Shown here piece after piece: positions 1 to 64,000 of a stretch of 64,000 nt of DNA; position 1 is the first letter of the stretch, and every line of letters begins with the position of its first letter. The translations under genes and the position numbers were made by a program. The stretch is from Algisphaera agarilytica (GTDB lineage Bacteria; Planctomycetota; Phycisphaerae; Phycisphaerales; Phycisphaeraceae): positions 992,001 through 1,056,000 of the forward strand of contig NZ_JACHGY010000001.1 in the NCBI RefSeq assembly GCF_014207595.1. Direction: 5' to 3'. A model generated the notes under the pieces. It did not search any database. It was not told the origin of the DNA and saw nothing but the letters and a program-made list of their open reading frames with translations.

Positions 1-440
1 AGATCGCCGTCGTCGACCAACTCGTCGATCTCACGCATGTAGATGTCGTCGCGAGTCATGCCGGTGCCGTCGAAGTGCACGCCGATCGCCGACTGCACGC
101 CACCGAGGTCCTGGTATTCGAGGTCCCAGACCCCACCGATCGGTGTCCCCGCCGACCATTTGCCTTCGTCGATGTAGTCGCCGAAGCCAGGCGGGATTTG
201 CCCTGACGACGAGTCGGGCGGGAACTCGCCGGTGTCGAACATATAGAGCTGGGCCGCCTCGGTGTAGTGGCGGAGGTTGGAGACAAAGACAGACTTGCCC
301 GACTGCTTGGTCGCGTCGGCAAACTGCGGAAGGACGATCGCGGTCAGCACGCCGAGGATCACCACAACAATCAGGATCTCGATGAGGGAGAAACCGTGAG
401 AAGCGCGGGCCGTGCCGGAATACCTGGCTCGTTGATGCAT
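1..440 (-). CDS. Type II secretion/type IV pilus pseudopilin-like protein (3' end cut by window edge)
   Basis: The minus strand reads an open frame that leaves the window at base 1. It begins with a short basic leader, then the prepilin signature GFSLIEILIVVVILGVL with Gly before Phe and Glu at +5, the site used by the PilD prepilin peptidase. About 120 residues follow, with aromatic and Asp/Gly-rich sequence typical of GspG-like or planctomycete pseudopilins. I chose the ATG at 440 because it gives a 16-residue leader; ATGs at 455 and 470 are in frame, and a GAGGGGG lies just before 455. The product probably sits in the inner membrane and joins a secretion pseudopilus. The partner genes are outside the window. 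Confidence 0.75.
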   Translation of the reverse strand, partial: MHQRARYSGTARASHGFSLIEILIVVVILGVLTAIVLPQFADATKQSGKSVFVSNLRHYTEAAQLYMFDTGEFPPDSSSGQIPPGFGDYIDEGKWSAGTPIGGVWDLEYQDLGGVQSAIGVHFDGTGMTRDDIYMREIDELVDDGD

Positions 441-531
441 GGCCCAACCATCCATTACCCCCTCAGTCATGTCCAATAAAATCACGCCCAATCGAGACAC
501 AAGGAAAAGCCTGCGGGTTGTGCGGGTCGGG

Positions 532-537
532 TAAACT
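532..537 (+). promoter_or_regulatory. -10 box TAAACT for a probably leaderless transcript
   Basis: TAAACT ends 6 nt before the ATG at 544. A start site 6-7 nt after a -10 box would fall on or next to the start codon, and no Shine-Dalgarno sequence is present. No good -35 box is visible. Confidence 0.45.
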
Positions 538-543
538 CTTGGC

Positions 544-1125
544 ATGCTGATGGACCGCCCCGAGATGTTGCAGAGCTTTTTCGAAAAGGCCCTCCCGTAC
601 GAAGCGTTTGTCTCTGGCGGCGAATCGCTGGGCCACCGCACGGCCTGGGACCAGCGGTACGAACAGTGTGCGTTGACTGCCGACCAGCAAGCGATGGTCG
701 CCGGCTTCACCCGGAAGATGCACGTGCTATGTCTTACCGGCACGTGGTGCGGGGACTGCGCCCTGCAGGGCGCGGCCATGCAGCGGGTCGCCGAGGCCAA
801 CCCCGATTGTATCGACCTGCGGTTTGTGCTGCGAGACGAAGAGAACGCGGAGCTGGTGGTGAAGTCACCGATCAACGCGGGATTCCGTGTGCCGGTGACG
901 TGGTGGTTGGCCGAGGACTTCGCGCCCGTGGCGTGTTTCGGCGACCGCACCCTGAGCCGATACCGATCGATGGCGCGCAAGGCGTTCGGCGAGGCGTCCG
1001 GCGTCGTCGCCGAGCCGCCGGAGGACCCGGTGTTGGCGGTGCGTGACGAAGTCGTCGCCGAGTTTGAGCGGGTGCACCTGCTGCTGCGGACGAGTGCTCG
1101 GCTGCGGAAGATCCACAACGATTAA
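544..1125 (+). CDS. Thioredoxin-fold protein with WCGDC active site
   Basis: A 193-residue cytoplasmic protein with no signal peptide. Trp68-Cys69-Gly-Asp-Cys72 is a redox-active CxxC motif, preceded by a hydrophobic strand (VLCLTGTW), and RVPVTWWL further on carries the expected cis-Pro. This matches the Thioredoxin_9/YbbN-like family, small thiol oxidoreductases of mostly unknown substrate. The last 60 residues are helical and specific to this subgroup. The gene stands alone, is followed by a strong hairpin, and faces the next gene convergently. The ATG at 550 is an alternative start. Confidence 0.8.
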   Translation: MLMDRPEMLQSFFEKALPYEAFVSGGESLGHRTAWDQRYEQCALTADQQAMVAGFTRKMHVLCLTGTWCGDCALQGAAMQRVAEANPDCIDLRFVLRDEENAELVVKSPINAGFRVPVTWWLAEDFAPVACFGDRTLSRYRSMARKAFGEASGVVAEPPEDPVLAVRDEVVAEFERVHLLLRTSARLRKIHND

Positions 1126-1129
1126 AACA

Positions 1130-1159
1130 ACACCCGCCGGGGAAACCCACGGCGGGTGT
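1130..1159. terminator. Bidirectional terminator hairpin
   Basis: A 10-bp perfect stem, ACACCCGCCG paired with CGGCGGGTGT, encloses a loop that itself contains GGG-AAA-CCC. It lies between the convergent genes ending at 1125 and 1187. There is no long T tract, so efficiency is uncertain. Confidence 0.6.
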
Positions 1160-1186
1160 GATCGTTGTCTTGCCCCAGAAAGAGAT

Positions 1187-1630
1187 TTAGTCTTCGAGCA
1201 TTTCGAGACGCTTGAGTGCTTCGCGTTTGCCGAGGTTGCGGATCTCGCCCCAAGCCAGGAGTTGCTTCTCGCGCGGGTTGGAATCGCCCTTTTCCCAGTT
1301 GTAGATCGTCAGGCCCGAAACACCGACCAGCTGGCCGTAGTCGGCGGCGCTGATACCGAGTTTTTCGCGGTGTTTCTTGACCCAGCCCGGGCTGAAGCGG
1401 GGACGCTTGGCACCGGACTCCTCGGCCGACGCGGGCTGGCCGAGGCGCTTCTTCTCTTGCTTCTCGACGTAGTTCAGCCGGCGTTCCAGGTCGCTGATCC
1501 GCCTTTTGAGTTCGGCGATTTCGCTGCGGTATTTGGCCACGGTCTTTTGCGTCGCGCCGACTTGGGCACGGATTTCTTTACGGGCCAGACGGCGGATTTC
1601 TTCGCCAAGAACAGTGTTTAGATTCGGCAA
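1187..1630 (-). CDS. HTH (XRE-like) DNA-binding protein with N-terminal coiled coil
   Basis: 147 residues. Residues about 1-65 are a charged helical segment with heptad character (AELKRRISDLERRLNYVEKQ), a likely dimerising coiled coil. A basic linker follows, and residues about 80-140 form an XRE-type helix-turn-helix (ISAADYGQLVGVSGLTIYNWEKGDSNP). The start is TTG at 1630, fixed by a textbook AAGGAGG five bases upstream. Upstream DNA to 1787 is A+T-rich and contains TATAGA, a possible -10. Probably a transcription factor or nucleoid-type protein; the target is unknown. Proteins of this coiled-coil plus XRE layout seem typical of planctomycetes (inference). Confidence 0.75.
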   Translation of the reverse strand: MPNLNTVLGEEIRRLARKEIRAQVGATQKTVAKYRSEIAELKRRISDLERRLNYVEKQEKKRLGQPASAEESGAKRPRFSPGWVKKHREKLGISAADYGQLVGVSGLTIYNWEKGDSNPREKQLLAWGEIRNLGKREALKRLEMLED

Positions 1631-1787
1631 GACTGCCTCCTTCTCAAGGGGAAATTACGTAGAGGGCGAGGCATCGTATCAAAAACTATCTATAACATCG
1701 AATGCTTTATTCAAATATGCATTTTTGGCGACATTGCTATTTCCGCCGGGTTGGCGATCAAAACACCGACCTACCGATAGGAAATAG

Positions 1788-2615
1788 GTGTCTGAAGAGC
1801 AAAACAACTGCGGCATGCGTCCCTGGCAGCGGAAGTTGCACGACGTCATCTTTGAAGCCGAGACCCCCGCAGGCCGGCTATTCGATGTGCTGCTGCTGAT
1901 CGCCATCCTCGCCAGTGTGTTGGCGGTCGTCCTGGAGAGCGTGGAGAGCGTCGACGAGCGGTACCACACCCAGCTCCGCGTGGCGGAATGGTCGTTCACG
2001 ATTGTGTTCACCATCGAGTACGTGCTGCGTTTGATCTGCGTGCAGCGGCCCTGGCGTTACGCCCGCAGCTTCTTCGGGGTGGTGGACCTGCTCGCCATTC
2101 TGCCGAGCTTCCTCAGCCTGCTGATCCCGGGGTCGCACGAGTTGGCGGTGATCCGCGGGCTCCGGTTGCTGCGGGTGTTCAGGATTTTCAAACTCGCGCG
2201 GTACCTCGGAGAGGCCGAGGCTTTAGTCGAAGGGCTCAAAGCCAGCCGGGCCAAGATCACGGTGTTCCTGACGACGGTGTTGATCAGCGTCACGATCATG
2301 GGCGCGCTGATGCACCTGGTCGAGGGGCCGGAGAACGGCTTTGTCGATATCCCGCACGGCATCTACTGGGCGATCGTGACCATGACCACGGTGGGGTTTG
2401 GCGACCTGACCCCGATGACCGGGCCGGGCAAGTTCATCGCGTCGGTGATGATGGTCTTCGGGTACAGCCTGATCATCGTGCCCACGGGCATCATCAGCGC
2501 CGAGATCGCGGTCGGGAAATCACGGCAGAACAACACCGAGGCCTGCCCGCACTGCATGAAGGTCGGCCACGACCGCAAGGCCGAGTACTGCGACCGCTGC
2601 GTCGGTGCGTTGTAG
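1788..2615 (+). CDS. Voltage-gated potassium channel-like ion transport protein
   Basis: A six-helix Kv-type channel of 275 residues. S4 is visible as RGLRLLRVFRIFKLARY with regularly spaced arginines, and the pore has the selectivity filter TMTTVGFGDL near residues 199-208, so K+ selectivity is expected. The protein acts in the inner membrane. After S6 the tail holds two Cys pairs (CPHC and CDRC), a zinc-ribbon-like extension that is unusual for this family. The listed start is GTG at 1788 with a weak ribosome site; ATG at 1815 (MRPWQRK) is a fair alternative and loses only nine residues. Confidence 0.85.
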   Translation: MSEEQNNCGMRPWQRKLHDVIFEAETPAGRLFDVLLLIAILASVLAVVLESVESVDERYHTQLRVAEWSFTIVFTIEYVLRLICVQRPWRYARSFFGVVDLLAILPSFLSLLIPGSHELAVIRGLRLLRVFRIFKLARYLGEAEALVEGLKASRAKITVFLTTVLISVTIMGALMHLVEGPENGFVDIPHGIYWAIVTMTTVGFGDLTPMTGPGKFIASVMMVFGYSLIIVPTGIISAEIAVGKSRQNNTEACPHCMKVGHDRKAEYCDRCVGAL

Positions 2616-2644
2616 AACGCGATTGCTTCACACCGTTAAACCCA

Positions 2645-3097
2645 TCAACCGTCGTCGGGAGCGCGTCGCTGCGACTTGATCTGGCTGCGGTGTTTCTTAG
2701 CGTCGAGGCGGCGCTGCTTCGCGGCGGCGCTGGGGCGGGTGGGCCGGCGGATGCGCGGGCGGTTCATCGCGGCGACGATGAGTTGCCGGAGCTTGAGCAC
2801 GCACGACCGGCGGTTGGCGAGTTGGCTGCGGCTGTCCGAGGCGTGGATGACCAGACGCGGCGGTTTGTCGGCCAGATACCGCCCCGCCGCATCACACAGA
2901 CGGGCAAACGCCCAGGCCGGCATCGCGTTTTCGAGCGCCTCCAGCGGCAGCGTCAGCGTGGCGTGGGTGTTGACCTTGTTGACGTTCTGCCCGCCCGGCC
3001 CGCCGCCACGCGAAAACGTAAACGACATCGCCGACTCGTCGAGCCAAACCCCCGGCGCAATCGGGGCGCGTGAATCATCGTCGGGGATCGTCGGCAT
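2645..3097 (-). CDS. arfB: Peptidyl-tRNA hydrolase ArfB-like (RF-1 domain)
   Basis: 150 residues with the catalytic GGQ at 35-37 (RGGGPGGQNVNKVNTHATL), the domain that hydrolyses peptidyl-tRNA, followed by a lysine/arginine-rich C-terminal tail (RPSAAAKQRRLDAKKHRSQIKSQ) like the ArfB tail that enters the empty mRNA channel of stalled ribosomes. The length and lack of a codon-recognition domain separate it from RF1/RF2. The role is rescue of non-stop ribosomes. ATG at 3097 is chosen because CACAAT lies six bases upstream and further extension would be low-complexity. It is transcribed away from the c-di-GMP gene. Confidence 0.85.
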   Translation of the reverse strand: MPTIPDDDSRAPIAPGVWLDESAMSFTFSRGGGPGGQNVNKVNTHATLTLPLEALENAMPAWAFARLCDAAGRYLADKPPRLVIHASDSRSQLANRRSCVLKLRQLIVAAMNRPRIRRPTRPSAAAKQRRLDAKKHRSQIKSQRRAPDDG

Positions 3098-3135
3098 GGG
3101 CGTATTGTGGCACGGCCCTTTGCCGCCGCAACCCC

Positions 3136-5340
3136 TTAAGCCGAATTCATGTAGCTTCGGGGAGCGCTCAGGAATTCGAGCACTTCCTGCAGCGGCAACG
3201 GCTTGGCGAACAGGTAGCCCTGCAGGCTGTCGCAGTCGAGCGCCTGCAGCACCGCCAACTGTTCCATCGTCTCGATGCCCTCGGCTACGACGGTGAGCCC
3301 CAGCGTGTGGGCGAGCGTCACGATCGCCTGGATCACCGCGGCAAACTCGACGTGGTGGTCGAGGCTGCTCACAAACGAGCGGTCGATCTTCAGCACATCG
3401 ATCGGGAACTGGTGCAGGCACGACAGCGAGGAGTGCCCCGTGCCGAAGTCGTCCATGGCCAGCTTGAAGCCGCGGCGGCGCATCTCTTCGAGCACCACGG
3501 TCACCTGTGCCTGGCCGTCCATAATGACCGACTCGGTGATCTCCAGCTTGATCCACTGCGGATCGACGCCGGCGTTCTCCACGACCTCGACGAGCATGTC
3601 GACGACGTCGGGCTGCACAAGTTGGCGTTTGGAGAGGTTGACGTTCATCGTGAACTCAAACCCGGGCATCGCCTGGCGAATCAGCATGAGTTCACGGCAA
3701 GACTCTTCGAGCACCCACCGGCCCAGCGGCACGATGAGCCCGGTTTCCTCGGCTACGTGGATGAAGTGATCAGGGCGGACCACGCCCATCTCGGGGTGCT
3801 TCCAGCGGACCAGGGCCTCGAACCCCACGACATCGCCCTCGGCGACGGTCACGATGGGCTGGTAGGCCATGAAGATCTGTTCGGTGCCGATGGCTTGACG
3901 CAGTTCGCGTTCGAGGACCAGGCGTTTGAGCGATTGGTCCTGCATGTCCTTGTCGAAGATGGCGTAGCGCGCCTTGCCCAGCGACTTGGCGTGATACATC
4001 GCCGAGTCGGCGTCGCAGATGGCGGCGTCGGGGTCTTCGTAACCCATGCCGCCGTCGATGATGCCGATGCTCGCGGTCGAGGTGACTTCGTTGCCGTCGA
4101 TGTTGAACGGCTCGGCGAAGACCTCCAGCAGGCGGTCGGCGATGCGTTTGACCTGATCGAAATCCTCGACCTCTTCGAGGAGGATGATGAACTCGTCCCC
4201 GCCGATCCGGGCGGCGGTGTCGGTCGAACGGACCTGCCCGCGCAAGCGGTCGGCGATCTGGATGAGCAGTTGGTCGCCCGCGTCGTGGCCGAGGCTGTCG
4301 TTGATGACCTTGAACCGGTCGAAGTCCAGGAACATCATCGCGTAGTGGCGGCGTCCGCCGGTGAGCTTGTGACGACGGATGGCCTGGGCCAGCCGGGTGT
4401 GCAGCGTGGCGCGGTTGGGCAGGCCCGTGAGTTTGTCGGTCTCCGCGGCGTGGCGGAGTTTGGCCTCGGCGGCCTTGAATTCGGTGGTGTCGCTGATCGA
4501 CCCGACCATGCGGATCGGCTCGCCGGCTTCGTCACGCACGAGCTCTGCACGGCACAGGACCCAACGCTTCTCGCCGGTGATGGTCGTGAGGCGGTGCTGG
4601 TTCCGCAGCGAATCGGTCTGCCCGGCCATGAACATCGCCAGATCCGCTTCGAGCTGCGCCAGGTCGCTCGACTCGACGTAGTTGAACCAGTCGTCGGGCT
4701 TGTGGACGACTTCGTCGTCGCCGTAACCCACGATCTGTTTCCACCGCTCGGAATACTCGACTTCGTTGGAGCGCAGGTCCCATTCGAAGACCCCTTCGCT
4801 CAGCCCCCGAACCATCGCGCGGTGACGCTGCTCGGCCAAATCGCTCGCACGTCGGACCTCGGCGCGGCGCACCCATTCCCCGCTGATCCACCGCGCACAC
4901 GCCGCCACCAGTTCGATCTGGTTCGGCGTCACGGGCAGTTGGCGGGCCTGGCTCCAGTAGAGCACGATCACGCCCAACGGCTTGCCGGCCTCATCCATCA
5001 GCGGCCGTGCCAGACGTTGATCATCCTCGTACACCCCGCCGTCTTTCACCGCGGGGTGCCAGAAGTCGCGGAGGCATTCGGATTCTTCGGGGCCCGGCGA
5101 CGAGAGCGAGATACGCTCCCCACGGCGTTCGGCCGCGGCGATGACCCGGCCGTCTCCGGCACCGGTATCCAACACATACACCCGGTCGGCTCCAAGCTCC
5201 TTGCAGCACAGCGACATCATCGAGCCGATCGCTTCGCCGAAGGGCTTGTCGGCCACAAAAGACGTAGCCCGCAGGATACGCGTGACTTGCGCCTCTGCGG
5301 CTGCGTGCTGTTTGGTTGGTTCTTGTTGCTCAGTGCCCAT
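3136..5340 (-). CDS. GAF-PAS-GGDEF-EAL cyclic-di-GMP signalling protein
   Basis: About 734 residues, no transmembrane segment. The order is a GAF domain (about 15-155), a PAS/PAC domain (about 180-290), a GGDEF domain with intact RIGGDEF near residue 380, and an EAL domain with FEALVRW near 508 and the metal/catalytic motifs NLSKRQL, ITES, DDFGTGHSSL, KIDRSFV and EGIET. Both the diguanylate cyclase and phosphodiesterase sites look intact, so it may make and degrade c-di-GMP under control of a cytoplasmic signal. I chose ATG at 5340 (MGTEQQ), which follows GAGAG; ATG at 5382 adds 14 unlikely residues. Confidence 0.92.
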   Translation of the reverse strand: MGTEQQEPTKQHAAAEAQVTRILRATSFVADKPFGEAIGSMMSLCCKELGADRVYVLDTGAGDGRVIAAAERRGERISLSSPGPEESECLRDFWHPAVKDGGVYEDDQRLARPLMDEAGKPLGVIVLYWSQARQLPVTPNQIELVAACARWISGEWVRRAEVRRASDLAEQRHRAMVRGLSEGVFEWDLRSNEVEYSERWKQIVGYGDDEVVHKPDDWFNYVESSDLAQLEADLAMFMAGQTDSLRNQHRLTTITGEKRWVLCRAELVRDEAGEPIRMVGSISDTTEFKAAEAKLRHAAETDKLTGLPNRATLHTRLAQAIRRHKLTGGRRHYAMMFLDFDRFKVINDSLGHDAGDQLLIQIADRLRGQVRSTDTAARIGGDEFIILLEEVEDFDQVKRIADRLLEVFAEPFNIDGNEVTSTASIGIIDGGMGYEDPDAAICDADSAMYHAKSLGKARYAIFDKDMQDQSLKRLVLERELRQAIGTEQIFMAYQPIVTVAEGDVVGFEALVRWKHPEMGVVRPDHFIHVAEETGLIVPLGRWVLEESCRELMLIRQAMPGFEFTMNVNLSKRQLVQPDVVDMLVEVVENAGVDPQWIKLEITESVIMDGQAQVTVVLEEMRRRGFKLAMDDFGTGHSSLSCLHQFPIDVLKIDRSFVSSLDHHVEFAAVIQAIVTLAHTLGLTVVAEGIETMEQLAVLQALDCDSLQGYLFAKPLPLQEVLEFLSAPRSYMNSA

Positions 5341-5440
5341 CTTTTTCTCTCGAAGTGTCTCCAATGAAACACCCCCCCACATCTAACATCTTCGGGTTTA
5401 TCCTCGGATTGCTTAAGGTCAACATGTATAAAGTAGATAG

Positions 5441-5464
5441 GTCCCGACTATGATTTATCGGGAC
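5441..5464. promoter_or_regulatory. Inverted repeat GTCCCGA/TCGGGAC between divergent genes
   Basis: GTCCCGA and TCGGGAC, separated by 10 A+T-rich bases, lie between the starts at 5340 (minus) and 5513 (plus). It could be an operator or a 5' leader hairpin of the WG-repeat gene. Confidence 0.4.
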
Positions 5465-5512
5465 GTCTGCGATTCGCCCCTTGCTTCTGCGCATCACCCC
5501 GGGAAAGCGATC

Positions 5513-6997
5513 ATGCAAGCCACTGCCCAACGTATTGATGAACGGAGCGGAGCGCCTTCCAAGACGCTTTTTATCTGGACTTGCTTGGTTTGGAGCGGGA
5601 TCGTGGTCGCCTTGGCCTCGCCTGCCCAAGCTCAAATACACATCCCCGATCCGCGGACGCCCCTGTTTGGCGAAGTGCAAAACCCCGATGCTCTGAAGTT
5701 TGCGAACGCCGGGACCGGCGACGATCTGATCCCGCTGGAGATCAATGGCTACTGGGGCATCTTGAATCAGAACCGCCGGGTGGTGGCGTTGCCGGTGTTC
5801 GACTGGACCGATTACGGCGTCGACGGTTTGGTAAGGGCCACCCGCAACGGCAAGACCGGGATGCTCATCGGCAACGGCAAATGGCGTTTCGATCCCGAGT
5901 ACGCCTACCTGGATCGTTTCGAAGAGGGCTTCGCGGTGTTCGGCAACGGAGAGAAGTACGGCTTCATCGACAAAGCCGAGAAGGTCCGCGTCGGCCCCGA
6001 GTTCGACGCGGCGCTGCGCTTCCGCGAGGGCTGGGCGGCGGTCCGCAAGGGCAACCGTTGCGGCTTCATCAACAAGACGTTTCGCCCCGCGACCGACATG
6101 CGGTTTACCGCGGTGCGTTCGTTCCACGAAGGCTACGCCGCGGTACGCTTGCCGATCAGCGGCGCCGCGCAAACCTCGGTTTCGGGAGCGACTCCCTCGC
6201 CGACGAACGAGCAAGAAGGCGACGCCACTCTGGCCACCCCAACACCATCCACTTCCGATGAACCGTTGCCGGGCACGTGGGGGTTCTTGAACAAGAACGG
6301 CAAGGTCGTCTACCACGACAGCTCCGGCCAGATCGAAATGCTGGGCGACTTCAACAACGGGCTGGCCCGCTTCCGCTCGGGCGGGTTGTGGGGCTACATG
6401 GACAAGAAGTTCCAGGTCGTCCTCCCGCCCACCTACGAAGGTGCGCGCGACTTCACCAACGGCAGCGCCGCGGTCAAGCTCGGCGGCAAGTGGGGCTACA
6501 TCAATCGCCGATTCAACGTGACGATCCCGTTCCTCTACGACCTAGCGGATGACTTCGACAGCACGCTGGCGATGGTGACGCTGGGCGGGAAGAAGGGATA
6601 CATCGGCCGGACCGGTCGCGTGGAGATCGAGCCCCAGTTCGACTGGGCCGAGCCGTTTCGTCTGGGTCTGGCACGCGTGGGGGTGGGCGACAGCTACGGC
6701 TACATCCGTACCTCGGGGTATGTGTTCTACGACCCGCGTGTTGGTCAACAGGGAATTATTGACATTACCCCGCGTGAGCAATTTCGGGCCAGCATTAGCA
6801 CCTGGAAACGTTTCAATCGCCGGTTGATGCCGCCCGCCAAGCGCCCGGCCAAACCCTCGCCTTACGCCCCGGAATATCAGTACGACGAGGGGCTGTGGGT
6901 CGGCTCGCCCCCCGAAGATATCGAGCCGAAGAAGCCGAACCCCCCGAAAGAAACCGCCCCGGGCGAAACGAACCCGGAGGATGTTGAACGCGTATGA
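5513..6997 (+). CDS. Secreted WG-repeat protein
   Basis: 494 residues. The N-terminus has a signal-peptide hydrophobic core (TLFIWTCLVWSGIVVALASPAQA) ending in an Ala-x-Ala cleavage site. The body is made of WG/KWG repeats, each near 45-50 residues, of the form YWGxxNQxxxVVxxPxFDxxxxFxxGxAxV, with at least eight units and a Ser/Thr/Pro-rich insertion in the middle. The end is Pro/Glu/Lys-rich. WG repeats form beta structures of unknown function and may bind ligands outside the cytoplasm. ATG at 5513 is chosen for its GGGAAAG ribosome site. The next gene follows 45 bases later. Confidence 0.8.
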   Translation: MQATAQRIDERSGAPSKTLFIWTCLVWSGIVVALASPAQAQIHIPDPRTPLFGEVQNPDALKFANAGTGDDLIPLEINGYWGILNQNRRVVALPVFDWTDYGVDGLVRATRNGKTGMLIGNGKWRFDPEYAYLDRFEEGFAVFGNGEKYGFIDKAEKVRVGPEFDAALRFREGWAAVRKGNRCGFINKTFRPATDMRFTAVRSFHEGYAAVRLPISGAAQTSVSGATPSPTNEQEGDATLATPTPSTSDEPLPGTWGFLNKNGKVVYHDSSGQIEMLGDFNNGLARFRSGGLWGYMDKKFQVVLPPTYEGARDFTNGSAAVKLGGKWGYINRRFNVTIPFLYDLADDFDSTLAMVTLGGKKGYIGRTGRVEIEPQFDWAEPFRLGLARVGVGDSYGYIRTSGYVFYDPRVGQQGIIDITPREQFRASISTWKRFNRRLMPPAKRPAKPSPYAPEYQYDEGLWVGSPPEDIEPKKPNPPKETAPGETNPEDVERV

Positions 6998-7042
6998 TTC
7001 TCAGGATGGTATGGGCCAATGTGTTCCACGAAAGGACCCGCC

Positions 7043-7417
7043 ATGAGTCAGCCCCACCCCACGAATCGCCCCGACCCTCAACCGGACGATTTCTTCCCCG
7101 ACATCTTGCCGGCGTTCACGATCGGTCAGTGCGTGGTGCACCGCCGCTACGGCTACCGTGGCGTCATCGTGGATTTCGACATGAGCTGTCACGCCGACGA
7201 GGATTGGTACAACAGCAACCAAACCCAACCCGCGACCGATCAGCCGTGGTACCACGTGCTGGTGCACGGGTCGACCGGCAACACGTACGTCGCTGAAGAA
7301 AACCTGCTGGCCGACGCCACCGGACAGGAAGTGACCCACCCGTTGGTCACCGAGTTTTTCGGCGGCTACCGGGCCGGGCAATACGAGCGGAACGATGCGC
7401 TTTGGCCGTCGTGGTGA
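7043..7417 (+). CDS. hspQ: HspQ/YccV-like hemimethylated-DNA-binding domain protein
   Basis: 124 residues. The core, from IGQCVVHRRYGYRGVIVDFD through WYHVLVHGSTGNTYVAEENL, is the YccV/HspQ fold, a small beta-barrel known in enterobacteria as a heat-induced factor that binds hemimethylated DNA and stimulates Lon specificity. An AAAGGA seven bases before 7043 sets the start. It lies 45 bases after the WG-repeat gene and may be cotranscribed. The domain call is good; the physiological role here is only inferred by analogy. Confidence 0.75.
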   Translation: MSQPHPTNRPDPQPDDFFPDILPAFTIGQCVVHRRYGYRGVIVDFDMSCHADEDWYNSNQTQPATDQPWYHVLVHGSTGNTYVAEENLLADATGQEVTHPLVTEFFGGYRAGQYERNDALWPSW

Positions 7418-7447
7418 CCTCGGCCACCCAACAATAGGGTGGTTGAT

Positions 7448-7547
7448 GTTTAGCGGGTGACGCGAAGCGTCCCGCTTGGTATCGCTCGCTTTAAAAATAA
7501 AGACAACCACAGCCACAACGCGGGACGCTGCGCGTCACCCGCTAAAC
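7448..7547. repeat. Interspersed inverted repeat, family E (GCGGGTGACGCGAAGCGTCC)
   Basis: Arms of 27 bases at 7448-7474 and 7521-7547 are almost perfect inverted copies and each contains a small palindrome around GACGCGAAGCGTC. The element sits between the convergent genes ending at 7417 and 7559. A related half-copy is at 14360-14386 and a fragment (CGCCCGCTAAACGAGG) near 25221. Confidence 0.75.
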
Positions 7548-7558
7548 GTGACGGTAAG

Positions 7559-8374
7559 TTAGAACTGCGCGGCGAGTTCCGGGCGGCGCATGACTGTGAG
7601 GTCGGGGTCTTCGACGCGCGGGTCCGTCGACTCGTCGATGCCGCACAACTCGGTGATCCGATCAAACAGCCAACGGTTCACCGTGGTGGCGTGGCTGAGG
7701 TTGATCAGGTGTCGGCCGCGGTCGATGACCATGTCGCAGTCGTCCTCGCGCAGCGGGATCAACCAGTCGTGTCGGCCGTGGATCTGGTAGATGGCGGGGA
7801 ACGCGTCGCCGTTGGGCAAGGACTCGCTCGGGCCGGGATAGGTCCACTCGGCGGTCGCGCCGATGGCCCACTTGAGGCGGGCGGGGTCGGACTGCTTGGC
7901 CATCTTCAGAAGAAGCTTGTAGCCGATGTCGTCCTGCCCATCGCGGATGCCGAAGGGGATCGCGCCGAGCTTCACCATCAACGCGACGTGATTGGGTTTC
8001 AGCGGTCCGGTGGTGCCGGCGGCGAGCTTGGCCCACCACGTGGCGGCCGGGCTGCTGCGGGCCGACGAGATCAGGAAGACCGCGGCGGGTTTGCGGTCGA
8101 GGTGGGGGATGAGTTCCAGGGCGAGCATCCCACCCATCGACATCCCGCTGAGGAACCAGGGGCGGTCGGTGCGGAAGGTGGCGATCTGTTGGTTGATCGA
8201 CTCGGCCCAGCGTTCGGCGTATCGGCCGATGCTTTCGTTGTCGGCTTTGACGTCGATCCAATCGGGGGTGGTCACGGCGTCGCCGAAGGCCTGGCGTTGC
8301 GGGCCGAACAGGTCGCCGTCGGCCCCGAGGCCGGGCAGGAGCATCAACGGAGCGGGGAGGGTGAGTTCTCGCAT
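7559..8374 (-). CDS. Alpha/beta-hydrolase
   Basis: 271 residues with a complete catalytic triad: Ser79 in the nucleophile elbow GMSMGG, Asp203 in GRHDWLIP, His228 in NLSHAT. The oxyanion region PGLGADGDLF is also present. No signal peptide, so it acts in the cytoplasm on an unknown ester, thioester or amide. The start at 8374 (MRELTLPAP) is chosen because TACGAT on the minus strand lies seven bases upstream; the longer upstream frame is low-complexity. It stands alone between two repeat elements. Confidence 0.82.
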   Translation of the reverse strand: MRELTLPAPLMLLPGLGADGDLFGPQRQAFGDAVTTPDWIDVKADNESIGRYAERWAESINQQIATFRTDRPWFLSGMSMGGMLALELIPHLDRKPAAVFLISSARSSPAATWWAKLAAGTTGPLKPNHVALMVKLGAIPFGIRDGQDDIGYKLLLKMAKQSDPARLKWAIGATAEWTYPGPSESLPNGDAFPAIYQIHGRHDWLIPLREDDCDMVIDRGRHLINLSHATTVNRWLFDRITELCGIDESTDPRVEDPDLTVMRRPELAAQF

Positions 8375-8381
8375 ACGCGGT

Positions 8382-8387
8382 ATCGTA
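8382..8387 (-). promoter_or_regulatory. -10-like box TACGAT, probably leaderless
   Basis: TACGAT on the minus strand ends seven bases before the ATG at 8374, with no Shine-Dalgarno sequence in between. Confidence 0.35.
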
Positions 8388-8513
8388 ACCTTGGATGGGC
8401 GGGGCGTGGGAGTTGGGGTGGGGTGAAAGCAGATGCGCGGGTTGAGGTGGAGACGCGCGGGGTCAAGCCCCGCGGCTAACGCCGTTGTATTCCCGTGGCC
8501 GCCCGAGCGCAAG

Positions 8514-8562
8514 CCTCACGCCTCACGCCTCAAACCTCAAACCTCAAACCTCAAACCTGACG
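8514..8562. repeat. Seven tandem 7-bp units CCTCAAA/CCTCACG
   Basis: Two CCTCACG units, four CCTCAAA units and a final CCTGACG form a short tandem array between the starts of the hydrolase gene and the terminator of the FKBP gene. Such arrays change copy number by slippage; no function is evident. Confidence 0.85.
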
Positions 8563-8570
8563 CCCCCAAT

Positions 8571-8598
8571 AAAAAAACCACCGCCGGTAAGCGGTGGG
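8571..8598 (-). terminator. Intrinsic terminator of the FKBP gene
   Basis: On the minus strand a CCACCGC/GCGGTGG stem is followed by seven T residues. It lies 32 bases past the FKBP stop codon. Confidence 0.85.
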
Positions 8599-8629
8599 TT
8601 TATCGTATAGCAAGTTGTTCTGCAGCCGA

Positions 8630-9502
8630 TCAGTCGCCCAGAGCGGGCAGCTGGGCGGGGGTCGCCGGGGGCTGGGTGGCGATGATCTCGACGTCGAAGA
8701 CGAGCGTGGCGTTGGGGCCGCCGGGGCCACCCTGCATGCCGTAGGCGATCTCGCCGGGGATGAAGAGCTTGCCCTTCGAGCCGACGGGCATGAGCTGGAG
8801 GCCTTCGCCGAAGCCGGGGATGACGCCGTTGATCGGGAAGGTGGCGGGCTCGCCGCGGTCGTAGGACGAGTCGAAGACTTCGCCGCCGAGCAGTTGGCCT
8901 TTGTAGTGAACGGTCACACTGTCGCTGGGGCCGGGGAGCGGGCCGTCACCCTTTTCGGTGATGACATACTGCAGGCCGGACTCGGTGGTGGTCACGCCTT
9001 CGGCGTCTTTGTTCTCGGCGAAGAAGGCCTCGGCGGCGGCGTTGTTGGCTGCGAGCGCTTCCTGCTGCTCTTTGAGCGCGGCTTCCATCTGTTCCTGCTG
9101 CATCTTCTGGGAGTAGGTCTGCAGGAAGGCCATGGCCTGGTCCATGGTCATGCGGCCTTCGGCGTCAGTGTAGCTGGCAGTGATGGCTTCGGCCAGGACA
9201 GCGGGATCGATCTCCAGGCTGTCGTTCTTCATGCTGGTGCCGATGTTCAGGCCGATGGCGTAGCTGAGGCGTTCGAGGTCGCTGGCGAAGCCGTCGTCGG
9301 CCGCGGCTGCTGCCTCGGCGGCGGCTTCAACCGACGCGGCTTCGACTTGCTCGACCAGCTCCTCGGTCGCCTCGACGGCTTCCGCGGCGGCCTCGCCGGT
9401 CACCTCGGCCACGTCGGCGTCGTCCGCGTGAACAACCGCCCAAGGGCCAGCCATCACGCCGGCGGTCAGAGCAAACAAACAGGTCTTGGAAAATGAAGTC
9501 AC
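8630..9502 (-). CDS. Exported FKBP-type peptidyl-prolyl cis-trans isomerase
   Basis: 290 residues. A signal peptide (CLFALTAGVMAGPWAVVHADD) precedes an Ala/Glu-rich acidic linker, an FKBP_N dimerisation helix region (LSYAIGLNIGTSMKNDSLEI...), a Gln/Glu/Ala-rich coiled helix, and a C-terminal FKBP domain with the expected VTVHYKGQLLGGEVFDSSYDRGEP, VIPGFGEGLQLMPVGSK and IAYGMQGGPGGPNATLVFDVE. This is the FkpA/Mip layout. It should act as a periplasmic folding catalyst and chaperone dimer. The gene is monocistronic with its own terminator. Confidence 0.9.
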   Translation of the reverse strand: MTSFSKTCLFALTAGVMAGPWAVVHADDADVAEVTGEAAAEAVEATEELVEQVEAASVEAAAEAAAAADDGFASDLERLSYAIGLNIGTSMKNDSLEIDPAVLAEAITASYTDAEGRMTMDQAMAFLQTYSQKMQQEQMEAALKEQQEALAANNAAAEAFFAENKDAEGVTTTESGLQYVITEKGDGPLPGPSDSVTVHYKGQLLGGEVFDSSYDRGEPATFPINGVIPGFGEGLQLMPVGSKGKLFIPGEIAYGMQGGPGGPNATLVFDVEIIATQPPATPAQLPALGD

Positions 9503-9671
9503 AGGAAAAATCTCCGGGGGAGGGAAAAAGACACGCCGTGGACCGGCGTGGGGGGCATAGATGATACGCCACTTCGCCCCCGGGGTTCAGAGGCCCGGTT
9601 GGGCCCCGACCGGTGAATCCGCCTCACAAACCGTAACTGGCCGGATACACTACGCCTAGGAGTTTCCACCT

Positions 9672-10130
9672 ATGAGCAAGTTCGGCATCCCTCTGACCAC
9701 CATCGCCCTCGGCCTGGCCCTCGTCGGCCTGGGCATGTTGTCCCACTATCTGGCCGGGGCCGAGGCCAGCACCACCGCCCTCATCCCTAGTTTTGTGGGC
9801 GGCGGGTTCCTCATCATTGGGGGCATCTCGTTCAGCCCCAAGCTCCGCAAACACGCGATCCACGGCGCACTCGTCCTCGCGCTGCTGCTCGGCGCCATGA
9901 CCCTGTATATGGCGATCAAGGAACTTCTTAAGCCCGCTGAAGAAAGCTCGGCCCGCAAGCTCTTCGCGTTCGAAACCACCGCCGTGCTGTGTATCACCTA
10001 CATCGTCATCGGCGTCCGCTCGTTCATCCACGCCCGCAAGCTCCGCAAGCAGGCCGACAAAGCGATGAAAAAAGCCGAGAAGGCTGCGCCCCCGACACCG
10101 GCCGAGCCCGAAGCGCCCGCCGAGGGCTAA
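9672..10130 (+). CDS. Four-helix membrane protein of unknown function
   Basis: 152 residues with four hydrophobic segments (near 8-30, 38-55, 65-85 and 105-122), then a Lys/Ala-rich helix and a Pro/Ala/Glu-rich tail, both likely cytoplasmic. I do not recognise a named family. A good TACACT -10 box (9646-9651) and an AGGAG ribosome site precede the ATG. The SirB1-like gene starts 33 bases downstream, so the two may be cotranscribed. Confidence 0.7.
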   Translation: MSKFGIPLTTIALGLALVGLGMLSHYLAGAEASTTALIPSFVGGGFLIIGGISFSPKLRKHAIHGALVLALLLGAMTLYMAIKELLKPAEESSARKLFAFETTAVLCITYIVIGVRSFIHARKLRKQADKAMKKAEKAAPPTPAEPEAPAEG

Positions 10131-10162
10131 GCCCGCCGCCCCTGTCCGTCTGAACCTTTTGT

Positions 10163-10879
10163 ATGAACCCTTCCGAACCCACCCCGCTGCACTGCCGGCC
10201 CCAGGCCTTCGAGACCTTGGCCGAGGAACTCGACGCGATCGACACGACGCGTGGGCTGGTGCGTTGCGCGGTGGCCGTGTCGATGCATCAATTGGAAGAG
10301 GCAAGCCCCGACGACGTCGAGGGTGAGATCGTCACGCTGGCCACCTCGATCAGCGACCGGGTTAACTCCGATCAGCCCCAGGCGCTGCTCGCCCACACCC
10401 ACGCGGTGCTGTTCGAAGAGGCCCGCTTCACCGGCAACACGTCCGACTACTACCACCCCGACAACAGCTACCTGCCCCGCGTGTTAGAGACCCGCCAGGG
10501 CCTGCCGATCACGCTCGTGATGGTGTACAAGGCGGTGCTCGAAACCGTCGGCGTGCGCGTCCTGGGCATCAACGCCCCGGGCCACTTCCTCGCCGGGGTC
10601 AGCGACCTGCCCGAAAACGAGAAGCCCGGCACGCCCAAGCTGCTGATCGATCCGTTCCACGGCGGGAAGATGCTCAACCGCGAAGAAGCCTTCACCCGCA
10701 TCGAAGAAATCGCCGGCGGCAGCGTCCTCCGCGACGACTCGCTGCTCCGCCCCGCCACCCACACCGAGTGGCTCATCCGCCTGATCCAGAACCTGGTCAC
10801 CGCGTTCGACAAGCTCGACCAACGCGACGACATGGCCGCCATGCTGGAGATGCGGGCGCTGGTTGAATCGATCCGCTAA
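10163..10879 (+). CDS. SirB1-family transglutaminase-like protein
   Basis: 238 residues. The conserved core YYHPDNSYLPRVLETRQGLPITLVMVYKAVLE followed by LGINAPGHFLAGV is the SirB1 (DUF transglut_core2) signature. These proteins have a transglutaminase-like fold, usually without the catalytic Cys, and their biochemical role is not settled. Here the usual Cys position is occupied by Thr (GLPITLVM), so a non-catalytic binding role is likely. ATG at 10163 is preceded by a short spacer and no clear ribosome site. Confidence 0.8.
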   Translation: MNPSEPTPLHCRPQAFETLAEELDAIDTTRGLVRCAVAVSMHQLEEASPDDVEGEIVTLATSISDRVNSDQPQALLAHTHAVLFEEARFTGNTSDYYHPDNSYLPRVLETRQGLPITLVMVYKAVLETVGVRVLGINAPGHFLAGVSDLPENEKPGTPKLLIDPFHGGKMLNREEAFTRIEEIAGGSVLRDDSLLRPATHTEWLIRLIQNLVTAFDKLDQRDDMAAMLEMRALVESIR

Positions 10880-10956
10880 CACCGTTGGCGTTTGAACGGT
10901 TACGTAGCGACCGTAAACAACCACCCGATTAATTCACCCTACTGGATTACCCCCAA

Positions 10957-10994
10957 CAAAAAGCCCGCGGGGCTTGGGCAAGCGATCCGCGGGC
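10957..10994 (-). terminator. Intrinsic terminator facing the minus strand, with no gene upstream
   Basis: GCCCGCGG (10963-10970) pairs with CCGCGGGC (10987-10994). Read on the minus strand the stem is followed by five T residues, the layout of an intrinsic terminator. No minus-strand coding gene ends here, so it may end an unannotated transcript. It could also act weakly for the plus-strand gene ending at 10879. Confidence 0.6.
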
Positions 10995-11099
10995 CTGAGG
11001 GGGTGGCAAACTAGCGTTGGATAGTAGGCTTCCTCCATACAACCCCGCCTGGTCCGAGACTATTTCCCGCCACGAAAAAAATTTCGCAATCCCCGGGGC

Positions 11100-11105
11100 T
11101 ACACT
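11100..11105 (+). promoter_or_regulatory. -10 box TACACT, probably leaderless
   Basis: TACACT ends six bases before the ATG at 11112; no Shine-Dalgarno sequence. Confidence 0.45.
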
Positions 11106-11111
11106 TTCGCC

Positions 11112-11495
11112 ATGAATCCCACCACCCAACTCACCCACGTCGCCCTGGTCGGCCACTGCGGCTTCGACAGCTCCTCGTTGACCCGGCTGGCCAAGTCCGC
11201 CCTGCCCGATGCGAAGATCGTTGCGGTCAACAGCCAGAGCGCCCTGGACGAGGTCGCCCACGCCCAGAGTCTGCTGCTGATCAACCGTGTGCTCGACGGC
11301 CGGTTTGATGCCGGGTCCAGCCTCGCCATGATCCAGCAGCTCGCCCAGCGCGACGACTCCCCGGCCATGATGCTCGTATCGAACTACCCCGACGCCCAAG
11401 CCGAGGCCGAGGCCGCCGGGGCGCTGCCGGGCTTCGGCAAGAGTGACCTGGGCAAACCCGAAACCGCTCAACGGCTGCGCAACGCCGGCGGTTGA
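11112..11495 (+). CDS. Receiver-like small protein, function unknown
   Basis: 127 residues with alternating strands and helices (HVALVGHCGFDSSSLTRL, AKIVAVNS, SLLLINRVLDGRF, PAMMLVSNY), compatible with a degenerate response-regulator receiver fold. The phospho-acceptor Asp and Lys of true receivers are not obvious, although LINRVLDG occupies the equivalent of the Asp strand. I recall similar proteins in planctomycetes but cannot name a function. Transcription probably starts at the start codon. A palindromic repeat follows the gene. Confidence 0.65.
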   Translation: MNPTTQLTHVALVGHCGFDSSSLTRLAKSALPDAKIVAVNSQSALDEVAHAQSLLLINRVLDGRFDAGSSLAMIQQLAQRDDSPAMMLVSNYPDAQAEAEAAGALPGFGKSDLGKPETAQRLRNAGG

Positions 11496-11525
11496 TCTTT
11501 CGCGGCCAAGTGCATTGGCCTTACC

Positions 11526-11639
11526 CCCTCTCCCCCCGGTAGAGGGCTGGGGTGAGGGCGGTCAAAAGTTCTTGTGCTTGGGGCGGACTCATGCAACACG
11601 CAAGTGCCCTCACCCTAACCCTCTCCCGAGGGGAGAGGG
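11526..11639. repeat. Interspersed inverted repeat, family C (CCCTCACCCTAACCCTCTCC)
   Basis: The left arm (11526-11559) carries CCCTCTCCCCCCGG...GGGGTGAGGGC; the right arm (11604-11639) carries the inverse, GCCCTCACCCTAACCCTCTCCC. Each arm can fold by itself and the two can pair with each other. A second copy lies at 46837-46953. The core word is known from many unrelated bacterial genomes. Confidence 0.85.
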
Positions 11640-11680
11640 AACCGAACCCCCTCACTCCTCACTCCTCGCGCCTCACCCCG

Positions 11681-11686
11681 TAAACT
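11681..11686 (+). promoter_or_regulatory. -10 box TAAACT close to the zincin start
   Basis: TAAACT ends nine bases before the ATG at 11696; the leader would be two or three bases long. Confidence 0.4.
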
Positions 11687-11695
11687 ATCTGACGC

Positions 11696-12739
11696 ATGCC
11701 GCGTCCGACCCCAGCCAAATCCGCTGCATCTCTGAGCCGGCTCAGCGACGCTGATCTCCTGGACCTGCGGTTCTGTGATCTCAAGCTCACCATCCAACCG
11801 CCGCTCGCCAAGCGTATCGATCGGCTGTACGCCGACCTGGCCGAGAAGGGGCTGCCCCACTTCCGCCCCCACTGCTGGCTGAGCTCGGAGTGGTTCAGCC
11901 CCGATGGTGTGCCGGGCATCGCGATCCCGTTCTACCTCGCCCACCCCCGGCTCGCCAAGCTCGAGAAGTCGCAGATGCTCAGCGTCGAAGGCGGCAACGA
12001 AAAAGACTGTCTGCGCATCCTCCGGCACGAAGCGGGCCACTGCATCGACACCGCCTACCGCCTGCACCGCCGCAAGCGTTGGCGTGAATTGTTCGGCAGC
12101 TTCGCCGCGCCTTACCCCGACACCTACAAGCCCCGTCCGAACTCGCGCAAGTTCGTCACCCACCTCGACGGCTGGTACGCCCAGGCCCACCCCGCCGAGG
12201 ACTTCGCCGAGACGTTCGCCGTTTGGCTCCAGCCCCGCTCGCGGTGGAAGAGCCAGTACCGCGGTTGGCCGGCGTTGCAAAAGCTCGAATACGTCGACCA
12301 ACTCATGGCCGAGATCGCCGCCTCGCCCAGCCCGGCGCCGGTCCGTAGCCGCAAACAGATCGAGTCGATCCGCAACGACAAACGCACCCTCCGCGAGCAC
12401 TACCGCCAAAAGAAGCTGCAGTACGCCGACGCGTTCCCCGAGTTTTTCGATGCCGACCTGCGCAAGATCTTTTCGGACGACAAACGCTTCGCCCACCGCC
12501 CCACCGCAGCGAGCTTCCTGCGTCGCGTCCAACCGGAACTGCGCGACACCGTCGCCCGCTGGACCGGCACCCACGCCTACACCATCGACCAGGTCCTCCG
12601 CGACATGATCGACCGCTGCAAGGAACTGCACCTGCGCCTGGCCGTCCCCGAATCCAAAGCACGCAGCGAAGCGACCATGATGGTCACCGTCCAAACCATG
12701 AACTACATGCTCTCGGGGCACCACCCCGTGGCGTTATAA
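11696..12739 (+). CDS. Putative zinc metallopeptidase (HExxH, Peptidase_Mx-like)
   Basis: 347 residues, no signal peptide. His111-Glu112-Ala-Gly-His115 in RILRHEAGHCIDTAYRLHRRKRW is a zincin motif, and EDFAETFAVWL about 60 residues later supplies a plausible third ligand and the family's Glu. The pattern matches the family called putative zinc-binding metallo-peptidase, whose members are conserved in planctomycetes and of unknown substrate. The downstream boundary is occupied by the GxxExxY element four bases after the stop codon. Confidence 0.75.
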   Translation: MPRPTPAKSAASLSRLSDADLLDLRFCDLKLTIQPPLAKRIDRLYADLAEKGLPHFRPHCWLSSEWFSPDGVPGIAIPFYLAHPRLAKLEKSQMLSVEGGNEKDCLRILRHEAGHCIDTAYRLHRRKRWRELFGSFAAPYPDTYKPRPNSRKFVTHLDGWYAQAHPAEDFAETFAVWLQPRSRWKSQYRGWPALQKLEYVDQLMAEIAASPSPAPVRSRKQIESIRNDKRTLREHYRQKKLQYADAFPEFFDADLRKIFSDDKRFAHRPTAASFLRRVQPELRDTVARWTGTHAYTIDQVLRDMIDRCKELHLRLAVPESKARSEATMMVTVQTMNYMLSGHHPVAL

Positions 12740-12742
12740 AGT

Positions 12743-13227
12743 TGAACCGCGAAGGCGTGGAGGGCGCGAAGCAAGGCAATAAGACATGGGATTAGATCAA
12801 GGCAAGCAGATTGAATCGCTGGCTCATGAAGTAGTGGGTGCTGCGATCGAAGTGCATCGGCACATCGGACCCGGTCAGCTTGAATCGACTTATCACCGTG
12901 CGATTGAAATCGAACTCGGATTACGCGACATCCCATTCAAATCAGAGGTGGCTACGCCAATCACATACAAAGACCATCCGATTGGCGATGGACGGATCGA
13001 CGTGTTGATAGGCGATAACGAAATCTTGCTCGAACTGAAAGCGGTCGATCAGCTCGCCCCGATCCACGAAGCTCAAATCATCGCCTACCTCAAAAACACG
13101 GGCTGCCCGCTCGGATTTCTCATCAATTTCAATGTCCCGTTACTCAAAGAAGGTTTACGCCGCTTCGCCAATACACGAAACTCTTCCTAACTGCCTTTCT
13201 TCGCGCTCTCCGCGCCTTCGCGGTTCA
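12743..13227. mobile_element. Compact 485-bp element: GxxExxY gene flanked by 36-bp inverted repeats
   Basis: The left end (12743-12778) and the right end (13192-13227) are inverted repeats matching at 33 of 36 positions with no gaps; both contain AACCGCGAAGGCG. They hug the gene: seven bases separate the left repeat from the ATG and one base separates the stop codon from the right repeat. The interior is visibly lower in G+C than both neighbours. No transposase is inside, so movement would need help in trans or another mechanism. I see no obvious target-site duplication. Confidence 0.75.
12786..13190 (+). CDS. GxxExxY protein (PD-(D/E)XK nuclease superfamily)
   Basis: 134 residues. GPGQLESTYHRAIEIEL contains the eponymous GxxExxY motif; RIDVLIGDNEILLELKAVDQL matches the D...ExK core of PD-(D/E)XK enzymes (Asp in RIDVL, Glu and Lys in LELKA). 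The family is widespread and occurs sporadically, often in several copies per genome, and its role is not known; a nuclease or mobility function is an inference from the fold. Codon use and base composition differ from neighbours, consistent with transfer. It lies inside the inverted-repeat element described separately. Confidence 0.88.
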   Translation: MGLDQGKQIESLAHEVVGAAIEVHRHIGPGQLESTYHRAIEIELGLRDIPFKSEVATPITYKDHPIGDGRIDVLIGDNEILLELKAVDQLAPIHEAQIIAYLKNTGCPLGFLINFNVPLLKEGLRRFANTRNSS

Positions 13228-13234
13228 CGCCCTC

Positions 13235-14272
13235 ATGAAAAAACGCCTCCGCATCCTGCTGCTCTGCCACGAGAGCCTGATCCCGCCCGACACGGTCGAG
13301 GGGATCAGCGACGCGGAGGTTGCGCCTTACAAAACCGAATTCGATGTCATGGCCACGCTCCGCGAGATGGGCCACACCGTTTGGCCGATCGGCATCGGGT
13401 CGGACCTGGCGGTCATCAAAAACGCCGTCGACCACCTCAAACCCGACATCGCGTTCAACCTGCTCGAAGAGTTTGCGGGTGTCGGGGTCTACGACGCCCA
13501 CGTCGCGTCGTACCTCGAGATGATCCGGCTGCCCTACACCGGCTGCAACCCACGCGGCCTCATGCTCGCGCACAACAAAGCCGTGTCCAAGATGATCTGC
13601 CGGTACCACCGCATCCCCGTGCCGGCGTTCCACGTCTTCCCCGTCGGGCGGTCCTCGGCCAAGCTCCGCCGGCCCAAACGCCTCGAGTTCCCACTCATCG
13701 TCAAGTCGCTTACCGAGGAAGGCAGCGTCGGCATCTCCCAAGCCTCGGTCGTGCACGACGAAGAAAAACTCGCTGAGCGTGTCGCCTTCATCCACCGCCA
13801 GCTCCGCACCGATGCGCTGGTCGAGCACTACATCGACGGCCGGGAGGTCTACGTCGGCGTCCTGGGCAACGACCGCCTGCAAACCCTGCCGCCCTGGGAA
13901 GTCCACTTCAAAGACCTGCGCGAGGGTGCGCCCAAGATCGCCACCAGCAAGGTGAAGTGGGACGAGAACTACCAAAAGAAAATCGGCCTCACCACCGAAC
14001 ACGCCAAGGACCTGCCCGGCAACCTCGAAACCACCCTCCCCAAACTCGCCAAACGCGTCTACCGCGCCCTGCAACTCTCCGGCTACGCCCGCATGGACTT
14101 CCGCCTCACCGACGACGGCCGGGCCTTCCTCCTCGAAGCCAACCCGAATCCCCAACTCATGTACGGCGAAGACTTCGCAGAATCCGCCGAGTTCGTGGGA
14201 ATCCAATACGAAGCCCTGCTGCAAAAACTCCTGAGCCTTGGGATGCGGTATCGCTTAGTCGGGCAAGCTTGA
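13235..14272 (+). CDS. ATP-grasp ligase, D-alanine-D-alanine ligase-like
   Basis: 345 residues with the Ddl order: N-terminal Rossmann-like domain, YTGCNPRGLMLAHNKAVSKMI entry to the ATP-grasp fold, the ATP-binding FPLIVKSLTEEGSVGIS segment, EHYIDGREVYVGVLGN, and the metal-binding RMDFRLTDDGRAFLLEANPNP end. It may join two amino acids or similar carboxylate and amine substrates. Planctomycetes carry several such paralogues, so it need not be the peptidoglycan Ddl, and I leave the symbol empty. The start lies seven bases after the right end of the GxxExxY element, so the native promoter may have been displaced. Confidence 0.82.
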   Translation: MKKRLRILLLCHESLIPPDTVEGISDAEVAPYKTEFDVMATLREMGHTVWPIGIGSDLAVIKNAVDHLKPDIAFNLLEEFAGVGVYDAHVASYLEMIRLPYTGCNPRGLMLAHNKAVSKMICRYHRIPVPAFHVFPVGRSSAKLRRPKRLEFPLIVKSLTEEGSVGISQASVVHDEEKLAERVAFIHRQLRTDALVEHYIDGREVYVGVLGNDRLQTLPPWEVHFKDLREGAPKIATSKVKWDENYQKKIGLTTEHAKDLPGNLETTLPKLAKRVYRALQLSGYARMDFRLTDDGRAFLLEANPNPQLMYGEDFAESAEFVGIQYEALLQKLLSLGMRYRLVGQA

Positions 14273-14302
14273 GAAGTTGATTGCATGGGTTTTCCGAGGC
14301 AA

Positions 14303-14450
14303 GCGCCTGCGCGGCGAGCGGCAGGGGCTCTGCCCCTGCACCCCGAGAAGACGAAAACGCGGGACGCTTCGCGTCGCCCGCTAAACATTGCGTGAATGCC
14401 TTGGGGGGTGTCGGGGGTGAAACCCCTGACCGCTTGCCGCGCAGGCGACG
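14303..14450. repeat. Long imperfect palindromic element with nested hairpin
   Basis: The arms at 14303-14344 and 14404-14450 share GCCTGCGCGGC, AGCGG, AGGGG and CCCC blocks in inverted order. In the middle (14360-14386) sits a half-copy of family E. The left arm also contains a short self-hairpin, GCAGGGGCTCTGCCCCTGC. It occupies nearly the whole gap between the ligase and the DUF1232 gene. MITE-like structure is an inference. Confidence 0.65.
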
Positions 14451-14470
14451 GCGATCCAACCCATTCCCGA

Positions 14471-14476
14471 TACACT
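14471..14476 (+). promoter_or_regulatory. -10 box TACACT, probably leaderless
   Basis: TACACT ends seven bases before the ATG at 14484; no Shine-Dalgarno sequence. Confidence 0.45.
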
Positions 14477-14483
14477 TCAACCT

Positions 14484-14759
14484 ATGGGACTTCTGCGGAA
14501 AATCGGACCGCTTGGGCGTGCTCTCGCGTTTTGGCGGATCCTGCGCGACAAGTCTGTGCCGTGGTGGGGCAAGGTCACGTTTATCGCGGCGTCGCTGGGG
14601 TATATCGCGAGTCCGATCGACATGATGCCGGATTTCCTGCTGGGCATCGGCTGGCTGGACGACCTGATTGTTCTGCCGATCTTCGCGTGGTTCTTCGGGA
14701 AAAAGCTGCCCGAGTGGCAATGCCAATGGGGCATGCGTGATGACGAACCCGAGCGGTGA
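14484..14759 (+). CDS. DUF1232/YkvA-like small membrane protein
   Basis: 91 residues. The core LGYIASPIDMMPDFLLGIGWLDDLIVLPIFAWFF is the DUF1232 signature (SPID-x-x-PD-F), found in YkvA-type membrane proteins of unknown function. Two hydrophobic helices flank the motif. Convergent with the lactonase gene, with a six-base gap between stop codons, so no room remains for a terminator other than the genes' own ends. Confidence 0.85.
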   Translation: MGLLRKIGPLGRALAFWRILRDKSVPWWGKVTFIAASLGYIASPIDMMPDFLLGIGWLDDLIVLPIFAWFFGKKLPEWQCQWGMRDDEPER

Positions 14760-14765
14760 TCGAGT

Positions 14766-15701
14766 TCACTTGCCGGTGTTGAGCACCACGCGTTTCAGAC
14801 TCTTTTCCGCGGTGACGTAGAGCGTCTTGCCGTCCGCGCCGAACACGCAGTTGGTCGTCTGCGGGCCGGTCTCGATGAAGCCGAGGCGTTCGCCTTCCGG
14901 TGAGAGGATCAGCACGCCCTCGTTGTAGATCGTGGTGTAGATGCGGCCGAGGTGGTCGACGGTCATGCCGTCGGGGCCTTTTTCATAATCGCCGAGATCG
15001 TTGAGCACCCAGCCTTCGCCGACCTGGCCGGGCTCGAGAATCGGGTAGGCCCAGATCTTCTTGTCGCCGTTGTCAGCCACGTAGAGCGTTTTGAAGTCGG
15101 GCGAGATGCCGATGCCGTTGGGGCGGACGAGGTTGTCGACGACACGGGTGACGGCATACTGCTCTTGAACACCGCTGTCGGTTAAGGCGAAGACCGCTTC
15201 GCTCGGAAGTTCCAGGCCATCGCGGTTTCCGTATCGGGGGTCCGTGAAATAAATGGCATCGGTCGAGAAGGCCAGATCGTTGGGGCTGTTTAAACGATTC
15301 TCGCCGTAGTGGGTGATCTGATGAGTGGCGGGAGGCGCATCGATTTGCCAAGGGGTGTCGGGTTTCGGGCCGCCGGTGTAAATATCAACGCTCCGGTTTT
15401 TTCCGGCGCAGGCGTAGAGATAGCCGCCAATAAACATCAACCCGTTCGCCCCGCCCGAGTCGCCGGTGAAGAGCGTGGTCTCGCCGGTCTCCGGGTCGTA
15501 GCGGTGGATATTGTTGTTGGGGATGTCGGTGAAGTAGATCGAGCCGTCGGGGGCGAGGGCGGGGCCTTCGGTGAATTTGTAGCCGCCGTCGGAGACGATC
15601 TCGGCCACCGCGCCCGCGGGGATGATCGACGTGTCGTCCGCCGCCGCGTTACTCAAGACACCGAACCACGCCAGAACCGCTACGAGGGGGAGAATCTTCA
15701 T
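14766..15701 (-). CDS. Exported SMP-30/gluconolactonase-like six-bladed propeller
   Basis: 311 residues with a signal peptide (MKILPLVAVLAWFGVLSNAAA). The propeller carries the SMP-30 metal ligands: Glu in FTEGPALAPDG, Asn in LNSPNDLAF, Asn in RPNGIGISPD and Asp in GPDGMTVD. The expected reaction is hydrolysis of a sugar lactone, and the location is periplasmic or extracellular. I chose ATG at 15701 because TACGCT lies six bases upstream and the signal peptide fits; ATG at 15707 adds two residues. It is divergent from the Gfo/Idh gene across a 23-base gap, which suggests coregulation in sugar catabolism. Confidence 0.85.
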   Translation of the reverse strand: MKILPLVAVLAWFGVLSNAAADDTSIIPAGAVAEIVSDGGYKFTEGPALAPDGSIYFTDIPNNNIHRYDPETGETTLFTGDSGGANGLMFIGGYLYACAGKNRSVDIYTGGPKPDTPWQIDAPPATHQITHYGENRLNSPNDLAFSTDAIYFTDPRYGNRDGLELPSEAVFALTDSGVQEQYAVTRVVDNLVRPNGIGISPDFKTLYVADNGDKKIWAYPILEPGQVGEGWVLNDLGDYEKGPDGMTVDHLGRIYTTIYNEGVLILSPEGERLGFIETGPQTTNCVFGADGKTLYVTAEKSLKRVVLNTGK

Positions 15702-15707
15702 GGGCAT

Positions 15708-15717
15708 AGCGTACACT
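15708..15717. promoter_or_regulatory. Overlapping divergent -10 boxes (TACACT plus strand, TACGCT minus strand)
   Basis: TACACT (15712-15717) ends seven bases before the plus-strand ATG at 15725, and TACGCT on the minus strand (15713-15708) ends six bases before the minus-strand ATG at 15701. The two boxes overlap, so only one promoter could be occupied at a time. Confidence 0.4.
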
Positions 15718-15724
15718 CTCGGCC

Positions 15725-16780
15725 ATGGAAACTCCCCTGCGATTCGGCATCCTCGGCACCGGCAACATCGCCCACCAGTTCGCTGACGGCGTCGCCCACG
15801 CCCGGCACAGCTCGATCGCCGCGGTCGGTTCACGCTCGGATGAATCCGCGCGAGCATTCGGCGCGGAATACGAAATCAACAATGCGATGTGTTTTGGAAG
15901 TTACGACCAGCTCATCGCCTGCGACGCGATCGACGCGGTGTACGTCTCGCTGCCGAACCACCTGCACGCACCGTGGACCATCAAGGCCCTCGAAGCGGGC
16001 AAGCACGTGTTGTGCGAGAAGCCGTTCGCGATGGATACCGCAGAAGCCGAGGCGATGTTTGCTGCTTCCCAGCGCACGGGCAAGCGATTGATGGAGGCGT
16101 TCATGTACCGATGCCACCCGCTTATGGACGCGGTGCGTGATGAAGTGACTTCCGGCAGCATCGGCGAGCTGCGCATGATCCGCGCCAGCTTCTGCTACCG
16201 CACCTCCAACATCGATCAAAACGTCCGCTTCCAGCCCGACATCGGAGGCGGCGCCCTGATGGACATCGGCAGCTACTGCCTGAGCTTTGCCCGCTTCATC
16301 GCCGGCCGTGAGCCCAGCGCCGCGCACATCGTCGGCCACCAACACGCCACCGGCGTCGACGACTACGCCACCGCCGTCCTGCGTTTCGATGAAGACCCCG
16401 CGCAGCCGGAACCGCTGCGCGGCACGATCACCGCGGCACTCACCTTCGGCATGACCGTCCAGCTCAACAACACCGCCCACCTCGGCGGGACCGACGGCCA
16501 CCTGCAGGTCCCCATCCCGTGGAAGCCCCCCGCTTCGGGCGGCACGTACATCCTCGGCGGCCAAACCCCGCCGCGTCAGGACCTGGCCGACGGCAAACCC
16601 GGCCCGCCCGAGCCGAAGGCGGTGACCATCGCCTCGCCCGCCCCGCTCTACGGCCAGCAGGCGGATGCCTTCGCCCTGGCGGTCCACGCGGGCACGCCGA
16701 TGCCCGTCACCCGCGATGACACACTGGGCAATATGCGGCTGATCAACGAGCTCAACCGGCAGCTGCGGGCGGCGTTCTGA
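15725..16780 (+). CDS. Gfo/Idh/MocA family NAD(P)-dependent oxidoreductase
   Basis: 351 residues. The Rossmann motif FGILGTGNIAHQF is at the N-terminus, the signature GKHVLCEKPFAMDTAEAEAM follows with the catalytic-region Lys of EKP, and the C-terminal alpha/beta domain carries the GGGALMDIGSYCL motif of the dehydrogenase subgroup. It should oxidise or reduce a sugar or sugar derivative in the cytoplasm with bound NAD(P). Divergent from the lactonase gene, so the two may serve the same sugar. The specific substrate cannot be read from the sequence. Confidence 0.9.
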   Translation: METPLRFGILGTGNIAHQFADGVAHARHSSIAAVGSRSDESARAFGAEYEINNAMCFGSYDQLIACDAIDAVYVSLPNHLHAPWTIKALEAGKHVLCEKPFAMDTAEAEAMFAASQRTGKRLMEAFMYRCHPLMDAVRDEVTSGSIGELRMIRASFCYRTSNIDQNVRFQPDIGGGALMDIGSYCLSFARFIAGREPSAAHIVGHQHATGVDDYATAVLRFDEDPAQPEPLRGTITAALTFGMTVQLNNTAHLGGTDGHLQVPIPWKPPASGGTYILGGQTPPRQDLADGKPGPPEPKAVTIASPAPLYGQQADAFALAVHAGTPMPVTRDDTLGNMRLINELNRQLRAAF

Positions 16781-16869
16781 GCGCGGCCCTCAGAGATTCA
16801 CTGATGGGATAAAACCCGGGCAGATCGTCATTTCCAAGGCCGGGCCAAGCGGTATCATGTGCCCGACTC

Positions 16870-18222
16870 ATGCCCAGCCATGTTCCCCAACTTCAACACG
16901 CGGTGCTGACCGATGTCGGTCGGAAGCGACTGGCCAACGAAGACGCGGTGTCGGCCGACACGCGTCTGGGGTTGTTCGTGGTATGCGACGGCGTGGGCGG
17001 GCGTCCCTCCGGCGAGGCGGCGTCGCAGATCGTGTCGCATACCTTAGCTCACGCGCTTCGGCGTCGGCTGCGTGGGCTCAAGAAGCTGGACGAAGAGCTG
17101 CTCAAAAAGCTGCTGTTCGAGTCGGCCGTCACGATGAACGAGCAGATGTACCTGCACAGCCAGGCGGTGCCCGCGCTGGTGGGCATGGGCTGCACGATGT
17201 GCGCCGCGTTGTTCGACGCCCGCACGATGTTCTACATGCACGCCGGCGACTCACGCATCTACTTGCTGCGCGACGGCCAACTCATGCCGCTCACCCGCGA
17301 CCACACGCACACCCAGCAGAAGTTCAAAACACAGATCGACACCGGCGACCTGATCGACGTCGGCGAACGCCGATTGCTCATGGAGTACATCGGCTCGCCC
17401 GAACAGCTCAACCCCACTGTCGACACAATCCCGCTTCAAGCCGGCGACCGCGTGCTGTTGTGCAGCGATGGGCTGACCGACCCGGTGGACGACGACGAGT
17501 TGTTTGACCTGCTGAGTTTCCACGCCGACCCCGCCGCGGCGGCGCAGGCGTTGGTCGAGACGGCCAACAACGCCGGAGGTCCAGACAACATCACGGTGGC
17601 GGTGATCGACTACGAGGGGTATCGCCCGGTGACCGCGGCGGACCGCGTGCCGCCGACCAAGACCCCGCCGGAGCTGCCGCACGGGATCGCGGGCAAGACG
17701 CGTGATGCGCTGGCACTGCTCGAGGCCGACCTGAACTGGCTCAAGCAGGGTGCGCTCGAATCCGCCCACCCCAAGAAGCTCACCGCCCTAGCCGCGGCCA
17801 AGCGCCGCTTGGGCACCGAGGCGTACCGCGAGTTCCTGGTGCGCCACCCCAACCAGTCGGCCTCGCACGTGTTCCACCAGTGCTGCACCAACCCCGAGTC
17901 GGACTGGCGCAAGCAGTACCAGGCCCACCTGGCCCAGCTCGAGGTCCCGCTCGCCCGCATCACCGCCGGGGGCATTCGGCTCAGCCCGGTGCTCAAAGGC
18001 GACGAGACCGCTCGCATCTACCGCGACCTGTGGAACGGCTGGCGGCGGGTCGAGCAGCGCTACTTCTTCACCTGCCAGCGCGACGCGATCCACGACACCG
18101 AGCAGACGCTCAACATCCTGATCGATCACATGCTCCACAGCGTGCAGACACTTACGGGGCTGCTCTACTTCCTGCCGCGGTTCATGCGCGAGAGCCGTGC
18201 ACCGCGGGCGGAGACGAAGTGA
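16870..18222 (+). CDS. PP2C-type serine/threonine phosphatase with extra C-terminal helical domain
   Basis: 450 residues. Residues 1-about 245 form a PPM/PP2C domain: RLANEDAV, FVVCDGVGGRPSGEAAS, GCTMCAALF, MHAGDSRIYLLRDGQL, LCSDGLTDPVDDDEL and GGPDNITVAVI, which keep the metal-binding Asp residues. Residues about 270-450 are a helical region I do not recognise, rich in Arg, Gln and His. The enzyme probably reverses Hanks-type kinase signalling. TATCAT ends eleven bases before the ATG and there is no Shine-Dalgarno sequence. No partner kinase is in the window. Confidence 0.88.
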   Translation: MPSHVPQLQHAVLTDVGRKRLANEDAVSADTRLGLFVVCDGVGGRPSGEAASQIVSHTLAHALRRRLRGLKKLDEELLKKLLFESAVTMNEQMYLHSQAVPALVGMGCTMCAALFDARTMFYMHAGDSRIYLLRDGQLMPLTRDHTHTQQKFKTQIDTGDLIDVGERRLLMEYIGSPEQLNPTVDTIPLQAGDRVLLCSDGLTDPVDDDELFDLLSFHADPAAAAQALVETANNAGGPDNITVAVIDYEGYRPVTAADRVPPTKTPPELPHGIAGKTRDALALLEADLNWLKQGALESAHPKKLTALAAAKRRLGTEAYREFLVRHPNQSASHVFHQCCTNPESDWRKQYQAHLAQLEVPLARITAGGIRLSPVLKGDETARIYRDLWNGWRRVEQRYFFTCQRDAIHDTEQTLNILIDHMLHSVQTLTGLLYFLPRFMRESRAPRAETK

Positions 18223-18473
18223 GTCGGTGATCGTGGAACGCCGAGTTCCGTCTTTGTGCGCACAATCCGACGCACCGGGGCGCGTTTTTTCGTAAACGGA
18301 ATGTGTTTTTTAACTGCTTGCCGCCCCTCCGCTTAGCCGACAACAACACGGAGAACGGCGATTTGGTGCGCACCCGGCGTCCGCCGCGGCCCGGGGTAGA
18401 GGCCCTGGTTTTCCGAACGCGGCGGGGCCGAACCGTGTATCAAACTTTGTCCCCTTCGTTGGAGCACCCGGGT

Positions 18474-20168
18474 ATGAGCGATGGAACCCTGAGCATCATT
18501 TTCAAACTTGGTCTGGCGTGTTGGAGCGTGGCGGTCGTCGGCTGGTCGTCGGTGGCACCCGCCCAGACCCTGATGGGCAACGTGGAAGTCGACGCCAGCG
18601 AGCTGGTCGAACGGCTCGATGCACAGGACGCCCGGCTCGACGCGGCCGAGCGCGAACGCGACGAGCTGCGCCTGGCGGTTGAGAGTCTCGCCCAGGCCGA
18701 CCCCGGCAAGGCGCCGCTCGATCCCGCCGTTAAGCCCGTGCCGACAGACAAAGCCGCTGCGCCCGTGGCGGTGGCGACAGGGTTCACGGCGTTCCCTCGG
18801 TCGCCCGATGGACGCACGGTCTACGTCTCGGCCGAGGGCAACGACCGCAACCACGGCTACACCCCCGACAAACCCATGCGCACCGCCGCCGCCGCGTACC
18901 AACGCATCCGCGACGGCCGACCCGACCGCCTGTTCTTCCGCGCCGGCGACCAGTTCGTGGGCAACCTCGGCGCACTGAAGAAGTCCGGGCGCAACGCGGC
19001 GCAGCCCATCGTCATCGGCGTCTACGAAAACGCCGACCTGCCCAACGCCCCGCGGCCCGTGCTGCTCAGCCCCGGCGGGACGTGGGCGAAAAACGACTTC
19101 CGCGACACCGCCGACCACGTCGCCTTCGTCGGCCTGCACATCGTCGCCATGAACCGCGACCCCAGCCGGCCCGGCTTCAACGCGGCGGCCATGACCTCCG
19201 ACCACTGGAACGCCTCGGCCATCACCTACCTCGGCGACGCACAGAACATCACCGTCGAAGACTGCGTCTTCGAATACTTCAAGTTCGCCCTGGTCTTCCA
19301 GTCCAACCCCAACAACGGCTTCGCCACCGACATCAAGCTCCACCGCAACATGATCCTGGGCAGCTACGGCCACTGGGACATAAAAGTCGCCGGCCACAGC
19401 TCGGGCATCTTCGCCGCCTACGTCGACGGCCTGGTCATCACCGACAACCTCTGGGACCACAACGGCTGGCACCCCGACGTCCCCGGCGCCAAACGCACCA
19501 AGTTCAACCACAACCTCTACATCCAGAAGAACTGCACCTTCGCCACCGACATCCGCAACAACATCATCTCCCGCGCCTCGGCCCACGGCCTGCAGCTCCG
19601 CTCGGGCGGCACCATCGCCGACAACCTCTTCGTGCAGAACCCGCTGGGCTTCTTCACCGGCCGATTCCCCAGCAACGTGAACGACAACGTCGTGCTCCAA
19701 TCCATCGACATGAGCGACGACGACGGCGAAGCCCGCGGCCACGGCATCGAGATCCTGCCCTGCCTCCGCGCCAACGTCGAGGGCAACATCATCAGCCAAA
19801 AGAAAGGCACCCTGCCCAACGCCTACGCCATCCAGTTCAGCTGGGAAAAAGACTACGTCGAGTGGCTCAACGGCCGACCCTCCACCGGCACGCTGAAAAA
19901 CAACAAGGTCTACCGCTGGCCCCGCGAAGGCCAGCCAACCATCGACGTGAAGTTCGGCGACATCGAGCAGGACAACAACATCATCGATGGCGACTTCCCC
20001 GACCCTGACCGCGACGTCGCGAGCTACCTCACGACCCTTGGGGTCTCCGCCGAGGACGCCTCCCTCGAAGCCTTCCTCGACACCGCCCGTACCCGCCCCC
20101 GCGGCGTATGGTGGCCCGCGTACTCGGCCGAAGCCGTGAACGCATATATCCGTGATGGCTTCGAATAA
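18474..20168 (+). CDS. Exported right-handed parallel beta-helix protein
   Basis: 564 residues. A signal peptide (IFKLGLACWSVAVVGWSSVAPAQ) is followed by an acidic/Arg coiled segment with repeated LDA-x-DARLDAAERERDEL, then VYVSAEGNDRNHGYTPDKPMRTAAAA, the usual opening of pectate-lyase-like beta-helix proteins, and repeated strand patterns such as NITVEDCVFEYF, LHRNMILGSYG, LVITDNLWDHNGW and IRNNIISRASAHGLQLRSGG. A polysaccharide-binding or lyase role is likely, but the catalytic residues cannot be assigned. ATG at 18474 has GGAG ten bases upstream. Base composition is even and native. Confidence 0.8.
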   Translation: MSDGTLSIIFKLGLACWSVAVVGWSSVAPAQTLMGNVEVDASELVERLDAQDARLDAAERERDELRLAVESLAQADPGKAPLDPAVKPVPTDKAAAPVAVATGFTAFPRSPDGRTVYVSAEGNDRNHGYTPDKPMRTAAAAYQRIRDGRPDRLFFRAGDQFVGNLGALKKSGRNAAQPIVIGVYENADLPNAPRPVLLSPGGTWAKNDFRDTADHVAFVGLHIVAMNRDPSRPGFNAAAMTSDHWNASAITYLGDAQNITVEDCVFEYFKFALVFQSNPNNGFATDIKLHRNMILGSYGHWDIKVAGHSSGIFAAYVDGLVITDNLWDHNGWHPDVPGAKRTKFNHNLYIQKNCTFATDIRNNIISRASAHGLQLRSGGTIADNLFVQNPLGFFTGRFPSNVNDNVVLQSIDMSDDDGEARGHGIEILPCLRANVEGNIISQKKGTLPNAYAIQFSWEKDYVEWLNGRPSTGTLKNNKVYRWPREGQPTIDVKFGDIEQDNNIIDGDFPDPDRDVASYLTTLGVSAEDASLEAFLDTARTRPRGVWWPAYSAEAVNAYIRDGFE

Positions 20169-20272
20169 ACCAGGTTCGGCGTCGCATATGGCGGCGTTTT
20201 GACAACCGCCCCGCCTTGCGGCGATCATGCGGCGGCTAACTATCTCCGCAACCTCGGCTTGGAGTCGTCCGA

Positions 20273-20722
20273 ATGAAAATCGCCATCGCCTGTGACCACG
20301 GCGGGTTCCCGCTCAAAGACCAGATGAAGCAAGTCATCGAATCGATGGGCCACGAGGTCGTCGATCTGGGCGCTCACGAATACGACAAGCACGACGACTA
20401 CCCCGACTTCGCCCGCTACATCGGCACCGCGATCCAGCACGGCAACGCCGAAAAAGGTGTCCTGCTGTGCGGCTCGGGCGTGGGCGCCTGCATCGCCGCC
20501 AACAAGATGGACGGCATCCGCGCCTCGGTCTGTCACGACGTCTACTCCGCCCACCAGGGTGTCGAGCACGACGCGATGAACGTGCTTTGCCTGGGCTCAC
20601 GCATCATCGGCCCGCAATTGGCCGAGGACCTGGTCCGTGCGTTTGTCGCTGCGGAGTTCAGCGGTGAAGAGCGTCACGAACGCCGACTGGAAAAGGTCAA
20701 CGCGCTCGAAAACGCGGGCTGA
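20273..20722 (+). CDS. rpiB: Ribose-5-phosphate isomerase B
   Basis: 149 residues with the RpiB signature: IAIACDHGGFPLKD, Cys66 in LLCGSGVGACIAANKMDGIRA, and the HDVYSAHQGVEHDAMNVLCLGSRIIG segment with the His residues used in ring opening. It interconverts ribose 5-phosphate and ribulose 5-phosphate in the cytoplasmic pentose phosphate pathway. The length is normal. A repeat of family B and a strong terminator follow. Confidence 0.93.
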   Translation: MKIAIACDHGGFPLKDQMKQVIESMGHEVVDLGAHEYDKHDDYPDFARYIGTAIQHGNAEKGVLLCGSGVGACIAANKMDGIRASVCHDVYSAHQGVEHDAMNVLCLGSRIIGPQLAEDLVRAFVAAEFSGEERHERRLEKVNALENAG

Positions 20723-20737
20723 AGCAACGCGCCCGAT

Positions 20738-20801
20738 GTAGGGTGGGCATTGCCCACCGTGTTTCGCCTTGATCGTGCTTGGTGGGCATTGCCCACCCTA
20801 C
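20738..20801. repeat. Interspersed inverted repeat, family B (GTAGGGTGGGCATTGCCCAC)
   Basis: The left arm starts GTAGGGTGGGCATTGCCCACC; the right arm (20781-20801) is its inverse. Each arm is itself a GGGCATTGCCC palindrome. Other copies are at 23219-23288 and, degraded, at 43672-43732. Confidence 0.88.
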
Positions 20802-20816
20802 GACTGAAAAATGATT

Positions 20817-20866
20817 CGCCGCTTGCGGCTTAGCACTCGCCCGCTAAGCCGCACGCGGCGTTTTTG
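20817..20866 (+). terminator. Intrinsic terminator after rpiB
   Basis: An 18-bp stem (20817-20834 with 20843-20860, one mismatch) closes over an 8-base loop and is followed by TTTTTGATTT. The stem word GCGGCTTAGC recurs as a short hairpin at 31206-31220. Confidence 0.85.
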
Positions 20867-20886
20867 ATTTGCGTTGGGCCTCGCGG

Positions 20887-22887
20887 CTATTCCTCATCAC
20901 CGCTCAGCGCTTCGAGGGTGTCGCGCATCTCCAGCAACGCCAGCAGCGTGATCGCCGAGGGCGCGATGTCGAGCGTGTTGTCCCACAGCGACAGGCGGAT
21001 GCCGCCGACCGCTTCTTCGGGGCTGCGGATGGCGAAGCAGTTGGGCTCATCGATCATGAGTTGCCCCAGGAACCGTGCGCTGGCCGAGGCGGTGACCAGG
21101 GTGCCGGGGCGTTGCAGGCCGGGGACGATCTGCTCGTCGCGGAGCGTGGTGGCCATGAAGCTGAACAGCTGCGCGGTGTGCCAGGTCGGATTGGGCGGAG
21201 CACCCTCGGGGGCGGGGGTGAGCGCGACGCCGCCCTCGACGTCGGACGGGCCGAACTCGGGGCGTTCGATGACCTGCCACTCGGGGATCAGCAGGTTCAT
21301 CGCGGCGAGGTCTTTGCTGCGGTTCGCACGCGTCTCGGCGTCGAGAAGGCCCGCGTCTTCCAACAGGTCGGCAGACCGCACGTGAGCGATCGCGATCCAG
21401 GGAAGGGTGCTGACGTTGAACCGGCCGTTCTCCTGCTCCCACAGTGCGGCGAGCGCCTTCGCAAACACCTCGCCCACCTGCGGGTCGCGCGTCTGCTCAT
21501 ACCACCGGGCGAGCGCCGCGAGCGCCGCCGCCCCGCTCGCCGACGGCAACGCCTTCTCGGGGTTGTTCGGGTCGGCCAGGAGTCGGCCGTCCTCCCCGAT
21601 CATGTCCATGAGCAGCCCCGCGATGCGTTCGCTCAGAGCAGGAGCGAACGTGCCGGCCGGCGCTTCGAGGAGTGTCAACAACGTGAACGCCGAAGTCACC
21701 GCATCGGGCTGGGCGTCGGCGGCCAACAGCCGGCCCGACACGCGTTCGGCGGTGCGCTGGCTGGCTTCGACCATGGCGTTGAGGAACTGGTCGTTGTTGC
21801 CGTCGCGCTTCTGGCGGTCGACGTAACGCAGGAGCGTGTACGACGCGAGGGCCGATTCGAGGTCGCTGGCGAGCTCGGGGCGATACATCGCGCGGGACGG
21901 GTGGTAGGACCCGCGCACCTCGCCGTGGACGCCGATGAATCGGCCATACAGGTGCAACGCGACACGGTTGGCCATGTCGGTGAGCGTCTGCTCATCCACG
22001 AACCGCCCGGGCAGGAGTTGGCAGCCGCGCACCAGCCGCATCACCGGGAGTTCGGGCAGAGGCCGAACGACATGCACGACGCGGAACCGCCCCACCGTCA
22101 CGCCGTCGGGCCGGCCGAGCAAACCCCCGTCGTCGGGCTTGAGCCCGCACCGTGTCAGCAGCCGGAGCGTTTGCCGCTGCGGGGACGCGTTGCTCGCCAG
22201 CGCCGAGGCGGGCCACACCGGCGTCTGCCGCGCTTCGAACCCATCGGCCCCGCCGCCGGGCAACGCAAACAGGCCGTGGTAACCCGGCGCGAATCGCGCA
22301 AAGATCATGTCGTCCGCGGCTTCGGTAGGAATGACGATCTGCTCGGGCCCGTAGGCGATCTGCACATCCACGATCAGTTGCGGCCCCAAAGCCTTGGCGT
22401 CGATGTCGGCTAGGGCCTGCGGCGCATCGGGGTCGCCCGCGGCGCGGATGCGGGCCTCCATGTTCCGGCGTTTGACCTGCTCCACCGCATCCCGCAACGC
22501 CTCTTCCGTCGCGGGCTCGATCAGATCGATCAGGTCAACCGCCGGCAGCGGCGCCCAAGGCGACCCGGGGCCGTTGGCCGTCAATTGCTTCACCAGGTCT
22601 CGGCGGACCCGCGAGCCCTCGCCGAGCTTGGCCCCGTCCAGCCGCAGCGTGACCCGCACGCCCATCACGCCCGTGGCCCGCACCGGTGCCGCCCGTTCGC
22701 CGGGCACCCCGCCGCGTTGCACCCATCGCTCGACCAGCCGGTGCGCGGTCCGGCCGTGCGATTCGTCCACCCCCGAGACCACCTCCGCCTGTGCCGTGGC
22801 CGGGGAACCCCCGGCCAGCATCAACCACACCACCAGCCCCAGCACCGCCACCAGGCGCCCCGCCCCCGTGTCGCGTCCACGCAACAT
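20887..22887 (-). CDS. Large exported protein of unknown function, helical-repeat C-terminus
   Basis: About 666 residues. A signal peptide (RLVAVLGLVVWLMLAGGSPATAQA) leads into an alpha/beta N-terminal half containing VMGVRVTLRLDGAKLG and RVVHVVRPLPELPVMRLVRGCQ. The second half is alpha-helical (SALASYTLLRYVDRQKRD, LPSASGAAALAALARWYEQ, NVSTLPWIAIAHV), reminiscent of alpha/alpha-toroid proteins. I do not recognise the family. The start is uncertain: 22887 gives a clean signal peptide, while ATGs at 22914 and 22947 and TTG at 22983 are in frame. Its 3' end lies close to the rpiB terminator. Confidence 0.65.
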   Translation of the reverse strand: MLRGRDTGAGRLVAVLGLVVWLMLAGGSPATAQAEVVSGVDESHGRTAHRLVERWVQRGGVPGERAAPVRATGVMGVRVTLRLDGAKLGEGSRVRRDLVKQLTANGPGSPWAPLPAVDLIDLIEPATEEALRDAVEQVKRRNMEARIRAAGDPDAPQALADIDAKALGPQLIVDVQIAYGPEQIVIPTEAADDMIFARFAPGYHGLFALPGGGADGFEARQTPVWPASALASNASPQRQTLRLLTRCGLKPDDGGLLGRPDGVTVGRFRVVHVVRPLPELPVMRLVRGCQLLPGRFVDEQTLTDMANRVALHLYGRFIGVHGEVRGSYHPSRAMYRPELASDLESALASYTLLRYVDRQKRDGNNDQFLNAMVEASQRTAERVSGRLLAADAQPDAVTSAFTLLTLLEAPAGTFAPALSERIAGLLMDMIGEDGRLLADPNNPEKALPSASGAAALAALARWYEQTRDPQVGEVFAKALAALWEQENGRFNVSTLPWIAIAHVRSADLLEDAGLLDAETRANRSKDLAAMNLLIPEWQVIERPEFGPSDVEGGVALTPAPEGAPPNPTWHTAQLFSFMATTLRDEQIVPGLQRPGTLVTASASARFLGQLMIDEPNCFAIRSPEEAVGGIRLSLWDNTLDIAPSAITLLALLEMRDTLEALSGDEE

Positions 22888-23040
22888 CCCGAACATTCCG
22901 GGCAGAACGCAGGGCATACCGAGACGGCGGATATCGATGAAAATCATTGTCAATACTGACCTTAAAATAAATCGAATCAACAAGCTGGTTTAGCTTCCGG
23001 GCTGAGGCATGTTTGAGCAACCTCGATCAGGAGCCCCGCC

Positions 23041-23133
23041 ATGAACAGCCTTCTCGCCCTCAACGCCGGCCCGAAATCGCACCGCAAACGCATCCTGGTC
23101 CTCATGGCGTTGACCTTCATCGCCCTCTGCTAG
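23041..23133 (+). CDS. Possible 30-residue membrane peptide
   Basis: A short frame, MNSLLALNAGPKSHRKRILV then LMALTFIALC, has an excellent AGGAG seven bases before its ATG, a basic patch (KSHRKR) and a hydrophobic segment of about 12 residues that ends at Cys. It could be a small membrane peptide or a leader peptide. There is no independent support beyond the ribosome site and amphipathic layout. Downstream 23134-23455 holds only a family B repeat and the mdh promoter (TATACT at 23398-23403). Confidence 0.4.
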   Translation: MNSLLALNAGPKSHRKRILVLMALTFIALC

Positions 23134-23218
23134 GGCCGGCACCTCATCATAACGGCCCTCGCTGCCCGCCGGTTCATCCGCCGCGGCCGCTGTTCCGATC
23201 CACGGCAACCCCTCCGCC

Positions 23219-23288
23219 GTAGGGTGGGCACCGCCCCCCACAAAATCCCCACATCACACCGACGCACGGTGGGCATTGCCCACCCTAC
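23219..23288. repeat. Interspersed inverted repeat, family B, second copy
   Basis: Opens with GTAGGGTGGGCACCGCCC and closes with CGGTGGGCATTGCCCACCCT. The rest of the 23134-23455 gap shows no gene. Confidence 0.82.
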
Positions 23289-23455
23289 GTTTCGTCCCCC
23301 CACGCCTCTCCACACCTCCCGTTTTCCCCGCAAAACTAGACGTTTTCGGTGCTGAATGGTTTCTTGGGCGGTCGTGCCACAGGCCCCGCAAAGTGTCTAT
23401 ACTCGCGGCCAGTGCCTCGTTTTGTTTCGTTTTCCCCCTTTGAAGGAATGCTCCC

Positions 23456-24439
23456 ATGAACGCCCCGATTCGCGTGGCCGTCACCGGTGCCGCTGGTCAG
23501 ATCTGCTACAGCCTGCTCTTCCGCATCGCCGCGGGCGAGATGTTTGGCCCCGATCAGCCGGTGATCCTGCAACTGCTCGAAATCCCCGTCGAAAAAGCCA
23601 TGAAGGCACTCGAGGGCGTCGCCATGGAGCTCGACGACTGCGCCTTCCCGCTGCTCGATTCGATGGTGCTCACCGATGACCCCAACGTCGGCTTCAAGGA
23701 CGCCAACTGGTGCTGCCTCGTCGGCAGCAAGCCCCGTGGACCTGGGATGGAACGTGCCGACCTGCTCAAAGACAACGGCAAGATCTTCATCGGCCAGGGC
23801 AAAGCCATCGACGAAAACGCCGCGGACAACGCCCGCGTCGCCGTGGTCGGCAACCCCGCCAACACCAACTGCATGATCGGCGCTTCGCACTGCAAGCGCA
23901 TCACCGCCGAGCGCTGGAGCGCCATGGTCCGCCTCGACCAGAACCGTGCCCAGACCCAGCTCGCCCAGAAGGCCGGCGTCGGCACCGCCGCCGTCGAAGA
24001 CATCTACATCTTCGGCAACCACAGCCCCACCATGTTCCCCGCCTTCGGCCTGGCAAAGATCAACGGCCAACCCGCCACCTCGGTCATCAACGACGACGCC
24101 TACCTCCAGGGCGAGTTCTGCTCGACCGTCGGCAAACGCGGCGCCGCCATCATCGCCGCCCGCGGCCTGTCCAGCGCCGCCTCCGCCGGCAACGCCCTGA
24201 TCGACCACGTCCGCGACCTCTCGACCCCCGGCAAGATCCACTCGGTCGCCGTGAAGTCCGAAGGCCACTACGGCTTCCACCCCGACGTCTGGGCCGGCCT
24301 CCCGGTCAAGACCACCGCCCCCGGTGAATACGAAGTCATCGAAGGCCTGGAGATGGACGACTTCGCCAAGTCCAAGATCGCCGCGACCAACGACGAACTC
24401 GTCAGCGAACGCGAGACCGTGGCGGAGATGTTGGGGTAG
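23456..24439 (+). CDS. mdh: Malate dehydrogenase
   Basis: 327 residues of the long type-2 MDH class. The NAD-binding [15 protein letters not shown] is at the N-terminus, substrate arginines sit in [14 protein letters not shown] (Arg94, Arg100), [10 protein letters not shown] follows, and His189 in [11 protein letters not shown] is the catalytic base. It interconverts malate and oxaloacetate in the TCA cycle. TATACT (23398-23403) is a good -10 and GAAGGA precedes the ATG. The stop codon TAG lies within the first bases of a family A repeat, so the repeat defines the gene's 3' end. Confidence 0.95.
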
Positions 24440-24501
24440 GTCAGGTCTTCGACCTGACGGATCAACTCTAGCTCGGGCGTCAGGTCGAAGACCTGACCTA
24501 C
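24436..24501. repeat. Interspersed inverted repeat, family A (GTCAGGTCTTCGACCTGAC)
   Basis: TAGGTCAGGTCTTCGACCTG on the left and its inverse at 24479-24501 flank a 19-base spacer. Each arm is a nested AGGTC/GACCT palindrome. Other copies are at 42295-42360 and 46758-46823. Confidence 0.9.
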
Positions 24502-24535
24502 AGCTAGTTGATCGACAATCGCATCACCTACACGA

Positions 24536-24572
24536 AGCCGGCACATGATCTCAAATCATGTGCCGGCTTTTT
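24536..24572 (+). terminator. Intrinsic terminator of mdh
   Basis: A perfect 14-bp stem (24536-24549 with 24555-24568) with a 5-base loop is followed by five T residues. Confidence 0.93.
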
Positions 24573-24595
24573 GGTTGAAGATATATGATGTAAGT

Positions 24596-25198
24596 ATGCG
24601 AAAGCAGATTCAATTGTGTCTAAAGCTTGTCGCTTTTTTTACTTTGCTAATAGCTTTGCTTTCTTCGGTGGCATGGCCGATCAGCTACACATGGACAATC
24701 GACATCGGGCACAACAAAGGGTGGCCTCACAGAATTTCGGGTAGTGAAGTTGCATCTATCACAAGTAAAGCAAGATCGTTTTTTCTCCATCTCACAGATG
24801 GAAAGTTGATTACATGGATGTATGGACAAGATTTTTTGCCCGGAAAGTATCACACCGGTGCCGCAACCGTAACTCCGCCGGAAGGTTGGAATATCCATGT
24901 CAGCCTGCGTGGCGTTGATCGATCGACGTACCAATGGCACCTTGAAGCAGTGGCACAGACGAGTGCCGACCGCAGTTTCTGGAGTTCGCTGTCATTACCA
25001 AAGCTTGTTTTGTTCTCATGGCTTACGGTATTATCGCTCTGGGCGATAAACCGCACTATTAACTTCTTCTACCGGGACCTCCGCCTCCAAACCAACCTCT
25101 GCCTCCACTGCGGCTACAACCTCACGGGCGTGGAGAGCGACAAGTGCCCCGAGTGCGGGGCGGAGCGGCCGTTGGTGACGGTGTCGTCGCAGGCGTGA
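24596..25198 (+). CDS. Membrane protein with C-terminal zinc ribbon
   Basis: 200 residues. One N-terminal helix (LKLVAFFTLLIALLSSVAWPI), an extracytoplasmic domain of about 110 residues, a second helix (LVLFSWLTVLSLWAI), and a cytoplasmic zinc ribbon LCLHCGYNLTGVESDKCPECG. This CxxCGYxL-CPECG tail is common in planctomycete membrane proteins. Function is unknown. The first 150 codons are clearly A+T-richer than the tail and the neighbours, so the gene may be a fusion of foreign DNA with a native tail. ATG at 24596 is chosen because the earlier in-frame ATG at 24545 lies inside the mdh terminator. Confidence 0.75.
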   Translation: MRKQIQLCLKLVAFFTLLIALLSSVAWPISYTWTIDIGHNKGWPHRISGSEVASITSKARSFFLHLTDGKLITWMYGQDFLPGKYHTGAATVTPPEGWNIHVSLRGVDRSTYQWHLEAVAQTSADRSFWSSLSLPKLVLFSWLTVLSLWAINRTINFFYRDLRLQTNLCLHCGYNLTGVESDKCPECGAERPLVTVSSQA

Positions 25199-25242
25199 AT
25201 TTGGTTTCGGGGTGGGGGATCGCCCGCTAAACGAGGAAGGTC

Positions 25243-25272
25243 TTGACACGACCCGCGGGTCGGTTTTATGTT
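25243..25272 (+). promoter_or_regulatory. Sigma-70 promoter with a 14-bp palindromic operator in its spacer
   Basis: TTGACA (25243-25248) is followed, 18 bases on, by TATGTT (25267-25272). The spacer begins with CGACCCGCGGGTCG (25249-25262), a perfect 14-bp palindrome. A repressor bound there would block the polymerase. It serves the ankyrin-VOC gene, whose leader also holds a GGCCT...AGGCC hairpin near 25275. Confidence 0.65.
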
Positions 25273-25427
25273 GCAGTTGGCCTTACGGGAGGCCGACGGT
25301 CCGCGTAAAGGGTTGAACCCACCCCCGACTCGTTTTTGGCTTGGCCGAGGTGGCCGGGCCGACATCACCTGACTTCCTATGCCCGACCACGCGGACGCCG
25401 GGCGCTGACGGAAGGAAGGTCTCGATC

Positions 25428-26738
25428 ATGGCTGACACGCCACCCCCCACCCCCGGAAGTGTGCCCCCCGCCGCTTCGCTCCCCGAACGCCCCAACCTCG
25501 AATACCTCCGCAAGCTGGCCAAGGACCGGCTCGATGTCCTGCGCGACCGCGAGCCCGAGGCCCGGCTCTCGGCGGCACAGCTCGACGTGGCACGCGAGTA
25601 CGGCTTCGCCAGCTGGCGGGCGCTCAAGAAACACGTGGATGACCTCAACGAGACGCGGTACCAGCCGTTTGTCGCGGCGATCCAGCGCGGCGACGTCGCG
25701 GCGGTGGCCGAGGCGCTCGACAAGGAACCCGGGTTGATCCGCGCCCGGCTGAACGCGCACAACCGGTCGGCGTTGCATCAGGCGGCGTGGCAGGGCCAGG
25801 CCGAAGTCGTGCGGTTGCTGCTGGAGCGTGGGGCCGAGGTGAACGCCCGTGACCGCGGCGACCACGCCTACCCCATCCACTTCGCGGCGGAGCTGGGGTT
25901 GATAGAGATCGTGAAGATGCTCGTCGAGGCCGGGGCCGAGGTCCGCGGCGGCGGCGACACGCACGGCCTGGGCGTCCTGGGCTGGGCCACGTGTTTCCAG
26001 GAAACACGGCCCGAGGTCGCGCGGTATCTGCTCAGCCGTGGCGCGACCCACCACATCTTCTCGGCGGTCGCGCTCGGCGACGCCGACGCGGTGCGTCACC
26101 TCGTGGAGCAAGACCCCACGGCGTTGACCCGGCCGATGTCGCAGTTCGAGAACCACCGCACCGCGTTGCACCTCGCCGTGATGAAGCGGCAGTACGAGAT
26201 GGTCGGGTTGCTGCTGGAACTCGGCGCCGACCCGCACGCGACGGACAAGAACCAGCAGACCCCGTTGCATCTGGCGCTCGTGAAAGACGACCCCGCATCG
26301 TTGGCCATCTTCGAGCGGCACGGCGTAGAGCTCGATCAGTTCACCGACGAGAATTCTCCGCTTAACGGGGTGACGCCGATCCTGAACGTGAAGGACGTCG
26401 AGGCCAGCCTGGACTACTACGTCGACAAGCTCGGCTTCACGAAGCAGTGGGTCTGGGGCGACCCCATCGGCTTTGCTTCGGTCAAGCGAGGCGAGGTCAC
26501 GCTGTTCCTCTGCCTCGGCGGTCAGGGGCAGCCGGGCATGTGGATGTCGTTGTGGGTGGACGATGTGGACGCGATGTATGCCGAGTACCAGAAACGCGGC
26601 GTGATCATCAAGCAGGCCCCGCACAACTTCCCGTGGGGCTGCCGGGAGATGAACGTCGCCGACCCGGATGGCCACCGCTTCCGCGTTTCTTCGAGCAGCA
26701 CCGGCGAGCCGGACGGCGTGCCGTTGTGTGAAGACTGA
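25428..26738 (+). CDS. Ankyrin-repeat protein fused to a VOC (glyoxalase/bleomycin) domain
   Basis: 436 residues, cytoplasmic. Residues about 20-70 hold a segment (LRKLAKDRLDVL...REYGFASWRALKKHVDDL) seen in front of some bacterial ankyrin proteins. Ankyrin repeats follow (SALHQAAWQGQAEVVRLLLERGA, YPIHFAAELGLIEIVKMLVEAGA, TALHLAVMKRQYEMVGLLLELGA, TPLHLALVKDDP), then a complete VOC domain (TPILNVKDVEASLDYYVDKLGF ... NVADPDGHRFRV). VOC domains bind a metal and act in resistance or isomerisation. GGAAGGAAGG precedes the ATG. Function of the fusion is unknown. Confidence 0.85.
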   Translation: MADTPPPTPGSVPPAASLPERPNLEYLRKLAKDRLDVLRDREPEARLSAAQLDVAREYGFASWRALKKHVDDLNETRYQPFVAAIQRGDVAAVAEALDKEPGLIRARLNAHNRSALHQAAWQGQAEVVRLLLERGAEVNARDRGDHAYPIHFAAELGLIEIVKMLVEAGAEVRGGGDTHGLGVLGWATCFQETRPEVARYLLSRGATHHIFSAVALGDADAVRHLVEQDPTALTRPMSQFENHRTALHLAVMKRQYEMVGLLLELGADPHATDKNQQTPLHLALVKDDPASLAIFERHGVELDQFTDENSPLNGVTPILNVKDVEASLDYYVDKLGFTKQWVWGDPIGFASVKRGEVTLFLCLGGQGQPGMWMSLWVDDVDAMYAEYQKRGVIIKQAPHNFPWGCREMNVADPDGHRFRVSSSSTGEPDGVPLCED

Positions 26739-26771
26739 TCCGCTCCAACCACAACCATTTCTACAAAAAAT

Positions 26772-26807
26772 CGCCCGCCCTGGTGATCCGGGGCGGGCGT
26801 TTGTTTT
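26772..26807 (+). terminator. Intrinsic terminator of the ankyrin-VOC gene
   Basis: CGCCCGCCC (26772-26780) pairs with GGGCGGGCG (26791-26799) and TTTGTTTT follows. Confidence 0.9.
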
Positions 26808-26818
26808 ATGGTGCGGGG

Positions 26819-27892
26819 GTGAAACCCTTCGACCAACTCACCACCCGAGGCCAAGTGCGTCGGCTGCGTCGGCTTGCTGCAAACGCGTTGCAGGAGTTTG
26901 GTTTGTTTGAAGCGCATTTCGAGTTGATCCAGCACTGGGAGAACTCGACGTTCCGCGTGGATCACCCCGACGAGCGGGCGGCCTATTGCCTGACCGACCG
27001 CTCCGTGCCGGGACGCTACCTCTTGCGTCTGCATCGGCCGGACGAATTTTCGCTGGCGTACATCGAATCCGAAATGGCTTGGCTGGAGGCTCTGGCGCGA
27101 GACACCGATCTTTGCGTGCCCACGCCGGTCCGTGTTCCCGATGGGCGGCTGGCGTTGGAGTACGCCAACGCCGAGTTCCCCGAGCTCGGCGGAAAACCCG
27201 AGGGCCGCCGGGTGTGTTCGCTGCTGCGCTGGGTGCCGGGCCGACTCCTGAAAGGCGAGGCCCGGCGGCGGGTTCACATGCGTCGGCTGGGCGGTCTCAT
27301 GGCCCAACTGCACCAACACGCCGACGCGTGGTCCCCGCCGTTTGAGTTGAACGTCAACCGCTGGGACGGGCCGACGCTGATGGGCCGGCGGGAGGCGCTC
27401 GGCATCGAGCCGGATGTCTGGGACGAGCTGCCCACGGATGAATTCGATCTGTTTGCGGCCTGCGAAGAACGGCTCACCTCTGCCATGCAAGACCTGGGAC
27501 AGGGGCCCGAGGTGTTCGGGCTGATCCTCGCCGACCTCCACTTCAACAATGTCCTCTTCGCGGGAGGCGAGGCCCGCCCGATCGACTTCAACGATTGCGG
27601 GCACGGCCACTTCGTGCTCGACATCGCCAACGCCCTGCTGGGGTTCGACCCGCCCGGAGGCGAGCAGCCGTGGCGTACGGTCTTTGCCGAGGGTTACCAG
27701 CAGCACCGGCCGCTGCCGCCGCAGACCATGGACCACCTCGATCTATTTCTGGCGGCCCGGCAGGTCACGCTGATGCTGTGGTGCTACTCGTGCGCCCGCC
27801 ACCGCGAGGCGTTCCGCCAGAGAATCCCTCGCTGGAGAGCATCGCTGATACCCGAGCTAACCGCCCGGATGAAGGGCCACTCGGCCCGATGA
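26819..27892 (+). CDS. Aminoglycoside/homoserine kinase-like phosphotransferase
   Basis: 357 residues. The catalytic loop LILADLHFNNVLF and the metal-binding PIDFNDCGHGHFVLDIA match the APH/ChoK kinase fold, with the ATP-site half (STFRVDHPDE ... RYLLRLHRP) before it. Related proteins phosphorylate homoserine, choline or antibiotics; the substrate here cannot be told. The start is taken as GTG at 26819, preceded by a G-rich stretch, because longer frames would begin inside the terminator. ribH follows 82 bases later. Confidence 0.8.
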   Translation: MKPFDQLTTRGQVRRLRRLAANALQEFGLFEAHFELIQHWENSTFRVDHPDERAAYCLTDRSVPGRYLLRLHRPDEFSLAYIESEMAWLEALARDTDLCVPTPVRVPDGRLALEYANAEFPELGGKPEGRRVCSLLRWVPGRLLKGEARRRVHMRRLGGLMAQLHQHADAWSPPFELNVNRWDGPTLMGRREALGIEPDVWDELPTDEFDLFAACEERLTSAMQDLGQGPEVFGLILADLHFNNVLFAGGEARPIDFNDCGHGHFVLDIANALLGFDPPGGEQPWRTVFAEGYQQHRPLPPQTMDHLDLFLAARQVTLMLWCYSCARHREAFRQRIPRWRASLIPELTARMKGHSAR

Positions 27893-27974
27893 ACCGCTGC
27901 CGGCTGGCGGGCAGGCAAGGACATGACAGCGGGGTGTGCTAAACTGTGGGACTCGCCTCCCCCAGAGCCCTCCC

Positions 27975-28439
27975 ATGCCCCAAGAACACACCGGACAACT
28001 CACGCCCGGCGACCACAAGATCGCCATCGCCGTCGGCCGATTCAACGAGTTCATCACCGAGCACCTGCTCACCGCCTGCCTCGACACCTGGCAGCAGCTC
28101 GGCGGCAAAGACGAAAACGTCACCGTTGCCCGCGTGCCGGGGAGCTTTGAGCTGCCCGTGACGTCGCTCAAGCTGGCTGAGTCGGGCGACTACGCCGCGG
28201 TGGTGTGCCTGGGCTGTGTGATCCGCGGTGACACCGACCACTACGACCACGTCGTCGAGCAGACCGCCAAGGGCATCAAAGACGTGGGCGTCAACACCGG
28301 CGTCCCGACGATCTTCGGCGTGCTGACCTGCGACACCCTCGAACAGGCCATCCACCGAGCCGGGGCCAAGATGGGCAACGCCGGGCGGTCGGCTATGATG
28401 ACCGCCGTCGAGATGGCGAACCTGATGCAAAAGCTGTGA
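27975..28439 (+). CDS. ribH: 6,7-dimethyl-8-ribityllumazine synthase
   Basis: 154 residues with IAVGRFNEFIT, VARVPGSFELPV, VVCLGCVIRGDTDHYDHVVEQ (catalytic His region) and TIFGVLTCDTLEQA, all diagnostic of RibH, which condenses the ribityl pyrimidine with the butanone phosphate in riboflavin synthesis and assembles into capsids or pentamers. TAAACT at 27940-27945 is a likely -10. It is followed by nusB, the same order found in many bacteria. Confidence 0.95.
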   Translation: MPQEHTGQLTPGDHKIAIAVGRFNEFITEHLLTACLDTWQQLGGKDENVTVARVPGSFELPVTSLKLAESGDYAAVVCLGCVIRGDTDHYDHVVEQTAKGIKDVGVNTGVPTIFGVLTCDTLEQAIHRAGAKMGNAGRSAMMTAVEMANLMQKL

Positions 28440-28473
28440 GCCGCCCGCTTCGACCTTCCCCCCAACCACTCCA

Positions 28474-28506
28474 CCCCGGGTCATTGACCCGGGGCTAAAT
28501 TTTTTA
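28474..28506 (+). terminator. Family D palindrome with T tract between ribH and nusB
   Basis: CCCCGGGTCA pairs with TGACCCGGGG over a short loop, then CTAAATTTTTT follows. It reads as an intrinsic terminator. The GGGGCTAA border is shared with the family D repeats at 38870-38934 and 47640-47671. Confidence 0.65.
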
Positions 28507-28518
28507 CCCCGAATCCCT

Positions 28519-28989
28519 ATGTCCAAACGACACGCATCCCGCCGCCTGGCCATGCAGGTGCTCTACCAGATCGACGCCACCGGCGAGACCGACGCCGACA
28601 CCATCTTCGCCGGCCTCGACGAAGACCACGACCCCGTCGAGGTCCGCCAGGAAGCCGTCGAGCTCGCCCTCGCCGCGTGGGCCCAGCACGAAGAGACCGA
28701 CGAGAAAGTCACCGCCCTGGCCGAGGATTGGCCGACCCACCGCCAGCCCCCCGTGGACCGCGCGATCCTGCGTCTGGCGTTGTACGAGATGACCTCCGGC
28801 CGAACCCCCGCCAAGGTCGCGATCAACGAGGCCCTGGACCTCGCCAAGCAGTTCAGCAACGAAAACGCCCCCGCGTTCATCAACGGCGTCCTGGACAAGC
28901 TCCATAAATCCCTAGATCTGCCTGAGCCCGCCGCAGACACGCCCGCGGATGCGAGCGAGTGGTTGGATGATGCCAAGGCCGGGGAATAA
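28519..28989 (+). CDS. nusB: Transcription antitermination factor NusB
   Basis: 156 residues. The RNA-binding N-terminus SKRHASRRLAMQVLYQID and the core PPVDRAILRLALYEM, PAKVAINEALDLAKQFSNENAPAFINGVLDKL are the NusB signature. It joins NusE (S10), NusA and NusG on boxA RNA to prevent termination in rRNA operons. The C-terminus adds an acidic tail of about 20 residues. Paired with ribH, as in many phyla. Confidence 0.95.
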   Translation: MSKRHASRRLAMQVLYQIDATGETDADTIFAGLDEDHDPVEVRQEAVELALAAWAQHEETDEKVTALAEDWPTHRQPPVDRAILRLALYEMTSGRTPAKVAINEALDLAKQFSNENAPAFINGVLDKLHKSLDLPEPAADTPADASEWLDDAKAGE

Positions 28990-29183
28990 GGGGTTGGGGA
29001 CTTAGGGGCTTGGGTGTTGGGGGCTTGGATAGAGCAACTCCTACTTTTCAGATGGACCTGCTTGGTTCGAATGCCGTGGCCACACGAGCGGAGCGAGTGG
29101 TGGCGGGAACGGCCGCGGTTTTGCCTTGGCGTCTTGACCCTTTAGCCCCTCGGGCCCTCGGCCCCTCTCCCTCCCGAACCCGT

Positions 29184-29189
29184 TAGAAT
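29184..29189 (+). promoter_or_regulatory. -10 box TAGAAT close to the ftsY start
   Basis: TAGAAT ends nine bases before the ATG at 29199. The preceding gap (28990-29183) contains G-rich and CCCCT-rich blocks in inverse arrangement and no gene. Confidence 0.4.
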
Positions 29190-29198
29190 CTCCGCGAC

Positions 29199-30140
29199 AT
29201 GGCCCTCTTTAAATCCGCCTTCAAGAAGCTCTCCGGAGCGCTCGGCAAGACCCGCGAGGGGTCGGCGGGGGCGTTGCGGACGATCCTGTCCGGGAAACAA
29301 CTGTCCAAGGAACTGCTCCGCGACCTCGAGCGGGCGATGATCCAGGCCGACATCGGCATCAAGACCGCGATCGAGATCCGCAAGGACATCGAGGCCGGCT
29401 GGGAGCGGGGCGAGATCGCCGACGGCGACGCGGCGCTGGACTTCCTCAAGGCCCAGCTCACCGCGTACTACCCCGAGTGGGACCGCACGCTGAACTTCGC
29501 CCCCGAGGGCGAAGGGCCAACGGTCATCCTCGTCGCCGGGATCAACGGCGCGGGCAAGACCACCAGCATCGCCAAGATCTGCAAAAGCCTTCGTGACGAC
29601 GGGAAGAGCGTCCTGCTCGCGGCGTGCGACACGTTCCGCGCCGCGGCGGTCGAGCAGCTCGAAGTCTGGTCGGGTCGGCTGGGCGTCGAAGTCGTCAAGG
29701 GCCAGCAAGGCGGCGACCCCGCAGCGGTCGCGTTCGATGCGGCGGCGGCGGCGAAGGCCCGCGGCGTGGACGTCCTGATCATCGACACAGCCGGGCGTCT
29801 GCACACGCAGTCGCACTTGATGGATCAGCTCAGCAAAATCCGCCGTGTCGTCGAGAAGCAGATCCCCGGCGCGCCGCACGAAGTCATCCTGGTGATCGAC
29901 GCGACCACCGGGCAGAACGGCGTGAACCAGGCCAAGGTTTTTGCCGATTCCATCGACGTGACCGGCATCTTCCTGTCCAAGCTCGACGGCAGCGCCCGCG
30001 GCGGCATCGTGATCGCGATCCGCGAAGCGCTCAACATCCCCGTGAAGTTTGTCGGGGTGGGCGAGACGCCGGCGGACGTGGAGCCGTTCGACCCCGCGTC
30101 GTTCATCGAGGCCATGTTCGCAGAACCCGCCGCAAGTTAA
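29199..30140 (+). CDS. ftsY: Signal recognition particle receptor FtsY
   Basis: 313 residues with an N-domain helical bundle and a G-domain: P-loop AGINGAGKTTS near 113-123, DTFRAAAVEQL (G2), DTAGR (G3), SKLDGSARGG (G4) and KFVGVGETPADVEPFD (G5 and closing loop). It docks SRP-ribosome complexes at the membrane. The acidic A-domain of the E. coli protein is missing; the basic N-terminus MALFKSAFKKLSGALGK could be the membrane-targeting helix. lepB follows 57 bases later, linking two secretion genes. Confidence 0.96.
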   Translation: MALFKSAFKKLSGALGKTREGSAGALRTILSGKQLSKELLRDLERAMIQADIGIKTAIEIRKDIEAGWERGEIADGDAALDFLKAQLTAYYPEWDRTLNFAPEGEGPTVILVAGINGAGKTTSIAKICKSLRDDGKSVLLAACDTFRAAAVEQLEVWSGRLGVEVVKGQQGGDPAAVAFDAAAAAKARGVDVLIIDTAGRLHTQSHLMDQLSKIRRVVEKQIPGAPHEVILVIDATTGQNGVNQAKVFADSIDVTGIFLSKLDGSARGGIVIAIREALNIPVKFVGVGETPADVEPFDPASFIEAMFAEPAAS

Positions 30141-30197
30141 CGCCTCGCTCACGCCACTCTTCCGAACCCCCGCCCCGCCTCCACGCGTAGCAATCCC

Positions 30198-31202
30198 ATG
30201 ACCGACTCCGACTCCCAGTCCGCTTCCGTTGACGACGAACCCACCCCCGCCGCCAAGGCTGCGGAAACGGCCGCGTCCCCAACGGAAGACGCCTCAGACT
30301 CCGACAAGAAGAAAAAGAAGGAGCCCCCGCAAGGCCTCTGGAAGGGTTGGATCCGTCCGCTGCTGACGGTGGTCATCATTGTGACCACCCTGCGGTCGTC
30401 GCTGATCGACTGGAACGATGTGCCGACCGGCTCGATGATCCCGACCATCGTTGAGGGCGATCGTATCGTGGTCAACAAGCTGGCGTATTCCTTCAACCTG
30501 CCGTTCAACGGGCCGGTGGTTTCCGTGCCGATCGTCAACGTGAGCTTCAACAACCCGCTCGACTTCCTGCCGGGGTTCTACTACGGCACGCCCGAGCGCA
30601 ACGATATCGTGACCTTCTGGAAGCCCGGCGAGTTCTACGAGCCTTCGTACGACCTGTGGATCGAAGCCGGTTTCACCGAAGAATATGCTCTTGCACGTTC
30701 CACACCCACCGACGGCGGCATCCGCATGGTCAAGCGCATCGTTGCGGTGCCGGGCGACACCGTGGAGATGAAACTGGTGGTCGAGAAATTCGACGGCCGG
30801 CCGTTCGAATTCACCAAGCTCATCATCAACGGCGAAGAAGCGGTCTACAGCGACAAGAAGAACATCGAACTCACCGAAACCATCGGCGGGCACACCCGAC
30901 GCGTGCGCTACGCCCGCTACACCGAAGTCAATGCGGGTGACGGTCGTATGATCACGCTGCCGCTCCACCCCCCCGCCCGGGCGTTCGGGCCACTCACCCT
31001 CGGCGAAGACGAATACTTCATGATCGGCGACAACCGCGACAACTCCGCGGACGGGCGTTTCTTCGGCCCGGTCAAGCTGGACCAGATCACCGGTAAGGCC
31101 AAGTTCGTTGCCGTGTCGTTCGACGGCAGCTACTTCAACCCGAACTGGTCGCGCTTCTTCCACGCGTTTGACAGCGACCTCGAACAACCCGCCACCGAGT
31201 AA
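30198..31202 (+). CDS. lepB: Signal peptidase I
   Basis: 334 residues. An acidic Ser/Ala-rich cytoplasmic N-terminus is followed by one membrane helix (WIRPLLTVVIIVTTLRSSL), the catalytic Ser79 in VPTGSMIPTI, the catalytic Lys179 in GIRMVKRIVAVPGD, and the GDNRDNSADGRFFGPV box. It cleaves signal peptides on the outer face of the cytoplasmic membrane. A long insertion between Ser and Lys boxes (about 100 residues) is larger than in short Gram-positive enzymes. Confidence 0.95.
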   Translation: MTDSDSQSASVDDEPTPAAKAAETAASPTEDASDSDKKKKKEPPQGLWKGWIRPLLTVVIIVTTLRSSLIDWNDVPTGSMIPTIVEGDRIVVNKLAYSFNLPFNGPVVSVPIVNVSFNNPLDFLPGFYYGTPERNDIVTFWKPGEFYEPSYDLWIEAGFTEEYALARSTPTDGGIRMVKRIVAVPGDTVEMKLVVEKFDGRPFEFTKLIINGEEAVYSDKKNIELTETIGGHTRRVRYARYTEVNAGDGRMITLPLHPPARAFGPLTLGEDEYFMIGDNRDNSADGRFFGPVKLDQITGKAKFVAVSFDGSYFNPNWSRFFHAFDSDLEQPATE

Positions 31203-31244
31203 GCCGCTTGCGGCTTAGCGTCGCGCAACCCGCAGGCTACACAC

Positions 31245-31694
31245 TCACCATTCCGCCGAATCGAGCCACAACGTCACCGGGCCGTCGTTGTGGATATCGA
31301 CTTTCATGTCCGCACCGAATCGTCCGGTGTCGACGTGGGGCACGCCCAGTTCCTTGAGCTTCACCGCGAAAAGATCGCACAGCGGCTCGGCGAGTTCGGG
31401 CCTTGCCGCAGCAATGAAACTCGGTCGACGGCCCTTGCGTGCGTCGCCGAACAGCGTGAACTGCGAGACGACCAGCGCCTCGCCGCCCACATCCAGCAGC
31501 GACTGATCGAACTTGCCCTCGTCGTTATTGAACAGCCGGAGATTGACCACCTTCTCGGCCATCTTGGCGATGGTCTGTTCGTCGTCGCCCTCGCCGACGC
31601 CGGCGAGCAGGACGTAGCCCCGGCCGATCTCGCCGACCACTTCTTCCGTGACCACGACCCGGCCTTCCGTCACTCGTTGGATCAATACACGCAT
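31245..31694 (-). CDS. dtd: D-aminoacyl-tRNA deacylase
   Basis: 149 residues. MRVLIQRVTEGRVVV opens the fold, and the two signature motifs ALVVSQFTLFGD (SQxTL) and NDGPVTLWLDS (NxGPxT) are intact. The enzyme removes D-amino acids, and glycine from tRNA-Ala, in the cytoplasm. TATCAT on the minus strand ends six bases before the ATG. It converges on lepB with a 42-base gap holding the short hairpin AAGCCGC-TT-GCGGCTT. Confidence 0.95.
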   Translation of the reverse strand: MRVLIQRVTEGRVVVTEEVVGEIGRGYVLLAGVGEGDDEQTIAKMAEKVVNLRLFNNDEGKFDQSLLDVGGEALVVSQFTLFGDARKGRRPSFIAAARPELAEPLCDLFAVKLKELGVPHVDTGRFGADMKVDIHNDGPVTLWLDSAEW

Positions 31695-31700
31695 GGCCGA

Positions 31701-31706
31701 ATGATA
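31701..31706 (-). promoter_or_regulatory. -10 box TATCAT, probably leaderless dtd
   Basis: TATCAT on the minus strand ends six bases before the ATG at 31694; no Shine-Dalgarno sequence. Confidence 0.4.
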
Positions 31707-31779
31707 ATGCCCCGGCACGTGGCCGGGGCACATCAGGAGGAGACTTCGAGAGTGATCCGCCAAGCAAACCCGGAAGGGT

Positions 31780-33882
31780 TCAGGCTTGTTCGCGTCGACG
31801 CAGCAGGGCCAACCCGGCGATCACCGCCAGCGTTCCCGTGCCGGGCTCGGGGATGAGCGTGACCAGAGCGACCCAGTCGTTCACGTTGTTGCGGCCATCG
31901 GGGGTGTAGCCCAGCGCCGCCCAGTCGCCGCCCTCGAGACTCACCACCGCGCCTTCGAACAGGCCGGTGCGCGGGTTGTACCAACGCAGCTCAAACTCCA
32001 TGGCGTCGTACAGGGTGAGGTTGAGTTCGGGCGAGTCGTCGGCACTCTGGCCGTTGTCGTCGTTCGAGCCGTCGGGCAGGTAGATCGCGTAGGTGTCGCC
32101 GACCAGGGCAAACACCTCCGCCCCGCCGTAGTCCGAGTCATCCCCGCGGACCAGTTCGTCGTCCGGGTCCATGAGCCAGAACGGGGTGTTCTCTTCGAGG
32201 AACTTCCGGGCGAAGTAAGACTCGCGGTAGACCTTCTCGTAGATGCGCTGGTCTTCGACATCCTGGTCGGCGTTGTGGATGAACCACTCGACGCCGCCGC
32301 CGGAGAACAGGATGTCGTACATCATCGTCTTGCGGACGGTGTTGAAGCGTTCGTTATTCGTGGTGCCGGACTCGGTGTTGTCGTTGACGCCGACCGCCAT
32401 CCGGGTGATGGACTCGGGCTCGTCGATCTGTACCACCCACGGCCGACCTTCTTCAGCGGAGGTGCGGCGGAATGCCTCGACCACGTTCGACCATCCCTCG
32501 GCCACGCCGGGGCGTTGGAGGCTGGTGGTGTCGAAGTTGTCGTCGCCGTAGAAGAAGCGGTACGGCGAGTTGGGGAGCCGGGGGTCGGTCTCAAAGTTGT
32601 TGTGCTGGACCTGGTGCACGGTGACCGGGTGGTCGTAGGGGTCGATGGTCGAGAGGTATTCCGCGAACTCCTGGATGCGTGCCGCCTCCTCGGCGGTGCT
32701 GCCGCCGAAGCCGCTTCCCGCTTCGTATTCTTCACTCATGTTCCACTGCAACGCGTTGTGGTGGCCGAAGCGGGCGACCAGCTCGCGGTAGTAGAGCTTG
32801 CGTTCGTTACCGAGGGTGCCGTCGTCAAGCTCGCGCTTGTTGGCGAATTCGGCTTCGTTGAGGACGAAGTGCAGCTTGATGCCCTTCTCCTGGGCGTGCT
32901 GGAAGACGGTGTTCCACTGCTCGAGCTTGGAGATGTCGAAGCGGGTGTTGTCGTTGCTGCCGCCCACGTTCGTCTCGCCCGCAAGCCCCTGGGCCAAGTT
33001 GCCGCGGAGGTTAGCGTAGGGGTTCACGTCTTTGCCGTCGCCGCCGATGTTGTTCGGCAGGAAGTAGATCGAGTTGGCCGCAGCGTGGCCGGCCTCAACG
33101 CCGGGCAGGTCCAGGGTCTCGAGGTAGTTCAGGTAGCCGATGATGTTGCGGGCGTCGCCGCCGTTGGCCGCGGAGTTGCCGAAGTTGAAGTCCGGCGTAT
33201 CCCAAGTCGGATCGCCGGCGTTGTAGTCGCCCGCGTGGGGTGCGTAGTTGTGCAGGATGCCGGGCCGTCCCGCAAAACCCGAGCTGTTGCCCTTGGTCTG
33301 GCTGTTGTCGAAGCCGCGGTAGGCCAGGAAGTTTTCGGGGCTGTCGATGCCGGTCTTGATCCAGTACTTCCCGTCGCCCAAGGTCTGCAGGTAGTGGTTG
33401 CCGGTGTAGGCCAAGCGACCACGGCTCATGAAGCCCGGGGCATTCGCGTCGCGCGCCGCGATATTGAATGAGCCGTTGGCACCGTTGAAGCTGGTCGCGG
33501 TGCCGGCGTTGGCGTCGAGGCTCACCGCGACGTTGGTGCCGCTGCGGAAGCTGGCTGTGTAGTCCCAGCTGCCCGCTTGGTCGGGCGTGAAGCGCGCTTT
33601 CCAGATGCTGTTGCCCTGGCTGTCCACCCCATCAAAGAAGCCCGGCACGTCGTAGTTCTTGCCGTTGCTGGTGAACTGCACCTGCAAACGGTAGTTCAGA
33701 AACGGGTTATTCCCGCCAACCTCACTCAACCCCGAGGGCCCGGAGAAGGTGACTTCGATGGGCTGCCATTGGGTCAGATTGCCCGTAACCTGAGCCAGGG
33801 CCTGACCACCACACATCCCGAAAACCAATGCGACAACAGAACCAACCGCCGCGGCGCGGCGAGCGAGAAACGTCTTCTGCAT
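31780..33882 (-). CDS. PEP-CTERM-sorted glycoside-hydrolase-like protein (DUF5060 type)
   Basis: 700 residues. A signal peptide (AVGSVVALVFGMCGGQALA) precedes a beta-sandwich opening (TQWQPIEVTFSGP...FLNYRLQVQFTSNGKNYDVPGFFDG) like DUF5060, then a TIM-barrel-like region with YWIKTGIDSPENFLAYRGFDN and LQWNMSEEYEAGSGF. The Glu in NMSEEYEAG and PWVVQIDEPES are candidate catalytic acids. The C-terminus, LIPEPGTGTLAVIAGLALLRRREQA, is a classic PEP-CTERM sorting signal processed by an exosortase, so the protein is destined for the surface or matrix. Polysaccharide substrate unknown. Confidence 0.82.
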   Translation of the reverse strand: MQKTFLARRAAAVGSVVALVFGMCGGQALAQVTGNLTQWQPIEVTFSGPSGLSEVGGNNPFLNYRLQVQFTSNGKNYDVPGFFDGVDSQGNSIWKARFTPDQAGSWDYTASFRSGTNVAVSLDANAGTATSFNGANGSFNIAARDANAPGFMSRGRLAYTGNHYLQTLGDGKYWIKTGIDSPENFLAYRGFDNSQTKGNSSGFAGRPGILHNYAPHAGDYNAGDPTWDTPDFNFGNSAANGGDARNIIGYLNYLETLDLPGVEAGHAAANSIYFLPNNIGGDGKDVNPYANLRGNLAQGLAGETNVGGSNDNTRFDISKLEQWNTVFQHAQEKGIKLHFVLNEAEFANKRELDDGTLGNERKLYYRELVARFGHHNALQWNMSEEYEAGSGFGGSTAEEAARIQEFAEYLSTIDPYDHPVTVHQVQHNNFETDPRLPNSPYRFFYGDDNFDTTSLQRPGVAEGWSNVVEAFRRTSAEEGRPWVVQIDEPESITRMAVGVNDNTESGTTNNERFNTVRKTMMYDILFSGGGVEWFIHNADQDVEDQRIYEKVYRESYFARKFLEENTPFWLMDPDDELVRGDDSDYGGAEVFALVGDTYAIYLPDGSNDDNGQSADDSPELNLTLYDAMEFELRWYNPRTGLFEGAVVSLEGGDWAALGYTPDGRNNVNDWVALVTLIPEPGTGTLAVIAGLALLRRREQA

Positions 33883-33951
33883 TACACCATCACTCCCGAT
33901 GAAAGACGCAACCCCAAGGCAATGATTCGCCGCCCACCATCTCCAAATCTG

Positions 33952-34003
33952 ATTATATAGAACACTCGGCCAAAAACCGCGCTAAATTCCGGGGATTGTT
34001 AAC
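33952..34003 (-). promoter_or_regulatory. Promoter region of the PEP-CTERM gene with perfect -10 and GTTAAC motif
   Basis: TATAAT on the minus strand is at 33957-33952. About 40 bases further upstream (33994-34003) is GATTGTTAAC, which is half of the palindrome found before the agarase-like gene at 48795-48810. No strong -35 is visible. The 33883-34065 gap otherwise holds no gene. Confidence 0.5.
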
Positions 34004-34065
34004 TGTTTATTTTTCGAGGGTATACCCGCAGGCTCTGAGACATCGGGCAAACGCAAAAGCGCGGC

Positions 34066-35865
34066 TCAGTAGAGCGTCTGGAGTTGGTACTTGCTGCGGA
34101 GCTTGCGGATCTCGGTCAGTAAGTCCGGCCGTTCACTCAGGCGGATGATCTCGCTGTAGAGGTGGTGCAGCTTCCAGAACGCCCAGCCCTGCGCGACCTC
34201 GTTGGTCCCCGCCGGCGCGTCATTCAGGTCCGCGCGGAACGTGAGGTCGACCGGCTTGCCGGCGCTCTGGCCGGTGACCTGCACGGTGAACGGCCCGGGC
34301 TGATCGAACCGGCCGTAGACCTCGAAGCTCTCGCCCTGGTGGATGTTGGGCAGCGTAAGCGGGTAGATCTGATCCATGCCCTGCCCGGCGAAACGGACCT
34401 GGACATCGTGGATGATCGGGTAGCGCAGCCGGCTCATCAGTTCGACAAGCTCGAGCGTCACGTCGGCGCGACGCTCGATGCTGACCGAGAAGCCCTTGTT
34501 GCGATAGGCCAGGAAGTCCAGCAGGCGGTTGTCCTGGTCTCGGCCTATGCCGACGCAGTAGATACTCGCCGCCAGGTCGTTCTCGCGGGTGATGAGGTTG
34601 ATCAGCTCGCGGGTGTCGAGCACGCCCATGGTCGGGTTGCCGTCGCTGATAAGGATCAGTTCGTACACCCGGCCGGGCTCAATGTCGCGCTTGAGCAGTT
34701 GCCGAAGCGCGAGGTTCACGTCGGTCTGACCGCGGGCCCGGACGTTGCGCATCCAGCGGTCGGCCATCGTCAGGTTTTCTCGCGTCGTCGGCACCGGGTC
34801 GCCCGCAAAGGTGCGCACCTGGTCGCTGAAGAACACGAGGTTGAACCGGTCGTCGTCGTTCATCGTGCGGATCGACTGCTTGATGCCGTCGGTGATCTGC
34901 TCGATGGTTTTCTGCGGGATGCTGCGTGAGGTGTCGACCATGAACACCACGTCCTTGGGCATCGTGGCGAGCTTGCGCAGCGATCGCTTGCCGGTGATCT
35001 TCACCTGGAAGTAGCCGGCCTCGGTCGGCGAGTCCAGGCGGGTGATGCGGTAATCGAAGTCGTCGTCGAGGCGTTCGGGCGGCTCGAAGTCCTGCGGGTC
35101 GATCGCGCCAAAGCCCATGAAATCAAGGCCCAAACCATCGCCCACGGCAGCACCCGAAGCCGCGGAACTTCCCGCCGACCCGCCGCCGGCTCCGGGGCCC
35201 ACGCCCGGACCCACACCGGGACCGGCGGCACTCGCGGCCGCCGCCCCGCTCGCGCCCAGGCCATCACCCGTGCCGGCCGCCAGATCGGGCAGGCCGCCGT
35301 CGGCAGCGCTGAGCTGAGCCAACAGGTCACCCGACAACGCCGCGCTGCCCGCGCCGACACTGCGCTGCGCATCGAACGCCGAGGTGTCGTCGTAGGCGAT
35401 TTCTTCCGGCTCGATCACCATGTCGCTGAGCAGGTCGCCGAAGTCAAACACGTCTTGCGTGCTCGGCTGGGCCACCGCTTCGGTGCGCGGTAACGGCTCG
35501 GGGACCTCGCGTAGTTCCAGCTCCGGATCAAACACCTCGGAGCTCGCGGTCTCGACGTCACGCATCAGCGTCTCGGCCAAAGACTCGGCGGTTTCGTCGG
35601 GCTCCTGCGTTCCTTCGCCTTCGTCATTCGCCGCGCCGGTGATCTGGTCGAAGGTCGCACGCTTCACCCGCACCGGGGTGTCGTCGTCCATCAGCAGGCT
35701 CGGATCGAACTTGCCCAGCGTGCGGTCCTGCATCACGTAGCCCAGGCCCGCGTGGGTCCCCGCGCTGAGCACAAGGCCGATGATCAACATCAGCCCCGGC
35801 GCACGCGCCGCCAGCCCCGGGCGGAAACTCCTGAACCTCGGCTTGCGGTACTTGCGGGGCGGCAT
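34066..35865 (-). CDS. VWA-domain protein with TonB-like N-terminal anchor
   Basis: 599 residues. After a basic N-terminus comes one helix (GLMLIIGLVLSAGTHAGLGYV) followed by an extended acidic and Gly/Ala-rich periplasmic stretch, the layout of TonB/TolA proteins. Residues about 330-500 form a von Willebrand A domain with MIDAS DTSRS and ISDGN, and a beta-sandwich and helical tail (YQLQTLY) follow. It is the last gene of ExbB-ExbD-TPR-VWA; its ATG overlaps the TPR stop codon (TGATG), so translation is coupled. It may take the place of TonB in a proton-motive-force-driven envelope system (inference). Confidence 0.8.
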   Translation of the reverse strand: MPPRKYRKPRFRSFRPGLAARAPGLMLIIGLVLSAGTHAGLGYVMQDRTLGKFDPSLLMDDDTPVRVKRATFDQITGAANDEGEGTQEPDETAESLAETLMRDVETASSEVFDPELELREVPEPLPRTEAVAQPSTQDVFDFGDLLSDMVIEPEEIAYDDTSAFDAQRSVGAGSAALSGDLLAQLSAADGGLPDLAAGTGDGLGASGAAAASAAGPGVGPGVGPGAGGGSAGSSAASGAAVGDGLGLDFMGFGAIDPQDFEPPERLDDDFDYRITRLDSPTEAGYFQVKITGKRSLRKLATMPKDVVFMVDTSRSIPQKTIEQITDGIKQSIRTMNDDDRFNLVFFSDQVRTFAGDPVPTTRENLTMADRWMRNVRARGQTDVNLALRQLLKRDIEPGRVYELILISDGNPTMGVLDTRELINLITRENDLAASIYCVGIGRDQDNRLLDFLAYRNKGFSVSIERRADVTLELVELMSRLRYPIIHDVQVRFAGQGMDQIYPLTLPNIHQGESFEVYGRFDQPGPFTVQVTGQSAGKPVDLTFRADLNDAPAGTNEVAQGWAFWKLHHLYSEIIRLSERPDLLTEIRKLRSKYQLQTLY

Positions 35866-38396
35866 CAGCGCATCGCCTCCAGTTCGGCCTTCTTCGCCGC
35901 CACCCAACCGCCCAGCGTCGGGTCGAGCGACTCGGCGTCCATGCGGTTCAAGCGCACCAGCGCATCGTCCGCACGCTTACGGGATTTCTGATCCAGCAAC
36001 GCGCGGCCGTACTCGGCATAGGGCGAGCCGTCGAAGGCGCGGGTCAATTCGTTGAGCTCTTTTACCAACACGTCGTCTTCGCCCAGCTCATCCGCGATCT
36101 CGGCGAGTTCGACCAGGCCCTGCTGCGGCAGCGGCTGGAGAGCCTCGACCGTGAGGTAAAGTACGACCATGCGTTTGATCGACGCCCGGGCCGAGAGCAG
36201 CGACTCGCGCATGCCCGCCTCATCGCCGCGGCGACGTAGCAGGTCGGCCCGCTGGCGATAAACCTTGCCGGTCTCGTAGAGCGATTCGGCGACGATCCGT
36301 CCGTCGTCGGCCTTGGTCAGGTCCGACAGCTCGATCAACGCCGCGTCGTGGTTGCCCTGCTTCGCTTCGGTGCGGGCCAGGAACAGCCGGGCTTCGAGGT
36401 CGAAGCCGCGTCCCAGCGCGACAACGCCGAAGAACGAGCGGTGGGCGTTCTCCAAATCGTCGAGCATGAAGTACGCCCGGCCACGGGTGAAGAGCATTTC
36501 CGATTCTTCGACGCCGACGAGCTTGCGTTTCTCGCCGTCGATCACCGCCAAGGTGCGGATCGCCTCGGCGGGCTCGTTGCGCTCGACCTCGTAGTTGCCC
36601 AACCAGAGGAGCTCGGCGTCCTTCAGCGTTTCCAGACCGCCGAGCTGTTCGATGCGGCGGAGCGTGAGGGCCGAGTCGTCGGTGCGGTTGGTATCACGCA
36701 GGTGGGCGGCGATGATGCGCAGGGCCGCGACGCGCTGGGGCGTGGGCATACGGGCGTCGTTGGCCGACTCGAGCAGCACCGCCATCGACTCGTCGGTGCG
36801 GCCGAGCTGATTCAACAACAAGCCGCGCCGCAGTTCGACCGCCTGGCGGTAGGGGTTGATCGGGTGATCGCGTTGCAGCTCGTCGAAGGTCGCCAGCGCT
36901 TCGCGGTACTGGGTCGCCCGGGTCTGTGCTTCGCCCTTGCGGTACAGCGCTTCCTGGGTCACGGCTGGGGGCATGGCTTTGGCGGCACCGAGGATCGCGT
37001 CGCAGGTCTCGATCGCGATCTCGTAGTTGCCCAGCCGGTGGTTGAGGTCGACGTAGCGGAGCGTGACCGTGGGCGACTCGACGTTGCCCTTCTGATCCAT
37101 GTACTGCTTGAGGTCGGACGCGGCCGCGTCGAGCTCGTCGCCCTGTTCGAAGAGTGCGGCGCGACGCAGGAGTGCTTGGGCGTAGTACGGGTTGTCCGGC
37201 CCGGCTTCGATGAAGGTGTTCAGTCGGCCGATGCCTTCGACGGCGCGGCCCTGCTTGGCGTCGGCGGAGGCGAGCAGGAACGACGCGTCGATCTGCTGCG
37301 GCGACTCGGGGAACCATTTCTCGAGACGGGCCACGGTCTGGGCCATGTCGGTGTAGCGGGCGAGCTCGAACTGGCTGACCGCGAGCTTGTAGAGCACCAG
37401 GGCCGAGAGCGGCTGGTCGTCGCCGCCGCTGGCGTAGTCGGCCAGGAACTGCGTCGCCAGCGCGTGCTGGTCGATCGATTGATACGCCGAGGCCACGAGG
37501 TATTTCGCCTCGGCCTGGTTGGCCTTGGGCATCGACTCGGCAAACTGCTTGTACGCATTGACCACCGCGACGTTGCGCCCGGCCTGGAGGTCGGCCCACA
37601 TCCGGCCCGTCACCGCGGCGGGGAACTCGCCCGAGGTCTGGTAGCGCTCGATCACGCGGGTGTAGTACGCGCTGGCTTCGTCGAGTTGTCCTTCGGAGAA
37701 CGACAGGTCGCCGGCGTATCGCGCCGCCTCGGGGTTCACCGCGGCGTTGTCCATCGCCAACGCCTCGGCGAGGGTAACCAGGGCCGAGGTGGTGTCGCCG
37801 CCCAGCGCCTTGGCGCGGGCGAGTTCGAGCAGCGCCCGGGCTTTCACCGGCGACGCGAGTTTCGCCGCGGCGTCCGCCGAGTTGGCCGAGGCCTCGAAGT
37901 TGCCCGCGCCGCGGTAAGCGAGCGACCGCAGCAACAGCACCGACGCCATCGCGTTGTCCGGCAGACGATCCAGATCGATCTGTTCGAGCGATTCCAGGGC
38001 CTGGTCGTATTCCCCGAGGTCGGTCAGGACCTGGCCCCGCAGCAGCTGCACCGCGAACGCGGGCACGCGCTTGGGTGCGCTGGTGCCGGTCGCGCCGGCG
38101 AGCAGTTCGGCCGACGCCTGCAGCGCCCCGGACTGCTGGTAGATCAACGCCCGGAAGTACAGCGCATCTCCGCGCTGCTCGTCGTTGGGGAACTTCTCAA
38201 GAAACGTATCAAACGCCGCGCCAGCCTCGGCGGTGTCGCCGCGTTGCATGAGCTTGTAGGCGAATAGGAACTCCTGCTGCGACGCGGAGGCTTGCGCCAG
38301 GGACGAGGTAGCAGGGACGAGGGACGAGGCCAAGGCAAAGCACAGCCAAGCCGCCACCTTCACAGTCCACCGCGATTTGGATCGATTCCGATTCAT
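35865..38396 (-). CDS. Exported TPR-repeat protein
   Basis: 843 residues. A signal peptide (VKVAAWLCFALASSLVPATSSLAQA) precedes about 15-20 tetratricopeptide-like helical pairs (FLFAYKLMQRGDTAEAGAAFDTFLEKFPNDEQRGDALYFRALIY and similar). It should be a periplasmic scaffold. It lies between exbD and the VWA gene in one operon. The DNA coding for part of the signal peptide (38299-38332) is a repeat of GGGACGAG words that also occurs inverted just upstream of the gene (38403-38432). Confidence 0.85.
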   Translation of the reverse strand: MNRNRSKSRWTVKVAAWLCFALASSLVPATSSLAQASASQQEFLFAYKLMQRGDTAEAGAAFDTFLEKFPNDEQRGDALYFRALIYQQSGALQASAELLAGATGTSAPKRVPAFAVQLLRGQVLTDLGEYDQALESLEQIDLDRLPDNAMASVLLLRSLAYRGAGNFEASANSADAAAKLASPVKARALLELARAKALGGDTTSALVTLAEALAMDNAAVNPEAARYAGDLSFSEGQLDEASAYYTRVIERYQTSGEFPAAVTGRMWADLQAGRNVAVVNAYKQFAESMPKANQAEAKYLVASAYQSIDQHALATQFLADYASGGDDQPLSALVLYKLAVSQFELARYTDMAQTVARLEKWFPESPQQIDASFLLASADAKQGRAVEGIGRLNTFIEAGPDNPYYAQALLRRAALFEQGDELDAAASDLKQYMDQKGNVESPTVTLRYVDLNHRLGNYEIAIETCDAILGAAKAMPPAVTQEALYRKGEAQTRATQYREALATFDELQRDHPINPYRQAVELRRGLLLNQLGRTDESMAVLLESANDARMPTPQRVAALRIIAAHLRDTNRTDDSALTLRRIEQLGGLETLKDAELLWLGNYEVERNEPAEAIRTLAVIDGEKRKLVGVEESEMLFTRGRAYFMLDDLENAHRSFFGVVALGRGFDLEARLFLARTEAKQGNHDAALIELSDLTKADDGRIVAESLYETGKVYRQRADLLRRRGDEAGMRESLLSARASIKRMVVLYLTVEALQPLPQQGLVELAEIADELGEDDVLVKELNELTRAFDGSPYAEYGRALLDQKSRKRADDALVRLNRMDAESLDPTLGGWVAAKKAELEAMR

Positions 38397-38436
38397 AAAA
38401 ACTCGTTCCTGTTCACTCGTCCCTCGCCCCTGATTT

Positions 38437-38856
38437 CTATTCCGCCGGTCGGATCGTCGCGGCCTGGACGTTGTCGAGGCCCACCTGCTGGGCGACGTCC
38501 ATGATCCAGACCCCCAGACCCCAGTCGGCTTTCTGGTCGGCCCGGACAACCAGCGAGTCGATCGCGGTCACGTTCTTGAGCTGGGTTAGCAACTCGGGCA
38601 GTTCCTCGGCCGAAACCTCACGCTCGCCGAGGAAGATCCGGTTGTCATCGGAGACGGTGATGATCACCTGGTCCTGCGGGCCGACCGCGGCGCTGGCGGT
38701 CTCGGAGGTGGGCAGGCTTACGTCCATGCTCAGCTCGGCGTCGCGGAAGACCGAGGCGGTCATGAAGAAGATGAGCAGCAGGAACAGCACATCGACCATG
38801 CCGGCCAGGGGCAGGACCGGGGCGGAGCGTTCGCGGGTTTGGGTGGCGAAGGACAT
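38437..38856 (-). CDS. exbD: ExbD/TolR-family energy-transducing protein
   Basis: 139 residues. A single N-terminal helix carries the proton-channel Asp (LAGMVDVLFLLLIFFMTASVF), followed by the periplasmic domain ending in DVAQQVGLDNVQAATI. This matches ExbD/TolR, which forms the proton-driven motor with ExbB/TolQ in the inner membrane. It is followed by the TPR and VWA genes and preceded by exbB, from which it is separated by a palindromic repeat. Confidence 0.9.
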   Translation of the reverse strand: MSFATQTRERSAPVLPLAGMVDVLFLLLIFFMTASVFRDAELSMDVSLPTSETASAAVGPQDQVIITVSDDNRIFLGEREVSAEELPELLTQLKNVTAIDSLVVRADQKADWGLGVWIMDVAQQVGLDNVQAATIRPAE

Positions 38857-38869
38857 AAATCTGAAGTCC

Positions 38870-38934
38870 GTTAGCCCCGGGCTCGGCCCGGGGTCGGTGG
38901 GAGAGACAACCCCCCGGCAAAGCCGGGGGCTAAC
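38870..38934. repeat. Interspersed inverted repeat, family D (GTTAGCCCCGGG)
   Basis: GTTAGCCCCGGGCTCGGCCC on the left and its inverse CCCCCGGCAAAGCCGGGGGC-TAAC on the right form two hairpins that can also pair with each other. It fills the gap between exbB and exbD, inside an operon. Confidence 0.8.
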
Positions 38935-38940
38935 GGGTGG

Positions 38941-39891
<951 letters not shown>

Positions 39892-40035
39892 GGGGTCGTC
39901 TCTCAATGTCACAACAGATCCTGATCGGTACACATCATACCCCCAGAGCCGGGGCTGCCCCTCTTTTATCGGTGGACCGCTCGGCTTGCTACAATCGCCC
40001 ACCCGATAAAACCCCAACTATGGGAGCCCCCCGGC

Positions 40036-41163
40036 ATGGATTTCGCGTTTTACCAACAGCTCGCCGACGACGCTCTGAACGACGTCGAGCCCTCCGAAGA
40101 GCTCTGCCTCCGCCTGCTCACCGATGAGTCGCTGCAGTTGATGCCGCTGCTCAACGCCGCCTACGCGGTCCGCCACGCCCACTTCGGCAACCAGGTCCAG
40201 GTCCACATCCTCAACAACGCCCAGAACGGCCGCTGCCCGGAAGACTGCTCCTACTGCACCCAGGCCAAGACCAGCGACGCCGACATCGAGCCCTACCCCA
40301 TCAAGAACGAAGAAGAGGTCCTCGGCGAGGCCGAGCGCGCCTACAACGCCGGCGCCCACCGCTACTGCATGGTCTTCTCCGGCCGGGGCCCCACCGCCAA
40401 ACGCACCGACCAGCTCGCCGGCTACATCAAGGCCGTGAAAGAGAAATTCCCCTCGCTGGAAGTCTGTGTCTCCGCGGGCCTGCTCGACGACGAAAAGGCC
40501 AAGGTGCTCAAAGAAGCGGGCCTCGACCGCCTGAACCACAACCTCAACACCTCGCGGGACAACTACGGCAAGATCTGCACGACCCACACCTACGACGACC
40601 GCCTCAACACCCTGCTGTCCGCCAAACGGGCCGGGCTGGAGACCTGCTCGGGCCTCATCGCGGGCATGGGTGAGACCCCGGAAGAGTTGATCGAGGTCGC
40701 CAAGACGCTCGCCTCGGTCAACGCCGAGTCGATCCCGGTGAACTTCCTACTGCCGTTCGAGGGCAACGTCCTGCCCGGCACGCCCGAAGACGCCAAACAG
40801 CTCACGCCCGAGTACTGCCTGCGCATCCTCTGCATGTTCCGCCTGACTAACCCGAGGGCGGACGTCCGCTGTGCCGCAGGCCGGGAGTTCCACCTGCGGT
40901 CGCTCGAAGCGATGTGCCTGTACCCCGCCAACTCGCTGTTCCTCGACGGCTACCTCAACGGCCAGGGGGCCGAGCGCCGCCGGACGTATCAGATGATCCA
41001 GGACGCGGGCTTCGCGATCGTGTCGGACCAGCCGCTGGAAGACCTGCTCGAAGAAATCCCCGCGGATGCCGACCCCAACGCCAAGATCAGCGAACTCACC
41101 CGCGACGGCGTTCAGATCAAATCGATGGACCAACTTCGTCCCGCGATGCCGGTCAAGTCGTGA
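40036..41163 (+). CDS. bioB: Biotin synthase
   Basis: 375 residues. The radical-SAM cluster motif is Cys67-PED-Cys71-SY-Cys74, followed by the GAHRYCMVFSGRGP, LNHNLNTSRDNYGKICTTHTYDDRLNTL and SIPVNFLLPFEGN segments typical of BioB. It inserts sulfur into dethiobiotin. TACAAT (39990-39995) and GGGAG before the ATG give a conventional promoter and ribosome site. No other biotin gene is in the window. The distance of the protein from E. coli BioB and its length (375 against about 346) are acceptable. Confidence 0.92.
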   Translation: MDFAFYQQLADDALNDVEPSEELCLRLLTDESLQLMPLLNAAYAVRHAHFGNQVQVHILNNAQNGRCPEDCSYCTQAKTSDADIEPYPIKNEEEVLGEAERAYNAGAHRYCMVFSGRGPTAKRTDQLAGYIKAVKEKFPSLEVCVSAGLLDDEKAKVLKEAGLDRLNHNLNTSRDNYGKICTTHTYDDRLNTLLSAKRAGLETCSGLIAGMGETPEELIEVAKTLASVNAESIPVNFLLPFEGNVLPGTPEDAKQLTPEYCLRILCMFRLTNPRADVRCAAGREFHLRSLEAMCLYPANSLFLDGYLNGQGAERRRTYQMIQDAGFAIVSDQPLEDLLEEIPADADPNAKISELTRDGVQIKSMDQLRPAMPVKS

Positions 41164-41191
41164 CCCCGCCTCGGCCACACAACACAGAGCA

Positions 41192-41227
41192 AAAGAAAAA
41201 CGCGGCTGCGAGGCCGCGTTTTTCTTT
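41192..41227. terminator. Bidirectional terminator between bioB and the small membrane-protein operon
   Basis: A perfect 15-bp stem (AAAGAAAAACGCGGC paired with GCCGCGTTTTTCTTT, loop of six) has T runs on both strands. Confidence 0.95.
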
Positions 41228-41255
41228 AGTTTGCATGTTGTAGTTTTGCGAAAAC

Positions 41256-41588
41256 TTACCGACGGCGACGGTCGTCATCATCCTCGCTGTCGTCCACACC
41301 GCCGCTGAAGATCTGATCCAGCCGAACACCGCCGGCGGGCTGGAGCGACTTCCGCGAGATCTCCAGGCGGTAGACCAGCAGCGTGCCGCTGGTGTTGTCG
41401 AGGACGAACAAGGCTTCTTCGCCACTGCGGACCTCGGCAGTCATCAGCGTGAAGTTTTCGCGGGCGATCACCAGCGCGGCCTCGGCGGAGTTGGGTTCGA
41501 CGCGCTCAGAGAGCTGGACGACCAGCAGGCCCGAGAGGACCAGGGCCGAGGCGATCAGGCAGTAGCAGGCGGTTTGGATACGGTTCAT
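41256..41588 (-). CDS. Small single-helix membrane protein, last of three
   Basis: 110 residues: one N-terminal helix (CYCLIASALVLSGLLVVQL), then a beta-rich segment with ALFVLDNTSGTLLVYRLE and an Asp/Arg tail (DDSEDDDDRRRR). The VLDNTSGTLLVY stretch resembles YVIDLSSARVAPLFY in the neighbouring gene, so the two look like diverged paralogues. I know similar pairs only as conserved planctomycete proteins of unknown function. Third in a minus-strand run of three, ending at a strong terminator. Confidence 0.7.
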   Translation of the reverse strand: MNRIQTACYCLIASALVLSGLLVVQLSERVEPNSAEAALVIARENFTLMTAEVRSGEEALFVLDNTSGTLLVYRLEISRKSLQPAGGVRLDQIFSGGVDDSEDDDDRRRR

Positions 41589-41666
41589 GGGAAGACCACC
41601 AAAAGTTTGTAATTCAGGGGAAAGAACGAAGCACGCGGCGGGCGAGGGGAGCGAGTCCGGAACGAA

Positions 41667-41960
41667 TCAGCGGGCGTCGCCGATGCGTTCCATGTCACGG
41701 GCGACCGATCGGCCGGCGAAGAACTCGAACTTCTTGCTGCTGCCGTTGTAGAACAGCGGAGCGACGCGGGCCGAGGACAGGTCGATCACGTAGATCGCGG
41801 CCTGGCTGCTGCGGCCGGTGACGCCGCCGGAAATCATGGTGTACTGCCGATTCGCCCCGAACTGGGCTTCAGCGGGCGTGGGGTTGAAGACCGTGACCGA
41901 CAACGCCGCGAGCAGCACGACATTGAGCACGACCAGAACAGCGAGAGAACGTTGGGTCAT
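41667..41960 (-). CDS. Small single-helix membrane protein, middle of three
   Basis: 97 residues with one N-terminal helix (LAVLVVLNVVLLAALSVTVF) and an extracytoplasmic domain holding FGANRQYTMISGGVTGRSSQ and AAIYVIDLSSARVAPLFYNGS. Related to the downstream gene. Function unknown. The gap to the next gene is 78 bases. Confidence 0.7.
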   Translation of the reverse strand: MTQRSLAVLVVLNVVLLAALSVTVFNPTPAEAQFGANRQYTMISGGVTGRSSQAAIYVIDLSSARVAPLFYNGSSKKFEFFAGRSVARDMERIGDAR

Positions 41961-42042
41961 GGCGAGACTCCGTGGGGACGCGTCGAGGGGAAACCAAAAG
42001 CAAAAACGACGCGGTGAAAACTTCAGAAAGCCCGGGAACGAT

Positions 42043-42225
42043 TCAGTCCTGGTGGCCCCGGCGTGAACTCATGAAACTAGCGATCGCGACGATGATGAGC
42101 AACACGATCATCACCATAAACGACAACCAGTTGGCCACCGGCTTCGCTTCCGCGACGGGTTGGGCCATCGCGGAGGGCGCGGCGGTGACGATCAAGGCCA
42201 GCAGGGCTAGGGCAAGACTTCGCAT
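42043..42225 (-). CDS. Small two-helix exported protein, first of three
   Basis: 60 residues: a signal-like segment (LALALLALIVTAAPSAMAQ), a short loop, then a second helix (WLSFMVMIVLLIIVAIASFM) and a basic end (SSRRGHQD). It may be a membrane-anchored assembly factor for its two neighbours. The start ATG at 42225 is chosen for the signal peptide. A family A repeat lies just upstream between it and plsY. Confidence 0.7.
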   Translation of the reverse strand: MRSLALALLALIVTAAPSAMAQPVAEAKPVANWLSFMVMIVLLIIVAIASFMSSRRGHQD

Positions 42226-42294
42226 GCGTTTATGGTACGGCGGGGCGCGGGGCGTGTAAATGGCCGAGTCGAGGATCGGGCCCTCGGTGCCCCT

Positions 42295-42360
42295 GTAGGT
42301 CAGGTCTTCGACCTGACGCGGTTTCGCTAGCGGCGGTGTCAAGTCGAAGACCTGACCTAC
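42295..42360. repeat. Interspersed inverted repeat, family A, second copy
   Basis: Same arms as at 24436-24501 with one change in the right arm (GTCAAGTCGAAGACCTGACC). It sits between the divergent small membrane protein and plsY. Confidence 0.9.
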
Positions 42361-42398
42361 AGCGCACACATTGCGGTAGGATGCGGGCCGGTGAATCC

Positions 42399-43145
42399 AT
42401 GGCCGTAGAGATCTGGTTGTTGTGGCTGGTCGGGGCGTTTTTGTGCGGGTCGATCCCCTTCGCGGTGATCCTCGGCAAGGCCAAGGGCGTGGACATCCGC
42501 AAAGTCGGCAGCGGCAACCCCGGCGCGACCAACCTCGGCCGGGCCGTGGGGAAGAAGTGGGGGTTTGTTTGTTTTGGCTTGGATGTCGCTAAAGGGTTAG
42601 TGCCCACGCTCCTGTATGCCCATGGATACGAAATCGAAGTCATGACATGGGTCGAATCCGGGCGTGGCAATGCGTTTGCTCTTGGTGAACCCGAAACGAT
42701 CGATCACACAGCTGGAATGATGGGCAGCGTGCAGTGGGTCCTCATCGCCGTTGCCGCGGTGTGCGGGCACGTCTTCAGCCCGTTCCTGAAGTTCAAAGGC
42801 GGTAAGGGCGTCGCCACAGGACTTGGTGCAGCTCTAGGCCTGTTCCCCATCGTCACCGTGCCGGGGCTGATCGCCTTTGCGCTGTGGTACGCCGTCTGCA
42901 AACTCTCGGGCTACGTGGGCCTGGCCAGCGTCATCGCCGCCGGGAGCCTCCCGGTGCTCACCATCGTCAGCGGGTTGGTCCTTGGCCTCAGCCCCGGCGA
43001 GATCGCCGTCTTCGCCGGCCTCACCGGCGTGCTCGCCGCGCTGGTCATCGTCCGCCACCGCGGTAACCTCGCCCGCATCCGCGCAGGCACCGAACCCAAG
43101 GCGGCTTGGACGGGCAAAGCCCGGCCAAGCGCCAGTGATGAGTGA
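42399..43145 (+). CDS. plsY: Acyl-phosphate:glycerol-3-phosphate acyltransferase
   Basis: 248 residues, about five to six helices. The conserved loops GSGNPGATNLGRAVGKKWG and HVFSPFLKFKGGKGVATGLG are the glycerol-phosphate and acyl-phosphate sites of PlsY, which makes lysophosphatidic acid in the inner membrane. An insertion of roughly 30 residues (HGYEIEV...DHTAGMMGS) between helices is longer than in E. coli. The C-terminal residues and the stop codon are encoded by the left arm of an inverted repeat. Confidence 0.92.
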   Translation: MAVEIWLLWLVGAFLCGSIPFAVILGKAKGVDIRKVGSGNPGATNLGRAVGKKWGFVCFGLDVAKGLVPTLLYAHGYEIEVMTWVESGRGNAFALGEPETIDHTAGMMGSVQWVLIAVAAVCGHVFSPFLKFKGGKGVATGLGAALGLFPIVTVPGLIAFALWYAVCKLSGYVGLASVIAAGSLPVLTIVSGLVLGLSPGEIAVFAGLTGVLAALVIVRHRGNLARIRAGTEPKAAWTGKARPSASDE

Positions 43146-43240
43146 CGAATGAACAGTGATGAGTGAAAAGCAAAAGCCCCCCCTGTGTGTTGGGGAAGGA
43201 GGCCTTGTACTCATCACTGTTCACTCGTCACTCGTCACTT
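43134..43240. repeat. Inverted repeat spanning two convergent gene ends
   Basis: The left arm (43134-43166, AGTGATGAGTGACGAATGAA...) and the right arm (43209-43240) match at about 29 of 31 positions when inverted. The plsY stop (43143-43145) lies in the left arm and the stop of the facing gene (43237-43235) lies in the right arm. The middle contains AAGCCCCCCC and GGGGAAGGAGGCC. Confidence 0.85.
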
Positions 43241-43588
43241 CCTTTCCGTAAACCAAGTCACAAACGCCCCGAATGCGAACAGCGAGGCGATGAGAGCCCC
43301 GAGCATGAGCGGCCGGCTGGGCTCGCTGGAGACCAGTGATAACAAGCCGCCGATCCCAAGGCAGGCCACCGCCGCGAAGGCCATGCCCCAGACCTTCACC
43401 AGATAGATCGCTTTGTCACCCCTCTGGTGGGCGAGCATGTTCGCCGAGACCTTGGTGACGCCCATGCCCAGCGCGAGGTCGTACCGCTGGCCACACTCCG
43501 GGCACCGCCCTTCCCGGGCCACCCCCATCAGGTCGTAGCCGCAATTGCTGCAACTCACTTTCGCGTCCAGATCAAGCATGTGAACCAT
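43235..43588 (-). CDS. Small zinc-ribbon membrane protein
   Basis: 117 residues. The N-terminal zinc ribbon CSNCGYDLMGVAREGRCPECG is followed by a linker and two helices (YLVKVWGMAFAAVACLGIGGLL and PLMLGALIASLFAFGAFVTWF). It belongs to the same CxxCGYxL-CPECG group as the protein at 24596. Function unknown. ATG at 43588 is chosen; ATG at 43579 would also fit, and no clear ribosome site helps. Confidence 0.75.
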   Translation of the reverse strand: MVHMLDLDAKVSCSNCGYDLMGVAREGRCPECGQRYDLALGMGVTKVSANMLAHQRGDKAIYLVKVWGMAFAAVACLGIGGLLSLVSSEPSRPLMLGALIASLFAFGAFVTWFTERK

Positions 43589-43671
43589 GCTACGAAAAAT
43601 GGCATAAAATCTCCGCCCCACCCCCGGCAGGGCCCCAATGGGCCCCAAACCCTCCCGGGACGTGGAAACCT

Positions 43672-43732
43672 GTAGGGTGGGCATCGCCCACCGACGAAAC
43701 CCAAGCATCCACCCGGTGGGCCACCCCCACCG
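43672..43732. repeat. Interspersed inverted repeat, family B, degraded copy
   Basis: GTAGGGTGGGCATCGCCCAC is intact on the left; the right arm has decayed to CGGTGGGCCACCCCCACC. Confidence 0.7.
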
Positions 43733-43756
43733 CCCCACTCACGGAGTGCCGATCCG

Positions 43757-45388
<1,632 letters not shown>

Positions 45389-45499
45389 CCGCGAAAGTGA
45401 TGGGTAACGGGTAAACCGTGACGAGCGAACAGCCCGATAGAACCGAGGGGGTTGCGTCCTGGACTCATACCGCCCCACCGTTGATTCATCGCTGATTTT

Positions 45500-46753
45500 A
45501 TGTGGACCTGGCTTCTTCTCTGGAACCCCCTGATCGTCTTGTGGTGCCTCTGGGTCACCCAATCGATCCTCGTGGCGATCCAGAGCCGTAAGTTTGCCCG
45601 GCGGGTGGCGATGCCGCCGCGTGAGTGGTTCGACGACCACTCGCCCAAGACCGCGGTCATCATGCCGTTCAAGGGCCACGACCACGACCTGCCGCGCAAC
45701 GTCCGGGCGATCCTCAATCAGCGGTACGACAACTACCGCCTGGTCTTCGTGTTCGAATCCGAAGACGACCCCGCCCGGCGGCTGGTCGAAGACGAGTTGG
45801 ACAAGTTCGACGCGGCGCCGCAGGTCGATCTCGTGGTCGCCGGTATCGCCCCGCCGACGACCGGGCAGAAGGTGCACAACCAGCTCGCCGCCCTGTCGTT
45901 CCTCGACCAGCAAAACGACGACTCGGAGGTCTGGGTCTTCGCCGACTCCGACGCGGTGCCCGGCCCCGGCTGGCTACAGAAACTCGTCGGCCCCCACCAG
46001 CAAGAAGACCGGGTCGGCGTCACCACCGGCTACCGCTGGCTGATGCCCGAACTCCGCGCTCAGCGCCCCCGCACCGCGAGCATGTTCGCCAGCGTGATCA
46101 ACTCCGCGGTGGCGATGTTCATGGGCCACGACAAGCTCACCCAGGCCTGGGGCGGGTCCATGGCCGTGCGTGCCGACTTCGCTCGGGAACACAACCTCGT
46201 CGATAACTACTTCCAGGGCTCGTTGTCCGACGACTACCAGATGACCCGACTCTGCCGCGACACCGGCCAACGCGTGTACTTCGTGCACCAGTCGCTCATC
46301 GCCTCGCCGATCAACCTCAACTGGGGCGAGCTGCTCGAGTTTGGCCGGCGGCAGTACCTCATCACCCGCATCCACGACCCCAAGCTATTCCGCAAGGCCG
46401 TGGGCGTGATCGCGCTGTACGTCGCGGGCTTCTTCACCGCCTGGCTCGGTTTAATCCTCGGGCTGATCAGCGGCTTCCTCGTCGCCCCCGTCCTCGCGGC
46501 GATGGCGATCGTGACGGTGGCCAGCGCCAACCAGCTCCGCGCGATGTACCGCCGACGCGCCATCGCCAGTGCCTTCGGCACCGACCAGCTCCGCTACCTC
46601 CGCCACACCATCCGTTTGGACCAGTGGGGCACCATCGCCGTGATGGTCGTCAACCTCGTCCTGCTGCTCAGCGCCACCCTCGGCAACACCCTCACCTGGC
46701 GCAACAACCGCTACCGCCTCGACGGCCCGCAGCAAATTGAAAAGATCACTTGA
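45500..46753 (+). CDS. Membrane-bound family 2 glycosyltransferase
   Basis: 417 residues. An N-terminal helix (LLWNPLIVLWCLWVTQSILVAI), a GT-A domain with TAVIMPFKGHDHDLPRNVRAIL, the DxD-type VFADSDAVPGPGWLQ, and SDDYQMTRLCR plus GRRQYLITRIH corresponding to the D2/D3 and (Q/R)RxxQ-like motifs, then two C-terminal helices. This resembles ceramide glucosyltransferase/processive GT2 enzymes. It could glycosylate a lipid or build an exopolysaccharide at the membrane. It stands alone; repeats of families A and C follow. Confidence 0.85.
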   Translation: MWTWLLLWNPLIVLWCLWVTQSILVAIQSRKFARRVAMPPREWFDDHSPKTAVIMPFKGHDHDLPRNVRAILNQRYDNYRLVFVFESEDDPARRLVEDELDKFDAAPQVDLVVAGIAPPTTGQKVHNQLAALSFLDQQNDDSEVWVFADSDAVPGPGWLQKLVGPHQQEDRVGVTTGYRWLMPELRAQRPRTASMFASVINSAVAMFMGHDKLTQAWGGSMAVRADFAREHNLVDNYFQGSLSDDYQMTRLCRDTGQRVYFVHQSLIASPINLNWGELLEFGRRQYLITRIHDPKLFRKAVGVIALYVAGFFTAWLGLILGLISGFLVAPVLAAMAIVTVASANQLRAMYRRRAIASAFGTDQLRYLRHTIRLDQWGTIAVMVVNLVLLLSATLGNTLTWRNNRYRLDGPQQIEKIT

Positions 46754-46757
46754 CCCA

Positions 46758-46823
46758 TAGGTCAGGTCTTCGACCTGACGCAGAGTTTCTTGCATATGGT
46801 GTCAGGTCGAAGACCTGACCTAC
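46758..46823. repeat. Interspersed inverted repeat, family A, third copy
   Basis: TAGGTCAGGTCTTCGACCTG on the left and the exact inverse at its right end, five bases after the glycosyltransferase stop codon. Confidence 0.92.
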
Positions 46824-46836
46824 GGGGCGTATTGCT

Positions 46837-46953
46837 CCCTCTCCCCCCGGGAGAGGGCTGGGGTGAGGGAAGTCGAAAGCTCATTGGGATTGGGGGAAGG
46901 CACAGGTTGGCGGCAAGTGCCCTCACCCTAACCCTCTCCCGGGGGGAGAGGGG
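46837..46953. repeat. Interspersed inverted repeat, family C, second copy
   Basis: CCCTCTCCCCCCGGGAGAGG at the left, CCCTCACCCTAACCCTCTCC near the right end; spacing and arms match the copy at 11526-11639. It lies 13 bases from a family A copy. Confidence 0.9.
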
Positions 46954-46968
46954 ACCAAGGCAAACCCA

Positions 46969-47493
46969 TCAATTACCCTCGGGATCATTCGGCGTCCCGG
47001 GCGTGCTGCCGGGCGCGTTCTCGCCGAGGTCGTTTTCGGCCAACACCGTGAAGTGGCGCTTGCGTAGCACCTGCCCGGCGAAGGTGGTGTCGTCGGTGTG
47101 CAGCGCGACGACCGGCAACCCGCGCGGACGCACGAGCAGCGGGTAGGCGTAGTGGATGTTCAGCTCCACCGTGGTGAGCACTTCGCACACGCTGACCAGC
47201 GAGTTTTCGTAGGGCAGCTCGACGGCGATCACATCGATCTCGCTGAACGTGTACTCGCAGCGGTTGAGCAGACGTCGGGCGAGGTCGGCCTTGCTGGTGA
47301 GCAGACGCACCACGGCGTGGTCGGCGCTGTCAACGACACTCAGGCCCGCGAGCGTGAGGGCTGAGGCGTTGTCGAATTGCTCCAGGAGGTCCATCAGCCG
47401 GCCGACGCGGTTATCCAGAAACACCGAAAACTGAGTGTTCACCGGGGGCTGATAGCCGCGGGCCGTGGGCGTGTCGATGGGGATCTGAGACAT
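46969..47493 (-). CDS. ACT-domain protein
   Basis: 174 residues. The opening FSVFLDNRVGRLMDLLEQFDNASALTLAGLSVVD is an ACT fold, and NSLVSVCEVLTTVELNIHYAYPLLVRPRGLPVVALHTDD may be a second one. ACT domains bind amino acids and regulate metabolic enzymes. No catalytic partner lies next to it, so it may act as a free regulatory subunit. The C-terminus is Gly/Pro/Asn-rich and probably disordered. Confidence 0.78.
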   Translation of the reverse strand: MSQIPIDTPTARGYQPPVNTQFSVFLDNRVGRLMDLLEQFDNASALTLAGLSVVDSADHAVVRLLTSKADLARRLLNRCEYTFSEIDVIAVELPYENSLVSVCEVLTTVELNIHYAYPLLVRPRGLPVVALHTDDTTFAGQVLRKRHFTVLAENDLGENAPGSTPGTPNDPEGN

Positions 47494-47639
47494 GGACTTG
47501 TACTGTAGAGTCGGCGTGTGGGGCCGTAAAGGGATTTATTGAGGGTCCGGGAAATTGTGGGGTAATCCCGGCTATAGGCCGGCCCGCTCTCGCGGTTTTT
47601 GGCCGGAGCGTCACGATGACATTCTCCTAGACCACGGCA

Positions 47640-47671
47640 CCGGGGGTGTTAGGCCCCGGCTAAATTTTTCG
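47640..47671. repeat. Half-copy of family D ending in TAAATTTTT
   Basis: ACCGGGGGTGTTAGGCCCCGG folds on itself and is followed by CTAAATTTTT, as after ribH. It sits in the 47494-47680 gap, where I see no plus-strand gene to terminate. Confidence 0.55.
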
Positions 47672-47680
47672 TTCCGCGTT

Positions 47681-48721
47681 TCACCGCTTGGACTCGGCCG
47701 CGTACCACTCGACCGTCGCCGCGAGGCCGTCCTTGAAATCCACGATCGGCTCGTAACCCAGCGTCGCGCGGGTGTGGTCGAGGTCTGCGAGCGAGTGCTT
47801 CACATCGCCGGTGCGAGCCTCGCGGTGCTCCGGCGTCAGCTCGGGCTTGCCCAACAGCTCGGCCATGTCTGCGGCGAGCTGGTTCACCGAAACCCGCTGC
47901 CCGCAGGCGACGTTACAAACTGTTCCAGCCAGTTGACCCTCGGCACGCGCGGCCAGGAGGTTGGCGTGGACGGCGTTGTCGATGAAGGTGAAGTCGCGGG
48001 ACTGCTCGCCGTCGCCGTAGATCGCGGGACGCTTGCTGTTCAACAGCGCGGTGGCGAACGCGGCGATGACCGCGGCGTAGGCGGAGTTGGCGTTTTGGCG
48101 GGGACCGAAGATGTTGAAGTAACGCAGGTTCACGGTGTCGACGCCGGAGGTTTCCGCGCCGCTCTCGGAGGTGTTGGAAGTTCCCGGGGCGTAGCTGATG
48201 GCGTAGGCCCGCATGAGCGCTTCGCAGGCGACCTTGTTGGCGGCATACGGGCTGCGGGGCAGCACGGGCATGGTTTCGGTTTTGGGCAGCGTCGGCGTGT
48301 CGCCGTAGGCGCTGCTGCTGGCGGCGAACATGACGCGGGAGACGCCGGCGGCGCGGGCGGCCTCGAGCACGTTGAGCGTGCCGGTGGTGTTGTTCTCGTG
48401 GTACCGGCGGGGCATCGTCACGCTGCGCGGGACGCTGCCCATCGCCGCCTGGTGGAACACCAGATCGCAGCCCTGCATCGCGTCGGCGACGAGGTCGGCA
48501 TCGAGGATCGTGCCGGTCACCTGGCGGCCGGTGAAGAAGGTGTTGAGGTTGGCCCAGCTCCCATCCGAACCGGACAGGTCGTCGAGGGCCACGACCTCGG
48601 CCCCGAGGGTGGTCAGCGCCTCGCAAAGGTGGCTGCCGATGAACCCCGCGGCCCCGGTGACGAGGGCGCGGCGGCCGGCGAACGCGTCGCCGTGAAGTGA
48701 TTTCCAGTCGGTTAGTGCCAT
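47681..48721 (-). CDS. NAD-dependent sugar epimerase/dehydratase
   Basis: 346 residues of the extended short-chain dehydrogenase family. The NAD motif GAAGFIGSHLCEAL is at 23-36, the catalytic Ser lies in FAASSSAYGD, and Tyr159-AAN-Lys163 completes the triad. NLRYFNIFGPRQ and GDGEQSRDFTFIDN are substrate-domain motifs of UDP-glucose 4-epimerase and WbpP-like enzymes. It probably supplies an epimerised nucleotide sugar for surface polysaccharide. TACACT on the minus strand (48736-48731) ends nine bases before the ATG. Divergent from the agarase-like gene. Confidence 0.9.
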   Translation of the reverse strand: MALTDWKSLHGDAFAGRRALVTGAAGFIGSHLCEALTTLGAEVVALDDLSGSDGSWANLNTFFTGRQVTGTILDADLVADAMQGCDLVFHQAAMGSVPRSVTMPRRYHENNTTGTLNVLEAARAAGVSRVMFAASSSAYGDTPTLPKTETMPVLPRSPYAANKVACEALMRAYAISYAPGTSNTSESGAETSGVDTVNLRYFNIFGPRQNANSAYAAVIAAFATALLNSKRPAIYGDGEQSRDFTFIDNAVHANLLAARAEGQLAGTVCNVACGQRVSVNQLAADMAELLGKPELTPEHREARTGDVKHSLADLDHTRATLGYEPIVDFKDGLAATVEWYAAESKR

Positions 48722-48730
48722 GGGCCAAAA

Positions 48731-48736
48731 AGTGTA
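48731..48736 (-). promoter_or_regulatory. -10 box TACACT close to the epimerase start
   Basis: TACACT on the minus strand ends nine bases before the ATG at 48721. Confidence 0.45.
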
Positions 48737-48794
48737 TCCGCCCCACCCCAGCAACGCGAAAAACACTGGTCAGGGCGGGGGATGCGGATATCAT

Positions 48795-48810
48795 AGATTG
48801 TTAACAATCT
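48795..48810. promoter_or_regulatory. Perfect 16-bp palindrome AGATTGTTAACAATCT, probable operator
   Basis: A perfect palindrome 17 bases before the ATG of the agarase-like gene and downstream of TATCAT (48789-48794), a possible -10. A repressor at this site would cover the transcription start. The GATTGTTAAC half recurs upstream of the PEP-CTERM hydrolase (33994-34003). Confidence 0.65.
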
Positions 48811-48827
48811 CCCCTCCGGAATCTCCC

Positions 48828-50774
48828 ATGCCACGTCTTCCCCGCCTGCTCGCGTCCGTCGCCGCCCTGTTGATCGCCCCGGCTTCGGCCCTCGCCGCCC
48901 CGCCGACAAATGTCGAGGTCTTCCCGAACGTCCGCCACGAGGTCGGCGGCGTCAGCGAACTCGATCGCTCGGTCTTCTTCGCCGCCCACACCACCCCCGT
49001 CAGCCCGGACTGGAACGGCGAGGAAGACAAGCTCGACTACTTCGCCAAGAAGCTCCGCGGCCACTTCGGCCGAGACACCGGGCAGATCAGCGGCACGCTC
49101 AACCGCGCCAAGCAAGACCCCAAACGCCCCGGCTACGCCGACCCGAAACACATCGAAGCGCTAGCCAAACAAGACGCCACTTCTTACCGCAAGATGTCCA
49201 AGACGCGGCAAAGATACCTGAGCGGATCCGACATGATCATCGGGGCCCAGCTCCACCCGTTCTGGCCGGGCGACAAAGCCACCCGCCACACCAACTGGAA
49301 GCTCTCCACCACCGACACCGCCGACGAACCCTTCGGCACCGCGACCGGCGAGTTCATGGGGCTCTACTTCCGCAACTTCCACAAACCCAAGGGCCACCGC
49401 CCACCCCCCGCCTGGATCGAGGTCGTCAACGAGCCGCTCTACGAGCTCTCTTCCCACGGCGACGTCGACCCCGACCAGGTCTTCCACTTCCACAACGTCG
49501 TCGCCGACCAGATCCGCAAGTATTACCCCGGCGTGCCGGTCGGCGGGTACACCATGGCCTTCGACCTGTTCGACCACGACGACTTCGGGCGGTGGGACAA
49601 ACGCTTCAAGTCGTTCATCGACATCACCGGCGACAACATGGACTTCTACAGCGTCCACTTCTACGACTTCCCCGGCATCAGCCGCGGCAAGGTCCGCCTC
49701 CGCCGCGGCAGCAACCTCGAAGCCAGCTTCGACCTCATCGACCACTACTCCACGCTCAAGCTCGGCCAGCCCAAGCCCTACCTCATCTCCGAGTACGGCT
49801 CGCAGGTCCACGACTGGTACCACCAGCCCTGGTCGCCCTACCGCGACTGGCTTTGCGTCAAGGCGTTCAACACGATGGTCATGCAGTTCATGGAACGCCC
49901 CGACCTCGTGCTCAAGGCCCTGGCCTTCACCCCGCCCAAGGCCGAGTGGGGCCGCAACTCTGAAACCGTTCCCTACTACTGGCGGTTGCTACGCCGGGCC
50001 AACGAGGGCGACGGCAACACTGCCAACGACCAAGAGGGCCCGTGGGTCTTCAGCGAGCAGATCAAGTTCTGGGAACTCTGGTCGGACGTGCGTGGCACGA
50101 AAGTGCTCATCCACTCCGATCAACCTGATGTGCAAACCCAGGCATACCTCAGCAGCCGCAATCTCTTTGTCGCGCTCAACAACCTGTCAGACGACGACAC
50201 CCAGCGCGTCCGGCTGAACCTCAAGCACGCCGCGCCCCCCGAAAGCGTCTCACTCAAACTTCTTTATCTCAAGGGCGAAACGCCTCAGCTCGATGAGGAA
50301 TCGCTGGACGCCATCCCCGATCGCGTCGTGCTGCCGCCCAACGCCACCGCGATCCTGCACATCCGCCTGCCCGAGCGCGTCGAGCCCGAGCACACGGCCA
50401 GCGAGAGCAAGACCTTTGCCGATGTCTACCTCCAACCCATCCAGGGTAAGAAGGCGATCACCTTCAACATCGACGGCGTCGAGCTCGGCGAGCAGGGCAC
50501 CGCAACCCTCCGCCTGGGTATCGGCCGAGACCACGGCAACGAGCTCACCCCCACCCGCATCAAGGTCAACGGCAAGTCCGTCCGCGTCCCCAAGCAGTTC
50601 CGCGGCGACGACACCCAGGCCGACCGCAAACGCTTCTTCGGCCTGCTCGAGGTGCCCGTGCCCTACAGCGTGCTCCAGGAAAACAACAAGGTCCAACTCG
50701 CCTTCCCCGAAACCAACGGCCACGTCAGCAGCGCCGCCCTGCGTGTGGTCACACACAGCGCACCGTTGGAGTAG
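48828..50774 (+). CDS. Exported GH86-like beta-agarase/porphyranase
   Basis: 648 residues. A signal peptide (LLASVAALLIAPASALA) precedes a TIM-barrel enzyme whose acid/base is probably Glu202 in PAWIEVVNEPLYE and whose nucleophile is probably Glu322 in YLISEYGSQVHDWYHQPWSPY, the spacing and motifs of clan-A retaining hydrolases. HPFWPGDKATRHTNW and GGYTMAFDLFDHDDFGRWDKRFKSFID resemble GH86 agarases. The last 200 residues are beta-sandwich modules (ALNNLSDDDTQRVRLNL, VVLPPNATAILHIRLPE). It should hydrolyse agar or porphyran outside the cytoplasm. The family call is by eye, without alignment. Confidence 0.78.
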   Translation: MPRLPRLLASVAALLIAPASALAAPPTNVEVFPNVRHEVGGVSELDRSVFFAAHTTPVSPDWNGEEDKLDYFAKKLRGHFGRDTGQISGTLNRAKQDPKRPGYADPKHIEALAKQDATSYRKMSKTRQRYLSGSDMIIGAQLHPFWPGDKATRHTNWKLSTTDTADEPFGTATGEFMGLYFRNFHKPKGHRPPPAWIEVVNEPLYELSSHGDVDPDQVFHFHNVVADQIRKYYPGVPVGGYTMAFDLFDHDDFGRWDKRFKSFIDITGDNMDFYSVHFYDFPGISRGKVRLRRGSNLEASFDLIDHYSTLKLGQPKPYLISEYGSQVHDWYHQPWSPYRDWLCVKAFNTMVMQFMERPDLVLKALAFTPPKAEWGRNSETVPYYWRLLRRANEGDGNTANDQEGPWVFSEQIKFWELWSDVRGTKVLIHSDQPDVQTQAYLSSRNLFVALNNLSDDDTQRVRLNLKHAAPPESVSLKLLYLKGETPQLDEESLDAIPDRVVLPPNATAILHIRLPERVEPEHTASESKTFADVYLQPIQGKKAITFNIDGVELGEQGTATLRLGIGRDHGNELTPTRIKVNGKSVRVPKQFRGDDTQADRKRFFGLLEVPVPYSVLQENNKVQLAFPETNGHVSSAALRVVTHSAPLE

Positions 50775-50874
50775 GTATGCAAATAAGCGACGCGTGGCGT
50801 CACAGCTATAGGCACAACCAACTCACAAGCGTTTAGCCGGCGATCAAAGATCGCCGCTCGCCTTGCCCCGCAAC

Positions 50875-51255
50875 TCAATACCGCGGCACACCCGCGTCGA
50901 TATCCCGCGACCACAAGTCGATCCCCCCCGCCATCGACTTGACGTCCTGAAACCCCTGCTGCCGCAGGAACGCGGCCACCCGCATCGAGCGTACCCCGTG
51001 GTGGCACATCACCACGATCTTCTCCTGAGCCCGGGGTTCCAACTCGCTCAGCCGCGAGGGGATCTCGCCCATCGGCACGACCACCGCGCCATCGACCGCC
51101 GCCGCCGCGATCTCCCGCGGCTCGCGCACGTCCAGCAGCACGAAGTCTTCGCCCGCCTCACGCAGTGTCTTCACCGCACGCGGGGTCACTTCCCAATCGG
51201 GTTGGAGGGTGTAGCCGTCGGGCAGGCCTTGGCTGTCGAGGGGGCGCTCGGCCAT
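50875..51255 (-). CDS. Rhodanese-domain protein
   Basis: 126 residues. A single rhodanese domain with LLDVREPREI, the active Cys84 in VMCHHGVRS and a GGIDLWSRDIDAGVPRY ending, which resembles GlpE/PspE and the C-terminal domain of MoeB-like sulfurtransferases. It transfers sulfane sulfur, with the acceptor unknown. Its ATG lies five bases after the stop of the gene at 51261, so the two form an operon. Confidence 0.88.
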   Translation of the reverse strand: MAERPLDSQGLPDGYTLQPDWEVTPRAVKTLREAGEDFVLLDVREPREIAAAAVDGAVVVPMGEIPSRLSELEPRAQEKIVVMCHHGVRSMRVAAFLRQQGFQDVKSMAGGIDLWSRDIDAGVPRY

Positions 51256-51260
51256 CCGAT

Positions 51261-51581
51261 TCAGTCCGCTTGGGCGTCGTCGCCGTCGTCTGCAGACGAC
51301 TCACCCGCCGCGTCGGCGAGCTCGATCCTGCTGTAGGGATCGAGGTTGCACACCACGATCTCGCCGTCGTCTTTCTTGAGGATCAGCCGGTCCAGCCAGA
51401 GCTTGTCGTCTTTGGAGTGGGCATACCACGAGCCGGTCTTGCGCTGCTCCAGGCTCTCGATGACGCCGGTGACCGACGCGGTCCAGCCCTTGAGTTGCAC
51501 CTGCTGGGTCACGGTCACCCGCATGCCCGGGGCGAGTTCGGGCAGCGTGTCCGGGGCGGTTTGTTCTGGCGAATCGGTCAT
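51261..51581 (-). CDS. Small beta-rich protein of unknown function
   Basis: 106 residues. A central strand-rich core (MRVTVTQQVQLKGWTASVTGVIESLEQRKTGSWYAHSKDDKLWLDRLILKKDDGEIVVCNLD) suggests an SH3-like or KOW-like barrel, with acidic tails at both ends. I do not recognise a family. AGGAG before the ATG at 51581 supports the start. It precedes the rhodanese gene in the same operon. Confidence 0.65.
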   Translation of the reverse strand: MTDSPEQTAPDTLPELAPGMRVTVTQQVQLKGWTASVTGVIESLEQRKTGSWYAHSKDDKLWLDRLILKKDDGEIVVCNLDPYSRIELADAAGESSADDGDDAQAD

Positions 51582-51764
51582 CCAAATCGGCTCCTGAGGT
51601 GCCCTCACGATAGCCCAATCCGAGGCGACTGGAAAGCCCCCCGCCGATCTGGTTACAATGCTCGGCCTTGCCGATCGCCTGCCTGTCGCAGTGCTCCCCC
51701 GGTGGGCCGTGAACGACCCGTTCGCCGCCCACCCGCACTGCATCGACGAGCAGGCCATCCTCCC

Positions 51765-51852
<88 letters not shown>

Positions 51853-51904
51853 TTCCCGCCAACATGCTCTCAAACAAGTAGAGAACATCAGGCTCTAAAT
51901 TCAA

Positions 51905-51936
51905 AAACTCCCGCAGAATGCGGGAGTTTTTTGTTT
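51905..51936 (+). terminator. Intrinsic terminator after tRNA-Ser
   Basis: AAACTCCCGC pairs with GCGGGAGTTT over an AGAAT loop and TTT runs follow. Confidence 0.93.
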
Positions 51937-51984
51937 TACACAAGCGTCTCTGCCAGGGCTTTCGGACCTAAAGCTGGCCCCACA

Positions 51985-52135
51985 CACCAACAATCTCGCG
52001 AAACGTCTCTTTGGCCGCATATCGCGGTGCGCGCTGGGCACTTAATCGTGGCAATCAGAACTTGACACCAAGCGGATTAGATGGATTGGGGTGCTGCCTC
52101 TGGCACAGAAAACTGGAGTTAACGTCCGCGCCACA
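51985..52135 (-). pseudogene. Decayed copy of the serine-recombinase 3' end and its downstream flank
   Basis: Two blocks match the flank and 3' end of the recombinase near 57500-57620 in the same orientation and order. AAACGTCTCTTTGGCCGCATA at about 52000-52021 aligns with AAACGTTTCTTTGGCTACATA, and a 48-base block ending at about 52132 aligns with 57565-57620 apart from a 13-base gap. The frame is destroyed. The whole 51940-52381 gap holds no intact gene and is lower in G+C than its surroundings. Confidence 0.6.
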
Positions 52136-52381
52136 ACTATACAGAATCTAGTAACAAGGGAGGAAACTGATCGTATATCGACTAGGACTTCGCCTTACGC
52201 ATCTGTATATCACCGCAAAAGACAGTAATACGGATAAACCCTCCAGAAATTGAGCCTCCATTTCTCAAAAAATTTGGTACCGGTGAAGTAATTTGCTTTC
52301 GGCAACGTCATCAATATGCCATAGGCTATTGACCGCGGTTACGAATCGAGTCTCTTCTACATAATCATCTTGTCTTTATTT

Positions 52382-53863
52382 ATGAAAAAGTTATTCAGAA
52401 GCCTCGCTTGGATCGCGGGAGTTTTACTGGCCATCGTGGTGGTGTTGGGAGTGGCGGGCAGCATTGTCGCGGCGCGGTTTGCCCCCGGCGATGACCAAGA
52501 CCTCGAGGTCTGGCTCAAAACCGTCGAAACTGGTGAACTCGTCGAAACTCTGGCGGCCCCGGGATTGGTGGAGGCCGTTACGGAGGTAGAGATCAGCGCC
52601 CGGGTCTCCGCACGGATCCTCGATATCCCTCATGGTGAGGGCAAACAAGTCACGGCAGGGGACACCGCCTCCGATTCGCCGATCCCCCCGTCGATTTTGA
52701 TCGAACTCGATGCCTCGGACCTTCGGGCCCAGCTCGATGCGGCCCAGAAACGCCGTGACAGCCTCATCGCCACAACCGCGGTCGACCGCGCGCGGATCCG
52801 CGGGCTCCAGGCCAGCCGTAAGAGCGCTCTGACGACTCTGGATGACGCCCGCTCCGACCTCGAGCGCCAGACCCAGCTGCTGGAGAGTGGCGATGTCAGC
52901 GCCATGGTGCTGGAAGATGCCCGTCAGGCCTTTGCGTCGGCCGAAGCCGCCGCCGCGTCTGCCGAGGCAAATCTGCAGGCGGCGGAACTCGGACTCGAAG
53001 TCACGGGGTTCAACATTGCTTCGTCTGAGGCCGAGATTCAACGCCTGCGGGAGAACCTGGCGTACACCACCATCACTTCACCGATCGACGGAATCGTCAC
53101 CCGCGTCAACGTCGAGGCTGGCGAGATCGCAGTCACGGGGACGATGAATAATCCCGGCACGGTGCTTATTGAGGTTGCTGACCTCTCCGGGCTGGTCGTG
53201 ACCGCCCGGGTCGACGAGTCGGACATCATCCGGGCCAAGGAGGGCCAACCCGCAAAGATCTACATCGCCGCGTACCCCGACCAGGTGTTCGACGGGATCG
53301 TCGAGCGAGTCGCATTGGCCACGTCGACACAAACCGCGGCTGGCCGGGGCAGCACGGGCTCCGCCTACTTCGAGACCCGCATCCGCCTGAACGAGCTACC
53401 AGACCCCATCCGCACCGGGCTCTCGGCCAGCGTCGAGATCGAGGCCGCCAAGTACCACGACGTTTTGCTGGTGCCCAATCAATCCGTGATGAGCGTGCCG
53501 ATCGAGTCGCTGCCCACAGTCGAAGACGGGGACGACGAGCAGGACGGCGAAGACGCCGTGCCGGCCACTTACAACGTAGGCAGCCGGACGACTGCGCTAG
53601 CGGTCTACGCCGTGCGGGACGGAAAGGCGACGCTGGTGCCGGTCGAGATCGGCGCATCGGATGAGAACAACACCGTCATTACTGCAGGGCTCGAGGTCGG
53701 CGACACCGTGATCAGCGGGCCGTTCGCCTCCTTGAGCCAGCTGGCCAAAGACCTCAAGGTTCGGGTCACTCGCCGGGACGGCAAGACGATCGATGCCGAG
53801 GAATCATCATCAGACGCTGTGGATAAAGGCAAGGGTGGAGGCAATGATGACGACGCCCAGTGA
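52382..53863 (+). CDS. macA: MacA-like periplasmic adaptor (HlyD/RND-type membrane fusion protein)
   Basis: 493 residues. A membrane anchor (LAWIAGVLLAIVVVLGVAGSIVAA), lipoyl-like halves (VEAVTEVEISARVSARI and TITSPIDGIVTRVNVEAGE), a long coiled-coil hairpin between them (DLRAQLDAAQKRRDSL ... AEANLQAAELGL), a beta-barrel and a membrane-proximal domain give the standard MacA order. The C-terminus is Ser/Asp/Gly-rich. It should bridge the inner-membrane ABC permease to the outer-membrane channel encoded next. ATG at 52382 lacks a clear ribosome site. Confidence 0.9.
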   Translation: MKKLFRSLAWIAGVLLAIVVVLGVAGSIVAARFAPGDDQDLEVWLKTVETGELVETLAAPGLVEAVTEVEISARVSARILDIPHGEGKQVTAGDTASDSPIPPSILIELDASDLRAQLDAAQKRRDSLIATTAVDRARIRGLQASRKSALTTLDDARSDLERQTQLLESGDVSAMVLEDARQAFASAEAAAASAEANLQAAELGLEVTGFNIASSEAEIQRLRENLAYTTITSPIDGIVTRVNVEAGEIAVTGTMNNPGTVLIEVADLSGLVVTARVDESDIIRAKEGQPAKIYIAAYPDQVFDGIVERVALATSTQTAAGRGSTGSAYFETRIRLNELPDPIRTGLSASVEIEAAKYHDVLLVPNQSVMSVPIESLPTVEDGDDEQDGEDAVPATYNVGSRTTALAVYAVRDGKATLVPVEIGASDENNTVITAGLEVGDTVISGPFASLSQLAKDLKVRVTRRDGKTIDAEESSSDAVDKGKGGGNDDDAQ

Positions 53864-54599
53864 TCGCCCGCCACTCCTGGAGCTGACGGGGATCACCCGG
53901 ATCTTCCACGTCGGCAGCGAAACCGTCCACGCGCTCGCGGGGGTCGACCTGACCATCCGGCACGGCGAATTCGTGTCCATCATGGGTAGCTCGGGCTCGG
54001 GTAAGAGTACGTTGATGAACGTCTTGGGCTGCCTCGACCGCCCGACGGACGGGGACTATTACCTGGATGGTCAAGCGGTGAGCCGGATGTCGAGCTGGGC
54101 CCTCGCTGATGTACGCAACGCCCGGCTGGGATTCGTGTTTCAAAGCTTCGAGCTCATGGCCCGCACCCCGGCGTGGAAGAACGTCGCGCTGCCGTTGATG
54201 TATGGCGAATCCGGCGGGCGGCGAGCGAAAGTTAAAGCGCTCGCTGCGCTCGATAAAGTCGGCTTGTCGGACCGCGCCTCGCACCGCCCCAGCCAGCTCT
54301 CTGGCGGGCAGAAACAGCGCGTCGCGATCGCCCGGGCTCTCGTGAACGAGCCCAAAATCCTTTTCGCCGACGAGCCCACCGGCAACCTCGACTCGCAGAC
54401 AACCTCCGAGATCCTCGATCTCTTCGGCCAGCTTCACGCCGAAGGGCACACCCTCGTGATGGTCACTCACGAGTCCGACGTCGCCGCCCACGCGCAACGG
54501 GTGATCCGTATGAAAGACGGCCGGGCCGACTCAGATCTCTCCACGGACCAAGACCCAGTCACCGCGCCGTTCCGTCAGTCGATAGAGGTGACGGCGTGA
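53847..54599 (+). CDS. MacB-type ABC transporter ATP-binding protein
   Basis: About 250 residues. Walker [12 protein letters not shown]-loop VFQSFELM, signature [15 protein letters not shown], Walker [13 protein letters not shown] and the H-loop VTHES are all intact. It belongs to the LolD/MacB class and energises the permease downstream. The start overlaps the adaptor gene by 17 bases; GGAGG five bases before 53847 decides it over 53844. The stop overlaps the next start (GTGA). Confidence 0.93.
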
Positions 54600-55864
54600 T
54601 CCAGCACGTACTCCTCGCTCCGCTACGGATGCTACGGCTGACCTACGTCAGTGTGCAGATGTCGCTCGGGCAGATCTGGGCCAACAAGCTGCGCAGCTTG
54701 TTGGCGACGCTGGGAATCGTGATCGGCATCGCGTCGGTCGTCGCGGTGATCGCGGCCCTGGCCGGACTCAAGACTAAGGTGCTTGCCGAATTCGAGACCT
54801 TCGGGGCCAACAAGGTCTTCGTCTTCCCCGACCGGCCCGACTCCGGCCCCGACCGCAACGCGCCGTTCTACGGCCGGATCAACCTCGAACCGCAGCAGTT
54901 CAACGGCCTGCTCGAACAGGCACCGTCAGTGGCCGACTTCTGTCGACTTGGCGAAGGCTCCTCGAATGTCGACTACCTCGACACGCATTTAGAGAACGTC
55001 AGCATCTACGGCATCGACTTCTCCTGGCACGGCATCCATAACCGCTGGGTTGAGAAAGGCCGAACCTTCAGCGTGGTCGATCAGCTCAACGCCCGCCCGG
55101 TTTGCCTAATCACCACCAAAACCCGCGATGACCTGAAACTGCCCGAAGACCCGATCGGCGAGAGCATCATCATGTACTCGCAGAAGTTCAGAATCGTCGG
55201 CATTGTGGAAGCGAGCCCCGCGGGCGCGGCGTTTGGCGGCGGCGTGGTGCGGCAGGAGATCTACGTCCCGTTCCCCACGCAGATACGCCGCGACACGCCG
55301 TGGGTCTACGCGGTGGCCGTCGCCCACTCGCCCGAAGTCGCCGAGGAAGCCAGCGCCGAGATCCAGGTGTTCCTCCGCAACACCCGCGGCATCGCGCCTG
55401 GCGACCCCGACAACTTCCGCATGGAGGTGCTCAGCCAAGCCATCGAGCAGTTTCAGAGCCTGGCTGCCGGCGTCACCGCCGTAGCGGGCGGCATCGTCTC
55501 GATCTCGCTGCTCGTCGGTGGCGTCGGCATCATGAACATCATGCTCGTGTCGGTCTCCGAACGCACCCGGGAGATAGGCCTGCGTAAAGCCGTCGGGGCC
55601 AAACCCACAGCCCTGCTGATGCAGTTCCTCATCGAGAGCGTCACCCTCTGCACCGTCGGCGGGATGATCGGCCTAGGTGTCGGCCAGCTCATGGTCGAGG
55701 GTATCCAGGGCATCCCCAACGCCAACCTCGACCAGGCCTACATCCCGCTATGGGCGGTGCTACTGGCCTTGGCGTTCTCCGGCGGCGTGGGCGTGACGTT
55801 CGGCTTTTTCCCCGCCCTCAAGGCGGCCCGTATGGACCCCATCGAGGCGCTGCGTCATGAGTAA
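54596..55864 (+). CDS. MacB-type ABC transporter permease (FtsX/MacB core)
   Basis: 422 residues, GTG start overlapping the previous stop. A first helix (LATLGIVIGIASVVAVIAAL) is followed by a large periplasmic domain, then three helices in the FtsX core (AVAGGIVSISLLVGGVGIMNIMLVSVSERTREIGLRKAVGAK, LIESVTLCTVGGMIGLGVGQL, LLALAFSGGVGVTFGFFPALKAARMDPIEALRHE). In E. coli MacB ATPase and permease are one chain; here they are separate. It should export a macrolide, lipopeptide or other molecule with the adaptor and TolC protein. Confidence 0.92.
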   Translation: MIQHVLLAPLRMLRLTYVSVQMSLGQIWANKLRSLLATLGIVIGIASVVAVIAALAGLKTKVLAEFETFGANKVFVFPDRPDSGPDRNAPFYGRINLEPQQFNGLLEQAPSVADFCRLGEGSSNVDYLDTHLENVSIYGIDFSWHGIHNRWVEKGRTFSVVDQLNARPVCLITTKTRDDLKLPEDPIGESIIMYSQKFRIVGIVEASPAGAAFGGGVVRQEIYVPFPTQIRRDTPWVYAVAVAHSPEVAEEASAEIQVFLRNTRGIAPGDPDNFRMEVLSQAIEQFQSLAAGVTAVAGGIVSISLLVGGVGIMNIMLVSVSERTREIGLRKAVGAKPTALLMQFLIESVTLCTVGGMIGLGVGQLMVEGIQGIPNANLDQAYIPLWAVLLALAFSGGVGVTFGFFPALKAARMDPIEALRHE

Positions 55865-57488
55865 CCTCTTTCATCCCCCCCAAACCGGGGCCGCGCTGAT
55901 CGTGGTCGCCTGCGGGCTCGTTGGCTGCGCCGACCCGTTCCGCCACGATCCAGTGACGCAAGAGGCCTACCGCGCGAAGCTGCAAAATATCGAGCCGGTC
56001 ACGCTCGAGACGTTCACCGCGACCGAGCCCGCCCCGCCGATGCCCGAAGCCCCCGCCGAACTGGAGCTGACGCTCGAGCAATGCCGGGCCTGGGTCTTGG
56101 CCGACAGCCTCGACCTCGATGTTCGATTGCTCGATCCGACTCTCGCGGATCTCTCGGTCACCGCCGCCGAGGCGCGGTTCGAGGCGGTGCTGTTCGGCTC
56201 CGCCAACTACAGCGACACCGAAACCCCGACCGCCTCGACCCTCGACGGCAGCGAGGTGCAAAGCTCTCGCGGCCAACTCGGCGTCCGTCTGCCGCTGCGT
56301 ACCGGCGGAACCCTGACCGCCGACTTCGTCGCGCAGCGCCTCGACACCGACAACACGTTCTCGACGCTCAATCCGTCGTTCGACGGCGACGCCAACATCT
56401 CGCTGTCCCAACCGCTGCTCCGTAACGCAGGCCAACGCGTCACCGAAGCCCCGATCCAGATCGCCCGGCTCGACGCTCAAGCCGTCTCCGCTCGAACCCG
56501 CGTTGATGTGATCCGCGTGCTGACCGCAATCGATCGAGCCTACTGGCAACTGTACCAAGCGCAGCAGGAACTCACCGTCCGGCAGCAGCAACATGAACTC
56601 GCCATCGCCCAACTCGAACGCGCCGAGCGTCTGGTCGAGGCCGGCGCCGCCGCGGACGTTGAGGTCATCCGCGCCCAGGCCGGGGTCGCCGACGGACTGG
56701 AGGCGATTATCACCGCCGAGAATACGCTCCGCCTCACCCAACGCTCGATCAAACGCCTGATCAACCAGCCCCATCTACCGCTCAACGGCCCGACCGCTTT
56801 GGTCGCCGTCACGCCTGCCAACCCCGTGAACTACGCCCTCGACGGCGATCGGCTGCTCGACACCGCGATGGATCAGCGCGTCGAACTTATCGAAACCGAG
56901 CTCCAACTTGCCCAAGACGCTTTGAATATCGATATCCGCCGCAACGCAACACTGCCCCTGGCCTCGCTCGACTACCGCTATACCCGCAACGGCCTAGGCG
57001 GCTCGTTCAACGACGCGTTCAGCCAGGTCTTCGAGGAAGACTTCGACGGCCACAGCATTGGACTGCGGGTTGAGGTACCACTTGGAAACCAAGCCGCCAA
57101 GTCAGAACTTCAGCGTGCCCTACTCACGCGCGTGCAACGGCTCTCGAACCGTCGGCTGCAAGAAGTTCAGATCGCCCAAGAAATCGCGAACGCCTTAGAT
57201 ACCCTCACCACGACGTGGCAGCGCATCCTGGCCACCCGGCAAGCCGTGTTGCTGGAAGCACGCGTGCTAGAGGCCGAACAGCGCCAGTTCGAGTTGGGGC
57301 TGGTCACCTCGACGCAAGTATTGGAAGCCCAAGCTCGACTGGCTGACGCTCGATCCCGAGAGGTGAGCGCCATTACCGCTTACCAGATCGCCCAAATCGA
57401 CCTCGCATTTGCCACCGGCACCGTTCTCGGCGAAGCCCGCATCCGCTGGGAACCGCTCGGCTTAGACTCGGAAAGCCAGAAGCGATAG
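55857..57488 (+). CDS. TolC-family outer-membrane efflux lipoprotein
   Basis: 543 residues. The signal ends in a lipobox (LVVACGLVGC, Cys24), and two long helical repeats with beta-strand segments follow (LTLEQCRAWVLADSLDLDVRLLD ... and its counterpart after AVTPANPVNYALDGDRLLDTAMDQRVELIETELQL). The pattern matches OEP/TolC channels. It overlaps the permease gene by eight bases and completes a four-gene adaptor-ATPase-permease-channel operon. Confidence 0.9.
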   Translation: MSNLFHPPQTGAALIVVACGLVGCADPFRHDPVTQEAYRAKLQNIEPVTLETFTATEPAPPMPEAPAELELTLEQCRAWVLADSLDLDVRLLDPTLADLSVTAAEARFEAVLFGSANYSDTETPTASTLDGSEVQSSRGQLGVRLPLRTGGTLTADFVAQRLDTDNTFSTLNPSFDGDANISLSQPLLRNAGQRVTEAPIQIARLDAQAVSARTRVDVIRVLTAIDRAYWQLYQAQQELTVRQQQHELAIAQLERAERLVEAGAAADVEVIRAQAGVADGLEAIITAENTLRLTQRSIKRLINQPHLPLNGPTALVAVTPANPVNYALDGDRLLDTAMDQRVELIETELQLAQDALNIDIRRNATLPLASLDYRYTRNGLGGSFNDAFSQVFEEDFDGHSIGLRVEVPLGNQAAKSELQRALLTRVQRLSNRRLQEVQIAQEIANALDTLTTTWQRILATRQAVLLEARVLEAEQRQFELGLVTSTQVLEAQARLADARSREVSAITAYQIAQIDLAFATGTVLGEARIRWEPLGLDSESQKR

Positions 57489-57558
57489 CTACGAATCGCA
57501 ACCCAATGTCACCAAACGTTTCTTTGGCTACATACGGCCGTGTGTGCCAACCGATTGC

Positions 57559-59271
57559 CTAGGGGGCTACCTCGAGGCCGAGAAACTGGGCTTGTTTGCC
57601 CCAGTTCAACGTCTGCGCGGCCTCGAGCAGATTGGTCAGCGTGATCCGAACAGGCAATTCCCCACTTAGAGCCTGCTTCAGGATCGTGGGAGATAGTTGA
57701 ACCAAGGGTAGGTACTTCCGGATCCGGCTCGCCGAGACGTTCTGCTGCTTCGCGAGTCTCGGCAGGTTGACACCGCTTTCCATGAATAACTCACGCCAGC
57801 GATAGGCTTGCCCAATCGCGGAAACAATGTGGCTTTGAGGCGTTGGGGTTCCGGGCGCTACGAGGTCTTGTCCGTCTGGTGAGACCAACATTCGCTTTCC
57901 GTCGAGCCGCTTGATCTGCAACGCGATACGCAGCCGGACCTTCTTCCGGTAGTTATCCACCCGCGGCTGATAGAGGCAGCGAGGACAAGGCGCAGCCTCT
58001 GCGTTAGGCGTATGGGGCCATTCAACCTCCCGCACCGCCTCAAGCTGATCCGGCAATAGTTTGACGGTCAGTTCATCCGGTGCCAGTACGATTCGGTGAA
58101 TAAGACGCCTAATCCAGTAGTCACGCGTGCCAACATCGGATCGAAGCAGCGGATCTCTGACGTCCTCATCCAGGTAATTCAACACCAACGCGCGGACCAG
58201 CTCGTCGAGGTAGCTCGCATTGATCGTCTTGATGGGGCAATTCTTATACCCCTGCTGAATCCCTTTCTGGCTGACGTAGTACCGAACCAGACGCTTCTGG
58301 CCCCCGGAAGTGGCTGCCGCCCTATTGGAGATCGGCCGGTGGACCGAGCTGGGGCTCATTGCGTAACTTTCGTGTGTTCGAAGTTTGCCCTTCAGTAGGT
58401 GAGGTTGGCTCCAGCGATGCTGCGACTGGCGGATCACCGAGTCGATCTCCCCTTGCACCTGGTCCCACAACTTCCGGGACACGATGGGTTCGTGTTGGCC
58501 CTTCCAGTCTTTGTCCTTATGCACGATCCGGCCGATGTACAGCGGATTGGTCAGCATGTCGCGAAGGTACTTGGCCGTCAAGGGCTTCCCGCCGTGCTCT
58601 CTCCCCCTGCTGCTCACCCAGTACCTTGTGGTGTAGCCTTCACTGTTGAGCTTCTCCGCCAACGCCAACATGGAACCGTCCGCCTCCAAGAACCCCCGGA
58701 AGGTTTTTTCCACCAGTTCCGCTTCCGGGGGATGGATGTATAGCTTCCGCTCTTTCAGGCGGTAGCCGAGAGGAGGCTGGCCACCAACCCACAGCCCCTT
58801 CTTCTTGGTGGCGGCGATCTTGTCGCGTATCCGTTCACCGGTGACCTCACGCTCGAACTGGGCGAAACTCAGCAACATGTTTAAGGTCAGACGACCCATG
58901 CTGGTCGTGGTATTGAACTGCTGGGTCACAGACACGAACGAGACGTCGCGGTCCTCGAAGACCTTCATCATGGCGGCGAAGTCGCTCAAGGAGCGAGATA
59001 GTCGGTCTACTTTGTAGACCACCACCACATCGACAAGGCCGTAATCGATATCTTTGAGCAGTTGCTTGAGCCCGGGGCGTTCCATGTTCCCGCCGGTGAA
59101 GCCGCCGTCGTCGTAAGCCGTCTCGATCGCTACCCAGCCCTCGTGTATCTGGCTACGGATGTAGTCGAGACCTGCTTCACGCTGAGCGTCAAGTGAATTG
59201 AAGGCTTGATCGAGGCCTTCCTCATGGGATTTACGCGTGTACACCGCGCATCGAATCAGTTTGGAACTCAT
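57559..59271 (-). CDS. Large serine recombinase (resolvase/invertase N-terminal domain)
   Basis: 570 residues. The catalytic serine is Ser15 in AVYTRKSHEEGLDQAFNSL, and DVVVVYKVDRLSRSL plus the E-helix FERE-VTGERIRDKI give a complete resolvase domain. A recombinase domain (LGYRLKERKLYIHPPEAELVEKTF...) and a modified zinc-ribbon region follow, in which the usual CxxC is replaced by LRTHESYAM while a later CPRC appears. It should integrate and excise the element by attP/attB recombination. GAGGGGG before the ATG sets the start, which overlaps the DUF2924 stop codon. Confidence 0.92.
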   Translation of the reverse strand: MSSKLIRCAVYTRKSHEEGLDQAFNSLDAQREAGLDYIRSQIHEGWVAIETAYDDGGFTGGNMERPGLKQLLKDIDYGLVDVVVVYKVDRLSRSLSDFAAMMKVFEDRDVSFVSVTQQFNTTTSMGRLTLNMLLSFAQFEREVTGERIRDKIAATKKKGLWVGGQPPLGYRLKERKLYIHPPEAELVEKTFRGFLEADGSMLALAEKLNSEGYTTRYWVSSRGREHGGKPLTAKYLRDMLTNPLYIGRIVHKDKDWKGQHEPIVSRKLWDQVQGEIDSVIRQSQHRWSQPHLLKGKLRTHESYAMSPSSVHRPISNRAAATSGGQKRLVRYYVSQKGIQQGYKNCPIKTINASYLDELVRALVLNYLDEDVRDPLLRSDVGTRDYWIRRLIHRIVLAPDELTVKLLPDQLEAVREVEWPHTPNAEAAPCPRCLYQPRVDNYRKKVRLRIALQIKRLDGKRMLVSPDGQDLVAPGTPTPQSHIVSAIGQAYRWRELFMESGVNLPRLAKQQNVSASRIRKYLPLVQLSPTILKQALSGELPVRITLTNLLEAAQTLNWGKQAQFLGLEVAP

Positions 59272-59738
59272 TGGATCCCCCTCACTCGGTTGAGGCCGAA
59301 GAAACGCGGACCGGACCAATGGGCCCGGGTGATCTCCTTAGCGATCTGGGTGAGGCTGCGGTACTCCTGGCCCCGGAACTCGAATCGCTTGCCGGGTTCG
59401 ACCACCACCACTTCGTAGGTCTTACCCTGCCAATTCCGAATGAGCTTAGCCCCAGCCTGAAGTACCGGCTTGGACGGTGTTCGGATCTTCCGAGGTTTCC
59501 GGGAATTGACGCTTTGGGGAGGTGCTTGGACACCTCGAATCGCAGACTTCAGCATGGTTTGAGTAGCGGCGTCGATACCTCCACCTTGGGCTTGCCAAGC
59601 AAGGTCACGGCGAAGCAGAAGCTTGACCTTAGGGGGAGGCTTACCACGGTTCGTTTGCTGCCAGCTCTGCGATAGTTCGGGTAATGATAGACCCTTGAGA
59701 TCATTCAGAGATCGTGGAGTGTTCATACCCACATACAT
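59268..59738 (-). CDS. DUF2924 protein, partner of the recombinase
   Basis: 156 residues. The C-terminal half, GAKLIRNWQGKTYEVVVVEPGKRFEFRGQEYRSLTQIAKEITRAHWSGPRFFGLNR, is DUF2924, a domain that very often sits directly upstream of large serine recombinases in bacterial islands. A role as recombination directionality factor or accessory DNA-binding protein is plausible but unproven. The stop codon overlaps the recombinase start by four bases, so translation is coupled. ATG at 59726 is an alternative start. Confidence 0.87.
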   Translation of the reverse strand: MYVGMNTPRSLNDLKGLSLPELSQSWQQTNRGKPPPKVKLLLRRDLAWQAQGGGIDAATQTMLKSAIRGVQAPPQSVNSRKPRKIRTPSKPVLQAGAKLIRNWQGKTYEVVVVEPGKRFEFRGQEYRSLTQIAKEITRAHWSGPRFFGLNRVRGIQ

Positions 59739-59800
59739 CCATATCTACCGGCAGATATCAAGGCATGATCGATAGGATCATCCCTGTGTTCTGGCACTAT

Positions 59801-60949
59801 CTATGGACGCTTCGGGGTGCTTCCGTGGATCACTTCCGGGGGGGTGAAGTGGGATAGGATGCCTTCGACGAGGGCGTGATCATGGAGCTTGCAGACCGTC
59901 TGGCGTCGGGCCTTGAGCCTCAGGGCTTCCTCACGGGGCACCACCGCAACCCAATTGACACCGATACACCAATCGCAGCGGTCCGGATCGTGGAGGTGCT
60001 CTTTCATGGGTGCCTTCTCGAGCGGCAACTCCAATAGACGCTTACTTTTAACCGGCGAGACGAAGTCACGCTGCATCACCGCTTCAGAGACCACCTCACC
60101 TACCCCCACATAACCGTGGCGGCTGAGGTAAGCCATGATCTTGTCGCCCGGCTGCAAGCGGCTAATCTGCCGGATCCATTTGGGACCCCCGCCTGCCTGC
60201 ATGAACCCGTATCGCTGACAGTCTTCCCAGCAGCGACTATTGGTCGGTGATTCGCCGACATTCACGAACCAGTAACCCTCGCCGTCTATCCAGCCACCGC
60301 CTCGAGTGGCCCGGCGTACCCCTCGCGACTTGTCTTTGGCCCGGACCAAGAAGTCTCCTGCTTCAGGTAGCGGGATGATGCGTTGGACGTCGAGGATTAG
60401 TTCGTCTCCCTGGCGATGCGGCCGGATCCTCACACAAGTGATATCTAAGTCACGCTGATTGAGCCAGATGACGGACGTTGTGACCTCCTTGTGGAAGTCG
60501 GGTGCCACCAGAACGATGCGGACCTCCTGGCCGAAGAACTCCTCCTGAGGCCCGTCCCAGTCGAGGAAATCCAGCAAAACCTGCTCAGCTTCAGTCGACG
60601 TGGATCCGGAGTACTTGGCATAAGCAGCAACCGCCTGATCAAAGGTCATCGTCGAGGCCATGGCGGCGTATCGGATCGCCTGCAGGTCCAATTGTCCGTC
60701 GTTGGTGGTGCGTTTCAGTTCGATCACCACCAACCGGGCCTCGGTATCCAGGGCTAGCAAGTCGATGCGACGACGGCTGTCGTCCCAGTCAGCAAACTCG
60801 TCGGTCAACACCAAGGCATCGGGAAGCAGGACGTCGATCTGCTCCCGAAGCAGTCGCTGGAGGTCGTAGCGTTCGGAGACGCCCTCCTGAGCAAAATTGG
60901 TGACGGGAAGCGTGGTGAGTTGATCGGAATCGAGGCGGAATAAGGGCAT
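59801..60949 (-). CDS. PD-(D/E)XK nuclease fused to an EVE/PUA-like domain
   Basis: 382 residues, no signal peptide. Residues 1-about 140 form a NucS/DUF91-like nuclease with Asp63 in RRIDLLALD, Glu77-Leu-Lys79 in VVIELKR and a following LDLQAIRYAAM helix. Residues about 225-330 (GEGYWFVNVGESPTNSRCWEDCQRYGFMQAGGG ... LQPGDKIMAYLSRHGYVGVGEV) look like an EVE/PUA-type module that binds modified bases. The combination suggests a modification-dependent restriction enzyme protecting the island host from phage. It is divergent from the small XRE gene and separated from it by a shared palindrome. Confidence 0.75.
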   Translation of the reverse strand: MPLFRLDSDQLTTLPVTNFAQEGVSERYDLQRLLREQIDVLLPDALVLTDEFADWDDSRRRIDLLALDTEARLVVIELKRTTNDGQLDLQAIRYAAMASTMTFDQAVAAYAKYSGSTSTEAEQVLLDFLDWDGPQEEFFGQEVRIVLVAPDFHKEVTTSVIWLNQRDLDITCVRIRPHRQGDELILDVQRIIPLPEAGDFLVRAKDKSRGVRRATRGGGWIDGEGYWFVNVGESPTNSRCWEDCQRYGFMQAGGGPKWIRQISRLQPGDKIMAYLSRHGYVGVGEVVSEAVMQRDFVSPVKSKRLLELPLEKAPMKEHLHDPDRCDWCIGVNWVAVVPREEALRLKARRQTVCKLHDHALVEGILSHFTPPEVIHGSTPKRP

Positions 60950-61039
60950 ATCGAATTCTCCGGAGCCGTCGAACTACCGTGCTGGGGAACACCCCCAACT
61001 GTTTGAACACGAGGAAGCTGCGGCATGGACCATATTGCC

Positions 61040-61058
61040 TGACAACAAAGAGTTGTCA
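61040..61058. promoter_or_regulatory. Inverted repeat TGACAAC-N5-GTTGTCA over divergent promoters
   Basis: The palindrome covers a minus-strand TTGACA (-35), which is followed after about 16-17 bases by CAATAT/AATATG, a likely promoter for the nuclease gene. On the plus strand it lies in the spacer between TTGCCT and AATAGC. It is probably the operator of the XRE protein at 61085. Confidence 0.6.
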
Positions 61059-61084
61059 ATAGCAATCCACACGATCCTGTTGGG

Positions 61085-61315
61085 GTGCCCAAGCCGCAAA
61101 TACGACCCGATTACGCCCCCCTACCCGAGCTCCTACGTGAGATGCGCGACCGCGCGGGGCTAACCCAACGTGACTTGGCCGAACGCCTGGGGATGCCGCA
61201 AAACACGATCTACCGTATGGAGCAAGGGATTCGCCGATGTGACGTCCTGGAGTTGATCGACTGGTGCCGGGCATGCGACTACAACCCGAAACGGGCCTTC
61301 AACAAGTTGCTGTAA
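61085..61315 (+). CDS. Small XRE-family regulator
   Basis: 76 residues from a GTG start: almost all is a helix-turn-helix domain (LLREMRDRAGLTQRDLAERLGMPQNTIYRMEQGIRRCDVLELIDWCRACDYNP). The size and position opposite a nuclease recall the C (controller) proteins of restriction-modification systems or a phage Cro-like repressor. TGACAAC-GTTGTCA upstream is the obvious binding site. The stop lies 12 bases from the terminase stop on the other strand. Confidence 0.82.
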   Translation: MPKPQIRPDYAPLPELLREMRDRAGLTQRDLAERLGMPQNTIYRMEQGIRRCDVLELIDWCRACDYNPKRAFNKLL

Positions 61316-61327
61316 CTGCCCAGCGAC

Positions 61328-63046
61328 TCAGAACTGCGACACACTCGTATAGCTCTTAGAAGTCTGCGCTATCCGAACCGCCATTTCCAAAGCGTCGGGA
61401 CCATCGTCATGGGCCCCCAGTGGGAAGTGGCGCAATTGCTCGAGGAGCATCTGCTGGCGACGGGAGAACCTTAACTGCCCCTGCGCAATCAGCGGTTCTA
61501 AACTTGAAATCCTTACGCCTTTATTCTGAGTATTCTCGACTTTCTTGACTCGCAATGATCGGCCACCAACTCGCGTCCGATTGATGATCTGATCAACCAA
61601 CAAACCCTTATGCAGATTGGTTTCCATTGCGAAGTCTCGATACGTATACGTCCGGCTCAGCCGCGCGATGTGTTCAACCAGTTGGTCAGGGCTACGTCGA
61701 GCGATGTCCGCTCCAATCACATACATCACCTTCGTCGATGAATCCCGAACCAGCGTGATCACCGCAGAGTAATCGCCTTTGCGGCCCCGCTGCCCCAAGC
61801 TCGGGTCGCACGCCCCATAGAACTGCGCCCGTGAACCCAACTTCCGTATCAATTCCGCTTCACCCCCCGCAGTCAGCCCCCCGGAAGTCGCGTTCGAGTT
61901 TCCGGGGGTGGTTACGGAGATAATTCCGGGGGCGGGGGTGTCCCAGAAGCGGAGGTTTTCTTCTTTGAAGAGGCATTCTTCCGGGTCCAGGGGCTCATTC
62001 TGCTTCTCGGATTGGAAGCTGGTCCTTCCTTCGTCCGCCCGGATCTGCATTAATCGTTCGTAACTCTCGACTTCAGGCCACAACACTTTGGTCCCTGTAA
62101 GCATGTCTTCTTCGTTGGCCTTGAAGAAGGCGTTGCTTGCCCCCGGCCCCGACTTATCCTCGAAGTCGTCTTCACCAAACCGGATCGCCTCCCACTGATC
62201 CCAGAGGTCATGCCGTTCACTGAACTTCTCCACAGCTCGGTAGACCTTTCCGTCCCAACCTCCGGCCTTGCCCCTTTGGGGTGTCTCACGTGTCAGGTTG
62301 GCCAACAGCGAGTCGTAGTGCAGGATCGTTCCGATCACCACCACGTTGGTCTGCGGATCACCGGCCTTCAAGAGCGTCTTCTGGAACCAGTCCATGGCCT
62401 TACGCCTCTGATCATCCGACAGCGTTGGCTCTAGCTCCTCCAGGTCGTCCGCAATGATCAGACTCGGCCGGTGCTGCCGGTGCTTCATGCCACGCAGCCC
62501 CTGCCCCGCACCCAAGACCCGCACGCAAGTGTCGTTGGGAAGCACCAAATGATGCGCCCTCACCTTCACCGCCCCGCCCCCGGAAAGTTCCGAGAGGCTT
62601 CCGGGGGTGTTAGTTGATGGCTTTGCCTGCCGGCCCTGGATCAAGGGGATACAGATCTCCGGAAAGTCTTGGATCAGACGAGTGTTGCCTCGCAATTCCC
62701 GAGTCAGGTCCTGCAGCAACTGCTTTGCCTGCTCACTTGTCGCCGAGATGATCAGGATGAATGCTTCTTTCCGGTACAGCAAGCACCACAACACATAGGC
62801 CAAACTCACGACCGTCGTCTTGGCGTGGCCTCTAGGAGCCGCAATAGCAACCCGGCTCCCACGCTTGTCTACAAGTACTTTCAACTTCCGGAAAAGAGAC
62901 GCGTGCATACGTGAACCCTTGGCGCGGAGGTGATGCTCTAGGTACACCGCCGCGAATACACTGGGCGATTCACCGCCACGCTCGCGTCGGCGGAGCGATA
63001 ACGCTCGGAGCAGCCCTCGATGATGGTCTAGTTCGACGCTGCTCAT
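61328..63046 (-). CDS. terL: Phage terminase large subunit
   Basis: 572 residues. The packaging ATPase has Walker A AAPRGHAKTT (about 70-78) and Walker B SLIIADDLEE (about 195-203); the RNase-H-like nuclease has YGACDPSLG (Asp414) and HDDGPDALE near 552. It cleaves and pumps phage DNA into the prohead. Two short Gly/Ser/Thr/Pro-rich stretches (about 144-159 and 377-395) look like insertions and are encoded by inverted CCCCCGGAA repeats. Its start overlaps the stop of the upstream gene. Confidence 0.9.
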   Translation of the reverse strand: MSSVELDHHRGLLRALSLRRRERGGESPSVFAAVYLEHHLRAKGSRMHASLFRKLKVLVDKRGSRVAIAAPRGHAKTTVVSLAYVLWCLLYRKEAFILIISATSEQAKQLLQDLTRELRGNTRLIQDFPEICIPLIQGRQAKPSTNTPGSLSELSGGGAVKVRAHHLVLPNDTCVRVLGAGQGLRGMKHRQHRPSLIIADDLEELEPTLSDDQRRKAMDWFQKTLLKAGDPQTNVVVIGTILHYDSLLANLTRETPQRGKAGGWDGKVYRAVEKFSERHDLWDQWEAIRFGEDDFEDKSGPGASNAFFKANEEDMLTGTKVLWPEVESYERLMQIRADEGRTSFQSEKQNEPLDPEECLFKEENLRFWDTPAPGIISVTTPGNSNATSGGLTAGGEAELIRKLGSRAQFYGACDPSLGQRGRKGDYSAVITLVRDSSTKVMYVIGADIARRSPDQLVEHIARLSRTYTYRDFAMETNLHKGLLVDQIINRTRVGGRSLRVKKVENTQNKGVRISSLEPLIAQGQLRFSRRQQMLLEQLRHFPLGAHDDGPDALEMAVRIAQTSKSYTSVSQF

Positions 63047-63708
63047 TTAGCTACCTTTCCGGTAGCAGGCGGAGTGGGCAAGGACTGAACCGAACCAACC
63101 CCCTTCGAAGCCTCCCCGTAACGCCTTTCCTGCATTCCATTCGGTAGCTCAATGCAGCCCACCCGCTTCGCTTCGGCATAGATTTCCTGCAAAGTCAACG
63201 GGTCTTCGAGACGATGGCTCAGCGTCGCCTCGATCTGCTGAGCCGATGAAGGCAGAAAACCCATGATTTGAAGCCGGTGAGCCGTCTTGTCCAGGATCTC
63301 CATAGCCGCCCGCTCGCCGTCGATCCGAACTGCTGGGGGTGTGGACTTGTCCCGCGTCGCCCGACGGATGTGTTCAACACCTACTCGTGCCTGATGCAAC
63401 AGTTCACCCGCGACCTCGCCGGCCAGCTCGGGATCATTCTTCAAAGCCCTGCCTTCAAGGATGGCCTTGCGGTCGCGGGCGATGGTCCGCTCACTGCACG
63501 TCAGTAAGGCGGCCATCTCGGGGACCGACACGCCCTCGCCGCCAAGATGGGCAACGCAGGCTCGGCGTTCTTCTACTGCCAGGTCTTTGGGATTTAAACG
63601 CTTCTGCTTGAGATCACGTAGAAGATCAAGCACGTTCCTGGGATCGGAAATATCTGAGGGTTCACTCTGGGCTTCTAGAGTGGTTTGTTCAAGGGGTTCG
63701 TTGGTCAT
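63043..63708 (-). CDS. terS: Probable terminase small subunit
   Basis: 221 residues. A helix-turn-helix in the first half (LGGEGVSVPEMAALLTCSERTIARDRKAILEG) is followed by a helical region (LAGEVAGELLHQARVGVEHIRRATRD) and a C-terminus with IYAEAKRVGCIELPNGMQERRYGEASKG. The four-base overlap with the large subunit and the HTH support a TerS role in recognising the packaging site. Sequence similarity to a named TerS family cannot be judged here. Confidence 0.7.
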   Translation of the reverse strand: MTNEPLEQTTLEAQSEPSDISDPRNVLDLLRDLKQKRLNPKDLAVEERRACVAHLGGEGVSVPEMAALLTCSERTIARDRKAILEGRALKNDPELAGEVAGELLHQARVGVEHIRRATRDKSTPPAVRIDGERAAMEILDKTAHRLQIMGFLPSSAQQIEATLSHRLEDPLTLQEIYAEAKRVGCIELPNGMQERRYGEASKGVGSVQSLPTPPATGKVAK

Positions 63709-63786
63709 GGTGATGTGCTCACTGATGATGGATGTGTTTTAGAAATTCAGGTCTTAGTTGAATGAGTGATTAGTGCAATATGGCCA

Positions 63787-64000
63787 CTAAGCAGCAGAGG
63801 AACCCTGAGTCCACGAATAGGCCTGCGCAACTTCCGGGGGCACGGCTTGAGGGCCGGCCAAAGCGATGTAGCGGCGAACGATGGTGTCGCAGTCACGCGG
63901 ATCGATCTCCATCCCCAGGCAACGACGCCCCAAAGCCGCCGCGGCCAGCAGCGTGGTCCCGCTGCCCAGGAAGGGGTCGAAGACAATCTCGCCTCGTTTC
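63787..64000 (-). CDS. DNA methyltransferase, C-terminal end (5' part beyond window)
   Basis: The open frame enters from the right edge and ends at 63787. It begins KRGEIVFDPFLGSGTTLLAAAALGRR, the DPFxGSGTT S-adenosylmethionine motif of N4/N6 amino-methyltransferases in which this motif is C-terminal, and then GMEIDPRDCDTIVRRYIALAG. It modifies adenine or cytosine in DNA. It is the upstream neighbour of the terminase genes on the same strand, in keeping with phage or island methyltransferases. Confidence 0.85.
   Translation of the reverse strand, partial: KRGEIVFDPFLGSGTTLLAAAALGRRCLGMEIDPRDCDTIVRRYIALAGPQAVPPEVAQAYSWTQGSSAA

What the first reader, a model, noticed from the sequence alone, without database searches (positions are those of the whole stretch)
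59801..61315. Candidate defence unit: modification-sensing nuclease controlled by a C-protein-like regulator
A PD-(D/E)XK nuclease with an EVE/PUA-like reader domain faces a 76-residue XRE protein across TGACAAC-N5-GTTGTCA, which overlaps the nuclease -35. Known: C proteins delay restriction enzymes so that a new host is methylated first, and EVE/PUA domains read modified bases. Together they suggest a delayed, modification-dependent restriction system carried on a mobile island, with its nuclease turned on divergently. I have not seen this pairing described.
Basis: partly seen in the sequence, partly recalled or inferred. Interest (0 to 1): 0.8.

Follow-up and report, generated by a model that had tools for sequence, protein, structure and literature searches.

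The report
Mobile DNA-cutter with neighbouring switch
A small mobile element in a probable planctomycete bacterium carries an enzyme predicted to cut chemically modified virus DNA, next to a tiny gene switch that very probably controls itself, and perhaps the enzyme, through a shared DNA site; the enzyme type was already predicted, but the switch and its setting add something new.

Summary
The gene at 59801-60949 encodes a NucS-like PD-(D/E)XK nuclease fused to an EVE (PUA-superfamily) reader (fold search) and matches PADLOC's defence candidate PDC-S11. EVE-PD(D/E)XK enzymes were already predicted to be type IV restriction enzymes (PMC7641849).

The palindrome TGACAAC-N5-GTTGTCA alone is barely beyond chance. 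Comparison makes it convincing: 16 of 44 XRE-family genes (window included) have a perfect 7-pair palindrome upstream, 1.3 expected, and operator sequence follows the recognition helix. It is very probably the XRE protein's own operator.

The XRE-nuclease pair is rare: one clear further case (L134) among 19 other EVE nucleases. The steadier setting is a small element (recombinase, DUF2924, terminase, ParB-methyltransferase, no capsid genes seen); the nuclease sits at its terminase in 5 genomes.

C-protein membership and delayed switch-on are not supported: one operator, not two; divergent genes; closer non-C relatives among solved structures. Autorepression that also limits the nuclease is likelier, but unproven. 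New variant of a known kind.

The parts
59801..60949 (-). EVE-PD-(D/E)XK nuclease, 382 aa: NucS-like nuclease domain about residues 21-186, EVE reader about 220-373
   Evidence: (PDC-S11 2.1e-115)
61085..61315 (+). 76-aa XRE (Cro/C1-type) regulator, recognition helix around PQNTIYRME (helix placed by eye from the alignment)
   Evidence: (HTH_31 2.1e-13)
61040..61058 (.). Palindrome TGACAAC-N5-GTTGTCA, probable XRE operator in the shared divergent gap
61054..61059 (-). TTGACA hexamer, possible -35 of the nuclease promoter, overlapping the right arm
   Evidence: not found by the stricter scan
59268..59738 (-). DUF2924 protein, 156 aa, element core
   Evidence: (5.2e-32)
57559..59319 (-). Large serine recombinase, 586 aa, element core
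61328..63046 (-). Terminase large subunit, 572 aa
   Evidence: (1.8e-98)
63043..63708 (-). 221-aa HTH protein at the small-terminase position (name inferred from position)
63787..64000 (-). C-terminal part of ParB-like / N6-N4 DNA methyltransferase; the gene runs to about 65082 outside the window (L002 13787-15082)

Best explanation
A single-gene nuclease of predicted type IV kind (NucS-like PD-(D/E)XK domain cutting, EVE domain reading a modified base) is cargo of a small serine-recombinase element that also carries a terminase and a ParB-methyltransferase. The XRE protein beside it belongs to a scattered family of small (roughly 75-100 residues) self-regulating proteins. It binds the one palindrome in the 135-bp divergent gap, limits its own synthesis and, because that gap is also the only upstream region of the nuclease, most likely limits the nuclease too. 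In a newly entered cell without XRE the nuclease would be made at once and then turned down. Shown by computation: domains, folds, gene order, operator-helix relation. Inferred: DNA binding, direction of control, modified-DNA target, phage defence.
For: Folds: NucS Z 11.6, VcaM4I EVE Z 10.5. Invariant catalytic residues in 14 of 14 sequences. PDC-S11 at 2.1e-115. Defence neighbours of relatives, ten proteins of six loci chosen by eye: HsdM, PrrC and a RhuM-type PDC-S05 (L139), type IIG enzyme (L140), AbiEi (L138), PDC-S26 (L023). Operator: 7 of 21 upstream regions, window included, have TGACA-N9-TGTCA with 0-1 mismatch. General test: 16 of 44 with perfect palindromes, 1.34 expected, 40 of 366 in control ORFs; 23 of 44 centred at -52..-32, 10 expected; Mantel r 0.39, 0 of 5,000 permutations. 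L134: a 37-nt block, 31 of 37 identical, once just before the XRE gene and once before a possible lipoprotein-nuclease unit; the best of 100 shuffles is 25.
Against: The pair is not conserved: 1 clear case among 19 other non-redundant EVE nucleases. Element L347 has the same gene order without XRE. XRE homologues mostly look like orphans: 0 of 19 loci examined (of 48 other places found) have nuclease, terminase, DUF2924 or recombinase matches within about 1.5 kb. No good sigma-70-like promoter in the gap. Taken singly most XRE homologues' palindromes are not significant (median p 0.36), 17 of 44 have none of 6 or more pairs near -60..-28, and the operator-helix correlation may partly reflect shared descent. 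pTM 0.51: domain arrangement unsure. I saw no experiment on this nuclease.
Confidence: 0.55

Rival explanations
1. One reading: XRE is a C-protein-like activator that builds up slowly and turns the nuclease on late.
For: Small HTH protein and a palindrome upstream of its own gene; C.AhdI is a distant relative (7.1e-4); PADLOC Control_protein 6.5e-4. Some homologues show two sites (L035, L033, L303, read by eye). The element carries a methyltransferase.
Against: One operator here; the next-best site has 4 of 10 mismatches, whereas mutating the left operator of C.Csp231I abolished activation (PMC4824078, passages). Divergent gene. Closer non-C relatives among solved structures. No cognate methylation needed for a type IV enzyme (reasoning).
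Confidence: 0.2
2. XRE only regulates itself; its position beside the nuclease is accidental, an orphan regulator that landed in the gap of the element.
For: Family members mostly look like orphans; L347 has the same element without XRE and a similar nuclease-terminase gap (356 bp against 378 bp); rare pairing.
Against: The single operator lies in the only upstream region of the nuclease, about 90 bp from its start codon; L134 shows an operator-like repeat before a second nuclease unit, with a chance of such a neighbour of about 0.006-0.02 (rough Poisson).
Confidence: 0.2
3. The nuclease and the element's ParB-methyltransferase form an ordinary restriction-modification pair, the methyltransferase protecting DNA from the nuclease.
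For: Both lie in the same element in 5 genomes.
Against: ParB-methyltransferase occurs in elements without the nuclease (L112, L114); 13 of 15 EVE-nuclease loci have no ParB-methyltransferase match in their flanks (two of these 13, L139 and L140, have other methyltransferases); an EVE reader suggests recognition, not avoidance, of modification.
Confidence: 0.05

Closest known systems
EVE-PD(D/E)XK putative type IV restriction enzymes (Bell, Wolf, Koonin 2020, PMC7641849; abstract, section 9 and passages read)
   Same: Same two kinds of domain joined, predicted modification-dependent restriction; the figure legend allows EVE in either position in some classes.
   Different: Section 9 names no XRE regulator; NucS and DUF91 do not occur in the main text. 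The paper does mention, elsewhere, an XRE-type HTH fused to an ASCH domain in (PIN)-GNAT-EVE operons.
VcaM4I, EVE-HNH modification-dependent endonuclease (PMC7897488, passages)
   Same: EVE reader fold, Z 10.5 to 6yex.
   Different: HNH nuclease in place of NucS-like PD-(D/E)XK; EVE at the N terminus.
PADLOC PDC-S11
   Same: Nearly whole-length match, 2.1e-115.
   Different: A computational candidate. Two papers were found (passages): one reports it in 10 P. aeruginosa strains, 90% of them in the phage-resistant group, the other co-occurrence in S. suis; neither passage tests it.
EndoMS/NucS
   Same: Nuclease domain fold, Z 11.6; NucS_C matched by 13 of 14 aligned members, best 1e-6.
   Different: Nuclease domain is N-terminal here, with EVE fused behind it.
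C proteins of restriction-modification systems (C.AhdI, C.Csp231I; PMC4824078 and PMC12707154, passages)
   Same: Small HTH autoregulator with palindromic operator next to a nuclease gene.
   Different: Single operator, divergent nuclease, no demonstrated cognate methyltransferase.
RptR (PMC12255303, abstract and outline)
   Same: Small dedicated regulator of a defence island binding a short palindrome.
   Different: Associated with type I systems; minimal site TAGCTA in three direct repeats.

Membership tests
Type IV (modification-dependent) EVE-PD(D/E)XK restriction enzyme | PD-(D/E)XK nuclease core | tested here: met
   Invariant D63, E77, K79, Q90 in A4; NucS fold Z 11.6
Type IV (modification-dependent) EVE-PD(D/E)XK restriction enzyme | EVE/PUA reader domain | tested here: met
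   Fold: PH1033 Z 11.0, VcaM4I EVE Z 10.5, PSPTO5229 Z 9.5. Sequence alone is weak: Pfam EVE E 0.15, 2 of 14 relatives matched, best 0.0029
Type IV (modification-dependent) EVE-PD(D/E)XK restriction enzyme | Cleaves modified but not unmodified DNA | not testable with these tools
   Needs an assay
Type IV (modification-dependent) EVE-PD(D/E)XK restriction enzyme | Works without a cognate methyltransferase | tested here: inconclusive
   Element has a ParB-methyltransferase; 13 of 15 EVE loci have no such match nearby, two of them have other methyltransferases
PADLOC PDC-S11 | Match to the family profile | tested here: met
C proteins | Small Cro/C1-type HTH protein | tested here: met
C proteins | Closest relatives are C proteins | tested here: not met
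   Among solved structures 3f6w 1.3e-12 and 3eus 6.9e-11 against C.AhdI 7.1e-4; in PADLOC other HTH models score better than Control_protein
C proteins | Two operators (OL, OR) upstream of its own gene | tested here: not met
   Only one; next site 4 of 10 mismatches
C proteins | Acts with a cognate restriction-modification pair | tested here: inconclusive
   No demonstrated pair; a ParB-methyltransferase is nearby
Prophage / phage satellite | Integrase or recombinase and packaging gene | tested here: met
Prophage / phage satellite | Capsid, portal or tail genes (complete prophage) | tested here: not met
   None recognised among the element's genes or among the genes tested in and beside related elements; genes of unknown function cannot be excluded
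Prophage / phage satellite | Mobilised by a helper phage | not testable with these tools
   -

The most novel reading that the evidence does not exclude
The element is one of a family of about 7-kb, capsid-less, terminase-bearing mobile elements that move defence genes in an exchangeable slot, and the XRE-operator unit is a portable switch that, in two lineages, has captured an EVE nuclease so that the nuclease is made in a burst on entry into a new cell and then shut down.
Probability: 0.25. Interest if true: 0.65.

Novelty: new variant of a known kind. Interest (0 to 1): 0.42.

Why it matters
To my knowledge (recalled, not searched in full) little is known of how type IV nucleases are controlled or moved. 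If the XRE-operator unit controls the nuclease, it would be a transcriptional control of an EVE type IV enzyme, testable with one shift assay and one reporter. The helix-operator table gives a natural set for working out the DNA code of this regulator family.

Tried and rejected
Palindrome as evidence by itself: rejected, chance 3.5-10%. Regulon search: the palindrome occurs only here in the host genome at up to 1 mismatch; the backwards control pattern gave as many matches. Attachment sites: no convincing direct repeats at the ends of six elements, the longest being 11 bases in the host's own, so the ends are not defined. XRE in viral contigs: three weak partial matches only. Single-protein scans for the nuclease in viral contigs and genome contigs confirmed none; the alignment query succeeded. 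Rfam at gathering scores on 57000-64000: no match. PDB by sequence with the EVE part alone: no relevant match. Restriction-modification pairing with the ParB-methyltransferase: considered and ranked low. DUF4268 as the other C-terminal domain: named in plasmid annotation, but two nuclease-only relatives (L155, L157) had no Pfam match.

Dropped rows and choices: 2 of 46 XRE homologues were left out (L321 low score, L312 short upstream). The TGACA-N9-TGTCA motif was chosen after seeing L031; one search is the motif-free test. Control ORFs are mechanical ORFs. The 111 nuclease ORFs without an EVE match still include duplicates and fragments. Flanks ranged from about 1.5 kb to 5 kb, some cut by contig ends. 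The rough density used a mean genome size judged by eye.

Full report
What is there. The nuclease gene (59801-60949, minus) and the XRE gene (61085-61315, plus) face away from each other across 135 bp that hold one perfect palindrome, TGACAAC-AAAGA-GTTGTCA, at 61040-61058. On the minus strand its right arm contains TTGACA (61059-61054), but the possible -10 boxes are poor and a stricter promoter scan found none. The claim that it overlaps the nuclease -35 is therefore possible, not shown.

The nuclease. Pfam sees it only weakly (MmcB-like 0.014, NucS_C 0.11, EVE 0.15), but among its 14 aligned family members NucS_C matches 13 (best 1e-6) and EVE 2 (best 0.0029). PADLOC's defence candidate PDC-S11 matches residues 1-368 at 2.1e-115. 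Among the 14 aligned full-length sequences, window included, D63, E77, K79 and Q90 are invariant. An AlphaFold model from them has mean pLDDT 80.9 and pTM 0.51, so the domains are trusted more than their arrangement. Residues 21-186 match EndoMS/NucS (Z 11.6 and 11.5), and residues 220-373 match EVE and YTH domains: PH1033 Z 11.0, the EVE domain of the type IV enzyme VcaM4I Z 10.5, YTHDC2 Z 9.9. EVE-PD(D/E)XK proteins were already listed as putative type IV restriction enzymes (PMC7641849, section 9), and the EVE domain of VcaM4I flips out and binds modified cytosine (PMC7897488, passages).

Distribution and neighbours. Relatives at E up to 0.001 occur in 17 of 101 near genomes, own included; at E up to 1e-30 in 18 of 392 of the phylum sample and 18 of 397 of the class sample, own included; in 361 of 72,556 plasmid records, 40 of them with at least 80% of the query in one place; and in 1 of 50,697 phage records, over 54% of the query. 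An alignment query gave 361 genome loci, of which 80 were kept, and 2 viral loci. Two contigs of near relatives (G016:C32, G010:C73) agree in length with contigs titled Phycisphaeraceae (L184, L180), so the host is probably of that family. Of 140 loci scanned (duplicates included), 23 ORFs joined both domains and 111 had the nuclease domain without an EVE match. After removing duplicates 19 EVE-type relatives remain. Ten neighbours from six of these loci (L136, L138, L139, L140, L023, L024), chosen by eye, gave HsdM, PrrC, a PDC-S05 RhuM protein and a PLD protein (L139), a type IIG enzyme (L140), AbiEi and a weakly matched PLD protein (L138), PDC-S26 (L023), an HNH protein (L024) and a helicase (L136). 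This supports a defence role. One paper reports PDC-S11 in 10 P. aeruginosa strains, 90% of them phage-resistant (PMC10855318, passage), a correlation only.

The element. In the window the order is recombinase, DUF2924, nuclease, XRE, large terminase, HTH protein, ParB-methyltransferase; the next gene tested is a LuxR-like regulator. No capsid, portal or tail gene was recognised. A DUF2924-recombinase pair is also known from Phage WO of Wolbachia (PMC10299305, passages). The nuclease lies at the large terminase in four further genomes: G016 (L106), G095 (L107), L135 and G689 (L347); in the window XRE lies between the two. L347 has the same order and strands, without XRE, and a shortened terminase. 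Related terminase elements without the nuclease exist in G060 (L112) and G009 (L114). Of 106 viral terminase relatives, 80 were kept; none of the 80 loci has a nuclease or DUF2924 match, one has the recombinase, five a ParB-methyltransferase match. PHROGs on 10 genes in or beside the elements of L106, L107, L112 and L114, and on 10 proteins of L347, L002, L135 and L109, gave no capsid, portal or tail hit; large-terminase matches appeared where expected, plus one weak one in L109 (8.4e-5). Several matches are to families of unknown function, so this is not proof. No attachment repeats were found, so the ends are not known and decay of a prophage is not excluded.

The palindrome and the XRE protein. 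Alone the palindrome could be chance: 3.5-6.1% of 5,000 shuffles of the gap and 10.1% of random 135-mers of the window. It is the only match in the host genome at up to one mismatch, but the backwards control pattern is as frequent. XRE homologues occur in 31 of 101 near genomes and at E up to 1e-6 in 41 of 392 phylum genomes, own included. Upstream of 7 of 21 of these genes (window included) lies TGACA-N9-TGTCA with at most one mismatch, 6 of the 7 at -45 or -42; L028 and L029 are near-identical. A motif-free test on 44 of 46 homologues found 16 with a perfect 7-pair palindrome, 1.34 expected from shuffles (binomial 1e-13) and 40 of 366 in control ORFs of the same loci (Fisher 4e-5); 23 of 44 best centres fall in -52..-32, 10 expected. 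In the 27 homologues with at least 6 of 7 pairs centred at -60..-28, operator likeness follows recognition-helix likeness (Mantel r 0.39, 0 of 5,000 permutations). The other 17 show no such palindrome, and singly most are not significant (median p 0.36). Examples: PQNT helices (window, L028, L029) go with TGACMAC..GTTGTCA, PQSW helices (L031, L032) with TGACAC or TGATAC..GTGTCA, and PHSW/HHSW helices (L038, L319) with GCTCC..GGAGC. Shared descent may add to this correlation. The palindrome is therefore very probably a true operator of the XRE protein.

Does XRE control the nuclease? Evidence is moderate. For it: the only operator lies in the only upstream region of the nuclease, about 90 bp from its start. 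In L134 an XRE relative (93.8 bits) lies 1 kb upstream of an EVE nuclease, and a 37-nt block is found twice, once just before the XRE gene and once before a possible lipoprotein gene (by eye; no Pfam match) followed by the nuclease, 31 of 37 identical; the best of 100 shuffles is 25. That these blocks are that protein's operators is inferred from place and repetition; they are imperfect palindromes. Against it: 1 of 19 other EVE nucleases has such a neighbour, and among the 111 other nuclease ORFs only one weak hit was seen (L201, 17.8 bits). XRE homologues mostly look like orphans: none of 19 loci examined, of 48 other places found, has a nuclease, terminase, DUF2924 or recombinase match within about 1.5 kb, nor do the four ORFs on either side in 9 wider loci.

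Direction of control. C.Csp231I uses two CTAAG-n5-CTTAG operators, and mutating the left one abolished activation (PMC4824078, passages). Here a second site is missing: the next best has 4 of 10 mismatches. With a single operator over the possible promoter, repression is the simplest reading. A type IV enzyme also has no cognate methylation to wait for. I therefore prefer autorepression that limits the nuclease (0.55), then C-like delay (0.2), then no control (0.2).

Novelty. The nuclease is a new member of a predicted kind; the XRE-operator pairing and the terminase element setting make it a new variant. In the listings, abstracts and passages seen (searches; open-licence PMC only) I saw no description of an XRE-controlled EVE nuclease. 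The nearest mention is an XRE-type HTH fused to an ASCH domain in (PIN)-GNAT-EVE operons (PMC7641849, passage). This is not proof of absence.

Noticed in passing
L106 6892-6909; L107 11515-11574; L135 4848-4902; L347 7823-7841: A GC-rich hairpin (CGCCCCC-N4-GGGGGCG type) recurs in the cargo slot of four nuclease-bearing elements but not in the window element; a looser match lies in L112. Role unknown (regulatory, packaging or cargo-exchange site).
   Followed up: partly
L347 8061-9257 and L109 9126-10226: The large terminase of two related elements matches only part of phrog_38 (270-518 and 262-526 of 760), without the C-terminal part that the window protein also matches (to 711); repurposing or decay.
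   Followed up: no
window 57559-64000, continuing to about 65082 (L002 13787-15082): A recurrent compact element without recognised capsid genes (ParB-methyltransferase, terminase genes, cargo slot, DUF2924, serine recombinase) in several genera; a possible satellite-like element.
   Followed up: partly
L107 15867-18998; L108 1151-5970: In G095 the stretch between the nuclease-terminase end and the DUF2924-recombinase end holds a weak Piwi-domain match (23.9 bits, under Pfam's cut-off), an SNF2-type helicase and an Eco57I-type methylase.
   Followed up: no
111 of 134 ORFs with the nuclease domain (duplicates and fragments included): The same NucS-like domain is found more often without an EVE match than with one, suggesting exchange of C-terminal reader domains.
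   Followed up: partly
L213 (viral contig) 1-6083: An EVE nuclease lies beside genes that look by eye like phage head genes (not tested).
   Followed up: no
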